Of a stretch of 64,000 nucleotides of DNA, positions 1 to 64,000 are shown in pieces. The stretch covers positions 21,121,545 to 21,185,544 of the forward strand of contig OX637404.1 of the NCBI GenBank assembly GCA_951799425.1, given 5' to 3'. Under the pieces are notes generated by a model that was given only the letters and a program-made list of their open reading frames with translations, searched no databases and was not told where the DNA came from. The DNA comes from Ilex aquifolium (lineage: Eukaryota; Streptophyta; Magnoliopsida; Aquifoliales; Aquifoliaceae). The translations under genes and the position numbers were made by a program. Position 1 is the stretch's first letter. The number at the start of each line of letters is the position of its first letter.

Positions 1-234
1 TCTCTCTCTGATTCCAACGAGGAAGGGGATGCGGGTGTGTCCTCAAAGAAGCGTAGGAGGGATGATTCCTCTTCACCTGATTCTTCTTTTGGCACTGTTT
101 TGTTTTCCTCGGCATGAGAGAAGCTTCTCAAATTGCTCTCTGAGACGGAAAAGGAAAGGGACGAGCTGAGAGAGGAGAACGCCCGCCTAAATGGAAAGGT
201 TGCTGAGCTGAAGCAGCAACTTAAAAAGAACTAG
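1..234 (+). other. Tail of the opposite-strand extra ORF of the Tat element
   Basis: On the plus strand, opposite to gag-pol, the first 234 bases read as a protein tail: an acidic, serine-rich stretch with a basic KKRRR patch, then a leucine/glutamate/lysine-rich coiled-coil segment (ETEKERDELREENARLNGKV), ending at base 234. Its place between integrase and the off-window 3' LTR matches the antisense ORF described for Retand-type Tat elements. It is part of the fossil and is broken. The rest of the ORF is off the left edge, so its family cannot be settled here. Confidence 0.5.
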
Positions 235-743
235 GAGCTCCTCTTTCTTGTACCCCTTTTTGTTCAATGAACTGTCAGGCTTTTATGTAACTTTTGCATC
301 TTCTTTTTCCGTCTGAATGTTTGTGACTGTGAATCCTGTGGTTTGGAGTTCTTTCTACAAGACTATTAGCTGAGGAACTCTTCTGGTGTGCATAAGCTAA
401 AGGGCTCATCTTATACTTTATGAGCTGAAGAGCTCATCTTATATTTTATTAGCTGAGGAGCTTATCTTATATTCTATGAGATGAAGAGCTCATCTTATAT
501 TTTATAAGCTGAAGAGCTCATATGAGTTTTATGAGCTGAAGAGCCCATCATTTGTTTATGAACTAAGGAGCTCATCTTGAGCTGTAGAGCTCATTTTTTT
601 TTTTTTATGAGCTGAAGAGCTCATCGTTTGTTTATGAGCTGGGGAGCTCATCTTGAGTTGTAGAGCTCATTTTTTGGAAGCCATGCAAGGATGAATCAAG
701 AATTTGCTATTTTTATTGAGAATAATTCCATTACAGGGAAAAC
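235..743 (-). repeat. Tat element 3' untranslated stretch with tandem repeats
   Basis: Between the opposite-strand ORF and integrase lies untranslated DNA. From about 365 to 685 it holds an imperfect tandem array whose unit is roughly 30-40 bp, built on the near-palindromic core GAGCTGAAGAGCTCATCTT followed by a T/A-rich spacer, with about eight or nine units of variable spacer length. Tat elements are known to carry variable tandem repeats in this region, and some plant satellites derive from them. I see no gene here. Confidence 0.8.
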
Positions 744-1880
744 TTACTGAAAGAACTTCTTAAGATGCTCAGCATTCCAAGAATGACGTAGGACATTTCC
801 TTCTTCTGTTTGTAACTCATAGTTCCTAGGTCTAATTATTTTTGAAATGATGTAGGGGCCTTCCCAATTTGGCCCCAATTTCCCGTGCGTGGGATCCCTT
901 CTTGCAAGCAAAAGCTTTCTAAGCACAAGATCTCCTACCTTGAAGCTCTTGTGTCTGACCTTCCTGTCATAGTACTTTGCGGTCTTTCTCTGATAACTTT
1001 GAATGTGTTGCAGAGCTCTTTCTCTCTTTTCATCTAAGAGATCAAGATTTAGCAGAAGGGATTCATCGTTGTGCTCAAACTCTGCGAACTCAATTATGGG
1101 GGATGGGAATCCTATCTCCACAGGTGATACTGCTTCGGTTCCGAAAGCCAAAGCAAACGGCGTTTCTTGAGTTGCTGTCCTGGGGGTTGTTCTGTATGCC
1201 CACAACACCTCTGGAATATATTCTACCCATTTTCCCTTCAAAGACTCAAGCTTGGTCTTCAAGGCTGCTTTAATCGTTCTGATTGTCACCTCCGCTTGTC
1301 CATTAGACTGTAGATGGGCTGGTGCTGAAAAATAATTTTTTATCCCTAACTCTGCACAAAACTTTCTGAACTTAGGGTTGTCAAACTGCTTCCCATTGTC
1401 AGAAACAATTGCTCTAGGTACCCCAAATCTACAGACTATAGACTTCCATGTGAAGTTCTGAATCTTCTGCTCCGTGATTGTTGCCAGAGGTTCCACCTCT
1501 GTCCATTTAGTGAAATAGTCCACCCCAATGATGGCAAACTTACACTGCCCTATGCTGGTGGGAAGAAGGCCAAGAATGTCCAGTCCTCATTGTTGGAAGG
1601 GCCAAGGGCTTACCACCGATGTTAGGAGCTCTGGTGGACAATGAGAGACGTTGGCATGTATCTGACACACCTTACACCTTCCAACCAGATCGGTGGCATC
1701 CTTTAGCATAGTGGGCCAATAATATCCCTGCCTCAAGGTTTTTCCTGCCAGCGCTTGAGCTCCGATATGATTACCACAGATTCCTTCATGGATCTCCCTA
1801 AGTATGTAATTAGCATCCCCATCTCCTACACATTTGAGGAGAGGCATCGAGAATCCTCGCTTATATAAGTTTCCCTGCAA
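744..1880 (-). other. Tat element integrase region
   Basis: Two recognisable parts are present in element order. First is an H2C2-type zinc-binding segment (HEGICGNHIGA ... GRCKVCQIHAN). Second is the catalytic core, beginning MDYFTKWTEVEPLA, with VSDNGKQFDNPKF and the downstream SNGQAEVTIRTIK block, then the WVEYIPEVLWAYRTTPRTAT signature and a chromodomain-less C-terminal tail (YYDRKVRHKSFKVGDLVLRK). This is the standard Ty3/gypsy integrase layout for the Tat group. It is a fossil component. Confidence 0.85.
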
Positions 1881-1895
1881 AATGGAGAATCTGGC

Positions 1896-2480
1896 TTACC
1901 TTACCCTTAACTTTGCGACCTCCCTAGGGTTTGCTGGCAAGGTTCCGTTCTGAAGATATTCCCTGATGGAGTCCATCCAGCTTGGTGGGGAAAGAACTGG
2001 GAACACTTCTTCCTTCTCAACTCTTACTGATGGCTCCGCCAAATGCTCTACTGGTATCAACCTATCCAAGTTCTCATGTGAGGCAGTTGCTAGTCTCGCC
2101 AGCACATCTGCTCGAGAATTCTCCGATCTAGGGACATGTATAATCTTGACTTGCACAAACTTCTTGATTAATTCCTGTACCTTTCTGAGGTAAATGATCA
2201 TTTTCTCGCCCTTAGCCTCATAAGACTCTTCTATCTGCTTTACCACGAGCTGGGAGTCACTGCAGATCTCCAGCTGTTCTGCCTCCATTGAGTGAGCAAG
2301 ATTGAGCCCTACTATAACAGCCTCATACTCCGCCTCATTGTTTGAGGCCTTAAACCCAAACCTAAGTGCTTATTCAACATCTATTCCATCAGGGGAGGTC
2401 AAAATTAAGCCAGCACTGCTGCCTTGGGCGTTGGCAGCTCCATCTACTGAAAGTTTCCATGTTGGGAGGTCAGGTATCAG
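1896..2480 (-). other. Tat element archaeal-type RNase H (aRNH)
   Basis: A second RNase H follows the reverse-transcriptase RNase H. It includes LSVDGAANAQGSSAG near its start, NNEAEYEAVIVGLNLA in the middle and CSDSQLVVKQIEESYEAKG then VPRSENSRADVLARLA at the end. That block belongs to the archaeal-like RNase H found only in Tat-lineage gypsy elements, and it is the strongest lineage marker here. Fossil component; borders are approximate. Confidence 0.75.
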
Positions 2481-2499
2481 CTGCGTGGCCTCCATGGGT

Positions 2500-4046
2500 G
2501 TTCATGTTGTGAATTCTGCAATGAAATCTGCCAGTATTTGTCCTTTGATGGCTGTTCTTGGCTTGTACCTGATATCGAACTCACTAAGCTCGATGGCCCA
2601 TTTAACCAGCCTTCCCGAAGTTTCTGGTTTACGTAATACGTGCTTTATCGGCTAATCTGTAGGGATCTCGATAGTATGAACTTGGAAATATGGCCTAAGC
2701 CTCCTGGCAGTCGTAACTAAGGCTAAAACAAGTTTCTCCATCTTTGGATATCTCTCATCTGCCCCCCTCAGAGCCCTGCTACAGTAATAAACTGGTTGCT
2801 GAGCTCTGTTTTGCTCCCTTACTAACGCTGCACTTGTTGAGAAATCTGAGACACCTAAATAGAGGGTAAGGACCTCGCCTTCCAATGGGCTTACCAAAAT
2901 GAGTGGGGAGCTCAGGTAATCTTTCAACGTTTTGAACGCTTCCTCACACTGGGTATCCCACTGGAAGACCTTCTTTAGGACTTGAAAGAAGGGTTGACAC
3001 TTGTCGCTTGATCTGGACACAAAACGACTTAAGGCAGCTATTTTTCCTGTCAGACGTTGTATCTCCCTTGCGCTGGATGGTGGTTGCATATCCAGTGATG
3101 TCTTTACTTTTTCTGGGTTAGCCTCTATTCCTGTGCTGTTAACTATGAAACTCATAAATTTTCCAGCGAAAACTCCAAATGCACACTTGGCGGGATTGAG
3201 CTTCATTTTGTATTCCTTCAGGACCTGGAAAGATTCTGCCAAGTGCTTGATGTGGAGCTCTGCTTTCAGTGATTTGACCAACATATCATCAATGTAAACC
3301 TCCATGGTCGTCCCAATCTGCTTTTGGAACATTTTATTCACCAAGTGTTGAGAAGTGGCTTCAGCATTCTTTAATTCGAAGGGCATAATCTGGTAACAGT
3401 ACGTCCCTTGCTCGGTTATGAAGGAGGTCTTCTCCTGGTCATTAAGATCCATCCTAATCTGATTATACCCCAAGAAGGCGTCCATGAAGCTGAGGAGCTC
3501 ATGTCCAGCGGTGGCATCCATAATCAAATCTATCCGAGGTAAGGGAAAACTGTCTTTAGGACAAGCTCAATTAAGGTCGGTAAAGTCAATACAGAGGTGC
3601 CACTTGTCGTTGGTCTTCTTAACGAGGACCACATTGGCTAGCCACACTGGGTAATCCACCTCCCTAATGGCTCTGGTATGGAGAAGTTTGTTGACCTCTT
3701 CATTGATGGCTTTTTGACGTTCTGGGGTGAAACTGCTCCTCTTTTGTTTGATGGGCTTGCAGGTAGGATTCACACTGAGCTTATGTGTGATGACTGAGGA
3801 GTCGATACCCTCCATGTCTTCTTGTTTCCAGGCGAACACTTCCATATTTTTCCTCAGAAATTGGATGAGAAAATCTTTAATCTCTCTGCTCAGCTTGGAC
3901 CCTACATAAACAAGATGTTCTGGCTCCTCGTCGAGCTGTATAGACTCCAGTTCTTCCGATGGGATTGGTCTGGTTTCCAGCTCATCTTTCATGTTAAGTT
4001 CATCCAGTTGGATGTTCTCAACCTCTTTCCTCTTCACAGATGCCAT
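2500..4046 (-). other. Tat element reverse transcriptase and RNase H region
   Basis: Reverse-transcriptase landmarks in element order: the thumb-side leader with EHLVYVGSKLSREIKDFL, the ITHKLSVNPTCKPIKQKRS block, VWLANVVLVKKTNDKWHLCI, SFMDAFLGYNQIRM, the catalytic box YIDDMLVKS, then RNase H (PVYYCSRALRGADERYPKME). The order and wording are typical of plant gypsy elements of the Tat group. Fossil component. Confidence 0.85.
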
Positions 4047-4076
4047 GTAGCACTCCCTCGCTACACGCTAGTCTCC

Positions 4077-4739
4077 TCAGACCGCTCCAACTCCATTCTC
4101 TGTTGGAAATTTGACAACCAGGTGGTAGGCAAAAGGGATAGCCCTCATAGAATTGAGGGAAGGTCTTCCAAGCAAAATATTATACGCAGAAGGTGCATCA
4201 ACCACTAAGAACCTCACGGTTGTAGTGGCTTGGCAAGGCGGGTCACCTAGGGTGAGCACGAGCTGAATTGACCCTAAGGGCAGCACCCTTTCTCCTGAGA
4301 AACCCAGCAAGTGAGCACTCACAGGCTCGATTTTTTCCCTTCCTATGTCCATGTTATCGAATGCAGACGCAAAAATGATGTCTGCCGAACTATCGTTGTC
4401 AATCAGTACTCGATGAACAGTTCTGTTGGCTACCACAGCTCTTACTACCAAGGGGTCATCGTGGGGATACTGGCATCCTTCCAAGTCTGAATCTAAAAAA
4501 GTGATAGCCGTGTCTAGGCGCGGTGTTTTGGACACAGTATGTACTTCTAGAGCTTCTCCGGCTCTGATCCTTCGGAGGTGAGCCTTTCTGGCTGAGCTGG
4601 ATTCCCCTCCTCCTGTAAATCCTCCATATATTACTCTGATCTCCCCCAGAGGTTGTTGATGTGGTGCAGGTGCTTGCTGTTGAGGTGGCGGAGGTGGAAG
4701 AGCTCGATTTTGATTATCATGGGCCACAAAGTAACGCAA
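4077..4739 (-). other. Tat element protease region
   Basis: This segment carries the conserved gag-protease linker (GGFTGGGESSSARKAHLR), a conserved PHDDPLVVRAVVANRTVHRV strand and the retropepsin-like block around VLIDNDSSADIIF, followed by YNILLGRPSLNSMRAIPFAY. This is the usual wording of the Tat/Ogre-type aspartic protease domain. It overlaps slightly with the end of the gag region. Fossil component. Confidence 0.8.
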
Positions 4740-6241
4740 ACTGCCCCTGTTGGATTAAAAACTCAATCTCCTTCTTTAGCTGAATGTAATCATCGGTGTG
4801 GTGACCATGGTCTCTGTGGTAGTCACAATATTTTGTGAGGTCTCTCTTTGCTAGGTCTGCCTTCATCCGAGGTGGCCACCTCATGAACTTTTCGTTCTGG
4901 ACCTCATATAGGACCTGGGACACTGTGGCGGTGAGCGGGGTGAATTGTCGGGGTGCGTACCTAGGCTGCAGCTTAGGTTGAGGAGGGCCTAAACGGTCTC
5001 TAACATTTCCTCTTTTCTTTGGGGAGCGATCTCTGTCCCTCCCTGGAGATCTTTCTCGTTCTCTTTCTTTCTTGGGACTTCGGTCCCTCTTCTTATTTTC
5101 CTTTCCTTTCTCCTTTTGTGATGATGCGCTCCCCACCTTGGAAAGGAGTGCTTCCTCACCATTTATATATTTTTTTTGTTTTGGCCAACACCTCAGCCAT
5201 GCTTACTTGGGGATTATTTGATATAGAGAACATCAAGTCTTTTGACTGCACTCCTAATCCTGCAATGAAAGCAGTGATGACAAACTTTTCATCTGAGACA
5301 TCTACCTTCAGAGATTCTGAATTGAATCTCTATACATAAGATCGCAGGTTCTCATCAAGTATTTGCTTTACATTCAATAAATGATAGCTCGGCTTTCTGT
5401 AGATCCGGGCTCCTATGAAGTGAGATACGAAAGAAATGGAGAGTTCTTTGAAGGAAGAGATCGAAGTTGGGGGGAGCCTATTGAACCATGCTAAGGCTGA
5501 CCCCTTCAGAGTGATGGCAAAGGCCCTACACCGCACTGGATCCTAGTATCCATGCAGCTCTATTTGGTTTTTATAGGTGTTGAGGTGGTCCACAGGGTCC
5601 TTTGTCCCATCGAAAACCTCTATCTGGGGCATTCTAAACTTTGAAGGGAGAGGGAAATGCAACACCCCAGCAGTGAATGGGGATTTCGTTTGTTGCACCA
5701 AGGCATCCATCGTTACTGGAGTCTTAACCCTCACTGCCTCCCTCATGTGGCTGAGCTCTTGTTGGATGTCCTTGAAGCGTTGTTCCCAATATTGCTCCAT
5801 CATTTCCTGCTGGAAAGGGAGAAAATCATTTTTCTCGACCCCTTCATTTTGGCTCTGCACTTTTTCATTGTCACCATTCCTAGGTGACGGATGGGGTGCC
5901 TGGATGTTCTCCCCTCCTTCATTTACTTCTCTGAGGGGATCAAGGTGTTGTTGTTCCCTGCGGGGGGGATCGTTCTGGCCTTGCTGGGCTGGTTGTGTTT
6001 GTTGAGGACCTCGTAAGAGCTTCAAGAGCTCTTCATTTTGTTGAAATAAACGCTGGTTGACCAGACGAAGGGCGTCTAATTCATTGTTGGTAGGGGAATC
6101 CACCACAAGAGGATTATCTCTGGTGGCGGGCACGAAATCATGAAGGTTTTCTGGTTGTCTTCCACTAGTGACCTCTTGTTGGTTCTGCATCCTTGGGAGA
6201 TTCATCTGACTTCTGCTCATATTGCGTGTAGAGACCATCAA
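4717..6241 (-). other. Tat element gag region
   Basis: The gag region starts with a Q/N-rich, low-complexity N-terminus (MMVSTRNMSRSQMNL), then a predicted coiled stretch, then the retrotransposon-gag core (FDGTKDPVDHLNTYKNQI, FAITLKGSALAWFNRLPPTS). It ends with a basic RDRSPKK-rich stretch and the CDYHRDHGHHTDDYIQLKKE block. In the Tat group this last block replaces the usual CCHC knuckle. Fossil component, broken. Confidence 0.8.
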
Positions 6242-6281
6242 TTACTGAAGAATCAGTATACTTGTAACATGAACGGTCGTT

Positions 6282-6299
6282 CTCATAGACGGCGCCAAA
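6282..6299 (-). other. Candidate tRNA primer-binding site of the Tat element
   Basis: Directly inside the LTR edge, on the minus strand, is TTGGCGCCGTCTATGAGA. The start TGGCGCCGTC resembles the tRNA-complementary site used by many plant gypsy elements. Its position within a few bases of the LTR end fits a primer-binding site. The exact tRNA was not checked. Confidence 0.6.
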
Positions 6300-6300
6300 T

Positions 6301-6892
6301 TGATGGTGTTATTTCACGTGAATGAGCAGTGGGTTCGAGTGCAATAGCAAGGAACAGATCCGAGCTACAAGGATCGTGAATTGGTTGGTGAATGCCCAAG
6401 TTGTCTGAGGTGTGGTGTGTGAAATAAAGTGGAATTATAGTGGTTCACCGGCTGATGAGCTCGGCTAGTCCACTCTACAATGGAGGCTCTTGCTCCTAAC
6501 GTGTATATTTATTCAAAATGTGTTTACAGATTGCTCTTCGATGCCATTCCGGTCCCCCCTCCCCCTTTGGTTGGGGCCATGTACAGTACTTATAATACCA
6601 TTCCTAACTCTAAGATATCTCTACCGAGACCTTTGCCCTTCATCCATGGGATCTCCCTTAATTCTGGGAGAGGATCTTGGTCAATTGAGTGTTTTATGCT
6701 TGTGATGCTGCTTGGCTATTGTTTCGGGGGTGCCAGCTGTCATCCAGCTACTTCTTTATCATTTCGGCTATTATTTCGCTTGGGAGGAGCTCGAGTTCTG
6801 GTCCTCTGAGCTCTGCAGGTCTTGTCTGGTTTCCTGACTTGAGCTCAACTCCTGAGCTCACACTTAGTCAAATTTCTCTTTGGGTATCATCA
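6301..6892 (-). repeat. 5' LTR of the Tat element
   Basis: This 592-bp segment begins TGATGGTGT next to the primer-binding site and ends GGTATCATCA, with short TGATG/CATCA inverted ends. Its borders are confirmed by an independent, clearly related solo LTR at 42371-42939, which starts and stops at the same motifs. Shared internal blocks include ATAGTGGTTCACCGGCT and GAGCTCGGCTAGTCCACTCT. The five bases after it (GTATA) are the candidate right target duplication. The partner lies off the left edge. Confidence 0.85.
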
Positions 6893-8007
6893 GTATATAT
6901 ATTTGCAATGGGAATGTCTGAGTTACGGGCATTGCCAGTTCATTTACTGGATTGGTGACTACATGTACTAATCAGAGTGATTAATGTATTTACTGAATGA
7001 CTGACTTAACAATCGATGAAGTATGTCCAATTGGACTTCGAATTAATTTTTTCTAACATGACCCGATAGGAATGGAAGTCTTGTGCGTATATTGCTAATA
7101 TTTTTGAAACTTCAATTCTTTTATTTTGTTCAACATTACATAAAGATTTTTTCGCTCGAATAAAATATTCATTGCAATGGTGTCATTAACATGTGATGTC
7201 ACAAATAAGCATTAAACCATTGCGTGAGTTAGGAATAGTCGCGATGAAGGAAGCTATTATTTTTGCACAATAAAAAGGGATCGATGATCCTTAAGCTTGT
7301 GACTCGGAGTACTCGGGGGTTGAACCTACAATGTTGAGATCTATTTTGGCAAATATTTGGCAAGAATTACAAAAGTTTAGAATCGTTGAACTGAGCATAG
7401 TGCGTAGAACTGACAATCAGGTGGCACATAATTTCTATTTTGTAAAAAATTCAATCAAATTTAATTATTTATCGGGTAATTTATTAGGTCCTTGTGAGCA
7501 TGATTCAAATCAAAAAGAGATATTATCAGAGTCTAGTGAAATAAGAGGGGGGTATGAACTTTGTCGAAATTGGGTATGAATTTTTTCGAAATTGACAAAA
7601 TTTATTATTGGATTTGTGATTTCTTGGAAGAAATTGAAAACTTAATTAACCAGTTAGATTTATTGAAGAAAAAATTACAAGATGGAAAAAACAAAAAGAG
7701 AAAGAAAATGAAAAATGTTTACAATAGTTAATAGCAATATAGCACACGAACCCCGCACAAATAGCCCAGAAGTGTGAGATTAGGTCTTGATGAACTGTAA
7801 GCCTGAATGTCAGAGATTCAACCCTCATTGATGTCTCTCGAGTTTAACTGATACTTGTAATTTGTGGGTGATTGTAGATATTCAGACTTTACTCTGATAA
7901 GAATGAGTCCAAAATGATCTAGCTTGGAAATATTCCTCATTATTAAAAAGAAATATAGCAATTGAATAAAACCAAAAATTAGAAAAACAATATATATATA
8001 TATATTA
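6893..8007. other. Gene-poor DNA between the Tat element and the pararetrovirus
   Basis: No supported gene. At 7331-7579 (plus strand) a short reading frame carries ILANIWQELQKFRIVELSIV followed by RRTDNQVAHNF. It resembles the end of the plant RNase H domain found in LINEs (RVT_3 type: a basic pair, then N-x-VAH). It is too short and isolated for a firm call and would be a decayed LINE remnant. The stretch ends in a (TA)n tract at 7991-8006 that touches the pararetrovirus arm. Confidence 0.35.
7991..8006. repeat. (TA)n tract at the left outer end of the pararetrovirus
   Basis: About eight TA units directly abut the left arm. Endogenous pararetroviruses, including rice tungro-like copies, are often found in TA-dinucleotide repeats, so this is likely the integration site. 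Confidence 0.8.
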
Positions 8008-8325
8008 CTACAATAGCAAAATCAGCGGAAGGCATAGCAAATTCACAGTGAATTTTATGAACAGAAATAGCCATTGAAATTGAACAATCACAAACTGTAG
8101 ATATAAACAAATTTCAAATATATAAATGAAATTACAAACAATACTTACAACACTAACACTTAGAGGGTTAGTGGAGATAAGACTTCATAAGTAGAGAGGA
8201 ATCTGCCAAATAAAACAACATTAAAGCTCTTCATTTGAGGCTTACAATTTTGAGAAGGTAGGGAGAGTATTTTCAAGGCTTGTAGTAGTCTAACAAGACT
8301 TGAGAAACAACTGAAATCAGAAACC

Positions 8326-8334
8326 CTTATATAG
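8326..8334 (-). promoter_or_regulatory. TATA box of the pararetrovirus promoter, left arm
   Basis: This is the mirror copy of the right-arm TATA box (CTATATAAG on the minus strand). It would fire leftward, away from the centre of the inverted repeat. Both viral promoters therefore point outward and neither by itself would transcribe the arms. Confidence 0.55.
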
Positions 8335-8708
8335 GAGTAAGGATTTTGAAAGTAATCATTTCTTTTTGAAATCAACTCTGGGTAAAATGCATTCACCTTC
8401 TGCTTTTGGCTGGAAAGGTGGAGTAAACTGCTTTTACTCAGGGTAAAGTTTGACAAAATGGGACTAGAGGGCCCAAAGGCTGTCAGGGAATTCGCTTTTG
8501 GTGGAAAAGCAAGGGTAGAATGCTTTTACTAGGGGAAAAGCAAACTGATTGGCAATTTGTCTGGAATCTGTCGGTTGCTTTACTAGGGGGAAAGCACCGG
8601 GTAAATTAAGTGATATCTTATCCTTACATGTGATAGGCAGCTTTTCCCTCTTGTGTGAGAAGAGAGTAGTGAGTGAAGCTGTCACAAGTAAAAACAAGCA
8701 TCACAACA

Positions 8709-10088
8709 TCACGGGGTGGTGATGTCTGCTTCATCAAGGTCATCATATCCTTCATATGGATCTTGGGCATCCTGGTATGGGTCCAGGGCTGGAGTAACAG
8801 ATCCGGCTGAAGAGCTGGGAGATGATGAATCCTGGCTGGCGGCTTGCTGGATCAAATCCTGAGCCATTTTGAGAAGCTCCGCAGCTGACGGCTTAATTGG
8901 CTTACTGGAGTCCTTAGATGAGGACTTCTTCGGCTTCACTTTGGAGGGTCCTGTAGACTCTTTAGGCTTTTCTTCTGGGGAAACCCTTAGAGTCGGCAAG
9001 GCCTTCATAGCTGGAGTAGAAGGAGGTAAGGCTGTAGGGACCATTACTGGGGTCAGTACCTTGACAGGAAAGTCCTTCTGGACATCAGCAATTATGGCAT
9101 CATATTTAAATCTGGGCCACCATTTGACAGAGAACTGCCTGGCAACATAATTAGAAATTATTCTCCATTGCCATCTGCAAATCCAAGCAATTCTGTACCT
9201 GCAAATAAATGTTAGCAAATTTGGAATAGGGAATAAGGACTGCTGTTTACTAGAAACATAAGCAGAACAGAAGTAAGTATACTGATCTTGAAGATCAGCA
9301 GGAAAGATTTCAAGAATGGGGCCATGAACTTGCCACCACCTTACAAACCAGGAAGGAATCTGGCTTTTGAAATCTTTATCAAATTGAACGAACCAGGAAT
9401 AAGTTAATGACTCATCCTGATAGAGCATAAGAATAGTCCATGACTCGATGTAGTCATAGTAGTTGAACTTCTTATGGGTTCCTTCGAGATCTCTGAGTAA
9501 AGAAGGATGAGATTCCCACTCTTTAATGGATAAAATCTTTTTAATAAAAAGAGAGTGATAAATTGTTTTACTGGGGTCATTCTTATCAGGAATAGGTTTG
9601 ATATGAATGGATCCAGTAAGAAATAGGATATCTTGGTAAAATTCAAAAGTCCTTTCCGGGTCATGAGGGACAAAAGTCCATCCCTCTCCAAGATAGGCTT
9701 TAAGAAGAATTTGGATATCATTAATGTGAGCATGAGCAGGCTCAATAGCAAAGACATTATGAAAATTGGGCTTGTCAATATATTCTATCTTTGGGCCTTT
9801 TGGGGTTGGTCGATAATAGGGATTAATCAGTAGGGTAGAATCTGGTGGAGGCATTTGGGCCATTTGGGAGAAAGTAGCAATAGGGACAACAGTAGGCCTG
9901 AGATGGTGACTAACTGGTCTACCAAGAGGCTGAAATCTGTTGGCAATTTGGACGGCACTAGGTGGGCCTGGATAAATTTGGGTAATTGGCTTTGGGTTTG
10001 GAGGACCCAATGTTAATGGTAATTTGCGATCTCCCTTCCCCGGGTTTTTAGAGGAAGTACCGGATTTGTGGGACTTACTGTCCGCCAT
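8709..10088 (-). other. Pararetrovirus ORF2 (about 52 kDa, unknown function), left arm
   Basis: A 459-residue reading frame starting MADSKSHKSGTSSKN overlaps the end of the upstream polyprotein frame by 14 bases. The N-terminal third is proline-rich (LTLGPPNPKPITQIYPGPPS). The middle is a globular, tryptophan-rich region (SWFVRWWQVHGPILEIFPAD; RIAWICRWQWRIISNY). The C-terminus is lysine/serine-rich, then acidic. Florendoviruses are known to carry a ~50-kDa ORF of unknown role at this position. The frame looks whole and its protein appears identical to the right-arm copy. I do not assign a function. Confidence 0.8.
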
Positions 10089-12000
10089 GTGGTTCCTGCA
10101 AAAATTCACGAGTTAGAAAATCAGGTATGCAGTTATTACTGCCCTTAATATATTCTATGTCAAAATCAAAAATACTTAAAATAGCTTGCCATCTTGCAAA
10201 AATTTGCTTACTAGCAATATTTTGAACATCTTTTTCAAGTACGTATTTAGCAGACTTGCAATCAACACGCACAATAAATTTTTGATTTAAAATATCATCC
10301 TGGAATTTTGAGATACACAGGACAATAGCTAAAATTTCTTTTTTAATAGTACTATAATTGGCTTGTGCTTTGTTCCAAATACCGGAATGAAAGCGAACAA
10401 TTTGTTCAGGAGAATTAGGAGATTCTCGCTGAAGGAGAATACCACCGTATCCAATGTCGGAGGCATCAGTTTGAATAATTTTAAAAGAATCAACTGAAGG
10501 AATACCAAGACAAGGCAAAGTTATGATATATTTTTTGACTTGCTGGACAATAGAAGTATGTTCAGAGGTCCAAGGAGAAGGATTTCCTTTGAGTCTGTCA
10601 TACAGAGGTTTGACGGTTGATCTGAGATTCTGATAAAAGTCAGAAACATAATTCAGAGAACCTAAAAATCTTTGGAGTTGAGTTTTGTCAAGAATTTCAT
10701 CAGGAAATTTATCAGCAAACTGAATAGCTCTGCTGATGGGAATAATGGTGGATTGTTGGATATCATATCCAAGGAATCTGACAGAAGTTTGAAACAATTT
10801 AATTTTTCTGGCAGAGATGACTAGACCACTATGTCTAACAGTCTCTAAAAATACATTTAAATGTTTCCAATGTTCTTCAATAGACCTGCTAAAGATGAGA
10901 ATGTCATCAATATAGGTTATAGAACAATGACTTAAATGATTAAAAATTTCATTGATAATATTTTGAAATTCACTAGGTGCATTTTTTCAACCAAAAGGTA
11001 CAACATTCCATTCATAATGACCAAAAGGTATTGTGAATGCAGTCTTATACCTATCTTCAGGAGATATCAGTATTTGTCAATATCCACTTTTTAAATCAAA
11101 TTTTGAAAATACAACAGAATTTTTTAATCTTTTAATCAGGTTTTGTTTATTTAGAATAGGATACCTGATCCATTCCAAAACAGCATTTAAAGGCTTATAA
11201 TTAATAACAAGTCTTGGTGTGCCTCTTTCTAACTCTGCATTTTTCATAGCATAGAAAGCTGGACAAGACCAAGGAGATTTTGACTTGCTAATAATTCCAT
11301 TTTTAAGTAATTCAGAAATTTCCTTCTTACATGTTTCCATTAAATAATGATTCATCTGAATTGGTCTTGATTTAGTGGGAATATCTTTTTCACTAAATCC
11401 TTTAATGTAAGGAAGTTTTACACTATGTTTTTTCCTATGCCAGAAAGCTGTAGGAAGGTTAGAGCAAACTTCTTCTTCAATTTTTTGTTGAAATTGATTA
11501 ATTTTTTCAATCAGAATTGGATTAGTTAATTGATCAGAAATTCTTTTGTGATTTATTTCTTCTTGAAGAAATTTCACTTGGTTCTTTTTCTGATTAATTA
11601 TTCTGAGATATATAGAATCACTTTTAAGTTGTCTTAATTCTTTAATCTCAGGTTTAAGAATAAATTTAAATGTTACAGATTGTCCTAAAGGATTTGTAGA
11701 TAATCCTTCAATATTTGTAGTAAAAGGGTATAACAAATATATAAAAGGTAATCTTAAGATAACCTGATCTGTCATATCTTTTACTAAGATAAATGATGTT
11801 TTAAAACAAACATTATCCTGACAAATATGAGCTTTAGGCAATTTGTAGCAACATTCATTTTGCTGCCATTGGCAGAATTTAACCTTTCAAGAGTTTTTTC
11901 ATAGAATTTGGTAGGAACAATTCCTTCTTGAATACAGTTAACATCTGCTCCTGTATCAATTAAAGCAATTGTATCAAGTATAAAATCATTATTAATGATT
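10075..12000 (-). other. Pararetrovirus protease, RT and RNase H region, left arm
   Basis: In viral order: the protease block ALIDTGADVNCIQEGIVPTK, RT motifs (PRLVINYKPLNAVLEWIRYP; VVFSKFDLKSGYWQ; YIDDILIFSRSIEEHWKHLN; SVRFLGYDIQQST), then RNase H (IIQTDASDIGYGGILLQRES; YSTIKKEILAIVLCI; VRVDCKSAKYVLEKD). These are typical of Caulimoviridae, where no integrase follows RNase H. Fossil; broken. Confidence 0.85.
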
Positions 12001-12448
12001 ATTCGTACTTGAGAATACCATTTTTGTAAATTAATTTTATTAACAGAATTAATTTGGTTATCAGTTTGTGAACACCCATCTGGCGATGGCAGCTTCGTTA
12101 CACCAGAAGTTTTCATCAAAACAGGGGAGGTTACTGGTATCCGCTGGGAAAGTGTCCGAGTTGATAAATCTGTTTCAGTATCAAATTGTTTATTATCTGA
12201 AACTTTAGGTTCCAGAGGACTGGTATTGGACATGGATAAAAAACTCAAAGTTTCAGCAAAGATTTTATCTTGTGCTTTTAAGTCTTTTATCTCAACTTTT
12301 AATTTATTGACTTCACATTGGAGATCTTGTAAAGTGAGTTCTTTCTTTTTCTCTTTACTAAATCTTTCCATTGTTTTGTTAATGCTAATTAATTGTTTTT
12401 CACTTGACAATTGTTTGTTATCTTTTTTAACAAACAAATCTTTGAGAT

Positions 12449-14865
12449 TTTTTATGTATTTTACCTTAAGTTCAGGATCTTCAATTTTGCTGATCAAATC
12501 TATTAGGATTTGTTCTTCTTCAGCTTGCTTTGTGATTACTCTAATTTTTTTACAACAATTATCCTTACATCCTAGTTTGATGTCCGGTTCAGAGGAATCA
12601 TTTGTACTAGGGTGATCATCCGAAGAGTCTTCAGGACTACTAGTGGAGTCTGAAGTTTCTTCTTTTTCTGGAGGATTATTTATCCTGAAAATTCTAAGAA
12701 TTTCTTCTGTTTCATTTTCAGCTAGATTTAATAATTTAACTTGTTTTTTAATTGGACATTCAGGACTAATGTGGCCTGGTTTTCCGCAGTTAAAACATTT
12801 AATATCATCTTGGGCTTTACCTTTACCAGATGTTTTCTTCTTAGAATCTTTTCTAGACTTAGAAGATTTGTGAGGTTTTCCGCTAGATTTTTTATAAAAT
12901 TCAGGCTTAGAAAATCTTTTCTTACTACGTTCGTAGTGAGATTTGGACTTAGAATAAGCTTTATGCTTTCTATGAGATTTGTGTTTTCTGTGGCTAGTCG
13001 ATGGTGCTACTGGGGGGAGACCATACTGTTCACAGAAATTTCCCATTTCATATTTAGCTTTATTTTTATCATTTTGCAATTGTTTACTGAGTTTCATATC
13101 AATACACATCCTAAGACCTTCCTTTTGGATGGTACTGATCAATTGACCATAGGTCAGGGAGTCATATTCTATGATTCCTGTGTCCTTAGCAAGGGCTTCT
13201 CTAATCTTATGGGCAAATAAACTAGGTAAACCATTAACAAATTTTTCTTTCCAAAAAGATTTATTACAGTCTGAACGGTTCATTACCCGTGAGACAAAAA
13301 CATCCTTATACCATCTGAAATCACTAAGTGTGGGACACTTAAGATTACTAAGCTGGTCATGGATCCTAGCTTCAATGTTACTAGGGGTTCCAACAAAATG
13401 TTTAATTATGGTGAAAATTAAAGTATTTAAACTATCAGGTTTTGCTCTTCCAATTCTTTCATCAAAAACTGGAATACCATCATCATTTAAAACAACAGCA
13501 TGTCTAATTTCATCTCTGGAATCTTGGGTAAGATAATTATCCCACCAGCTTCTAAGGACGCCTGTGAACCCTGAGGTGACTAAGTCAACTAAGTCGGGTT
13601 CAGGAGTGTCAAGGTTAGTAACATAACTATTAATAACCATAGACATGTGATGAATTTTATTTAAAATTTCTTGTTCACTTAAACCATCTATGTTCCATTC
13701 ATAGAGTTTGTTTGACTGAACAGAGAATTGGTTAGAAATATTTTTTTCTTCAAATTATAAATCAGGAGGTGTTGGTCTGGGGTACCAATTTTTTGTGGTA
13801 CTGGTTGGATTTGGGAAAACCAATTTATTGATTTGATGTGTTTCAAAAGCTTTTTCTAATTCTTTTATTTCAACATCAGAAAAACTTTCATCAGTGCTGG
13901 TTTCTGCATCTGAAGTTTGATTTATGACAGTTACTTGGGAGGTTTGTGATGTCTCTGGTTGGGCATCTAATTTCCTAAGTAACTGGTCAATTTTGTGAAT
14001 TCTGAGTGTATCAGCAATTCATAATTTAGATCTATCTTCAGGTAAAGTGACTAGAGGTTTTTCTAACTTTTTACCTGTAGATGATAATTCAATCTTATCA
14101 ATCTTTGTTTCAATTTTATCTAACTGTTTTCCTATGGTAATTAGGCTTTGGTTAGTAAAATTGGTTTGTTCAACAATTTTCTTTTCAAATTTTGCTAAAT
14201 TATTCTGTTCTGCTGTCTTCTTATCTGATTCACTACAGGGAATCTTAAAGGGAGACGCAGTAAGTGCAGTATCAGCATGTGTGAAAGTAAAAGTCTCAGT
14301 GGGAGGGTGACTGGAGGACATGGTTCCTGAGTCAACTGTTTTCCACTTATGTTTTGAAATGACTTTTACATCTTTACAGCAAGAATCAACATAATCAAAG
14401 AATTGAATTTCAGATTCTAATTTGTGCATTGTTTTTACCCATTGAATTTTTATTTCTTGGATCTGTTGGGAATTAAATCTTTTAAAGAAATCTTTTTTCC
14501 TAAGTTTATTTTCTTCAGATTCAATTTCTTTTAATAATTTAAACATATTGGGCATAAAACAAAAATTAGATTCTTTTTTAATTACAAGAAGCTGATGACT
14601 GATAGGTTCTTCAGTATGACTTTCTAGTTCACTTCTGGAAGGACTTAGAGTAGGAGATGGAGTAAAATCATCTTCCTTTTTCTCTTTTATTTCTTGTTCT
14701 TTAAATCTAGAATAAGAAGTATTGTACGGAGTATAATAAGGTCTACTGATTTGGGGTGAAGAATTATCAATTCCTTTCATTTTAAGTTTTCTTTCTAATT
14801 CTTCAGAAATTTCTTTGTCTCGTTTGGAGACTCTGGAGTAGGATTCAGATCTCCTGCCCTCATTG
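12449..14865 (-). other. Single-copy spacer: coat-protein and movement/linker region of the pararetrovirus
   Basis: The 2417-bp spacer continues the left-arm copy upstream in viral order. It holds the coat-protein-like region with a conserved capsid block (FWKEKFVNGLPSLFAHKIRE), a lysine/serine-rich nucleic-acid-binding stretch and the zinc knuckle CFNCGKPGHISPECPIKKQ. Before these lies a charged, coiled-coil linker and the tail that follows the movement protein (RVSKRDKEISEELERKLKMK). The movement-protein core itself is not in the window. Fossil; together with the left arm it is the longer of the two viral copies. Confidence 0.8.
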
Positions 14866-15299
14866 ATCTCAAAGATTTGTTTGTTAAAAAAGATAACAAA
14901 CAATTGTCAAGTGAAAAATAATTAATTAGCATTAACAAAACAATGGAAAGATTTAGTAAAGAGAAAAAGAAAGAACTCACTTTACAAGATCTCCAATGTG
15001 AAGTCAATAAATTAAAAGTTGAGATAAAAGACTTAAAAGCACAAGATAAAATCTTTGCTGAAACTTTGAGTTTTTTATCCATGTCCAATACCAGTCCTCT
15101 GGAACCTAAAGTTTCAGATAATAAACAATTTGATACTGAAACAGATTTATCAACTCGGACACTTTCCCAGCGGATACCAGTAACCTCCCCTGTTTTGATG
15201 GAAACTTCTGGTGTAACGAAGTTGCCATCGCCAGATGGGTGTTCACAAACTGATAACCAAATTAATTCTGTTAATAAAATTAATTTACAAAAATGGTAT

Positions 15300-17238
15300 T
15301 CTCAAGTACGAATAATCATTAATAATGATTTTATACTTGATACAATTGCTTTAATTGATACAGGAGCAGATGTTAACTGTATTCAAGAAGGAATTGTTCC
15401 TACCAAATTCTATGAAAAAACTCTTGAAAGGTTAAATTCTGCCAATGGCAGCAAAATGAATGTTGCTACAAATTGCCTAAAGCTCATATTTGTCAGGATA
15501 ATGTTTGTTTTAAAACATCATTTATCTTAGTAAAAGATATGACAGATCAGGTTATCTTAAGATTACCTTTTATATATTTGTTATACCCTTTTACTACAAA
15601 TATTGAAGGATTATCTACAAATCCTTTAGGACAATCTGTAACATTTAAATTTATTCTTAAACCTGAGATTAAAGAATTAAGACAACTTAAAAGTGATTCT
15701 ATATATCTCAGAATAATTAATCAAAAAAAGAACCAAGTAAAATTTCTTCAAGAAGAAATAAATCACAAAAGAATTTCTGATCAATTAACTAATCCAATTC
15801 TGATTGAAAAAATTAATCAATTTCAACAAAAAATTGAAGAAGAAGTTTGCTCTAACCTTCCTACAGCTTTCTGGCATAGGAAAAAACATAGTGTAAAACT
15901 TCCTTACATTAAAGGATTTAGTGAAAAAGATATTCCCACTAAATCAAGACCAATTCAGATGAATCATGATTTAATGGAAACATGTAAGAAGGAAATTTCT
16001 GAATTACTTAAAAATGAAATTATTAGCAAGTCAAAATCTCCTTGGTCTTGTCCAGCTTTCTATGCTTGAAAAATGCAGAGTTAGAAAGAGGCACACCAAG
16101 ACTTGTTATTAATTATAAGCCTTTAAATGCTGTTTTGGAATGGATCAGGTATCCTATTCCAAATAAACAAGACCTGATTAAAAGATTAAAAAATTTTGTT
16201 GTATTTTCAAAATTTGATTTGAAAAGTGGATATTGGCAAATACTGATATCTCCTGAAGATAGGTATAAGACTGCATTCACAACACCTTTTGGTCATTATG
16301 AATGGAATGTTGTACATTTTGGTTGAAAAAATGCACCTAGTGAATTTCAAAATATTATCAATGAAATTTTTAATCATTTAAGTCATTGTTCTATAACCTA
16401 TATTGATGACATTCTCATCTTTAGCAGGTCTATTGAAGAACATTGGAAACATTTAAATGCATTTTTAGAGACTGTTAGACATAGTGGTCTAGTCATCTCT
16501 GCCAGAAAAATTAAATTGTTTCAAACTTCTGTCAGATTCCTTGGATATGATATCCAACAATCCACCATTATTCCCATCAGCAGAGCTATTCAGTTTGCTG
16601 ATAAATTTCCTGATGAAATTCTTGACAAAACTCAACTCCAAAGATTTTTAGGTTCTCTGAATTATGTTTCTGACTTTTATCAGAATCTCAGATCAACCGT
16701 CAAACCTCTGTATGACAGACTCAAAGGAAATCCTTCTCCTTGGACCTCTGAACATACTTCTATTGTCCAGCAAGTCAAAAAATATATCATAACTTTGCCT
16801 TGTCTTGGTATTCCTTCAGTTGATTCTTTTAAAATTATTCAAACTGATGCCTCCGACATTGGATACGGTGGTATTCTCCTTCAGCGAGAATCTCCTAATT
16901 CTCCTGAACAAATTGTTCGCTTTCATTCCGGTATTTGGAACAAAGCACAAGCCAATTATAGTACTATTAAAAAAGAAATTTTAGCTATTGTCCTGTGTAT
17001 CTCAAAATTCCAGGATGATATTTTAAATCAAAAATTTATTGTGCGTGTTGATTGCAAGTCTGCTAAATACGTACTTGAAAAAGATGTTCAAAATATTGCT
17101 AGTAAGCAAATTTTTGCAAGATGGCAAGCTATTTTAAGTATTTTTGATTTTGACATAGAATATATTAAGGGCAGTAATAACTGCATACCTGATTTTCTAA
17201 CTCGTGAATTTTTGCAGGAACCACATGGCGGACAGTAA
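15300..17238 (+). other. Pararetrovirus protease, RT and RNase H region, right arm
   Basis: Same modules as the left arm in the same order on the plus strand, ending EFLQEPHGGQ just past the ORF2 start. The RNase H part looks identical between the arms. Fossil; broken. Confidence 0.85.
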
Positions 17239-18604
17239 GTCCCACAAATCCGGTACTTCCTCTAAAAACCCGGGGAAGGGAGATCGCAAATTACCATTAA
17301 CATTGGGTCCTCCAAACCCAAAGCCAATTACCCAAATTTATCCAGGCCCACCTAGTGCCGTCCAAATTGCCAACAGATTTCAGCCTCTTGGTAGACCAGT
17401 TAGTCACCATCTCAGGCCTACTGTTGTCCCTATTGCTACTTTCTCCCAAATGGCCCAAATGCCTCCACCAGATTCTACCCTACTGATTAATCCCTATTAT
17501 CGACCAACCCCAAAAGGCCCAAAGATAGAATATATTGACAAGCCCAATTTTCATAATGTCTTTGCTATTGAGCCTGCTCATGCTCACATTAATGATATCC
17601 AAATTCTTCTTAAAGCCTATCTTGGAGAGGGATGGACTTTTGTCCCTCATGACCCGGAAAGGACTTTTGAATTTTACCAAGATATCCTATTTCTTACTGG
17701 ATCCATTCATATCAAACCTATTCCTGATAAGAATGACCCCAGTAAAACAATTTATCACTCTCTTTTTATTAAAAAGATTTTATCCATTAAAGAGTGGGAA
17801 TCTCATCCTTCTTTACTCAGAGATCTCGAAGGAACCCATAAGAAGTTCAACTACTATGACTACATCGAGTCATGGACTATTCTTATGCTCTATCAGGATG
17901 AGTCATTAACTTATTCCTGGTTCGTTCAATTTGATAAAGATTTCAAAAGCCAGATTCCTTCCTGGTTTGTAAGGTGGTGGCAAGTTCATGGCCCCATTCT
18001 TGAAATCTTTCCTGCTGATCTTCAAGATCAGTATACTTACTTCTGTTCTGCTTATGTTTCTAGTAAACAGCAGTCCTTATTCCCTATTCCAAATTTGCTA
18101 ACATTTATTTGCAGGTACAGAATTGCTTGGATTTGCAGATGGCAATGGAGAATAATTTCTAATTATGTTGCCAGGCAGTTCTCTGTCAAATGGTGGCCCA
18201 GATTTAAATATGATGCCATAATTGCTGATGTCCAGAAGGACTTTCCTGTCAAGGTACTGACCCCAGTAATGGTCCCTACAGCCTTACCTCCTTCTACTCC
18301 AGCTATGAAGGCCTTGCCGACTCTAAGGGTTTCCCCAGAAGAAAAGCCTAAAGAGTCTACAGGACCCTCCAAAGTGAAGCCGAAGAAGTCCTCATCTAAG
18401 GACTCCAGTAAGCCAATTAAGCCGTCAGCTGCGGAGCTTCTCAAAATGGCTCAGGATTTGATCCAGCAAGCCGCCAGCCAGGATTCATCATCTCCCAGCT
18501 CTTCAGCCGGATCTGTTACTCCAGCCCTGGACCCATACCAGGATGCCCAAGATCCATATGAAGGATATGATGACCTTGATGAAGCAGACATCACCACCCC
18601 GTGA
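17225..18604 (+). other. Pararetrovirus ORF2 (about 52 kDa, unknown function), right arm
   Basis: This is the mirror copy of the left-arm ORF2: 459 residues, same start and stop context, and as far as I can compare by eye the same protein sequence throughout. The start codon sits inside the end of the polyprotein frame with a 14-base overlap, an arrangement that in this virus family suggests translation by leaky scanning or reinitiation. It looks whole. Two whole copies of a viral frame inside otherwise broken copies is notable but may simply reflect youth. Confidence 0.8.
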
Positions 18605-18978
18605 TGTTGTGATGCTTGTTTTTACTTGTGACAGCTTCACTCACTACTCTCTTCTCACACAAGAGGGAAAAGCTGCCTATCACATGTAAGGATAAGATAT
18701 CACTTAATTTACCCGGTGCTTTCCCCCTAGTAAAGCAACCGACAGATTCCAGACAAATTGCCAATCAGTTTGCTTTTCCCCTAGTAAAAACATTCTACCC
18801 TTGCTTTTCCACCAAAAGCGAATTCCCTGACAGCCTTTGGGCCCTCTAGTCCCATTTTGTCAAACTTTACCCTGAGTAAAAGCAGTTTACTCCACCTTTC
18901 CAGCCAAAAGCAGAAGGTGAATGCATTTTACCCAGAGTTGATTTCAAAAAGAAATGATTACTTTCAAAATCCTTACTC

Positions 18979-18987
18979 CTATATAAG
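18979..18987 (+). promoter_or_regulatory. TATA box of the pararetrovirus promoter, right arm
   Basis: CTATATAAG lies about 375 bases after the ORF2 stop, where Caulimoviridae carry their pregenomic-RNA promoter. Transcription would start about 30 bases downstream and run rightward, out of the arm toward the eIF5A gene. Upstream are repeated short blocks (CTAGTAAA, AAAAGC) that may be enhancer motifs. Activity is inference. Confidence 0.6.
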
Positions 18988-19305
18988 GGTTTCTGATTTC
19001 AGTTGTTTCTCAAGTCTTGTTAGACTACTACAAGCCTTGAAAATACTCTCCCTACCTTCTCAAAATTGTAAGCCTCAAATGAAGAGCTTTAATGTTGTTT
19101 TATTTGGCAGATTCCTCTCTACTTATGAAGTCTTATCTCCACTAACCCTCTAAGTGTTAGTGTTGTAAGTATTGTTTGTAATTTCATTTATATATTTGAA
19201 ATTTGTTTATATCTACAGTTTGTGATTGTTCAATTTCAATGGGTATTTCTGTTCATAAAATTCACTGTGAATTTGCTATGCCTTCGGCTGAATTTGCTAT
19301 TGTAG

Positions 19306-19930
19306 CATTAAAGTTGGATATATATATATATATATATATATTAATAATTTATAATTGTCCCAGGGAGATTCAATTTCTCTTGAAAGCCCAACAATAAATA
19401 AATAAAAGAGAAATTTTGAGGCTGGTCATTCTATATGGACTTATTTGAAGATAAGTCCGACAAATAAACTTATTTGTTATGAAGTCCGTTTTTTGTCAAT
19501 TTTACCAAACTGTCTTTTTCAGTTTTCCCATTTGTGAATCGTTTAGTGGGAAAAACAATCGAAAATTGCTTCGTTGTGATATTGTGGAAAAACGTTGATG
19601 TTACTATGATGAAATAGTAACTTAAATAGTAACATGATCAAATATGTTCTAACTTAGTGAACCATTTGATTTTAGAAGGCTGGTATGGTGTTATATGTAG
19701 AAGTGGTATGTTGTTATATGCAGGGTTGGGTATTATTTGTATATATTTGTTTGAAAAATAGATGAAATTATGTCCAGATTGTTAGTGCAAAAAATAACAT
19801 GAACAGTAACGTGACTTAAATTTGTTCCTATTTAGGGAATCACATGTTTTAAGAAAATATATTTTAATGTTACATTTTTAAGTGAGTTTGTAATATTGTT
19901 GCACGATTGATTATTGTTTGTATTAGTACA
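19306..19930. other. Non-coding DNA with AGTAAC-type repeats
   Basis: No gene seen. The stretch is A/T-rich and repeats short AGTAAC/AGTAACATGA motifs near 19615-19640 and 19805-19820. The same motif family resumes right after the solo LTR at about 20680-20745, so the LTR appears to have landed inside an older repeat. Confidence 0.5.
19319..19341. repeat. (TA)n tract at the right outer end of the pararetrovirus
   Basis: About eleven TA units lie 13 bases beyond the end of the shared arm sequence. With the left tract, both outer ends of the viral structure sit in TA repeat. Confidence 0.8.
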
Positions 19931-20669
19931 TGCACTAGAGATTTCCTACAATGCATAGAGATAGCGATCATCTCGATGATGAACCTGAAACAACTAAAGG
20001 GTCAGAAAAGGGGCCGAGTCGACACCCGGCTTATCCCCTCCGAAGCTTAAGTCAGTAAAAATTTGAGGCTTGAGCACAGTATATTTCTTTTTCTCTGTCT
20101 CGTTTACGTACATTTGTTCATTTTTCTGAGGAGTATTTATACATGGATTAGCAATGAGTGCAAGGGCAGGGAGTCCCATCTCGACATTTAATGACTTGCA
20201 CTCTTATCCATGCGTAATGAGTGGTCTCCACTCAGATTTTCGTGACTAGTCACTCGGGCGATAGGATGACTACTCGGGGTATGCCGAGCACTTATGATCC
20301 TAACCCCGGTCATTAAAGTCCATCTGATATGCGCTTGACACCTACTCCCAAGTGTTTGATGCTCGGGGGAACAGTACCTCGGGGTGCGTCAAGGACATAT
20401 GCTCAGCGCAATAGCCATTAATGCTCTGCAATCATGACTGTCAGTTTAGGTCTCAAGGATGCAGGGGCTCATTAATAGCCCTGTCATAATCACTCAAATC
20501 TTCATTAATAAGCTATCAAGTTTTCTTAAATGTTGGTGTCAGTATGTGTACTCGGCTCTTCTGAGTCATTACTCATCGGCGCCATCTCTTGGCGCCTTTT
20601 GAGTTCCATAATGGCTACATCTTTCCATGTGTCAATCTGGGGGCTGCTGAACCGCCTAAAGTCCCGACA
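19931..20669 (-). repeat. Solo LTR with 5-bp target duplication GTACA
   Basis: On the minus strand this 739-bp segment begins TGTCGGGAC and ends CTCTAGTGCA (TG...CA ends). It is flanked by the perfect 5-bp duplication GTACA at 19926-19930 and 20670-20674. No gag-pol is attached, so it is a solo LTR left by recombination between the two LTRs of an older element. A strong TATA box lies on the minus strand at 20134-20141. Superfamily is not decided; it is not obviously related to the Tat LTR. Confidence 0.85.
20134..20141 (-). promoter_or_regulatory. TATA box of the solo LTR, pointing toward the viral inverted repeat
   Basis: TATAAATA on the minus strand, in the middle of the solo LTR. A start about 30 bases downstream would send transcription leftward out of the LTR, through the right arm, spacer and left arm of the pararetrovirus. 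Whether it is active is unknown. Confidence 0.5.
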
Positions 20670-22475
20670 GTACAAAAATAGTAATATCAGAAGTAACATT
20701 AATAGTAACATATACAGTAACATTAATAGTAATATGACTCAAATATGGTCCATGAAAGATAAATACTAGATTGATAACTTATCACACTAGATGACCATGA
20801 TATTTCCAATTAGTAACGTGAGAAACGCCAAATAAATAGTAACTCGAACTCATACTTCAATTTCAAAATCTTGAACTCAAACTCATAGTCCGACTGCAAA
20901 ATCTCGAATTCCAGCTTCAACCTTCATCACCTTCACATCACCCAAAAAATCTCGAACTTTCAAAGGATCGTAAAGTTCGTCGCAATAGAAATTTCAGCAA
21001 GTAACATTGAAATTTTGACAATCGCAAATATAACACTATTATTCGTAATAGATAAAACAGCTAATTACAATGAATATCTCAAGAAATCTGAATAAAAAAT
21101 TGTTCCAACATACGAAGTCAAGATCAGCCCGAACTCTAATAAATAGTAAGTCGAACTTGAACTCTAGCTTCAAGATCTCGAACTGATGCTCGTACTCCGA
21201 CTTCAAAAAACATTGAACTCCAGCTTCAACTTTTATTACCTTCAAAACACCCCCAAAAACTCAAAAGCCTGTTATTCAAATGTATAACAGAACAAATAAT
21301 GACTAAGAATTTAAATTTGAATTATTAAAGAAAGTTTGTAATCTACCGTCGTAAATCAAGCATTCTTATATTCAATCACCGGTCTCCATATATATCTCCT
21401 TGCAACTAATGTTTTTAACTTTTCATAACTGACCAAAACTAATACTGTTATGAGTATTTTTTAGATTAAAAAAAAATTGACTTAACTACTTACTAATAAG
21501 ATTAAAAGTGGACCTATCCTAAAAAAATTTTTTTGACAGACTCGAGTCACTATAAATCTATCTAAGAAGACTCGATCCCAATTTTCACAATAAAAAAGCT
21601 CAATTAATGCCCAAAAAATTTCCATGGCCTGGGTTTGAGGAGGGTGATTACTTCATCAGTGGCGTCATTGCCTCAAACACAAAGGATATTCTCTTTGGTC
21701 GTCTAATAATTCTTTTTATAAATTGTCTTTTATTCATATTTATTATATGTTTTCAATGTGAGATGAACATTATACAAATACTTTATTTAATCGTCTAACC
21801 TCTCTTTTTAATAGGGTGTCTTCTATTTTTACTTATTATTATATTATTTTGATATGAAATCAACATTATACGCGAAAATCATTCCTACGCACGAATAGAC
21901 AACTTTTCTCTAGCAAGTCTTTGTACATGCGAAAACCTTTACACTCTATTGCACCAATTGAAAAGAATTGAAAATTCAATCCTGAATTCTCAAACCTAGT
22001 TCGTAACTGGCCGAATAATAAATTGAATAGTAAACTCAAGATCATGGATTTTGTCAAACCTAAAGGGGAGGTAAGTTTTGGAAGATGAATTAAGGGGTTA
22101 AGGATGAAAAAGACAATTGTACCCCTTAACATGAGTATGAATTAAATTGACCAAGGGTAAAATCGTTATTTATATGATAAATAATTGTTAATAATTATGA
22201 TATATACGTGTGTTCTATATGTGTATGTATTACATACTAAGTATGGGTATGAACCGAATTCAATGTTGAACCTATCTTTATAAATATAAGTTTAAATTTA
22301 AAAGAATTTAGAGAAATCAATTCAAACACTCGCTAAAAATTCCTTCAAACAAATCTTTAGACTCGACAGCGTGGTTTTCAAGCTGATTTAGCTTTTAAAA
22401 AAAAAAAAAAAACACTGCCAAAATCAATGGTACAGGTCAATTTTGGCCCCACCTTAAAGGTCAACAAATTTTCCA

Positions 22476-22522
<47 letters not shown>

Positions 22523-23317
22523 AACAAAAGGTGTAGACTCATCCACCAATAGGTATTGGATAAAAAAAAATCCACCAATAGGTAAACTAGACGCTCTCTA
22601 ATTCGGAAAAAAATTAATATTAATAATAAAAATGTATTGATATGTTAGTTGAATTGTTTGACAATAAAAAATGTGTATAGAAATTGATATTTTTGAGTCA
22701 AAAAAGATAAATTTTGTACTATTAAATTAAAATAAATAAAAATAAAATTAATTTTAATCACTATTATATTTTTATAAGTTGAGAATTCAATTTTTTAGGT
22801 CTAATATTAGATAAATTTTTATAAATGTTCTTAAAATATGATATTTATTTTAAATTATTTTTTAATTTTCTTAAATTATTTTTTAAATTATATAGTTTAT
22901 TTCAATTATTAAAATTAACTGACAAATTAAAAAACTATTAAAGATCGATCGATCATAATAGAATATGTTTGATTTAACGTTTCAAATGAAGGCATACTCA
23001 ATTTTTTACTAAAATTAATACAGATTCAAATATTTATTTAAATTAATTTTTAATAGTCAGATTTTACTCTTTTAAAAGATTTAATGGTCATATTTCATAT
23101 TCTTTTAAATTTGAGTTTGTCCTATTTTAAATTTGTGTTAGCTCTTCTTTAAATTTAAATTTATCCATTAAAAAAATCTATACCAAATTAAACATTTTAT
23201 TCAATTTTCAACTCAAATTTGAGTTTGAAAAACATTGGAGATGCCGTTGTAGTTTAACAATATTTGACTCTCTCTCTCTCTCTCTCTCTCTATTTAACTT
23301 CTAGCTCTCACTTCTCA
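20670..23317. other. Non-coding, A/T-rich DNA with an imperfect direct repeat
   Basis: No gene seen. An imperfect direct repeat covers about 20820-20960 and 21135-21262. Both copies have AATAAATAGTAA followed by a run of short phrases around TCGAACT, CTCCAGCTTCAAC and CACCC. An A-run of about 42 bases lies at 22477-22518, and 22600-23260 is very A/T-rich. A (TC)n run of about 11 units sits at 23272-23291. Short open frames here have no recognisable protein features. Confidence 0.55.
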
Positions 23318-23706
23318 GAGCATCTCCAACAGATGCTTTAAATGGCCAAAATAGGTAAATTTTAGCTAATCAAAGCCAAAAATAGCACTCCAACAGATTA
23401 TCTTCATATACTGTAAAATACATTTTTGCTACAGTGATGCTCTAAATATAGAGCATCACTGTAGCAATATGTAAAACTTTTTTATAATATTTTCTCTCTC
23501 TTCTTTTCCTTTTCTTCCATTCTCTCTCTTTCTCCCTTTCACTTTTCCCAAAAAAAATAATACAAAAGTCATGATAATTAATATTTAAAATGAGTAGTTA
23601 AAAATATAGAAAATCTGTTGGAGTGTGTATTAAAAAAGTGAGTAGCTAAAATAGAAAATGTTGCTTTTTGAGTAGCTAAAATACATTTTATTGTTGGAGA
23701 TGCTCT
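23318..23706. mobile_element. MITE (PIF/Harbinger-like) upstream of eIF5A
   Basis: A 389-bp element has terminal inverted repeats GAGCATCTCCAACA ... TGTTGGAGATGCTC and a 3-bp flanking duplication TCA (23315-23317 and 23707-23709). Length, A/T-richness, absence of coding and a 3-bp duplication fit a Tourist/Harbinger-type MITE. The preferred Harbinger target is TWA and here it is TCA, so the superfamily is tentative. It ends 82 bp before the eIF5A start codon, so it lies in the promoter or 5' UTR of that gene. Confidence 0.75.
23426..23467. repeat. Near-perfect hairpin inside the MITE
   Basis: Arms of 19 bases (TTGCTACAGTGATGCTCTA and its complement) flank a 4-base centre AATA. The arms contain the GATGCTCT block also found in the MITE ends, so the hairpin may mark an internal terminal-repeat copy (nested or dimeric MITE). 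If transcribed it would form a short, stable stem. Confidence 0.8.
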
Positions 23707-23788
23707 CAGGCAGACTTTTCTGTTCTCTCTTCGATTGAATTGAACTCACAGAGTGCGTGCGTGTGCGAGAGAGAGAGAGAGGTGAGAT

Positions 23789-26700
23789 ATGTCGGACGAA
23801 GAGCACCATTTCGAGTCGAAGGCCGACGCCGGAGCGTCCAAGACCTTTCCGCAGCAAGCCGGTACCATTCGGAAGAATGGTTACATCGTCATCAAAGGCC
23901 GCCCTTGCAAGGTCCTTTCTTTCTCTAGATATGTATATATACATATGTATGAGTTTGATCTTCTTTTTAGGTTTCGAGCAATATCTTAATGAATTAGTTT
24001 GTTCAATTTGATTTTTCGAATCATTGAGGTATCTACTGTTGATTTGTTGAGTTCTCACCTCATTTTGTCAGAAATTCGGTGCCAGGAATTTAATGTTGTT
24101 TTTGGTTGCATTGAATTCATGCCTTGGAATTGTAACTGGAATTCGAGGATTACTTGAGTAAGATTGGAACTAATTTGGTCTTTGATTCCGATTTCAAGCC
24201 AAGAATTTAATTCTCCCAAACGCACTATAAGTTGAAATTAGTTGTGATTCGTGTAATGATTATTACGTCTTTAGGTAAAGAGTAATCTTTGGAATGATTA
24301 TTGTTAAATATTTCGAATAGAATAATTAGCTTACCTGAATCATATCCCAAGATGGTTTAGATGCTCTTTGTGTTCATTTTCTTTTCAAATCTTTCAAGTT
24401 TTCTTTTCCATATCTCGATGCTATCTCCATCAATTTTGGTATGTGGTATGGACAAGAGTAAGCGGTAGGATGCTATCTCGATATGATGGGATAAGCGTAG
24501 TTGATACACTATTTTGGATTATTGCATATTTGTATTACGTAGTGATTGATAACAGTTGATGGTTGCGTATTTATATTATGGGAACAGAATTATATTACAA
24601 CAAATCAAAATAGAAGTTTTGTGATCACCAAAATAAATAACTAAAACACACTTTAGGGCTACAATTCTATTTTAGGATTACAATTTGGGGTTGGATGGAT
24701 TGTGGTATATTTGGGGATAGGAATTTTAGCGATTCAGATTGTGCCCCCACCTCGTTCGGGGTTGTGCTACCCCGGGTTGTGGTACCTGAGATTCCTGAGA
24801 TCCAGTATTTATGGTATAGAGTAAGACCTTTTGGCATGCCTTTTTTTTTTGGTTTGTTTTGTAAGTGTACAATTTTAATTTTCCATGCATGTGAAAGAAA
24901 AAAAAACTGTAACTTCAATGGTCGAAGAACAAAAACTGTACTTCTATGGTCGAAGAACGAAAACTGTTCTACCCTCGCATGTGGTTCAGTATTCACATGG
25001 CAACAATATGTCCAGATAGTCAGATACTGTTCACCAAGCCATGTCAATGACTTGATTAGTTGATTTTAGTTCTTGTTTTACAAATATTGCAATGATTGAT
25101 TCATGTTCTAAGTTGTAGGATTTAGTCCCTATTCTTGTCATAAAAGTGACAATTTAGAACCTGTAAATATGGGAAGGCTAACCTTCCCACCTTCATGGGC
25201 GAGGAGCATGTTCCCAGGTCAAGATGCCAATAAGGCATCAATGAGGGTGATGGGTTATTTTAGTCACTTGACATTTTAGGAAACCCCTTCCTCTTTCTGC
25301 AATCATGTTGTGTTTCTCTCTCCTACAGTATCTATTTTATGCACATTAACCTTTGCATTTCCTCCCTCCCTCACACACAGAGCCCTACATCCATGCTGGC
25401 TAGTTTTCAATCATGGGAAACAAGTGTTGTTGACTTTCAACAGTGGAGAACCCAAGAAACAATCTCAGACCAATTGATCTTTGTCTGACTGATTGGAAAA
25501 TTCAGGTTTCTTAGGCCAAACTATTATGCACAATCAATTTGAAGCAATTGTAGAAGTGATGCACTTCCTATTGCTGGATTATAAGGTTAGCAATGAAATT
25601 TCGGCATTCCTATGTAGGGGATTTGTCTGACTAATTGAAAAACTCAGGCAGAAAGTACAATGCTCGTAAATAAAGAGAGAGCTGTTTTCTCAGAATATTA
25701 GCTTTCCCCTATTAATATGTGGAAAAATTTGGTTTTTCTATGGTTGTACTGACATAAAAGCTAATACATCTCACATTAGCATTATTCCAGTTATTAGACT
25801 TTGGATAGATTAGCTATATGCCTATATCACTATTGTAAGTGATTTTTTTGACAAAACAGTATCAATATTTTTATACAAAAAATTAATAGGGTCTCATCTA
25901 AAATTTTAGTTTTAGGGCTCAATTTGCGTCGGGCTCGCCCTTGACAATAATAGCTCAAAAACCAAACCTTCTGTAAGCCAAATGAAGTTGTGGCTTCATA
26001 GGATACAAAAGAATGAGACTTACTGGTTTGACAATTATAGGTTGATCTACTTTATTCTACTCATTTACTTCGCTATTGGTGGATTTTTTTCTCTTGCTGA
26101 TTCTTGGTTGACTTAGCCTTATTGTGTTCATAATAGGTTGTAGAAGTTTCCACCTCCAAGACTGGAAAGCATGGTCATGCCAAATGCCACTTTGTTGCAA
26201 TTGATGTCTTCACTGCAAAAAAGCTTGAAGATATTGTGCCCTCTTCCCATAACTGTGATGTATGTACTTTTTAAGGGAATAAAATTTTCTCAGTTTGCTG
26301 CTTTCCTTCTATGGAATTCCTTCTTTTTTTTTCCAACAAAATATGTGCGTATTTTTTTGTTTTGCAGGTTCCTCATGTCAATCGTACTGACTACCAGCTG
26401 ATTGATATTTCTGAGGATGGATTTGTATGTTGAATATTTCTCTGGCTAGATATTGCATGTGTTTCTGTGAGTTGGCTTTTCTCACTCAGTTAATATTTCA
26501 GGTGAGTTTGTTGACTGAAAATGGCAGCACCAAGGATGACCTGAAACTCCCAACTGATGATACTCTGCTGACCCAGGTATTTAATTGCTTGTTTCCCGTA
26601 GGAACCTGTTTTATTATCATATGAAAATTTTACTTTACCAAGAGCTTTCTACATTTTGTTACCTTTTTTTTTTAATCAGTAGCTCACTATCACAATGACT

Positions 26701-27296
26701 AATCAACTAATACAATTTTCGAACAATGCATCGCAATCATATGAGAAAGCACCCCACTATTATATTTTACGAATAATACATATATAGTAAATAAGATAAC
26801 ACCTATAGAGGGGTGATGAAGAGAAGTTTGAAAGAGGGTGCAATAAAACCCTCGAAGTGGGAGAACATAATAAATCAATTGACCTCTTGATTTTTTGGTT
26901 AGCAGAATTTTGATAGAATCAACGGTGGCCAACTAAGCTAGGCTTAGTTTGTTACATTCTAGTATGATAATAAAACATTGAAACGGAATTCTTGAATGGT
27001 CACACCTTATTTACTGTGGATTGCCCTCTTTTGTTTGGCGCAGGGTGGGATTATCTCATTTTCCATCTGATTATATTTTATCTCTTTTCGAGTGGTCTAT
27101 ACCTTGCAGCTGTACATCTTTTTGTTCGTGTTTCCCTCTTTTTTTTAATTTCCTGTTTAGATTACTAATTTCTCGTTATCTATATTTGACGCAGATCAAG
27201 GATGGTTTTGCGGAGGGGAAGGACCTGGTTGTGAGTGTTATGTCTGCAATGGGAGAAGAGCAGATATGCGCCCTGAAAGACATTGGGCCGAAGTAG
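23789..27296 (+). CDS. eIF5A: Eukaryotic translation initiation factor 5A (eIF5A)
   Basis: Five exons: 23789-23911, 26137-26259, 26368-26424, 26502-26576 and 27195-27296, all with GT-AG introns in phase 0, giving 159 aa, the normal plant eIF5A length. The protein starts [20 protein letters not shown]. The N-terminal SH3-like domain holds the hypusine loop [15 protein letters not shown], with Lys52 the residue expected to become hypusine. The C-terminal OB-fold domain ends CALKDIGPK. The family binds the ribosome, helps peptide-bond formation and release at difficult sequences, and is modified by deoxyhypusine synthase and hydroxylase in the cytosol. Intron 1 is long (2225 bp). A MITE lies just upstream of the start. 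All key residues are present and the gene looks functional. Confidence 0.96.
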
Positions 27297-29791
27297 GAGA
27301 GAGCAGTTGTGACATGGGTCTATGTGGGGTCGAAGTAGAAATTATATTACTCTTCTTAATGTTCTATATATTTATCATCATTGACTGATTGTACTCTTTG
27401 TTGAACTGTTGTTGCTTCTCCCAAGTTCTACCCTATTGATGCTTGGGTTCTCCCATTCTTGTTGGACTTGGATTTGGATTCGGATGTTTACATAGTTGAA
27501 TTTGAGCTCACTTCATCTGCCCCGAATGAGCATTGACAGTTGAATTTTCTAGAATGGCCTTGCCCTAGGGTCGGCCTTGTTGTACCTCTCCATTTAAAGG
27601 GACAAGTTGACTACGCCTCCTCCTATTCAAAATATCGAAGTGTTTGCACATCTCGCAATGATTAAAATGTATGCGCCTCTCTTACCGTCAAGGGCAATTC
27701 TTCATTCATGGAACTGATTATATAAAACAAAATTAATCATTGAATGTTTGTGTTAATTCATATTTTATTTATAAAACTCTAAAAACTAAAAAATTTAAAC
27801 AATCTTACAGAATACATTTTGAGGCCCTAATTTTTAGTCTTCACTTGGGGGTCCTAGGCAGCCACCTCAGTGGCCTATGACTACAGTCGGCCCTGCTTTC
27901 AACTTAAATAATATTTGAAATCTTATGATTAGTAAGTAACTAACAATAAAAAAAAAGGTTTGTGAAACACACTACAAACTTAGAAATAGGTAATAATAAC
28001 GATTAAAATATAGGTAATACTAGGTTGATTACGAAATAGAACAAAAGAAATCGAATGATGTAGTGTGGATTTCATTTAATTTTACACATTATAATTTTCA
28101 ATTTTACTCACTACGTTAACACCATATAATTTAGTTTATTTTTTGCTATCTCTTTGCAACTGTTTAATTGTACAATATATAGAAATCGTAAATGCACATA
28201 GATCATCGGGATTAAGTACACTATTTTTAGCAATTAGATCATTAGATCATTACATCTATTTCTCTCCCTCATTTTTTACTTGATCCACACTTCTCAGAAT
28301 TTCTGAAGTAGCTCATAGTTCCGCCAGGAGTTGCTCAAAATGTAGAGTCCCTAGGCGAAAATGTTAAACGAGGTTTATTCATATTCAATATACTAATATA
28401 TAAATATTAAATATTGACTAAATATTATAATATATTTATTTTAAAATAATATCAAATTCGATGGAGCAAGAGGTGGATATTATGAGTTAGATAAAATTTC
28501 TAATAAGTTGGATCTGGTTGTCTTCAATGATGTCTTGGACAAAATGTTTAAAAGTTATGCACCTCTTAGTGGTATGCCTAACATAACCATGAAAATTTGC
28601 ATTTAAAATACCAATTTAGCTGTGTAATTAAGCGTGTATCAAGACGGAAAGAGAATTAAAAAAATTTATTTCCATTGCAAAATAACTATTTTTTGGAGCA
28701 AATGTAAATAAGAATTCATGCATGTTAAATTTTCAAAAACAAATTAAACATGATTAAAAAATGTAGAGAAAAACATTAATATTTAAACGAGAAAATTTAG
28801 TAATGTAAATAGGAATTCATGCATATTAAATTTTCAAAAACAAATGAGACATGATTAAAAAATATAGAGAAAAATAATAATATTTAAATGAGAAAATTTA
28901 GTTAGACACTAAAAGTTATAATTAATTATTGGATGATGAGTTATACCTACACAATTCGTTTTTGATCTTCTTTGCATTGTAAAAAAAAAAAATTCAATTA
29001 AAAAAATAAAACTCGGATTAAAAGACTTCAACTTTAATCTAAGAAAAAAGGTACGGTCCATAAAATTTAGGTAATAGACAATTAATTGACAAATTTATTC
29101 TCATTGCGAAATCAACGGTATCATATGAAGAGAGAGCACATATTTTGAATGCTATAATTCTAAAATTGGGTAGAACAAAAATAATTACATTAAAATTGGA
29201 GACTCTAAAAACTAAAAAGTTTAAACAATCTTACAAAATACATATTAACGCCCTAATTTTTAATTTTCACTTGGGGGGCCTAGATAGTCACCTCGGTAGC
29301 CTATGACAAGGGTCGACTTGCTTTCAACTTAGATAATATTTAAAATAATATGATTAGTAAGTAATTAACAATTAAAAAAAAAGTTTATGAAATACAATAC
29401 AAACTTAAAAATAGGTAATACTAACAATTAAAAAATAGATAATAGTGTGGATTTTATTTAATTTTACGCATTATAAATTTCAATTTAAGTCACTATGTTA
29501 ACACCATATAATTTAGTTTATATTTTTATCTTTTTTTTTATTTGTTTCACAAATTTGTTAATTTTATTTATGATATAATCACTCTCTATTATTAGATGAT
29601 TAATAAACTCTATTATTAATTAAATTTTACAGGGAAGTCATTAGTTCTGACCCTGTGGCCCCCATAATTGTAATTAGGAACGAGAACTGAAAAACAACCT
29701 CGCTAGTTCGCTCCTCTCTCTTTCTCTCCTCCCACCCGTGCTTTTCACCACTCCCATTCTCTGACCAGATTCACTTCAACCAATCCCGGAG
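27297..29791. other. Intergenic DNA between eIF5A and the HNH gene, with a direct repeat pair
   Basis: The first few hundred bases are the eIF5A 3' UTR and flank. Then an imperfect direct repeat of about 330-370 bp occurs at about 27773-28145 and 29199-29530, sharing phrases such as AAACTAAAAA, CACTTGGGG and CACCATATAATTTAGTTTAT. Between them an 85-90-bp unit is tandemly doubled near 28705-28905 (GAATTCATGCAT ... TAAAAAATGTAGAG). No gene is seen; the repeats are probably two copies of one unclassified transposable element. Confidence 0.55.
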
Positions 29792-32700
29792 ATGAGTCAT
29801 ACTTCTCCGCCGCGTTCACCCGAGCGCCACCGTGGTGGTGGTGGTGGTAATAACAGAAACTATAAAGAGGAGAGACCTCGATTCTTCGACTCGAAGGCGA
29901 AGAGCAGGTGCTGGGCCAAAGCCGAAGTAGTCCAAGGTCGAAATCCAGAGAGGTGGCGCAAAGACGCCGCGGGTAACATAGTCTGTAAGCGCTTCGGAAA
30001 CTGCCAGGGCTGCCTCTGCTTTGAGTACGACCACATCGTCCCTTTCTCCAAAGGTACCTCCCACTCCCTCTCTTTCTGTCTCATACATAGTTAGTTGATT
30101 ATGTGCATTTCATGCCCATTGTTTCCGAGTTTCTCTTTGGATTATCTGTTTTTGCCCTTTTGGGTTGTAAAATTAGCTACTTTAGTTCATTTCTGAAATG
30201 GGTTTATGGGTTTGGATGATTGGGTCTTTGGGTTTGCTTGGGGTTTTATTTTTTGGGATGTGGTAGATTATCATTCTATTTCACCGTTTGTTTGTTTTTT
30301 TTTTCTTTTGTCCCCTTTTATAGTTTCTAGGATCGACTGATAGTTGATGTTGTGTGCTGTAGGCGGTGAATCCGTGGAAGAGAATTGTCAGATACTACAA
30401 ACCAGGGTGAATAGGTTTAAATCAGCTCATGACCAGTTTGACAAAACTCTGTTGAAAGGCTACTCTTGTGATGTCAAGTTCACCGGTATGTTTGCTTTAT
30501 TCTCCTTTTCTTCTCTCTTGCACCAGAATGTGTGTTTTTCCATACCTATCCTCCCCCCCCCCCTGCCGCGGGGGGAGTCTTGGTTGTTTGATATCCACAC
30601 TATTGAAATCCATATTTATGTTAACACCGTTATCACTTGAAAGTATGTTGGTTGGTTGAGGCCTAGAGCCAGGTTTGGATCTTCATATTTCGTGCTTTTC
30701 TTCCAGTAGCCATCTTATCATTTTAAAACTTTAATAGGGAACTTCTTGAGAAATGACGAGTGTACGGATTTAAGATTGAATTTAACAAGCGTATGTTTGA
30801 CCCTTCATCATGCTGCTGATGGTCAAGGATCGAAGTCAATTTTTGAATACTTCTCTTTTTTCCTTTTTGATAGGAAACATAAACATTTCAGCAAGTAAAT
30901 TAATTACTACAATGTAGTGGACAAGAAATCCACTCAAAGATGGAGCGAGTGCAATAACAAAGTAGGAAGAGCAAAGATAAACAAAAACATCAAAACAAAT
31001 TACATCAATCAAGAGCTATTCTACATTGTTCTAACCAAATGCTGCCTTCAAATCAAGATTAAGGAGGAAGAAAGGCACACCCTCATAATCTTTTGATGTG
31101 GATGCCTAAAGAGTAGCCAAAAACTTAATCCTGTCCCAAAGAAAGACCATGCATCAGCTTCTTGAAATAATAATGCCTGCTGATTTAAAAGTTCTACCCA
31201 ATTCGGGGATTAGAAATATTGTCATTGTGACGGTATATATCCCAGTTCCATGGACAATTCCTTTGGTGGATGAATCTTGTTCTGTCTCAGGATCTGTCTA
31301 TGGTCTTGTGCCCGAGACAACATTGTCCTGTGAGGTATCAAATTCGTCTAGCACCTGAAACATGGGAGGAATTACTTGTCTGTTTTAAGGGATTTAGCTT
31401 CATCAGACCAGGAAAATCACACAGGGATGGCCATTAGAATTGTCGAATGTTATTAGTGCCAGATGCATGTGGCACTGAACAGACAATAAGGATATAATTA
31501 CCTCTCTATATTTGTGGAGTTTGCATTGCACTTTCATATATTCTTAATTTTTATATGACTAGGACTTACATTAATTATAATATATAACAAAAGAGACCAA
31601 AATTTATAATGTAAGTATGACATACTTCCTCATAAATTTTCTTTCTCACAAATACCCAAATTCAAAATTTTGGATGAAATGACATTTACTGAACAAGGCA
31701 TTTTAGCAATATTACGAGTACTTTGTGTATAACTTGTTGCCTTGGCCACAACTTTGAACCGTGCTTCCCGTCTTATTTTTCAAAGGTATGTCCCATGTTG
31801 TCTCTGCCTTTTCCCCACTCCATACAAATTTTATGGATTCCCAAAGTCCAGACTCAACACGTAGAAGGTGAAGAAATCTCGCGTGCAGGAACAGAGGGCA
31901 ATAGAAAAAACTTATGTTTGTGCTTCAAAGAAAACTAGTAGGCCCCGAAGAAATCCATACATTACTGGGGATTCTTTTGTAAATAGTACATGTAGCATTG
32001 ACATAGAAGGGTTTGCATAATAAAGAAACCACCAAATCAATTAATTCTTGTCCTAAGTAATTTAGAGAAGTGACTCAAAAAAGAGTAAGTTTAAAGAAAA
32101 GGCGAATCTTAGGAACTGGTACGATCTTAAAGCGAAGCCCACATGGGATCTGGCATGATTGAGTTTTGAGTAAAGTCTTAGTTCTGTTTCAGTCATTCAT
32201 TTTTTTCCTTTAGGATAATGCTATGTGTTTGATTTTGGTGTTAATTTTGTTTGGGGTAAAATTCAATAATGATCCTCAGGTATGGGCTTTGTCATTTCGA
32301 TCCTAATTCAGTTGCTTCACTTTAGTCCTTCAAGTGTTCAATTGGTGCGACAATGGTCCAACATGCCACTTTTGATTCCTTGTGTCTTCAAGTGTGGTCA
32401 TGTGAGACATATGTAACCTCTTCCATTACTCAATTAAACCGTCACGATTTCTGATGATGGAAAAGTAGGCCTAAGGTGAAAAGTTCATTTAGTCCAAGTC
32501 CCAGTTTGTCAGGAGTTTTAATTTGAATAGGACTCTGCATATCATGGATGAGATAAATTCAACGACATGGATAACAACAAATCAACATATAAAGAATCCT
32601 TATCCCTTCTCAAATCAAGTTGTCGGAACTCCTATAAATAGAGCTTCAATATATGCCCCAAGTATGCAACTCATAGCTTCTCAAAAGTATTGAATACCTT

Positions 32701-34332
32701 TGAGTCTCTTATTGACTTAGGCATCGGAGGGTCGACCTCCGGAGCTCCTCAGGTGATCGAAGGGATGAGCTGACGTGGAGGTCGCCCCAAATTTCGGCAT
32801 CATCAATGTCCATATTGGGTTTTCAATGTCAATCCTATCATTAATAACCTGGTCCTTATGAATATAATCACTAACACCCAGAACTAGTAGTTGTTGCCAA
32901 GAATTTTCAGCGACATTTTTTGCTGTATTACATGGTCCAACCACCTCCAGGAACCTTCCTAGTTATAATTCTTTCACTTCCATGAAGCCTACAAGGTTTG
33001 TTTCCCACAGATTCAAGTCATAAGCCTATAATACTGTTTCAATGAAAGCCCTCCATAAAATCAACTGTAAGTCGAACTAAACATTTTGGGCCTGCCCATT
33101 TGGTGTGATATTTGGGGATGTTTCTTTGCACTGGTTTTACATCATTTGTCCGTCCTTTCCCGAGGATCACTATTTCAAGATGCTTGATTCATATTGACCT
33201 ATTGTTAACCGAACAAAATATGCTAGACATAAGTACCAGCTCAAATAAATGAAATGGTGAAAGGTCCCCTCTCCACTATCTATACCACTCTCAAAAGGCT
33301 TGCAACTTTTGATGGCTGCTAGAAAGCATATTTACAACCCTGGTATTGCACCTTCATGACAGTCTCGCTGGTATCTTTCCCTTTTTGTGAGTGAGAAGTT
33401 TTGTCACTGTTCATGTCTTTCTGGCATCTCCACGCAGCAGTTAAGCATCCTTTCTTTTCTCATATTATGCCAACTCAAACCTTGTAAATGGGGTGGTTTC
33501 TGCAATCCTTGTGCTTGAAATAAATGTTCTTCAACTTTGGGATGTTAAACATGATTGGTGATTGTGCACATGTTCCACAGAGAGGGAGGGAGGAAGTTTC
33601 TGCTCTTCTTCTGCCATCTGAAACCATAGCCCTAGCAAGCACAAATCACAATTACCTCGTAGGATGAAAAGAGCATCCAATGTCTTCGTGGAATAAAGAG
33701 TGTTGCACTTGCTTTAACTGTCTTGTCCATGTGTAATGTGGTTGTACCTTTGACATAACCCATTTTTAAGCACAGCCTATGCTTAGACATGAACAGAAAT
33801 ATTGGTTATGTTATACTCCAAGTCCAATACCCAACCCAGAGTCTACCACTTGAACTTGAAATAGAGGCTTGAGAGCATGACCATCCTCATTTAGAACTAT
33901 TTATCCCAGGCAATTGAAAAACTTAATATGTTTAACCTGCACCCCATCCAGTCCAAAAACCTTAAGATGGTCATATTGCATCCTAGACTTTCAGTCTTCT
34001 GGTTTCCCATGGTTTGGTTGGGTTAACGTTCAAGTCGTTTTCTAACTCACTCCCTAAAACCTGTACACTGGTATTACTCTATTATCTGGGTACTATATAT
34101 ACACCCTTGTCACATTTGTTTCAAGGAGTGGGATGTTCATTGTTATATCTTTCTCCTCATTGCAGATAAGGAGCTTGACATAATCGAAATGGCTGTTTAT
34201 GGGGACATAATCCGGCCAGAGAAACAATGTCGTTGCAGAAGTGTTGCCGAAATGTTTGGTAAATTCAAGTCCAAAGACAGCATGGCTGACTGCAAGTTGC
34301 CTTATACTGATGACTCCTTGTCGAATTCATGA
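29792..34332 (+). CDS. HNH-domain protein (predicted HNH endonuclease family)
   Basis: Three exons: 29792-30053, 30363-30485 and 34166-34332, with GT-AG introns and matching phases, giving 183 aa. The N-terminus is arginine/glycine-rich (MSHTSPPRSPERHRGGGGGN), then AKSRCWAKAEVVQGRNPERW. The HNH fold follows: a CQGCLCFEYDHIVPFSKGG strand with the conserved His of the EYDHIVP motif, then ENCQILQTRVNRFKS. A CRCRS pair near the end may complete a zinc site. Small plant proteins of this type are annotated as HNH endonucleases, but their substrate is not known to me, so nuclease activity is inferred from the motif only. Intron 2 is 3680 bp and holds old repeat remnants. Expression is not evident from sequence alone. 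Confidence 0.9.
32255..32805 (+). repeat. Repeat remnants inside intron 2 of the HNH gene (MITE-like end and LTR-like fragment)
   Basis: At about 32257 GGGGTAAAATTCAATAATGA followed by ATCCTCAGG resembles one end of a MULE-type MITE, with no matching second end. From about 32520 to 32805 the sequence looks like part of an LTR: a TATA box (CTATAAATAGAG, 32632-32643), then GACTTAGGCATCGGAGGGTC, then an end GGCATCATCA. No target duplication was found, so this is a truncated fragment. Confidence 0.4.
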
Positions 34333-36412
34333 TATTGAAAGTCGAGTGCAATACTACTAGTGAATATACTAGACCAGATTGGTCAGTCAAATTTCTAGTC
34401 TCTACCTTTTGAAAAAAAACTCGCATGACATCCTGATTTATTTTGCATTTACATTCTTTTGAAAACTGACTCTCCATGAGATATCGCCCTATTAATTGAA
34501 TGATCATTATGTAAGTTATTTAGTAAAAAAATATTGGGTTGCACATCATTATAGAGAATTTTGTGGTGAATGTTGTTGGTTGAGAACAGAACTAACCTGA
34601 GATGCCTATGGCATAGAAGGCTTAATGAAGAAATAACAGACCCTTGCAGTGTACTTGTCAAGATGTCATCACTGATTGGAAAAAAAAAAGGTTTCATTGG
34701 CAAAGAGTAACACAAGGGATGGGTTTTTTGTCGAATATCATCCCTAACTCGTCTTTGTTTGAAATTTCTTTCGTAAACATGATATCTATCACCCTGCCCC
34801 GCCCTTTCTTCCCTTTAGCATGCAGAATTCAGTAAAAAACGCAAACTAGCTGCCATCCATATGCTCAATCTGTACAACACGCATCACAAAGGATTTAATC
34901 ATCAATGCTTATTCATTGCAGTTGTGATGTTCATTCTTGCTTAATAGACCAAGGTTGTGAATTAGGAGGTAAGATGCTGCATTTTTTTCTTGTAGCGTGT
35001 TCCTTAAATTACATTTTTGTGTCTTAGGGCAACAGGCAATTTGTAGAGAGAACAATCCTAGAATAAGGCTATGGTAACCAACTTGGTATTTCAGTATGAT
35101 CCAAAGGAGGTGTAAAAATAGTGGTGGAAGCTTCTTTTGCCTTTTTGGGCTAGCCGCCTTCATGTTCAATAAAGATATCACCCGCAGATGTATGGATCCA
35201 CCGCCAAGCCCGGTGCATTGAATGAGTGCCGGATTGAGGGTGATAATTTTTGGCACAACACGAAAATACGACATAAATTTAGTGAATTAAGGTTGATTAT
35301 TTCTCAACACGAACTCATAAATGACATGATTTATTAACACGACTAATAAATAGATCAGGTTAGTGTCAACACAAATAATACAAAATTGACACGATTAACA
35401 CGTTTAACTAGTATTAGAGGAATAAAATATTAATTATTTATTATTGTTTATTAAATATTGACATAATTATTTTACAAAAAAATATATTTTTAGTCATTTT
35501 TATTTATGTTTATTAAGTTAATTTTTAGTTTATAGAACAAATATGAACATGAATTCAATTAAGTAATAATAGAATCTTAGTGTTATATTTTTAATTCACG
35601 GGTTATATGAGTCAACACGAATACGACATAAATGAGTTGGATTAAGCTTGACTAGTTATAAACACAAATTCATAATGACACAACATGAACACAATTGTCA
35701 CCCCTAAACTAGAGACCTCATGCTTATCCTAGCCCATGTAAGCTCAACTCAAAGTCTTTGTCTCAACTTTTTTTGGGCTTATCCCATGCAGACCCAGTCT
35801 AAATTTTTAGGCCCTCTAGTACCAGTTATTGTTGTAGAATCAACAACTAAAATACAATGTGTATCTAATTTGTTTAGTCATGAGCACACTAATGGCAGTG
35901 ACCTCGTTTAACAGTAGGAAATGAGATTTTGAATAAAGAAGGATCCAAGAATTAGGACCATTGCGACATTGATGTCACGAGTTCAAGTAATACTTACAGT
36001 TTTTTCTATACGCGAACGATAAAATTGCGTCAATTTGAATATTTTCAGATCAAATGCTGCCAAAATAAGGAACTTACTCCATTGACATAGACTTTTTAAC
36101 TACCACTCAGCTTAATGATAAGTAATCATCAAATTGGGAAATCTACTGAGATTGTGCCTTCTACTTTTTTACTGGGGCCCTTGCATGGGGTGCCCATGAA
36201 CCTACCTAAAACACACAAAAGGAAAAGAGTATTAGAAGAATGGCCATCTGTGTACAGATTCTCCTTATCTATGCTCATTTTCATGAATGCCAAATTAATG
36301 CTTTCACCAACTAAACAAAAATTAATCTTTTTTCTTAACATTGCTCCATCAGTGTGATCAATAAAGTTGTTGGACAATTATGGGTTGGCCACTCCACTTG
36401 ACCTACCATTGA
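34333..36412. other. Non-coding DNA downstream of the HNH gene, with a MITE-like element
   Basis: No gene seen. At 35238-35703 an A/T-rich segment starts GGGTGATAATTTTTGGCACA and ends TGACACAACATGAACACAAT then TGTCACCC, imperfect inverted ends of the MULE-like kind. Inside it are repeated CACGA/AACACGA words. No clear target duplication was found, so the element call is tentative. Confidence 0.45.
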
Positions 36413-36432
36413 CCCCCCCCCCCCCCCCCTTC

Positions 36433-36504
<72 letters not shown>
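36413..36504. repeat. Compound microsatellite C(17)-(CT)n-(AT)n-(GT)n
   Basis: A C-run, then about 12 CT units, about 13 AT units and about 11 GT units lie side by side. This is a highly mutable region and possibly Z-DNA or hairpin forming. No gene overlaps it. Confidence 0.95.
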
Positions 36505-38870
36505 TTTGGGTGGGGTTGATTAATGTGTATTATGCTGTTAAAGTGGGTATTGTTGGTTTTGGTAGAGAGTTTAATATCTTCCATTGAAAGTAGCTTTATG
36601 CCAACTGTAGCTACTAACATCTCTTGAATGACTCTTTTTGCATCAACCAAAAAGGAAAAGGCCTCTACACCCATTATATTCCTCTTCCACTTTTCAAACC
36701 GGGACTGCACTTCTTTCATTAAAAAATATAAATTTTTGTTAATGATTTCTTTTTTCTTTTTTCTCATACAAAAACGAAAATGTCCAGACAAGACATTATT
36801 TGGAACCTTTTTACGGGGTAAACTCTAGATTCGTACCACTATTTTCAAACCGCGTATATTTAATTAAATGGGACTAGAACTTAATAGTATCTAGATATTA
36901 TACCGATAAGAACTTTCCATTCATGTTGACCTTAGAAATTAGTTGTCCATGTTTTTTTCTCAAAGGAGACTTATTCAAAGAACATTAGCAGTTATTGGGG
37001 CAGCTTTAGTTTTTTTTTTTTGATCAACAGGAACTACAACACTTCTACTTAAAAGCAGAAGTGAGGCAGCCTTATATAACCCACACACACACCCGAAGGT
37101 TATCCGAAGTTCATTGACCAAGTAATTTATGAGTATGATTTAATGTCTTTTAAGGATTAAACAACTTAACTATGCTAGTTGCTTGTGTATCTTTGTGCAA
37201 ACTCACTTTTTATGGGAGAGCATTGCAATAAATCAGTTGATTTCTGTGTCTATTGAGCCATTACTCTTCTTGTTTTCAAATAAATTTTCTTTATTTCAAT
37301 GTTGTTTTGATTACGGAGAATCTTGTCGACCTCATATTCTTTGAATCCATAGTTGCTTAAAAATCTTTGATTCATACAAATATGAGCTATTGGTGCACAT
37401 TGATTGAATTTGGATTTGGACGTGTGGGTTAGTTTCTGCTTTATTCGGCCACTGAACTAACCTATGTGGATTGTAATGTATCTTTTTTACAAGCCACTCA
37501 TCTAATATGGTATATGTTTTTTAAGAGAATTTACTTCGCCACAAGAGGAGAAGAAACACAACCATGGGTGAGATTTGAACCTCTGTTGCTCTTTGAATCG
37601 CCTCGAGGTTAAAAAGAGAACAAAAAAAAAAACAAGAAGAAGAAGAAGGAAAAAGCACTAGCTAGTTCATCAGAATTGCACTCTTTATTGATTAAAGATG
37701 CTTATATGAACAGTTGAATGGGGCTCATCATAATAACTTATTTGTTTCTTTTTCCTATTTACATTCTATGCAGAGCATGAGTGGATTTGATTGCTGTCTT
37801 TTTGGGTAAAAAAAATATTAAGTTATGGGAGGCATCAATCATTTCAAAAGAACAACTTTTAAAAAGATAATCAAAAGTTAAAAGTAAAAATTAATTAATT
37901 CTAATATTATGGAGTTAATAACTTTTAAAAATGTGCAGTGATGAATCTGTTGTTAAATAAGATAGGGGGAGACTCCTCCTCGTAGATAGGAGAAGCTCAA
38001 TAATTGTATTTTTGAATACAAGTTAGACGATGCAAACGCAACGCTATAAGTTGAGTCTGATTTGTTTTACAGTCTGAATCTCAGATTGAAATCATACACA
38101 GAACCTCCATAAGGAAAGACGTCTAGCTAGATCGAGAAGAACCTTCAAATGATAGATCTAGAATCGAGAGGCGCATATATAGATACAATAGAAAGGAAAA
38201 AAAGGTCTCGACTTTAGTCCCTATATTCCGTACACCCTTTAGCTTCAAGTGAAAGCATGTGAACGATTCCAAGAAGAAGACCGATCGCTCTTGCCAATCT
38301 ATTTCTTACATTTAGATAGTTCTATTTCTAGTACATTGGTACTTCTAAGACCTTTTCATGCTACTAATTGCTTGAGGTTAGCCTTGACGGATTATTAAAG
38401 TTGTTCCATTTGTGACTTAACCATCAAAGATTTGAGTCGTGAAAACAGTCTTTTTCGTATATAAGGAGTAAAATTGCGTATATCTGATCATCTTCAAATA
38501 AAATATGATTAAAATCTCGTATACTGATCTGTCTTTTTCTTTATCTTACTAATTGCTCAATGCATACTGGAAGGAAGGATTGCATGCCCAAAATATTTAG
38601 AACAGTATACCTTACAATAGTAGGACATGCTGTATACTGCTAAAAGGGTACAGCAAGTTCCTTTATTTCTTCCTCAACCGCAGTTATACATTATACCAAC
38701 CACGGTACAGTTTATTATTACTCCTGTCATTAACTTGTCTTATATATAAAATGCCTCCATAATAATTGCTTAACATGAGTGAACTCATCTTAATCTGTTT
38801 CAAACACACATTTTTTTAAGTTTCTTAAGATTACTAAAAATCATACAAATGACACGTCTTATGATCTCAT
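36505..38870. other. Non-coding intergenic DNA
   Basis: I see no gene, RNA gene or clear transposon ends. The stretch is A/T-rich with scattered short frames that lack any recognisable motif and have no codon-pattern support. Confidence 0.5.
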
Positions 38871-39208
38871 TGTTGGTCTGGGTAGAGTTGCAGCAAGTCT
38901 CCCTGAGACTCGAGGAAGGACTTAATCAGCTCGACACATGTGCGTTGTTGTATATGATTGAAAAGATAGATGTTACGCTTTACTTACAACCAGTTAGTTT
39001 TGCCATAGTGGTCCAATAATTGATATCAAAGCAAGGTCACGGGTTCGAGTTCCAAGGTACTTGCTGGAGGGAGATTGTTGGCCTAGGTAGAGGTGCAGCA
39101 AGTCTCCCTGAGACTCAGGGGGAGGGCTTAACCAGCTCGACCCATGTGCACTGCTGTGTATAATTGAAAAGATAGATGTTTCCGCCTTACTCACAATCAA
39201 CTTATTTT
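38871..39208 (+). mobile_element. SINE-like unit with a partial tandem copy
   Basis: The fuller unit (39003-39208) starts CATAGTGGTCCAATAATTGA and has a tRNA-type B box (CACGGGTTCGAGTTCC near 39039-39054). It then has a body beginning GTGCAGCAAGTCTCCCTGAG. The same body, without the tRNA-like head, occurs 205 bp upstream at 38871-39000. This fits a tRNA-derived SINE with a 5'-truncated or tandem partner. There is no A-run or clear target duplication, so the class is tentative. Confidence 0.5.
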
Positions 39209-40761
39209 GACGTAATAATCATCGCATCGATCCAACACTCATACTTAAAACACAAACTCCATATAAGTATAATCCACTCACAAATCATAGACAACACAAA
39301 AATTGGGAATTCAAATTTCAAATCTTAAGGTACTACATCATTGAAGTCTTTTCATTCCAGCTACCCGACTGGTTATTAATGGAACACGAGGTGAACCCCT
39401 AAGTCAGTGTGAATAATATGCACTCGATATCCAAAAATAGTTGATTATTTTGATTAACAAGTGGAAACTCACTCTTGGTATTTCGGTATCTCAACCTTTG
39501 ACACTTATAGCTGTCCTTCAAATTTGTCTTTAGTCCTAAAGAATAGCCACTAATTAGTCCCGAACAACAGGAGGGTATTAATGCTGCTTCAATAATGCTA
39601 TTTTGACTTAATTTATTGGCGTAATTTGTTGACGTAATCAATCACAATCATTTGATTGGTTGTGGGTCATAATAAATACTCAGGCCCAATATTAATTCAA
39701 TAGTTCTGAAATATTAGGTCAGTAAATTATGTCCAAATGACATTGCTCTTGCTTCTTTTTCTCATCTTTCTTATCTTTGCTTTGTGTATGTAAACAAATT
39801 AAGAAGAACTAAACATGGGTATGACCTATTCTTTAAAGTTCTTTATTGCTTCAATGAGCTTGACAAGAGACGTCTTGATTAGCTTAGTGTGTAATATTTA
39901 TGTGTGATTACGCCTATTTTAAGCTTACATTATAGTCGTGAGAATGAAAAATTAGAATTGTTCTCAAAAAAAAAAACAAAATACTTTTACGATTACATAG
40001 AGTTTAAATAAGTACAACATAATATACGAAATTTCCCGCTACTACGTGAGACTTGAAATCATTCAAAATAATCTATTGCCATTGTGAAATGTCAATGTTA
40101 ATCTTAATTAGGGTGGACCAACGTCGAGGCAACTGAGTCAACCTAATTGCCGGTGTTCATAAATTACAGGTAGCTGTACCTGTTGTGCTGTAGTGTACTA
40201 CCCATGTCCTTTTCTATGTCTGCATACAGTTTGAAACCAGTTGGGCGGCACTAATAGTTTCAAATTTTCTTCAAAAAAAATCGAAAATCATCACAATCAC
40301 GTATTTTTTTGCAAACCAAATATACATCGGGTATTTCTTCAACTTGCGTGTAAACACGATTATTTGTAAACTAAATATATCGAGTCGATTAAGATATGTC
40401 CCAAGAAACTTGTCCTAACGACATTAATCGAGATTGTAATCTTGAAGTTTAAATAGGTTTGAATTATTGGTCTAAGTAAAATTAACTTTGACAGTCTCTC
40501 TTTTTTACGGTCATGTCATCTTTTGTTGTTTGCTTTGACATTGTTTCTCTCTTTCTCAATTACCTTTTTTTCTAGGTTTAATTGCCATCATTAGTAACCT
40601 AAACTTGGAATGTGGAATTGATTAAAAATACTTTCGTACTACGATGATGAGATGAGGTTGTACGTAATTTTAGTTTAAAGATTCGTGGGTTTATGATTTA
40701 GAGGCTTGTAATGCAAGTACACAAGTAAAAGATTGGGACTACAGCTAAAATACTTCCGTTC

Positions 40762-40813
<52 letters not shown>

Positions 40814-42261
40814 GTGATCCTTGAGTGATGGCATCAGCAATCTGAACAGAGAAAGAAGCAAAACGTAGGCTGTGTTTTGGTTTGATTCTTGAAACCTGTT
40901 TTTTGTTTTCAAAATCTTCAAAACAGTAAAAATCCATTTGGTTTGAGTTTTTATTCTCAAGTTTTCGGAAAAAAAGTGAAAATTGAGACAAAAAAACAGA
41001 AAACAAGCCTAGCTTGTTTTCAACTCTTTATGCTGAAAATCTTGAAAATACGGAGAACAAGGGGCTTTAATGAGGTCTCCCCTTCAAATCTCCTTAACAA
41101 CAAAATTCTATAGGCTTCCTCTTTTTTTTTTTGTCTTCCTCTCTCTCTCTCTCTCCACTTAGCCTTTCAGACAGAACGAACATAGAGAGAGAGCCAACGT
41201 CTTCTTCAAATTGACTTTGCCTCTCCAGATTTGAACACACACAGACACAGACACAGGTGAGTGCACTTTGAGCACTGTCTCCACTTTGCCTCTCCAGATT
41301 TGAACGAACATTCTGTCTCATTCGCAACAATTGAAGCTTCACTCAGATCTGTGTATATACATAGATCTGTGTGCGTCTATGTGTGTATGTATGCATTTGT
41401 GTGTGCATCCGTATGTGTATGTGTGTGCGCGCGTGTGTGTGTATTTCGTGGAGACATAGAGAGGGGAAAGAAAAATGGAGGTGAGAATTGTAGGTTTTGT
41501 GAATTATTGTTCAAACATATTTTATAATTTTTTGTTCTTTAAAACTATTTTCAAAAATATATAACCAAACAGGTTTTGTAATCTAAAATTTTTAAAAATA
41601 TTTTCTTAAAATTCTTCTCAAAAATTATTTTTTAAATATTATTTTTTGAGATACAAATCAAATAGACACGTATAGGCTCCTAAGTCCAAAAGAGGGAGAT
41701 GCTTATGCCATGCATTTGATTTTTGGGTTTGTGGGCCTCACACAACTTGATCTGTCTGGACAGTGGAGTAGTGACATAACGAAAGCACAAGAATGTGAAA
41801 ACTGGAAAAAGGTAACAGGGGTATGTGTGAAAGAGAAAAGTCATCTTCATTGTTTCCTTCTCTTTAATGTCTCCTTTTTCTTCTCCCTCTCCCTCTCCCT
41901 CTCCCTCTCCCTCTCCCTCTCTCCTAGTCTTCTACTTTAATCAACATGTCTGCTCTCTCTGACTTGAGCCTTGTTTTTACCCATAATTCCATTCCCTCCC
42001 ACTTTTATATACATACATCAGTATCAACAAATATGTATGGGTTTGACTATGATATCAGAAAAAAAATCGGGTAAATTATAGTGACACCTCCGGACATTTA
42101 GTTTTATTACATGGACACTCCCTTACGTTTTTAAAATTACACTGAGACTCCACAAAATGAACGCTGTTAACGGTACAAACAAAGAGATCATTTTACCCTC
42201 ACCTTAACTACCCATTAAGACCCAAGATCGAAGATCCAAGACCCCTCCCCTGAAAAACTGA
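39209..42261. other. Non-coding intergenic DNA with simple repeats
   Basis: No gene seen. Simple repeats are (TA)n(GA)n at 40764-40808, a GT-rich run around 41372-41445 and a (CTCCCT)-type run at about 41881-41930. At 42070 GGGTAAATTATAGTGACACC looks like one end of a MULE-type MITE whose other end was not found. Confidence 0.55.
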
Positions 42262-42265
42262 CCCC

Positions 42266-42315
<50 letters not shown>

Positions 42316-42326
42316 CTCTCTCTCTC
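42262..42326. repeat. Compound microsatellite C(21)-(AC)n-(TC)n
   Basis: A C-run, about 15 AC units and about 7 TC units lie 45 bp upstream of a solo LTR. It is similar in build to the compound microsatellite at 36413. Confidence 0.95.
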
Positions 42327-42370
42327 ATGACAAATCAAAGCCCCCAGCATCTCTCACGACAAATCAAACC

Positions 42371-42939
42371 TGATGGTGTAATTTTACACGAATGAGCAAT
42401 GAGTTTGGGTTCAATGGTATGGGATGGATCTGAGCTACGAGGCTCATGAAATTGTGTGTGAGTGCTCTAGTTATCTGAGGTGCGGTGTGTGTAACACGTA
42501 GAAATATAGTGGTTCACCGGCTTTTGAGCTCGGCTAGTCCACTCTTCAATGGAGTCTCTTGCTCCTCGAATCTATATTCATCTAGAAAATATTTTACAAG
42601 ATGCCCTTGATGCCTTTTGATTGAGGCGTTGTACAATATTTATAGTGTAATTCCTATCTCTAAGGGATTTTCACCGAGATCTTTGTCCTTCATTCGTGGG
42701 ATCTTCCTTGATTTTTGGGAGAGGATCTTGGTTAGTTGAGAGTTTTGTGCCTTGATTATAGCTTTCCATTGCTTTGAGGATGCCATTCACTAGCCAGCTG
42801 TTTCCCTTTCAATTTCCCGTTTGTTTTCTTTGAGGAGAGCTTGAGGTCTGGATTGCGGAGCCCTGGTTACTGTGTTTGACCTCCTTGTCTGACCTCCATG
42901 TCCGAGCTCATACTTAGAGCTTTTTTCTAGGTATCATCA
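42371..42939 (-). repeat. Solo LTR of the same Tat family, 5-bp target duplication AAACC
   Basis: This 569-bp segment starts TGATGGTGTAATTTTACACG and ends GGTATCATCA, the same ends as the LTR at 6301-6892. It shares long blocks with that LTR (ATAGTGGTTCACCGGCT, GAGCTCGGCTAGTCCACTCT). It is flanked by a perfect duplication AAACC at 42366-42370 and 42940-42944. Nothing of gag-pol is attached, so it is a solo LTR. By eye the two LTRs are perhaps 70-80% alike, so this copy and the 5' end element are not recent siblings. Confidence 0.92.
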
Positions 42940-42944
42940 AAACC

Positions 42945-44587
42945 TATCATTTTTTGGAGTGAAATTTACAACATTTTATGCTTTTTTTTTTACTTTTCAG
43001 AACAATACCAAAAAGAAAACGGAGTATCATAATGTTACCCAATATGCAAACTTTCTTGTCATTTTTACACATGAAAATGAACACCGAGTACTAAATTAAA
43101 AAAATGAAACAATCTTAGCTTTGGAATTAAATTTTATGATATACATAATGTGAACTCAAATAATATAATATGAACAGACACGACACAGTTCTATTAACAT
43201 CTCTATATAAATACACAATTCCAAACATCTATTTGATAGAAATTTCTTCTTCAATGCTAAATTAAGTATTGTATATAAATAAAAGATCTAATTTCATATA
43301 ATTAATCTGATTTAAATTAATTCACAATTAGTGTTAACAATAAGGGTATGTCCAATGTCCATCCACAAATACCAATTAATCAAACACTAACCCAATTAAT
43401 TTACCAGATTATTGGCGGATCCTAGTGGGACCCACTTTTTTTTAAAAGATTGCTTGCCAACCATATTCCCTGTTGTTTTCTATAGCCTCAAACACCGGAC
43501 GGACACAATTCTAAAGGCATAGATGTTGCCACCAATTCATATAAATGGGGTTTTCAACTTTGAACCTTAAAAAGTACAACAATATTTAAAGCAAATTTAA
43601 AATTACCTATATTTTTTTTAAAAAAATAGGATTAAATGATATAAGAATAAAAAAAATAAAAATTTTAAAAATGTAAAAGTGGAATCAACAACACAATTAT
43701 AATAATGTCATGTCATGTCATATCATTTAATTTTGATTTTTAGACCAATTCTTTTATTTGTCTAACAACATTCCTCATAAAATTAGGACCGATAATTGAG
43801 TTGAGTTATTCAGGCTCGATTCGGATAGGACTTGACTCAAGCTTGACTCGAGCTTGAACAATTTTTAAGACGAGCCTAAAAGACTAAGTTCGAACTCGTA
43901 AAACTCAACTCGTTTATATATAAAATAGTCGAGTTATTCGGGTTCAGTTTGGATTCGACTCATTTTGGACTCGACTCATTTTTTAAACAAGTTGAGTTTG
44001 AATAATTTTCTAGGTTTGCTTAGAAAAATGAGCTCGACAGATTCAACTCGATTATTAATCTTACTGATACTAATTTGTCTTAGAAGTCAGCCCATTACGT
44101 TATTTGGGCTCTTTTATTGGTCAATGTAAAAGTAAAATTATAATTGATTAAGATTATTCGAGAATGAAATATAAGATTAATAATAAATAATTTCAATCAA
44201 TATTAACTTTATTAAAAAAAATAGAATTTAACTTTGAAAAATTATAATATATTTTATAATTATAATTACACATTAAAAAATTAGAATTTTATTAGGTACC
44301 ATACCATACCATAGGCTTCCTCAAATAACAAATACAAACAAAAGAATTGGATTTAAATTCCCACATACACAGACAAAGCTCACAAAAGTCAAAGCAGTAC
44401 CAAAAGAAAAAGAGTGCCATTTTTCATTGCCTTTTATAAAAACACCAAAACGGAAACTAAACCAAATACACATTGCCACAACTTCATCTCTCCGTTGATT
44501 CCGCTCATTTCTCTTGTGAACCCATCAACACTCCCCTCCTCTCTCTCTCTCTCTCTCCCTCCTCTTCACCTTCCGCAATTGTCGCAG
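42945..44587. other. Non-coding DNA and probable promoter of the kinase gene
   Basis: No gene seen. At about 43790-44060 a diverged repeat is rich in GACTCG/CTCGAGCTTGA-type words, as in several plant repeats. Toward the right end is a pyrimidine-rich block (about 44535-44575, CTCTCTCTCTCTCTCTCCCT) typical of plant 5' leaders, so the kinase transcript probably starts somewhere near 44400-44550. No clear TATA box was picked. Confidence 0.5.
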
Positions 44588-44695
44588 ATGAGAGAAAGTG
44601 ACTGTAATGCTGGAGTATATAACCCCAAATTTTCAATGATATTGAGAATTTGTTCTGCACCCTCAAGAAAGAGATTGACCCAGGTCAAGATTTAG
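44588..44695 (+). other. Upstream ORF (35 codons) before the kinase start
   Basis: An ATG at 44588 opens a 35-residue frame (MRESDCNAGVYNPKFSMILR, then ICSAPSRKRLTQVKI) that closes at 44695, 88 bases before the kinase start codon. If the leader includes it unspliced, it is a candidate translational brake. Conservation is unknown, and a leader intron (a possible donor CCCAG|GTCAAG lies near 44680) could remove or change it. Confidence 0.35.
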
Positions 44696-44783
44696 CGTAA
44701 TTGACCCAAATCTTGATGTTGGGTTGATCTTGGTTTCCCTTGAGAACCACTTTTATGGTGCTGGGTAGGTGACCGTTTCTTCC

Positions 44784-47700
44784 ATGGGTTGTGCGACCTC
44801 AAAGCAGGCGGTGTCCGTGACCCCCGCTGTCGAACATTCCGGGGCGCTTCGGGACAATGCGCTTGCCGGTTCAGGTAGGAGTCGGGTGGGGAGTAATGGG
44901 TGGGTGGTGGAATTGGAGAAGAAGAACAAGAAGAGGACTGACTCAGGGTTGAGTGGGAGCGAGTTGGGTGAGTCAGGGAGAGCGAGTTCTAATGGTGGTG
45001 AGTCGTTGAGTTTTAGGTTGGGGAATTTGCAGAAGTATGTGGAGGGAGAACAGGTTGCTGCTGGTTGGCCTGCTTGGCTCAGTGCTGTTGCTGGTGAAGC
45101 CATTCATGGTTGGGTGCCACTTAGAGCAGAGTCTTTTGAAAAATTGGAAAAGGTTGATCCATCACTGTGCTCATGTTGTTGTTATAAGGACTTGGTGACT
45201 TGTTAATGTTTAACTTTGTTAAGGTGTCTTAGTAGATAATTAATGTTGAATTTGAAAGTTAGTATATGGTTTATGTCTTGGTGCATAACTGATGTCTCAT
45301 TTGTCAGACTTTAATGTAGTTGCATTTTAAGTCTTATTAGTAGTTTCATTAATTGTATCAAATATCCTTTTCTCTCAAATATAGGCTTGACAAAATCATG
45401 TCTGGTTGTTGATTACTGCATCATCATTTCTCTAAACTCATGCATATCCATGTTTTTGTTTTGTTATTAACTTCTATTTCGTCTACTAACGAATCCATTT
45501 TTTTTTTAATTTCTAGTTAAGTTTGATTATTTTCTTATTTTGAAAAACTATGCCAATTAAAGGCTAAATTTGGTTGTTATCTATTTTGATTTTATATGTA
45601 AATAAATCATTCCTATTAGTCTTAAATTGTTCTAATTTAAGTGGGAAAGATTCCAATATAAAACTAAAAAATCTTATCATTAAATTATAGAAATATGCAA
45701 TAATCTTTTCATCTGCTATCTATTGTATCAGAAACTATTCTTATGTTAACGCATTTATAACTTCTGGAATCTTTTGACTGCCTATATATGCATACATGAC
45801 ATGCAAAGGAATGCATGCTTCTGTGGTCATGTCTGTGTGTTATGAATTCAATAATTATCCACCATTTTCGGGAATTTTACACCGTTGAAGCAATGACAGA
45901 TTGCTCTCTTGCTGTTGACGTAATTGCTTTAATTTTGAGCATGCTCTTGTATAACTACTTACTTCTGTTTCTAAGCCTTTTTAACTTAGAAATTGTAACT
46001 GTTTTAGACACATACTGGACATCTTACCATGTTGGTTCGAATATTCTGCAAACGTAATTGCTCTAGTAGAAGTGCCCAGATATCTTGCTCTTCCATAGGA
46101 TATCCCCTAGAGTGGAAGTTTCTGGTAAAATTTACTCGCGTACTACGTTATGACATGGTGATTATGAATTCTGTTTGCTTTTAGTGTTGCTGGTCATTCC
46201 CTGAGCTTGACTCCTCTAGCCCTTTTTACTAGTAATATCCTCTCATGTTACTGTACTTTTATAGCTTCCTAGAACTTTAGCTATTTATCTGATGAGAATT
46301 TCTATGTGATTTTACTGTTTTAATAGATTGGTCAAGGCACGTATAGTAGTGTATTCCGAGCACGTGACTTGGACACTGGGAGGATAGTTGCTTTAAAGAA
46401 GGTGCGGTTTGATAATTTTGAGCCTGAAAGTGTTCGGTTTATGGCTCGAGAAATAATGATTCTTCGCAGGCTTGACCATCCAAATATCATAAAACTGGAG
46501 GGCCTTATTACTTCCAGATTATCATGTAGCATGTATCTCGTGTTTGAGTACATGGAACATGATATTTCTGGACTGTTATCTTGCCCTGACATCAAGTTCA
46601 GCGAAGCACAGGTTTGTTCATGTTGGATTTGTATATTGCCATTCTCGAAATTTATTTGGCATGTTTAGAGATCACACTAGATGACACCTTTTTAACTTTA
46701 GTTTGAGTTAAACTGGATGGAAATGTAAGTCATTTATGTGATGAGACATCTCAACATCTATACCCTGACAACATATGGAAGCCCAAACTCAGTTTCTAAA
46801 ATCCTAATTAGTTAACTAATAAACTATTTTGAACCCTCCGGAATACATGTGTGAATTCTATGAGTTAAAATATTTTCATTTCCATGCTTCCAATCACCCC
46901 CTCACTTACACTAAGTGAGTAAATTAATGTTAGCTTCTTTATTGAAGACTCTATTGGCTCCATTATACAGGTTAAATGCTACCTGAAACAGTTGTTATCT
47001 GGACTTGAGCATTGTCATTCTCGGAGCGTAATGCATCGGGACATTAAAGGTGCAAATCTTCTGGTAAATAATGAAGGTGTTTTGAAGGTAGCTGATTTTG
47101 GGTTGGCAAATTTCTGTAATTCTGGGCACAGACAGCCTTTAACTAGTCGAGTTGTCACTTTATGGTATCGTCCTCCTGAGCTTCTGTTGGGTTCAACGGA
47201 TTATGAAGCTTCTGTGGATCTATGGAGTGTTGGCTGTGTATTTGCAGAACTTCTCCTTGGTAGACCTATCCTTCAAGGGAGAACTGAGGTAATCACCTGC
47301 GATTAGTTTTGTAATATTAAGATATATATTGCGAGAAAGTATATCCTGTAGACCACGAGGTAAGAGCTTGTTATAATTTCCTTCCTGTAAAACCTTTTCT
47401 TTGGAATCCTTTCAGAAGAATACTATAAGTCTAAACTCAATTTGTCTTCAACATTAATGCTTAATAAAGTAATTCACTGATTCGATCAAATTCATTCAGC
47501 TTTGTCTCCCCGTTGAAACTTTGTGAACATAGGAATCACTGCCCTCATATACCATTTTAACCTCTTTGCCATCATGGAAAGAACCGTATACTCTTTCCAA
47601 ATTGAGCCTTGCTCATTTTGGAAAAATGATGACCCTTACCATGTTTCAAGCTATGCACCACCATATCTGAGCAATTAAGATTAGAAATGCTCAGGGAGAT

Positions 47701-49750
47701 TACGTTGGATTTCATAATGCATATTGCACACCCCAGATTAAACAAATTCAAGGTGAAAACATGATTTGGGGTATATATATGGAAATGATCAATAGTTGCA
47801 GACTTACATATTAACTTACATTATGCTGTCTCAACATGGTTCAGACTTCAGATTCTGGCTTCTAGCACTTTTCTATCACCTTTTCAAGGTGAAAAGAAAA
47901 AAGAGAGAAAATCATATCTTATGGTGCATTTCTTTTTGTTTATATATGGAATAATAACAATCTGCTGGCTCATCTCAATGGAGTACAATATGCTACATCA
48001 CTGGGTTATTTTGGTCAAATCATTATATTTTCTATTAGTAGTTCATACCTTATTTTAAAGATGCTTGTTTCTGAAGCATATACATTATGAGCAAACACAC
48101 ATAATGGGGCTGTCACAAGGCCATGTTTCAGGTTCTCTATAACTTTCATACTAGTTGAAGATAATTATATTTATAGCTCTTTTGCATATGATCTTCTCTA
48201 CTTTGCTGCTTGAAGTTATTTACAGAATGTTCTCCTTCACACTGCAGGTTGAACAGTTGCACAAAATTTTCAAACTTTGTGGGTCTCCACCGGATGATTA
48301 CTGGAAGAAGTCTAAACTTCCTCATGCCACTCTATTTAAGCCACAACAGCCTTATGAAAGCTGTCTCTTGGAGACCTTCAAGGATCTACCTAAAAATGCT
48401 GTGAATCTGATAGAAACTTTTCTTTCTGTGGAACCATACAAGCGTGGGACTGCATCTTCTGCTCTTGTATCGGAGGTAACGATGCAGAAAGTTATTGAAT
48501 CTGCAGGAATTGCTCAATGACATGTTGCACTATGTTCTTGTAAATTAAAGATGCATAGAAGCAAATTAACCAAATCAATTTCCCCTTTATGCTTCATATG
48601 GATGTGAGACTAATGTGCAGCTTAAATATAGTTCTTGCTGGCAATTTAGAGCTCTGACAGAAGTACTCTACTGTCTTCTTTTCAACCAATTTGATTTAAA
48701 TTCTCGTTCTTGTGCGCTTTCCATGGATTACAGCAAAATTGCAATATACTTATGCAAAATTAATTTGTAAATGTTGAACCTTTGCTTTATATCACTGGGA
48801 TTCTTTTAAGCTTACGTTTTTTACTTGCTATTCTTAGTATTTCACAACGAAGCCTTATGCATGTGACCCGTCAAGCTTGCCAAAATACCCACCAAGCAAA
48901 GAAATTGATGCAAAACAGCACGAGGAGGCAAGAAGGTGAGGCATTTCTATTCAATTAGAGCATAATTTTATATTAGTAGGTTCATATGTAAACTTGCAGT
49001 TCTGTTAGATAATCATCCTCAGCCTGTCAAAAAATTGCCATCTGTAGTTTATTTGTGTTCAGTGTCGCATGAGATAATAGGTGGCTCTGATGAACATCAT
49101 TTGTAACGGTGTGTTTCAAATAAGTGTGAAAGCATAAGCTGGGTTTTTAAAATATGCCAAAACTACTGTAGCGCCATGGTGTTAGCATGGCATCTAAAGG
49201 AAGCAGGGAGTTCAGGGTTTACCTCAAATGTTTCTCAAAAACTGAAAGGTGACTGTGAAATACAATCACTTTACTGGATAGATCCAACTAAAGCTAGTTA
49301 GAATGGAGGTCATTCCTCAAATCGTGAGCACCTTACTTTGCATGCATTAGCATATTGAGTTAATTGCTCTGAAAACCATAAGTTAACTTATTTTAGGACA
49401 TAATGCAAAATGGACTTAGTTTGACCAAACATCCCAGTGTCTTAATAACATGTTATCATTTTTGGAGACATATATGAATGATGTGATAAAAAGGGTCCGG
49501 CGTTGGACTGTGTCTCACCAACTATCGAGTCCAATGGATCTCAACGTATCTTACTCTTATGCAATTGCCATATGCTGGAGACCCTTATGCTCTATCTAAT
49601 ATTAATCTATATTATCCTTTCAAAATCATAGTTAATAATCAAATTAGCACTGGATTTTCAGGAAGAGACCTGGTGGGAGAACACGTGGACCAGAAACAAC
49701 AAGAAAGCTAACTAGAAAACAGAACGGACTCAGTAAATTGGCACCAGAAG

Positions 49751-49815
<65 letters not shown>

Positions 49816-51134
49816 TGTAATTACGTATAATTAATAGTTAAATGTATGTGAACGTTTATTGTTTTTCTGTATGAGGCTGTTTGTGTTCTGTATTGCTTCC
49901 CGTACTCACGAATTAATTTGTATGTGCAGAATTTACAACCCCAAATTCAAGGTACCCATAAGATTAGTCTGAATAGAGCAAGTAATCACAAAGAAGGAGA
50001 TATCATTTTGGGTGTAGAGCCACCCAAGCCATCAATGGATGTGATGCAAGAGGCTTCCCATGTAAAGAATGCATCTCAAGGAGATGTTCCCTATTCGGGT
50101 CCATTACAAGTCCCTGGATCAAGTGGCTTTGCATGGGCAAAAAGGCGAATAGATGATTCTTCTATAAGATCACGAAGTAGGTCTAGTTCAAGAAGTCTTA
50201 TTTTTGAACCTTCAGCTGCATTGCAGTCGAGGAATAATTTTGAGTCAAAAAGGCACGAAAATGTTGATGCTGTAAATGGAAACCGCACCAATTCTAGAGG
50301 CCTGGAGTCCTATGAGACTGTCAAGCATGCAATGTTGAAACATTGGAGCCAATTAGAGCAACCAGATTCGTTTGATGCTTCAGATGGATACCACTCACAG
50401 GAACTATCACTGGCACTTTATCAGAAAGAGGAAATGGCTGTTAAGAGGATCGGTTTGGTAAGTTCGTCGTAGTTTATAATTTTACTATTATAGTTCCGTT
50501 TCAGCATCAGTGTGAACAATTATTGAAACTGAAAAGAAATACTGGTTTTGATATTGCAAAATTTAAACTCCTGACGACTACTGATCAAAAGAAAATTTAT
50601 TTAAATGTTAGAATCAGGAGTGATTAGAGCACACCTATATGGAATTGCAGTTGCCTAAGTAGGTGTCAGTCACACCCAACAGGTTCACTTTTCTGTAAGT
50701 AGGGTCAAAAAACCACCAAGTTAAAATCCCAGCATTTTTTATTTTCAACAGTCAATGTCTTCTAACTTGGTTAGCCAAAATTCAAAGGCACGTAAGAGCA
50801 GTTTGTATCAATACTATATGCCATCTTTCAATGCCTTTCTTTGACCATTTTACTTACCATTGGACTTGGCACAGGTTTATCAGGATCAAGGGGAGAAGGT
50901 TGAATTTTCAGGTCCCTTGTTATCTCAATCACACAGAGTTGATGAGCTCTTGGAGAGGCACGAGCGCCACATCCGCCAAGCAGTTCGAAGAACATGGTTC
51001 CAAAAAGGTAAAAAAAGGAATTCTATGGAAAAGTAATCGACTAAAATGACAAAAGAATTTTCTTTTTGTTGTATGTAGTCAGCTTAGGACTAAGAATTCA
51101 AGTTTGATTTGCAGTTAAGAAACATGGGAAGTAA
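44784..51134 (+). CDS. CDK-like Ser/Thr protein kinase (MGC-myristoylated plant group)
   Basis: Nine coding exons fit by frame: 44784-45152, 46327-46611, 46971-47288, 48248-48475, 48838-48935, 49662-49752, 49930-50457, 50875-51007 and 51115-51134, giving about 689 aa. The start MGCATSKQ is an N-myristoylation/palmitoylation signal. Then come a low-complexity linker, the Gly loop IGQGTYSSVF (residue 124), the ATP lysine in VALKKVRF, the PSTAIRE-like helix PESVRFMAREIMIL, catalytic HRDIKGANLL (Asp242), ADFGLANF and the activation loop SRVVTLWYRPPELLLG, so the kinase looks active. A basic, serine-rich tail follows. The group is close to plant cyclin-dependent-kinase-like proteins such as At1g54610/IBS1. 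Substrates are not known from sequence. Skipping the last splice would instead end the frame at 51036. Confidence 0.92.
49754..49810 (+). repeat. (TC)n microsatellite touching a 5' splice site of the kinase gene
   Basis: About 28 TC units begin at the second base of intron 6, so the donor is GAG|GTCTCTCT and lacks the usual A/G-A-G-T at intron positions +3 to +6. The exon boundary is nevertheless required by frame, because the next exon joins in phase. Confidence 0.85.
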
Positions 51135-51990
51135 CTACAAAGGTACTCAATTCTATTTGGTTTGGGAAGAAGAATCTTTGACAGAGAGACAACACGAAAG
51201 AAACTTAACCTTGTAAAGGAAAACATGCCATGATGCTGTTGAACTCCAGAACATCATGCAAAGGATCTGTCAGTTGGCCTGTACATATCAGCACAAGGCT
51301 TGAGACTAACAAGGCTGAAAATCTATGAAGCCAGGCTTCTATTGCATAGCTCAAACAGGTTAGGGAAGAGGAAACCAACGAGGGTCTGGGAGGATGATTC
51401 ATTATTTTCTTCTTGACAAGCATGAACAAATAAGATATGCTGTGTTATAATTTTGTTTCTTCTTTTGTTTTAGAGATAAATATCATAGATGCCCCTGCCT
51501 TAATCTACTTCAAATGTCTCAATTTAGTAAATCCTAGCAAATTAGCCCCTTCATTTCTATTTTTTTTTTTGCTTTTTAAGTCGAAGAATTGGACAGAAGA
51601 GGCTGTTTGCTACGATTTACGTAGGTTCATGACTAAATTAAGACAATTAAGAGTTGAGAGGCCAAATTCCTAGAAAATTACCCCCTTCATTTCTAATTTT
51701 TTAGCCTTTTAAGTCGGAGAATTGGACAGAAAAGGCTGTTTGCTACATTTTACGTAGGTTCATAACTAAATTAAGACAATTAAGAGCTAAGAGGCCAAAT
51801 TGAAACTTGTGTCAAAGTTAGGAGCACGTTTATGATATTCGCCCTTTTTTGTATTGAGATTTGTCATATCTTGCCTAGCAATGTTTTGGTTCATAAGCCT
51901 CTTGTTCCATAAGGCTTCCCTTTTTCCTTCATGACTTTGTCACATTCTTGAATGATTTTGGGACATCTGAAGCCAAACAACAAATCCATT
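51101..51990 (+). repeat. Copy 1 of a tandem duplication covering the last kinase exon and 3' flank
   Basis: This 890-bp unit starts GTTTGATTTGCAGTTAAGAA, which carries the splice acceptor and last codons (ending KKHGK-stop), and runs through the 3' UTR. It is repeated at 52673-55011. It includes a MULE-like MITE at about 51475-51844 (ends ATAAATATCATAGATGCCCC and TTTATGATATTCGCCC), present in both copies. Inside this copy the MITE has a further tandem doubling near 51530-51800. Confidence 0.85.
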
Positions 51991-53320
51991 AAGATTGTTG
52001 TGTGATGGGAGGAGTGACAGCATAGCCGACCCTAGGGGCCAGAGCCATACTTTAATTTCCAATCCTTAGTCCAGTTTCATGTTCTGAGTTTGAATGGACA
52101 AAGTTAAAGGCTCAATATATTTTATAAGTCTATCTAAAGTCTTCTAAGAAACCTTAAAATATAACAAAACTTTCTAAAAAAAACTAAAACTAACAGCTTC
52201 TAACTTTAAAAGTAGTAATTTGTCTTAAATTATTTTCACTATTTTTTCCTCCACTCTCTCCGACTCTTTCTCTCCCCTCTCTCATTGTCTTTATTCATTT
52301 GTAAGACCCTATTTCACAATTACACCTAATTTATTGTTTGATATCGCTCGATCCTAAAACTACTAAAACATTGATCCTAAAACTACTAAAACATTGAAAA
52401 TCCTAAAATATTAAATGAGATCTCATGTAAAATTCTCGCTTTAGTCTCCAATTTTTTGTTAGGCCACCCTTGCTTAGAATTTTAAATAACACACCTCGTT
52501 TCTGTCTTTACTTATTTGTTTCACGTTTATTGCTTTTTTCCTCTCTCCAGTCCCGCACTCCATCACCTAAATGTTATTAGGCCATTGGTTGGAAGACGAT
52601 AAATGACCATGCCTTTTTGTCCAAAAGCTATTTAGTGTTGTTGATGATGTTAACCTTGGAGTAATAACTTACGTTTGATTTGCAGTTAAGAAACATGGGA
52701 AGTAACTGCAAGTGTACTTAATAGAATTCTTTCTATTTGGTTTGGGAAGAAGAGCCTTTGACAAAAAGAACACGAAAAAAACTCAACTCTGTAAAGGAAC
52801 ATAGCCCATGGTGCTGCTGAACTCAAAAAAATCATACAAAAGATTTGTCAGTTGGCCTGTACATATCCAGCACAAGGCTTGAGACCAACAAGGCTGAGAA
52901 TCTAGAAAGCCAGGCTTCTATCGCATAGCTCAAACAGGTTAGGGAAGAGGAAACCAACAAGGGCCTGGGCCTGGGAGGTTGATTCATTCTTTTTCTTCTT
53001 GACAACCATAATTTTGTTTCTACTTTTGTTTTAGAGGTAAATATCATAGATGTCCCTGCCCTATCAACTTTCAAATCTGTCAATTTGGTAAATCCTAGCA
53101 AATTTCCTTCTACATTTCTATTTTTCTGGCTTTTTGGGTCAAAAAATTGAACAGAAGAGGTTGTTTGCTGCAATTTATTTAGATTCATGGCTAAATTAAA
53201 ACAATTAAGAGTTGACGCTAAATTGAAACTTATGTCAAAGTTAAGAGGATGTTTATGATATTCACCCCTTTTTTTTTTTATTGAGATTTGTCATATCTTG
53301 CCTAGCAATGTTTTGGTTCA

Positions 53321-54906
53321 CTAGCAATGCGACACGTGCGTTGCACGAGAATAATTTTCGTATACAAAATATTAATAAAAAGTATTAGGTATATGTGTAC
53401 CTACATTAAATATCATCTCAAATCTATCAAAATTATATTTTTATCAATTGTATTATACTATAAAATTTGAAAAATATTGTCTGTTCTTGTTTTAACTATA
53501 ACAAAAAAATATAATATTAATTAGGAATTAGATAGGTCAATAAGATAAAATATAGGGTTAATAACACTTTGGGTCTCTAAAATATGTGTTTTTTGTCAAT
53601 TTCGTCCTCAATATATGAATTTTATCAATTTGGTCTATAAACTATTCATTTCTTGTTTAAATGGTCCCTAATCAAACGTTCCATTAAGTATTTTTGACAG
53701 AAATGACCATGTTTCATTCTGTCAGATAGTATCACGTGATCATCACTTCTATAAAAAAACTTAATAGATTGTTTGTGTATAGATTGTTTAAACACTAACT
53801 AATTATTTTAGAGGCCAAACTGATAAAACATACATATTTCAGGGACTAAAAGTGTTATTAACCCTAAAATATAATATACTACTCTATAATATATATTTTA
53901 AAAGAATATTAAAATTCTAAATTTCAAGTTTTACTTAAAAACATACTATAATTTTTTTTATATAAACTCTTAATAAAACAAGAAAAGTTGATTGTGATTG
54001 AAGAATTATGTTGATTTAACATAAATTAATTTTAAAAAACTACATAAAAGATTATTTTTTATCTTAAAAATGAAATGGTTAAAATTTTGGATAAAAAAAT
54101 ACACATATATAAATATAATGTTATCTTTATATTTGAAATGAATAATAGTAGATTGATGAAGTTTTTAAATATTTTTTGAACATTTTATTAAAAACTGTTG
54201 TATGTATATATTTTTTAAGAGTAACGTAGTCAATTAAAAAATTTCATAAACACTAATACTTATATATAGTGAATAGATAATTAAAAGAGATATTAGAGGT
54301 AATTTGGAGCTTTGAACACATAAGTATATGATGGTAATTCAGATATTCAACTACATAAGAATAGTGTGGCATTTAAAATTTTTTATAAGAGTAAAACAGT
54401 GAATCAAAAGTTTTTCATTCTAAGATACTTTTACTAGTAATATAAATTATTAGTAGTATAGATGAAAAAAATACATATATATAGACATAATGTTCTTTTT
54501 TTCTTTGAAAAGAGTAATGATTTATTGATAGACTTTTTGAACATGTTATTGAAAACTATAATGATGCATATATTTTTTTAAGGGTTGCGTAGTCAATTAA
54601 ATTTTTTCATAGATATTGATATTTATACAAAGATAATAGAGAATTAAAAGAGATGTTAGAGGGTAATTTAAAGATTTAAATACAAAAGGTTGTGATTATA
54701 ATTTAAATATTTAACTATGAAAAGATAATGTGGTATTTAAAATTCTTTATAAGGGTAAAATAATGAATCAAAAGTTTTTCACTGAAGGTACTTTACTATG
54801 AAAAGATAATGTGGTATTTAAATTGCTTTATAAGGGTAAAATAGTGAATCAAAAGTTTTTCATTTAACGTAGTATAGATAGTAGTATAGATAGATATAGA
54901 TATAGA
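53321..54906 (-). mobile_element. Non-autonomous Helitron
   Basis: The insertion splits the host phrase GGTTCATAAGCCTC, intact in duplication copy 1, exactly between A and T. On the minus strand it starts TCTATATCTATATC and ends in a small hairpin (CGTGCAACGCACG) followed by TGTCGCATTGCTAG. That gives the TC...CTAG ends, the 3' hairpin and the AT target without duplication that define Helitrons. It encodes nothing recognisable. An internal stretch of about 350-400 bp is imperfectly doubled (about 54060-54440 and 54440-54800). Confidence 0.92.
53555..53864. mobile_element. MULE-type MITE nested in the Helitron, 9-bp duplication TAAAATATA
   Basis: The 310-bp element has inverted ends GGGTTAATAACACTTT ... 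AAAGTGTTATTAACCC and a perfect 9-bp duplication TAAAATATA at 53546-53554 and 53865-53873. A 9-bp duplication with GGG...CCC ends is typical of Mutator-like elements. It is nested, so it is younger than the Helitron. Confidence 0.92.
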
Positions 54907-55011
54907 TAAGCCTCTTGTTCCATAAGGCTTCCCTTTTTCCAATCATGCCTTTGCCTCATTCTTGAATGATTTTGGAACATCTGAAGCCTGAAGCCAAGCC
55001 ACAAATCCATT

Positions 55012-55912
55012 ATTTGTAAACTACATTGTGGCCATCAGAATAGTTTCACTAAATAGAACAACTATTTTATAAAGTGGTAGGCTCATTCAAGCCATGCATC
55101 AAAAAGAAAAAATAAATTACCTTAAATATTGCTAATATATAACAATATTCTGCTAATTGCGGGAATAATATATTTTTATGGAAAACTAAATATATCAGGT
55201 TTGATACCTACCAAAAGAACTATAAAACAAAATTCAACAATACTCAAAATTTTTAGGATCGATTCCAATCGATGCAATTTGGGATGTAATGATTTGTGTA
55301 TGTAAGATCCTCAGATTAGATTTGGGCTACAGAGCCCAGTTTGTAGCCCAAGTCCACTCAAATATCATACTCAAAATCAGTACAAACTCAATTTTCTTGA
55401 CCTGACTTTTGATCTTCCCACAGGCCTAAACCCCTCAATCGTAGCCCTAAAAGATGTGCTCTTTAGTCCCAATGCTATGCACACATTCTTCAAGTCTTTT
55501 GTCAAATTCTTCTGTTCGATTCAATCAACAAGAACTTTACACTTAAAAAAATATCGTAACCAATGAACAAGATTCTTCTGCTTATTATAGTGGGGAATAA
55601 GTAAGTGATAGACAACGACGTATCGCTCAGACAAACAAACACTAATTATTATGGTTTCACGTCCAACGTAACAAAAATTAGGGAGGAGGAAGATGCAAAT
55701 TATCTAGAAATAAGTTGATTGTCAAAGTTCATCATATTTCTTCAAAAAAAGGGTACAGAGAACCTAAGAAGATGAACTTTAAAATCAATCGACATCGGGT
55801 TGTTGTTTAGAAAGCATCAAGAGATGAGGACAGACACACTATGCCACAATCAAGAGTGAGAATATATGAGGGACGTGCTAGTCCAATAGAGCCACATTTA
55901 TTAGAGGATATA
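55012..55912. other. Non-coding DNA downstream of the duplication
   Basis: No gene or clear element seen; A/T-rich intergenic sequence. The left target duplication of the next MITE is at its end (55904-55912). Confidence 0.5.
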
Positions 55913-56218
55913 GGGTGAATTACAGTTTATACTCTAAAAGATTTTAAATTTTTTATTTTATACCTTCAAAAATTAAATTATTTTTATTGTACCTTCAATG
56001 TATCAAAAGTGTTTTAATGTGATCCTTCTGTTAGCTTTCCGTTAATTTTTTCGTCAGTGTCAATGGGTTGACTTTTGATAGAAAAAATAACAAAAGCTAA
56101 TAGAAGGGTTATATTGCAATATTTTTGATACATTTATGGTGTAATGTCAAAAATTTAATTTTTAATGATACAAAGTGGAAATTTTGAAATATTTCGGGGT
56201 GTAAAGTATGAAAAGCCC
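55913..56218. mobile_element. MULE-type MITE, 9-bp duplication GAGGATATA
   Basis: The 306-bp element runs from GGGTGAATTACAGTTTATAC to GTAAAGTATGAAAAGCCC, with imperfect inverted ends. It has a perfect 9-bp duplication GAGGATATA at 55904-55912 and 56219-56227. No coding. Confidence 0.9.
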
Positions 56219-58376
56219 GAGGATATAATGACAAATCATTGCTTGGGTGTTTCTGTAACCGAGTCTCTCAAAATGGGGCTCCACCATTAATAATTGAGGC
56301 AGTACATATGGGCCTAATGGCCCAATATGTCGAAACCATGGAATAGATTGTCTTTTGATTTTTTATTTTTGTTTCAATAAAAATTATTGAGACCAAATTT
56401 ATTGACTGAATTGATTAATTACTTATTTCCTCAAATGGAAAAGGCCGACCGAATTAATACTAGGACACACTATTACTCCAATGGTAAAATTGGATTTTAT
56501 CAATAAGTTTGATGTAAATAATATTGTTTCTCAACTCAAAGCGCAAAAGTCAGGATCTTTTAGAAAATAGAATCCTATTCGAAGAGTGCATAACCCGCAT
56601 GGATAAGCTCACACTAACCCGTCAATTTGGGATCAAATTCGAGATTTTCCTTAAGAGGTATCGGACGAATAGACAGGTCCTCTCCAATACTATTTCTTTC
56701 AATTATCTTCTTGGCAAATTATCCACTACTAATGAGTAATGAATTTACTTATATATATTTAAGTTCCACTTCAAATAGGTGATTCGTAAAAAAAAAAAAT
56801 TAAAGAAAAAATATATCGGAAGGAATCTTACTCGGGAGAAAATTGGTCTTGTGGTATAAATTAATGCCTCCTTTTTCTTGCATCCAAATTAAATAATTTG
56901 AAGGACCATTTTACAACTGGTTGACAAAAGCCTCTTAGCAGCCATATGGGGGACCTTATGATCATTCATCCAGAACTAGAAGGATTGGGACACATTAAAA
57001 GCTATCCTATTTCTGTGGCCTAGCCATTGAAAGGGAAAATAAATATCTTTTGCTAAGCAAGTTATAAATTGATGATGCAGAAAACAAGTATGGAGGTTAA
57101 ATCACAATCAAAACAAATACAATATAGACAAAATAGAATATCGTGAAGTTTAAGACATCAGTGTGGTGTCAGTTTCAAAATTTTTCGGCTCTCGATTGAA
57201 TTATATGTAATTTGTTTTCTTCATCAGTGCTAAGACAATATAAAATTTTTCGGTTCTCGATTAAGTTATGTGTAATTGTTTTCTTCATATGTTGATTGCT
57301 TAACGCATACATTATGATAAGTGATACTCAACGCAACCAGTGATAAATTTCACGAAAAACTATTTACTTGGCGATTTTCTTGATGCAATAGACTTGCAAT
57401 AGATTTTAGGGCTTACCAATTGGAATCATCAATTTGGTGTTCTTTACTCACTCGACAAATTCTTTAGTTCAACTCTCATCATGTTGAGCCGAGATGGATG
57501 ATTCATAACACCCTCTTCAATTGTTCCCATTTTCAAGATCTGCGTTGTATAATCGAAAGAAATAAGTTAGTTTAGGTTCGAAAATAACCTCTGTATGACA
57601 ATGAAACAAGGCCAAAATTTTACCAAAGTCTTTTTCATTCCAGGGATGATTTTGAAATTTCGACACAACTCATTTGGGATGATTGGATCCGGACCTTGTG
57701 TCATCAAAAACTGAAGAGCCAAAAAGGAGCTATCTTTGCCATAATTACCCTAACCACCCCCATAATTACACCCTCAAAACTTTTAATATTTCCAAAAACT
57801 GACAATTTTTTTCACCACGAAATCTCAAAAGATCTTTATATGATTAATGATGTTTTTGCTCGAGGAGGATGCAGGACAAGCATGACGTGCACGTGGTGGG
57901 ACCCACACTGACATGATCATCTGACCGTCCATCTGTTTGACCATTTGCTCGACAACACACACCAGGGGAAGCCACGTGGGTTTAGATGTCTTTATGGTCT
58001 ACCTAACGTGTGGTTGAGATTGCTTCAACTGCAATTTAGTGAAAGTTACATGGGATTGTTAACAAATAATTAAAAGCCCTAAACTCAGTAATTTGGTCAA
58101 ATTAGCACCAAACTTCTATTTGTCAAGGGAATACTGCTCCATGGGCTGGCTTCTCTTGTCTCCTAATGTAAGGCACGTGCACTACACGTGGTATATATAT
58201 TTACAGTTTCTCTCTCTAGAGAGAGAGAGACAGAATGAATGAATGCATTTCATGATGACTGATTATTTTATGAAAAGAATTATACTGTCATCACCCTAGT
58301 GCTCTTTAGTTTGGATGGTAGTAACATATTATTTCCTCCAAACTACACGCAACAAGAGGGTTAGTAGTTGATTGAA
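56219..58376. other. Non-coding intergenic DNA
   Basis: No gene or RNA seen. The short frames have no motif. A GA-rich run is at 58217-58229. Confidence 0.5.
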
Positions 58377-58945
58377 GGGTTAATTATTTTTTACCCCTGT
58401 GGTTTCGTCTAGAAGTACTTTACCTATTTAACGTTTAAAATTATGCACATAACCCTCTTATGGTTATGTACCAAAGTAAAACCGTTACTTTTATCATCCA
58501 ACTTAGCGGAGAGTGTACTTCACATGCTCAAAATATGTTGTGGACTTTGTTTTCATTGTTTCTCTCCAAAAAAATATTATCTAAGTGCCTAAAATGCCCT
58601 TTATATTAAAATAGCTAGGGTCATTAAATGAGTAAGTTTCTATTCCCAGATTTAATTATCCATTAAATGAATAATTGGAAGCTAATTTTATTCATTTATT
58701 ATCCATTAAATGAATAATTAGAAGATAATTTTATTCATTTATTATCTATTAAATGAATAATTGGAAGCTAAGTTTCTATTCCCATTAAAAAAAAAGGGTA
58801 GTATGATAATTTTATTATTCTATTAACGGTGTTAATTATTTCATTTTGGTACATAACTTTAAGGGGGTAATGTGCATAATTTTAAAAGTCAAGTAGGTAA
58901 GGTGCATCTATCCAAAACCACAAGGAGGTAAAAATCAATTATCCC
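58377..58945. mobile_element. MULE-type MITE, 9-bp duplication TTGATTGAA
   Basis: The 569-bp element has inverted ends GGGTTAATTATTTTTTACCC and CAAGGAGGTAAAAATCAATT then ATCCC. It has a perfect 9-bp duplication TTGATTGAA at 58368-58376 and 58946-58954. Inside, a unit of about 48 bp (ATCCATTAAATGAATAATTG-type) is repeated three times at about 58656-58770. Confidence 0.9.
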
Positions 58946-58958
58946 TTGATTGAATGGT

Positions 58959-59158
58959 AATTTTTAGGGTGATACAGTGGTCAAGTTTGTTCTATTGTAA
59001 GTAAGAAGTTTTAGGTTCGATACTTTCTTACCTCCTAAAGGCCAGTTACCTTTGTTCTTTAGAGGACATGTATTTAAACTAGCTTAAATTATGATGACTG
59101 TTCTTAGAGCTCGAGGAAGTAGTCGGTGCAAATTTGGACATTCTATAAGAAAAAAAAG
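58959..59158 (+). mobile_element. SINE with 13-bp target duplication
   Basis: A 200-bp unit has a tRNA-like head (GGGTGATACAGTGGTCAAG) with a B-box-like AGGTTCGATACT and an A-rich end (AAGAAAAAAAAG). It is flanked by 13-bp duplications TTGATTGAATGGT (58946-58958) and TTGACTGAATGGT (59159-59171), one mismatch apart. These are the expected hallmarks of a tRNA-derived SINE. Confidence 0.78.
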
Positions 59159-59265
59159 TTGACTGAATGGTCACCCCTCCACTGTTAGACTTTAAGATAA
59201 CTGGTTCGAATTTTGTTGTCCCCTTCCTGTAATAATGTCTACCCAAAAAAAAAAAGAAAAACTAC
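59159..59265 (+). mobile_element. Second SINE-like unit
   Basis: A 107-bp stretch has a B-box-like AACTGGTTCGAATTTT and an A-run end (59235-59265, AAAAAAAAAAAGAAAAA). It lies immediately after the first SINE and may be a second, shorter SINE. The start and target duplication are unclear. Confidence 0.4.
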
Positions 59266-60464
59266 GTGTAACAAAAAGTGATTGCTATTTAGATCAAAAT
59301 TATTGATCAAATAAAAATAAATTTCATTATTATTGCTGATTCAGTAATAAAATTAAGGGTTCAACTTCTAATTCAATAGAAACAGTCGATTTTGTTCCAT
59401 TTATGAAGTGGATTCTGACCCAAAAAAAAATAAAAAAAATTATGAAGTTGGTTAATAATGAACTAAAATTAAATTGTACCTAATTCAATATTAATTTAAT
59501 CTGCTCACACCATGCCCAAGTCGCTTCTCTTGTCATTCTTGGTTAAAAAAGATTAGTAAATAATTTGAGTAGAACAAACTCGATTTAAATTTAAGTCTTA
59601 TAAACTTGTTCAAATTACAAAATAAACAAAAGAATCAAATTTGTGACCATTTTGTGAATGGACCAATTTGTATTGATCTTAATTTTATATTTAAATCAAC
59701 TTGACTGTTAATCTGCCTAACTAAATTTAAATCACAATTGAATCGAGCTTGAAGAACACCTTAACTCGACTAGACTAGGGTCCCCGCCCACCATATCTCT
59801 GGTGTGCCTGCGTCCTTTCTCTCCTCTTGTCCAGACCTGCACTACCAATTACTAAACCCTTTTTCTCTCTCTTCTCTGTGTCAGATACCATTTGTCACGA
59901 CTTGCCACGTGTATAATCTCCTCAGATCATCGATCCAGCCAAAGTTGCAGAGAGAGAGAGAAAGAGAAGGGAGGGTCTCGTCGGGTCTGCCTCTGTCTCT
60001 CTACGAGTATCAACTTTTCAGTCCACTACGTCTCTCTCTCTCTCTGGCTTTCTCTCTCCATGTGATTCCTAAAAGGCTAAAACATTGCCAACGATCACAT
60101 CACATCCATCATCCAAACCCTAAATTCAACATCCTTTTTTCACGATCCCTTTTCACTGTCAAGTTCTTCTTCTTCTACTCTCTCTGTCTCTCATTCTATT
60201 AATCAATTAAGCTATTGGATCGAATTGAATTGGCTGTGATAAATTTGATTGGAAGGAGCTCTTTTCTAGCGCTTTTGTGTTGACTGTAATGTGATCACGT
60301 ATTTGTCTTTCTGAATTTTGGGTGAGCGATTGAAGTGTAATAACATTATTGAGGTAATTGAGTGGCATAATTGCGAGATTTGGTGTTATTGGAACAATTT
60401 GGTGGTGGTGGAGTCCGTTGAATTGAAGTTTTGGATCCGATCGGGGGAGAAACAGCGCCATTAG
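59266..60464. promoter_or_regulatory. Upstream region and 5' leader of the formin gene
   Basis: The right part (about 59810-60180) is pyrimidine-rich with several TCTCTC runs and one GAGAGAGAGAG run, a common pattern in plant leaders. I see no convincing TATA box and no gene. The long frame at 59804-60202 is composition-driven low complexity. Confidence 0.5.
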
Positions 60465-63400
60465 ATGGCGCTGTTCAGACGCTTCTTTTATCGGAAGCCG
60501 CCGGATCGGCTTCTCGAGATCTCCGAGAGGGTCTACGGTACGTGCTTTTTTCCTTAATCATGGATATGATTCTACGGACAATGCTCTATGTGGATAGGCA
60601 ATCTGGATTTGAAATATTGTTAGGTCAATTCTATGTTTTGTGTTGGCATTGCTTAATTATGATGAATTCTTTGCAAGATTTCGTTTGATTTGCTTAATTA
60701 AGTGGTTCATGACTGAAAACTACTATTTCTTTTCTCTCCTACACACACTTCTGGGTTTCTGGTTTTAATTGATATTAATTGACCTAGTTAAGAGAATTTT
60801 GAGACCAACAAGAAATTGAGGAATTCATAATGTTGGAGACAGGTTCACTTTTATACTTAGCGAAGTATATCACCCTTTCCAATATCACCTACATTATGTG
60901 GCTTTGACAAATTCAAAAGCTCTTTCTGCTTCTATTTTATCAGTTTTTTATTTTCATGGATGGGAAATATGTGGGCAATTTTGCATTGAAATAGGAGTGT
61001 ATTTGTGGGTACTGTGTATATAGGGTTAACAAATTGTTAGATAGCTTGATTCCGGTAGGTTTATTTCCTTGATATCTTTCCGGGAGAATGTGGATTTCCT
61101 TTAGCTTAATTTTGGAAGTTCAAATCAGCATATTAGAGGTAGTCTTTTAGAGATTTGAAGTTCAAATATCTGTATATTCTTGGTTTTCTTCTTTGTTATG
61201 TTAAATATAATAGTTCATAGTTTTGGTAACCTAGTTATCTATTGATAGTAGTTGCCCCAATTGTTTTTGCTTCATTTGCAGTGTTTGATTGTTGCTTCTC
61301 CACGGATGTATTGGATGACGATGAGTACAAAACATACATGGGTGGCATTGTAGCTCAGCTACAAGATCACTATCCCGATGCTTCTTTCATGGTTTTTAAC
61401 TTCAGAGAAGGTGAAAGGAGGAGCCAAATTTCAGACATACTGTCTCAGTATGACATGACAGTCATGGAGTACCCTCGGCAATATGAGGGCTGTCCACTCT
61501 TACCTTTGGAGATGATCCACCACTTTTTGCGATCCAGTGAGAGCTGGCTGTCATTGGAGGGCCAACAAAATGTATTGCTGATGCACTGTGAAAGAGGAGG
61601 GTGGCCCGTACTTGCCTTCATGCTTGCAGGTCTTCTTCTATACAGAAAACAGTACACTGGTGAGCAGAAGACTCTTGAAATGGTATACAAGCAAGCTCCT
61701 AGGGAACTTCTTCATCTTTTGTCTCATTTGAATCCACAACCTTCCCAGATGAGATACCTTCAATACATTTCCAGAAGGAATTTGGGTTCAGATTGGCCAC
61801 CATCAGATACACCTCTTGCTTTGGATTGTATCATTCTAAGGATCCTTCCCTTGTTTGATGGGGGTAAGGGTTGCCGACCAGTTGTTCGAGTATATGGTCA
61901 GGACCCTTCTTCAACAAGCGCAAATAGAAGTTCTAAACTTTTGTTTTCTACTTCAAAGACAAAAAAACATGCTCGCCTCTATTGTCAGGTACTGCCAAAT
62001 TCAAAAATTTGAAACTTAACGAATGAATCAACTAAATTACAAAGTATTCTAATAACTTCTTACTGCAGGAAGAGTGTGCGCTAGTGAAAATAGATATTCA
62101 TCGTCGTATTCAAGGGGATGTTGTCCTTGAGTGCGTTCATTTGGAGGATGATTTAGTTAGGGAGGAAATGATGTTTAGAGTCATGTTCCACACAACATTT
62201 GTCCGGTCGAATGTTTTGATGTTGAATCGTGATGAAGTCGATATTCTGTGGGATGCTAAAGACCAGTTTCCAAAGGACTTTAGAGCAGAGGTAGATAATT
62301 GTTTAGCTTATGCGAAATGTTTTTTTTCTGAAGCGTTAGGAGTTGAATGCATACTCATATCTGTATCAGGTACTCTTTTCGGATGCTGATACTATTCCAT
62401 CTATTATCAACACAGAAGTGGGAAGTGAAGATGGGAATGAGACAGAAAGTGCGTCTCCCGAAGAGTTTTTTGAGGTAGAAGAGATTTTCAGCAATTTAGT
62501 TGATGGGCAGGATGGGAAGGGAGTCTTTGATGCTCATGCAGTGCCAGACAGTATGCCAGATGACGAAATTGATAAAATAGTATGGAAGGAGGATTTGGAA
62601 CATCATGCATTTCAAGACTGTGCATCAGATGATGGGAATCATAAACAGGATGGGAAGGTGGATTCTAATCATCATGCAGTGAAAGCTATTGCTTTGAATT
62701 GTAGGAATGAGATGTTAGGCTCCACAGCAGTGGTTGCTGATGAGTCCAGCAATGGAGAAACCAAGGCAGGAACTGCGGATGTTCGTGGAAAGGAAGAAGA
62801 GGAGATGGAGAATAAACAAGGCAGCAATGACACTTTAACTCAGAAGATGTTAGAAGGGCAGGGTTCACAGCAGATGTTGGGTGCTGATATCTCTAGACAA
62901 AAATCTGATAAATCACTCTCAACCGGACTGAAAAAACAGCCAACTTCCATCTCAAAACCAATTGCAGATTCAAGTGTTGCCAAACAAAAAGTTAAGCAGC
63001 AAGAAAATCAGGGCCCTCTGCCAAGACCGGCAAAGCCTAACACGGTATCTAGGTGGATCCCTCCTAACAAAGGATCTTACACTAATTCGATGCATGTATC
63101 ATATCCACCATCAAGATATAATAGTGCACCACCTATGCTTGCCCTAACAAACGATTCTCAGTCTGGGGGCAAATCGAAGGCGCCTACTACTGATGCTCCT
63201 GAAGCTTTGGTTCCAACAGATGAAATTCCTGGAACAACTGCAAATAGAGCAGGCCCTTTACTGGCCAAATATACATCTTGCCCCCCGTCTTCAGATGCGG
63301 CATGCTCTCTGTCCTTGAGTTCACCACCATCAGATCCTAGCCCACAAAAACTTGTTCCCCCTCCTCCTCCTCCTCCTCATCTGAATGGGTCTTTACATGT

Positions 63401-64000
63401 TTTTCCCTTGGAACACTCCGTGACAATTCGGCAGGCAGTGGAACCTGAGGCCACCCGATCCCCACCCCCTCCACCTCCTCCTCTGCCTCCTTATACTTGG
63501 AGCTCTTCCTCCTATACTTCATCATCTGCTTTGGTTTTGCAAGTAGGAGTGACAAGTTTGTCCACCCCTCCTCCACCACCACCACCACCACCACCTCCAC
63601 CTCCGCCCCCTCTGCCGGTGATCTCAAGGGCATCGCTTCAAGCAACCCCTCCGCCTCCACCACCTCCTCCTCTCCCTCCACCTTCCACTTCATCTAGTGG
63701 GCTGAATGTTAGGGGTTTGCCACCTCCACCTCCGCCACCTCCGTGGACAGTTGGGATTTCTCCATCTACCCATGTGACAATTTTAGGTTCTCTGCCGCCG
63801 CCTCCACCACCCCCACCTCCCACATATGCATCCTCTTTGGTGAAGCCTGTTGGAGTTGGAGTGCCTGCTCCGCCTCCCCCAACGCCTCCACTGCCACCCC
63901 GACCTCCTACACATGATGCTTCACCTCCGCCTCCACCACTTCCTCCCTTGCGTGGAGTTCCTTCTTCTTCTCCTCATCCTCCTTTTGGTTCACATGGCGC
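60465..64000 (+). CDS. Class II formin (PTEN-like), 5' part, continues off the right edge
   Basis: Exons 60465-60537, 61282-61988, 62069-62290 and 62370 to beyond 64000, all with GT-AG junctions in frame, give 877 residues so far. The start MALFRRFFYRKPPDRLLEIS is the family signature start. The PTEN-like domain spans about residues 20-190 with HCERGGWP at residue 126, and a C2 domain runs to about 340. An acidic linker follows, then from about residue 663 the FH1 proline-rich tracts begin. The family nucleates actin through FH1-FH2 and links actin with microtubules and membranes; in rice FH5 the PTEN-C2 part binds membrane lipids. The FH2 domain is outside the window. The PTP-loop motif CX5R is not kept (a Pro stands where Arg is expected), so phosphatase activity is unlikely, as is usual for plant formins. 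Confidence 0.94.

What the first reader, a model, noticed from the sequence alone, without database searches (positions are those of the whole stretch)
8008..19305. Head-to-head inverted repeat of an endogenous pararetrovirus, 4.44-kb arms
Two near-identical arms (8008-12448 minus, 14866-19305 plus) face away from a 2.4-kb single-copy spacer. Any transcript crossing the locus would fold into a hairpin with about 4.4 kb of stem, covering protease, RT, RNase H, ORF2 and the viral promoter region. Plants turn such RNAs into 21-24-nt small RNAs, so this locus could be a natural immunity or silencing source against the related virus. The geometry is seen; the function is inference.
Basis: partly seen in the sequence, partly recalled or inferred. 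Interest (0 to 1): 0.87.

Follow-up and report, generated by a model that had tools for sequence, protein, structure and literature searches.

The report
Palindromic endogenous plant virus insertion
Two incomplete copies of an ancient plant DNA virus sit back to back in this plant chromosome, a layout that recurs elsewhere in the same genome and hints at how such viruses get trapped at fragile TA repeats; any silencing role is possible but untested.

Summary
Arms 8008-12448 (-) and 14866-19305 (+) are 99.55% identical over 4441 columns (19 mismatches, 1 gap). The element is florendovirus-like: a 5'-truncated copy on the minus strand and a shorter copy on the plus strand. The "spacer" is the rest of the minus copy. 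Both outer ends lie within about 10 nt of the viral tRNA-primer site, next to host (TA)n; the inner join shares 4 bp.

It is not unique: I fetched eight more head-to-head loci in this genome, arms 98.9-99.9% identical. Convergent (5) and direct (6) clusters also exist, so orientation bias is unproven. (TA)n follows the pre-primer-site end motif at 50 sites and precedes the opposite one at 2; not each site was checked.

Best reading: repair of a broken TA microsatellite captured primer-site ends of related viral DNA. In 5 of 8 loci both arms share a private frame lesion: one template, or later homogenisation.

Silencing is plausible, with precedents in tomato and soybean, but no RNA was examined, and the predicted viral promoters point outward. 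New member of a known kind.

The parts
8008..12448 (-). left arm: outer 4.4 kb of the minus copy (end of ORF1 with protease, RT, RNase H; ORF2; promoter region)
14866..19305 (+). right arm: truncated plus copy; 99.55% identical to the left arm
12449..14865 (-). single-copy spacer = remaining 5' part of the minus copy (DUF7588, DUF7746, caulimovirus coat domain, zinc knuckle); viral, not host
14866..14869 (.). 4-bp microhomology (ATCT) at the inner join of the two copies
   Evidence: the sequence next to that point in three other loci begins with the same four bases
19306..19317 (+). 12 bp of the plus copy beyond the repeat, ending with the first TGG of the Met-tRNA primer-binding site
   Evidence: by comparison with loci C1a and C12b
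7991..8004 (.). host (TA)7 at the left outer edge
19319..19340 (.). host (TA)11 at the right outer edge
8709..10112 (-). ORF2, stop-to-stop 467 aa, no Pfam match
17201..18604 (+). ORF2 of the plus copy, stop-to-stop 467 aa, no Pfam match
10075..10986 (-). RT (C-terminal part) and RNase H piece of ORF1
   Evidence: RVT_1, RT_RNaseH_2, RT_RNaseH
16327..17238 (+). RT/RNase H piece of the plus copy
11784..13754 (-). ORF1 piece: DUF7746, coat domain, zinc knuckle, aspartic protease
14922..15530 (+). aspartic protease piece of the plus copy
18979..18988 (+). TATA-box-like CTATATAAGG, pointing outward (rightward)
   Evidence: promoter role inferred from a recalled motif
8325..8334 (-). same TATA-box-like motif in the left arm, pointing outward (leftward)

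Best explanation
This is an endogenous florendovirus-like caulimovirid insertion made of two partial copies. Most likely a double-strand break in a TA microsatellite was repaired with viral DNA. On each side of the break the viral end next to the Met-tRNA primer-binding site was joined to the (TA)n, helped by TA in the primer-site sequence TGGTATCA. The inner, truncated 5' ends were then joined to each other through 4 bp of microhomology, which forces a head-to-head order with primer-site ends outward. The two viral DNAs were of one defective lineage, perhaps copies of one molecule, and the arms were probably homogenised later by gene conversion. Shown: geometry, end positions, (TA)n flanks, recurrence, shared lesions, difference-free blocks. 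Inferred: the break, end-joining, conversion, and the idea that the reactive end is a plus-strand 3' end copied from the tRNA. A read-through transcript would form long dsRNA, but none is shown.
For: Both outer ends lie within about 10 nt of the primer site beside (TA)n. Inner join with 4-bp microhomology. Eight further head-to-head loci, arms 98.9-99.9% identical, while ORF2 of other loci is 83-97% identical to this one. In 5 of 9 pairs both outer ends stand at or within about 10 nt of a TA run (C5a's right run is only (AT)4), and 12 of 18 outer ends lie within about 40 nt of the primer site. In 4 of those 5 pairs the two outer joins fall at different viral positions, so each was probably made separately. 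Genome-wide, 50 sites with (TA)6 after the pre-primer-site motif (19 of them ending inside the primer site by my classification) against 2 before the opposite motif, with 107 and 56 intact sites as baselines; Fisher p=3.5e-6. Shared private frame-changing indels in 5 of 8 loci. Difference-free blocks in C14, C5a and C7b, P=7e-6, 2.5e-7, 6e-6.
Against: Four of the nine pairs (C9a, C7a, C10a, C6a) do not show (TA)n at both outer ends; C10a on both sides and C6a on the left run through the primer site into more viral DNA. Convergent and direct clusters exist (5 and 6), so the divergent order is not significantly favoured (9 of 14, p=0.42). C17's repeat includes about 1.7 kb of flank, which simple capture does not explain. 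Some loci join (TA)n at viral points far from the primer site (C3a left, C11, C15b, C3b). Shared lesions are not expected if the two molecules came independently from a healthy virus population. The 50-to-2 contrast rests on two motifs of different length and conservation, on sites not each checked to be viral (reversed control 5 rows), and on baselines that contain tandem arrays.
Confidence: 0.6

Rival explanations
1. Silencing or immunity locus: the inverted repeat is transcribed into a hairpin, diced into 21-24-nt siRNAs, and kept because it represses the virus family. Not exclusive with the integration account.
For: Geometry and 99.55% arm identity. PMC10377300 (passages) reports inverted-repeat EPRVs in tomato giving 22-nt siRNA that can trigger degradation of matching transcripts, and caulimovirid-derived inverted repeats in soybean giving 22-nt small RNA.
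Against: No RNA data. The TATA-like motifs of both arms point outward. At least nine such loci fit a neutral by-product. Arm differences show no clear excess in CG or CHG context over background.
Confidence: 0.25
2. Single-molecule origin: one viral DNA was copied into an inverted dimer by fold-back or template switching, before or during integration, and the dimer was then joined to (TA)n. Overlaps with the best explanation, which leaves the source of the two DNAs open.
For: Shared private frame lesions in 5 of 8 loci. In C10a the inner ends lie only about 40 bp apart in virus coordinates. C6a and C17 show several short orientation or position switches at the centre.
Against: Most resolved inner joins are very asymmetric (2.4 kb in this locus, 4.8 kb in C9a), as expected for separately broken ends.
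Confidence: 0.35
3. Late inverted duplication of one provirus already in the chromosome.
For: Shared lesions. In C17 the repeat includes host flank and the two outer joins match.
Against: In C14, C5a, C2 and C7b the two outer joins sit at different viral positions, and self-BLAST shows no repeat between the C14 flanks.
Confidence: 0.12
4. Assembly artefact.
For: No reads were available.
Against: 20 arm differences, no repeat between the flanks, recurrence at eight other loci with their own arm sequences.
Confidence: 0.02

Closest known systems
Endogenous florendoviruses in TA microsatellites (Geering et al. 2014, PMC4241990; passages seen)
   Same: Domain order, unit size near 8.2 kb, ORF2 without known domain, (TA)n flanks; repair of breaks by end joining was proposed there
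   Different: The words head-to-head, inverted and palindrom do not occur in its main text; here paired head-to-head copies recur and the viral end at (TA)n is placed at the tRNA primer site
Cotton eCPRVE locus (PMC10458927; passages seen)
   Same: Two head-to-head caulimovirid copies, about 15 kb, 98.98% identical
   Different: The passages describe this arrangement for one locus (also found in a second cotton species); no (TA)n flanks appeared in the passages I saw
Rearranged inverted-repeat EPRVs of tomato, 22-nt siRNA areas (Valli et al. 2023; paper not held; known from passages of PMC10377300)
   Same: Inverted-repeat EPRV geometry
   Different: There siRNA was measured; here none was available
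Rice ERTBV junction hotspots at intergenic region and discontinuities (Kunii et al. 2004, PMC526188; passages seen)
   Same: Viral ends concentrate at preferred sites tied to replication
   Different: Here the preferred end is resolved to the pre-primer-site side and its (TA)n partner

Membership tests
Florendovirus-type Caulimoviridae | ORF1 with MP, CP with zinc finger, AP, RT, RNase H in that order | tested here: met
   in the window (all but MP); MP found in the corresponding upstream piece of locus L025, a part the window copies lack
Florendovirus-type Caulimoviridae | Second ORF of 45-58 kDa with no known domain, in a different frame from ORF1 | tested here: met
   Stop-to-stop 467 aa, 0 Pfam families, frame differs from the RT/RH piece by its coordinates; 4 homologues, one with an organism name, Shorea laevis. 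Mass not computed
Florendovirus-type Caulimoviridae | Genome 7.2-8.5 kb with a Met-tRNA primer site | tested here: met
   Three 8202-bp intervals (and one of 8472) in a tandem array on C10; TGGTATCAGAGC in relatives; the window keeps only its first bases
Florendovirus-type Caulimoviridae | Placement in the florendovirus clade by AP-RT-RNase H tree | not tested
   No reference florendovirus proteins were fetched and no tree was built
EPRV inverted-repeat siRNA locus (tomato TSA type) | Inverted-repeat EPRV | tested here: met
EPRV inverted-repeat siRNA locus (tomato TSA type) | Transcribed, with dense 22-nt small RNAs | not testable with these tools
   No RNA data; predicted viral promoters point outward

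The most novel reading that the evidence does not exclude
Caulimovirid DNA has one preferred capture end: the plus-strand 3' terminus that copies the tRNA primer (TGGTATCA) pairs with broken TA microsatellites. Capture of this end on both sides of a break builds head-to-head proviruses again and again, and arm-to-arm gene conversion then keeps them near-identical, so that integration itself manufactures long dsRNA-capable repeats of the virus.
Probability: 0.3. Interest if true: 0.72.

Novelty: new member of a known kind. Interest (0 to 1): 0.48.

Why it matters
How viruses without an integrase enter plant chromosomes is called speculative in the 2023 review (PMC10377300, passage). A genome with at least nine paired insertions and about 50 candidate (TA)n joins turns the break-repair idea into a countable test: which viral end is captured, with what microhomology, and how paired copies arise. 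If such pairs are a routine product of integration, plants would often acquire inverted repeats of their viruses, raw material for siRNA-based resistance.

Tried and rejected
Rejected: a unique locus (recurrence). Rejected: a strict rule that pairs are always divergent; the first search gave 7 divergent of 7 inverted pairs, but later searches added convergent ones, total 9 to 5 (p=0.42). Rejected: my early idea that all loci end at the same coordinate as the window; that was partly an effect of using the window as reference. Methylation-type decay of the arms: transitions in CHH 98, CHG 37, CG 9 against cytosine background 76%, 19%, 5%, not convincing. Related viral contigs in IMG/VR: 7 pattern matches, none confirmed. 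Rfam at gathering threshold: no match. Species not identified; a formin-like exon at 61230-62012 has its four best organism-named matches in asterids (Ipomoea, Erythranthe, Sesamum, Withania), lower ones in many other groups.

Left out: C17 from the lesion count; no pair from the arm-divergence table, where the C10a differences near the arm end look like misalignment and were not removed. For the pair counts five short fragment hits were left out; the pairs and the tandem were read by eye. The list was cut by the tool.
Full report
OBSERVATION. Self-comparison of the window returns one long inverted repeat: 14866-19305 against 12448-8008, 4441 columns, 99.55% identity. The aligned arms differ by 19 substitutions and one 1-nt gap. 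The coordinates given are exact.

WHAT IT IS. Pfam scans of separate pieces give, on the minus strand, DUF7588 (ORF 14019-14906, whose first bases cross the inner join), then DUF7746, caulimovirus coat domain, zinc knuckle and aspartic protease (ORF 11784-13754), then RT and RNase H (10075-10986). ORF2 (8709-10112, 467 aa stop to stop) has no Pfam match. The RT/RNase H piece matches 831 proteins; organism-named ones among the 120 listed are plant proteins (Quercus, Solanum, Vitis and others), apart from one labelled as an archaeal metagenome bin. The plus copy begins after the zinc knuckle and repeats protease, RT, RNase H and ORF2. So the locus is a 5'-truncated minus copy followed head-to-head by a shorter plus copy, and the 2.4-kb spacer is viral. 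In relatives the Met-tRNA primer site lies about 1.2 kb upstream of the minus copy's first base, and from about 10 to about 130 nt past its last base, depending on the locus. The piece upstream carries the movement-protein domain (L025); the window copies lack that part. In a tandem array on C10 three intervals are 8202 bp (one is 8472), the unit size of the virus. Layout and size match florendoviruses as described in PMC4241990 (passages). Clade membership by tree was not tested.

ENDS. The right copy ends ...CATTAAAGTTGG and then (AT)n; the left copy ends about 10 nt before the primer site and then TAATATAT. The inner join carries 4 bp of microhomology (ATCT). Other loci join TA runs at TTTTGGTA, TTGGTATCA, CTTCCGC or TTGTA; some have TA runs at viral points far from the primer site (C3a left, C11, C15b, C3b). 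A genome-wide pattern for the pre-primer-site end followed by (TA)6 gave 93 rows, 50 distinct sites, against 5 rows for the reversed control; 19 of the 50 end inside the primer site by my own classification. Not each of the 50 was checked to be viral. The mirror pattern for the other end gave 4 rows, 2 sites (control 1 row), and both of these keep the whole primer site. Intact baselines were 107 and 56; Fisher p=3.5e-6. With only the 19 sites ending inside the primer site set against the same baseline, p=0.024. The patterns differ in length and conservation and the baselines contain tandem arrays, so this contrast is indicative.

RECURRENCE. ORF2 of the window has 41 matches in the own genome (40 of 508 candidates scored), in 33 clusters; 7 clusters hold a divergent pair, none a convergent one, and one direct neighbour is a fragment inside C6a. 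Searches with other pieces added divergent C2, junction-found C17, and five convergent pairs (C20 twice, C3 twice, C4), and six direct clusters counting the C4 tandem seen with the 5' piece. So 9 divergent and 5 convergent, p=0.42: orientation bias is not shown. Each search scored only its best 40 candidates, so all counts are lower bounds. All nine divergent pairs, the window included, were self-compared: arm lengths 2.1-7.4 kb, identities 98.9-99.9%. Five have TA runs at or within about 10 nt of both outer ends (C14, C17, C5a, C2, C7b), though C5a's right run is only (AT)4 and C7b's left end lies about 200 nt short of the primer site. C9a ends near the primer site without (TA)n. C7a has one such end; its left end was not resolved. 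C10a runs through the primer site on both sides, and C6a on its left side, while C6a's right end lies about 220 nt short. A convergent pair on C20 joins two pre-primer-site ends directly, with no (TA)n.

ONE EVENT, ONE TEMPLATE. Arms within a locus are far closer to each other than to other loci, so the pairs are not two unrelated insertions. In 5 of 8 loci both arms share a frame-changing indel that at least 75% of the other aligned loci lack; arm-specific ones total 2; three loci (C7a, C9a, C6a) show none (C17 not included). ORF1 of the window is broken in both arms at the same place just after the protease match, which is not so in C3a, C12a, C2 and C9a. In C14, C5a, C2 and C7b the two outer joins lie at different viral positions, which argues against late duplication of a finished provirus there. 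C17 differs: its repeat includes about 1.7 kb of flank, so a later or break-induced duplication is likely at that locus. Arm differences are clumped: C14 has a 2330-bp block without any (P=7e-6), C5a 2885 bp (P=2.5e-7), C7b 1225 bp (P=6e-6), C6a 740 bp (P=0.004) and C10a 828 bp (P=0.046); C17, C7a, C2 and C9a show no significant block. Gene conversion between arms would explain the blocks; a mosaic template could too. The shared lesions do not lie in the largest blocks of C14, C5a and C7b, and the one in C2 has arm differences within about 25 bp on either side, so conversion alone does not account for them easily. Of the 19 window substitutions, 12 have one allele unseen in other loci (6 in each arm) and 7 have both alleles seen.

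MECHANISM. I favour break repair at (TA)n with capture of the primer-site end of viral DNA on both sides, then joining of the truncated inner ends. (TA)n capture by end joining was proposed in PMC4241990 and reviewed in PMC10377300 (passages); preference for replication-linked viral ends was reported for rice, and cited for tobacco, in PMC526188 (passages). That the plus-strand 3' end copies the tRNA primer and pairs through its TA is inference from recalled replication biology.

SILENCING. Inverted-repeat EPRVs with 22-nt siRNA are known in tomato, and caulimovirid-derived repeats in soybean (PMC10377300 passages; the primary tomato paper is not held). Here the TATA-like motifs at 18979 (+) and 8325 (-) point outward, so the viral promoters would not read through the repeat. 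No RNA could be examined.

PRINT. In eight searches the listings led me to one head-to-head EPRV locus, in cotton (PMC10458927, passages). I saw no account of recurrent head-to-head loci or of end-specific (TA)n joins, but I saw passages of only five papers (PMC4241990, PMC10377300, PMC10458927, PMC526188, PMC5491270; a word search in a sixth, PMC10641527, found nothing), and the library lacks most subscription papers, so this is weak evidence of absence.

VERDICT. Real and correctly described; not unique; a new member of a known kind, whose main value is as evidence on how caulimovirids integrate.

Noticed in passing
744-6241: Minus-strand pieces with RT, RNase H and integrase core domains: remains of an LTR retrotransposon, probably of Ty3 type, to the left of the viral locus.
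   Followed up: no
G000:C13:22247986-22275969: Fifteen primer-site matches on one strand, fourteen of them at a regular 1857-bp spacing: a viral fragment that seems to have become a satellite-like array.
   Followed up: no
G000:C10:20638550-20671649: Head-to-tail array of the 8202-bp viral unit ending at (TA)n.
   Followed up: no
G000:C17:17738092-17755310: Palindrome that includes about 1.7 kb of flank on each side of the viral part, followed on the right by a further viral end with TA.
   Followed up: partly
19165-19218: GTAAGT and CTACAG about 43 nt apart in the outward leader of the right arm; splice-like by recalled motifs, but short for a plant intron.
   Followed up: no
61230-62012: Exon of a formin-like protein 20 relative (PTEN_C2 domain); the four best organism-named matches are asterids.
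   Followed up: partly
6301-6706 and 42371-42756: A dispersed repeat shared within the window, 75% identical.
   Followed up: no
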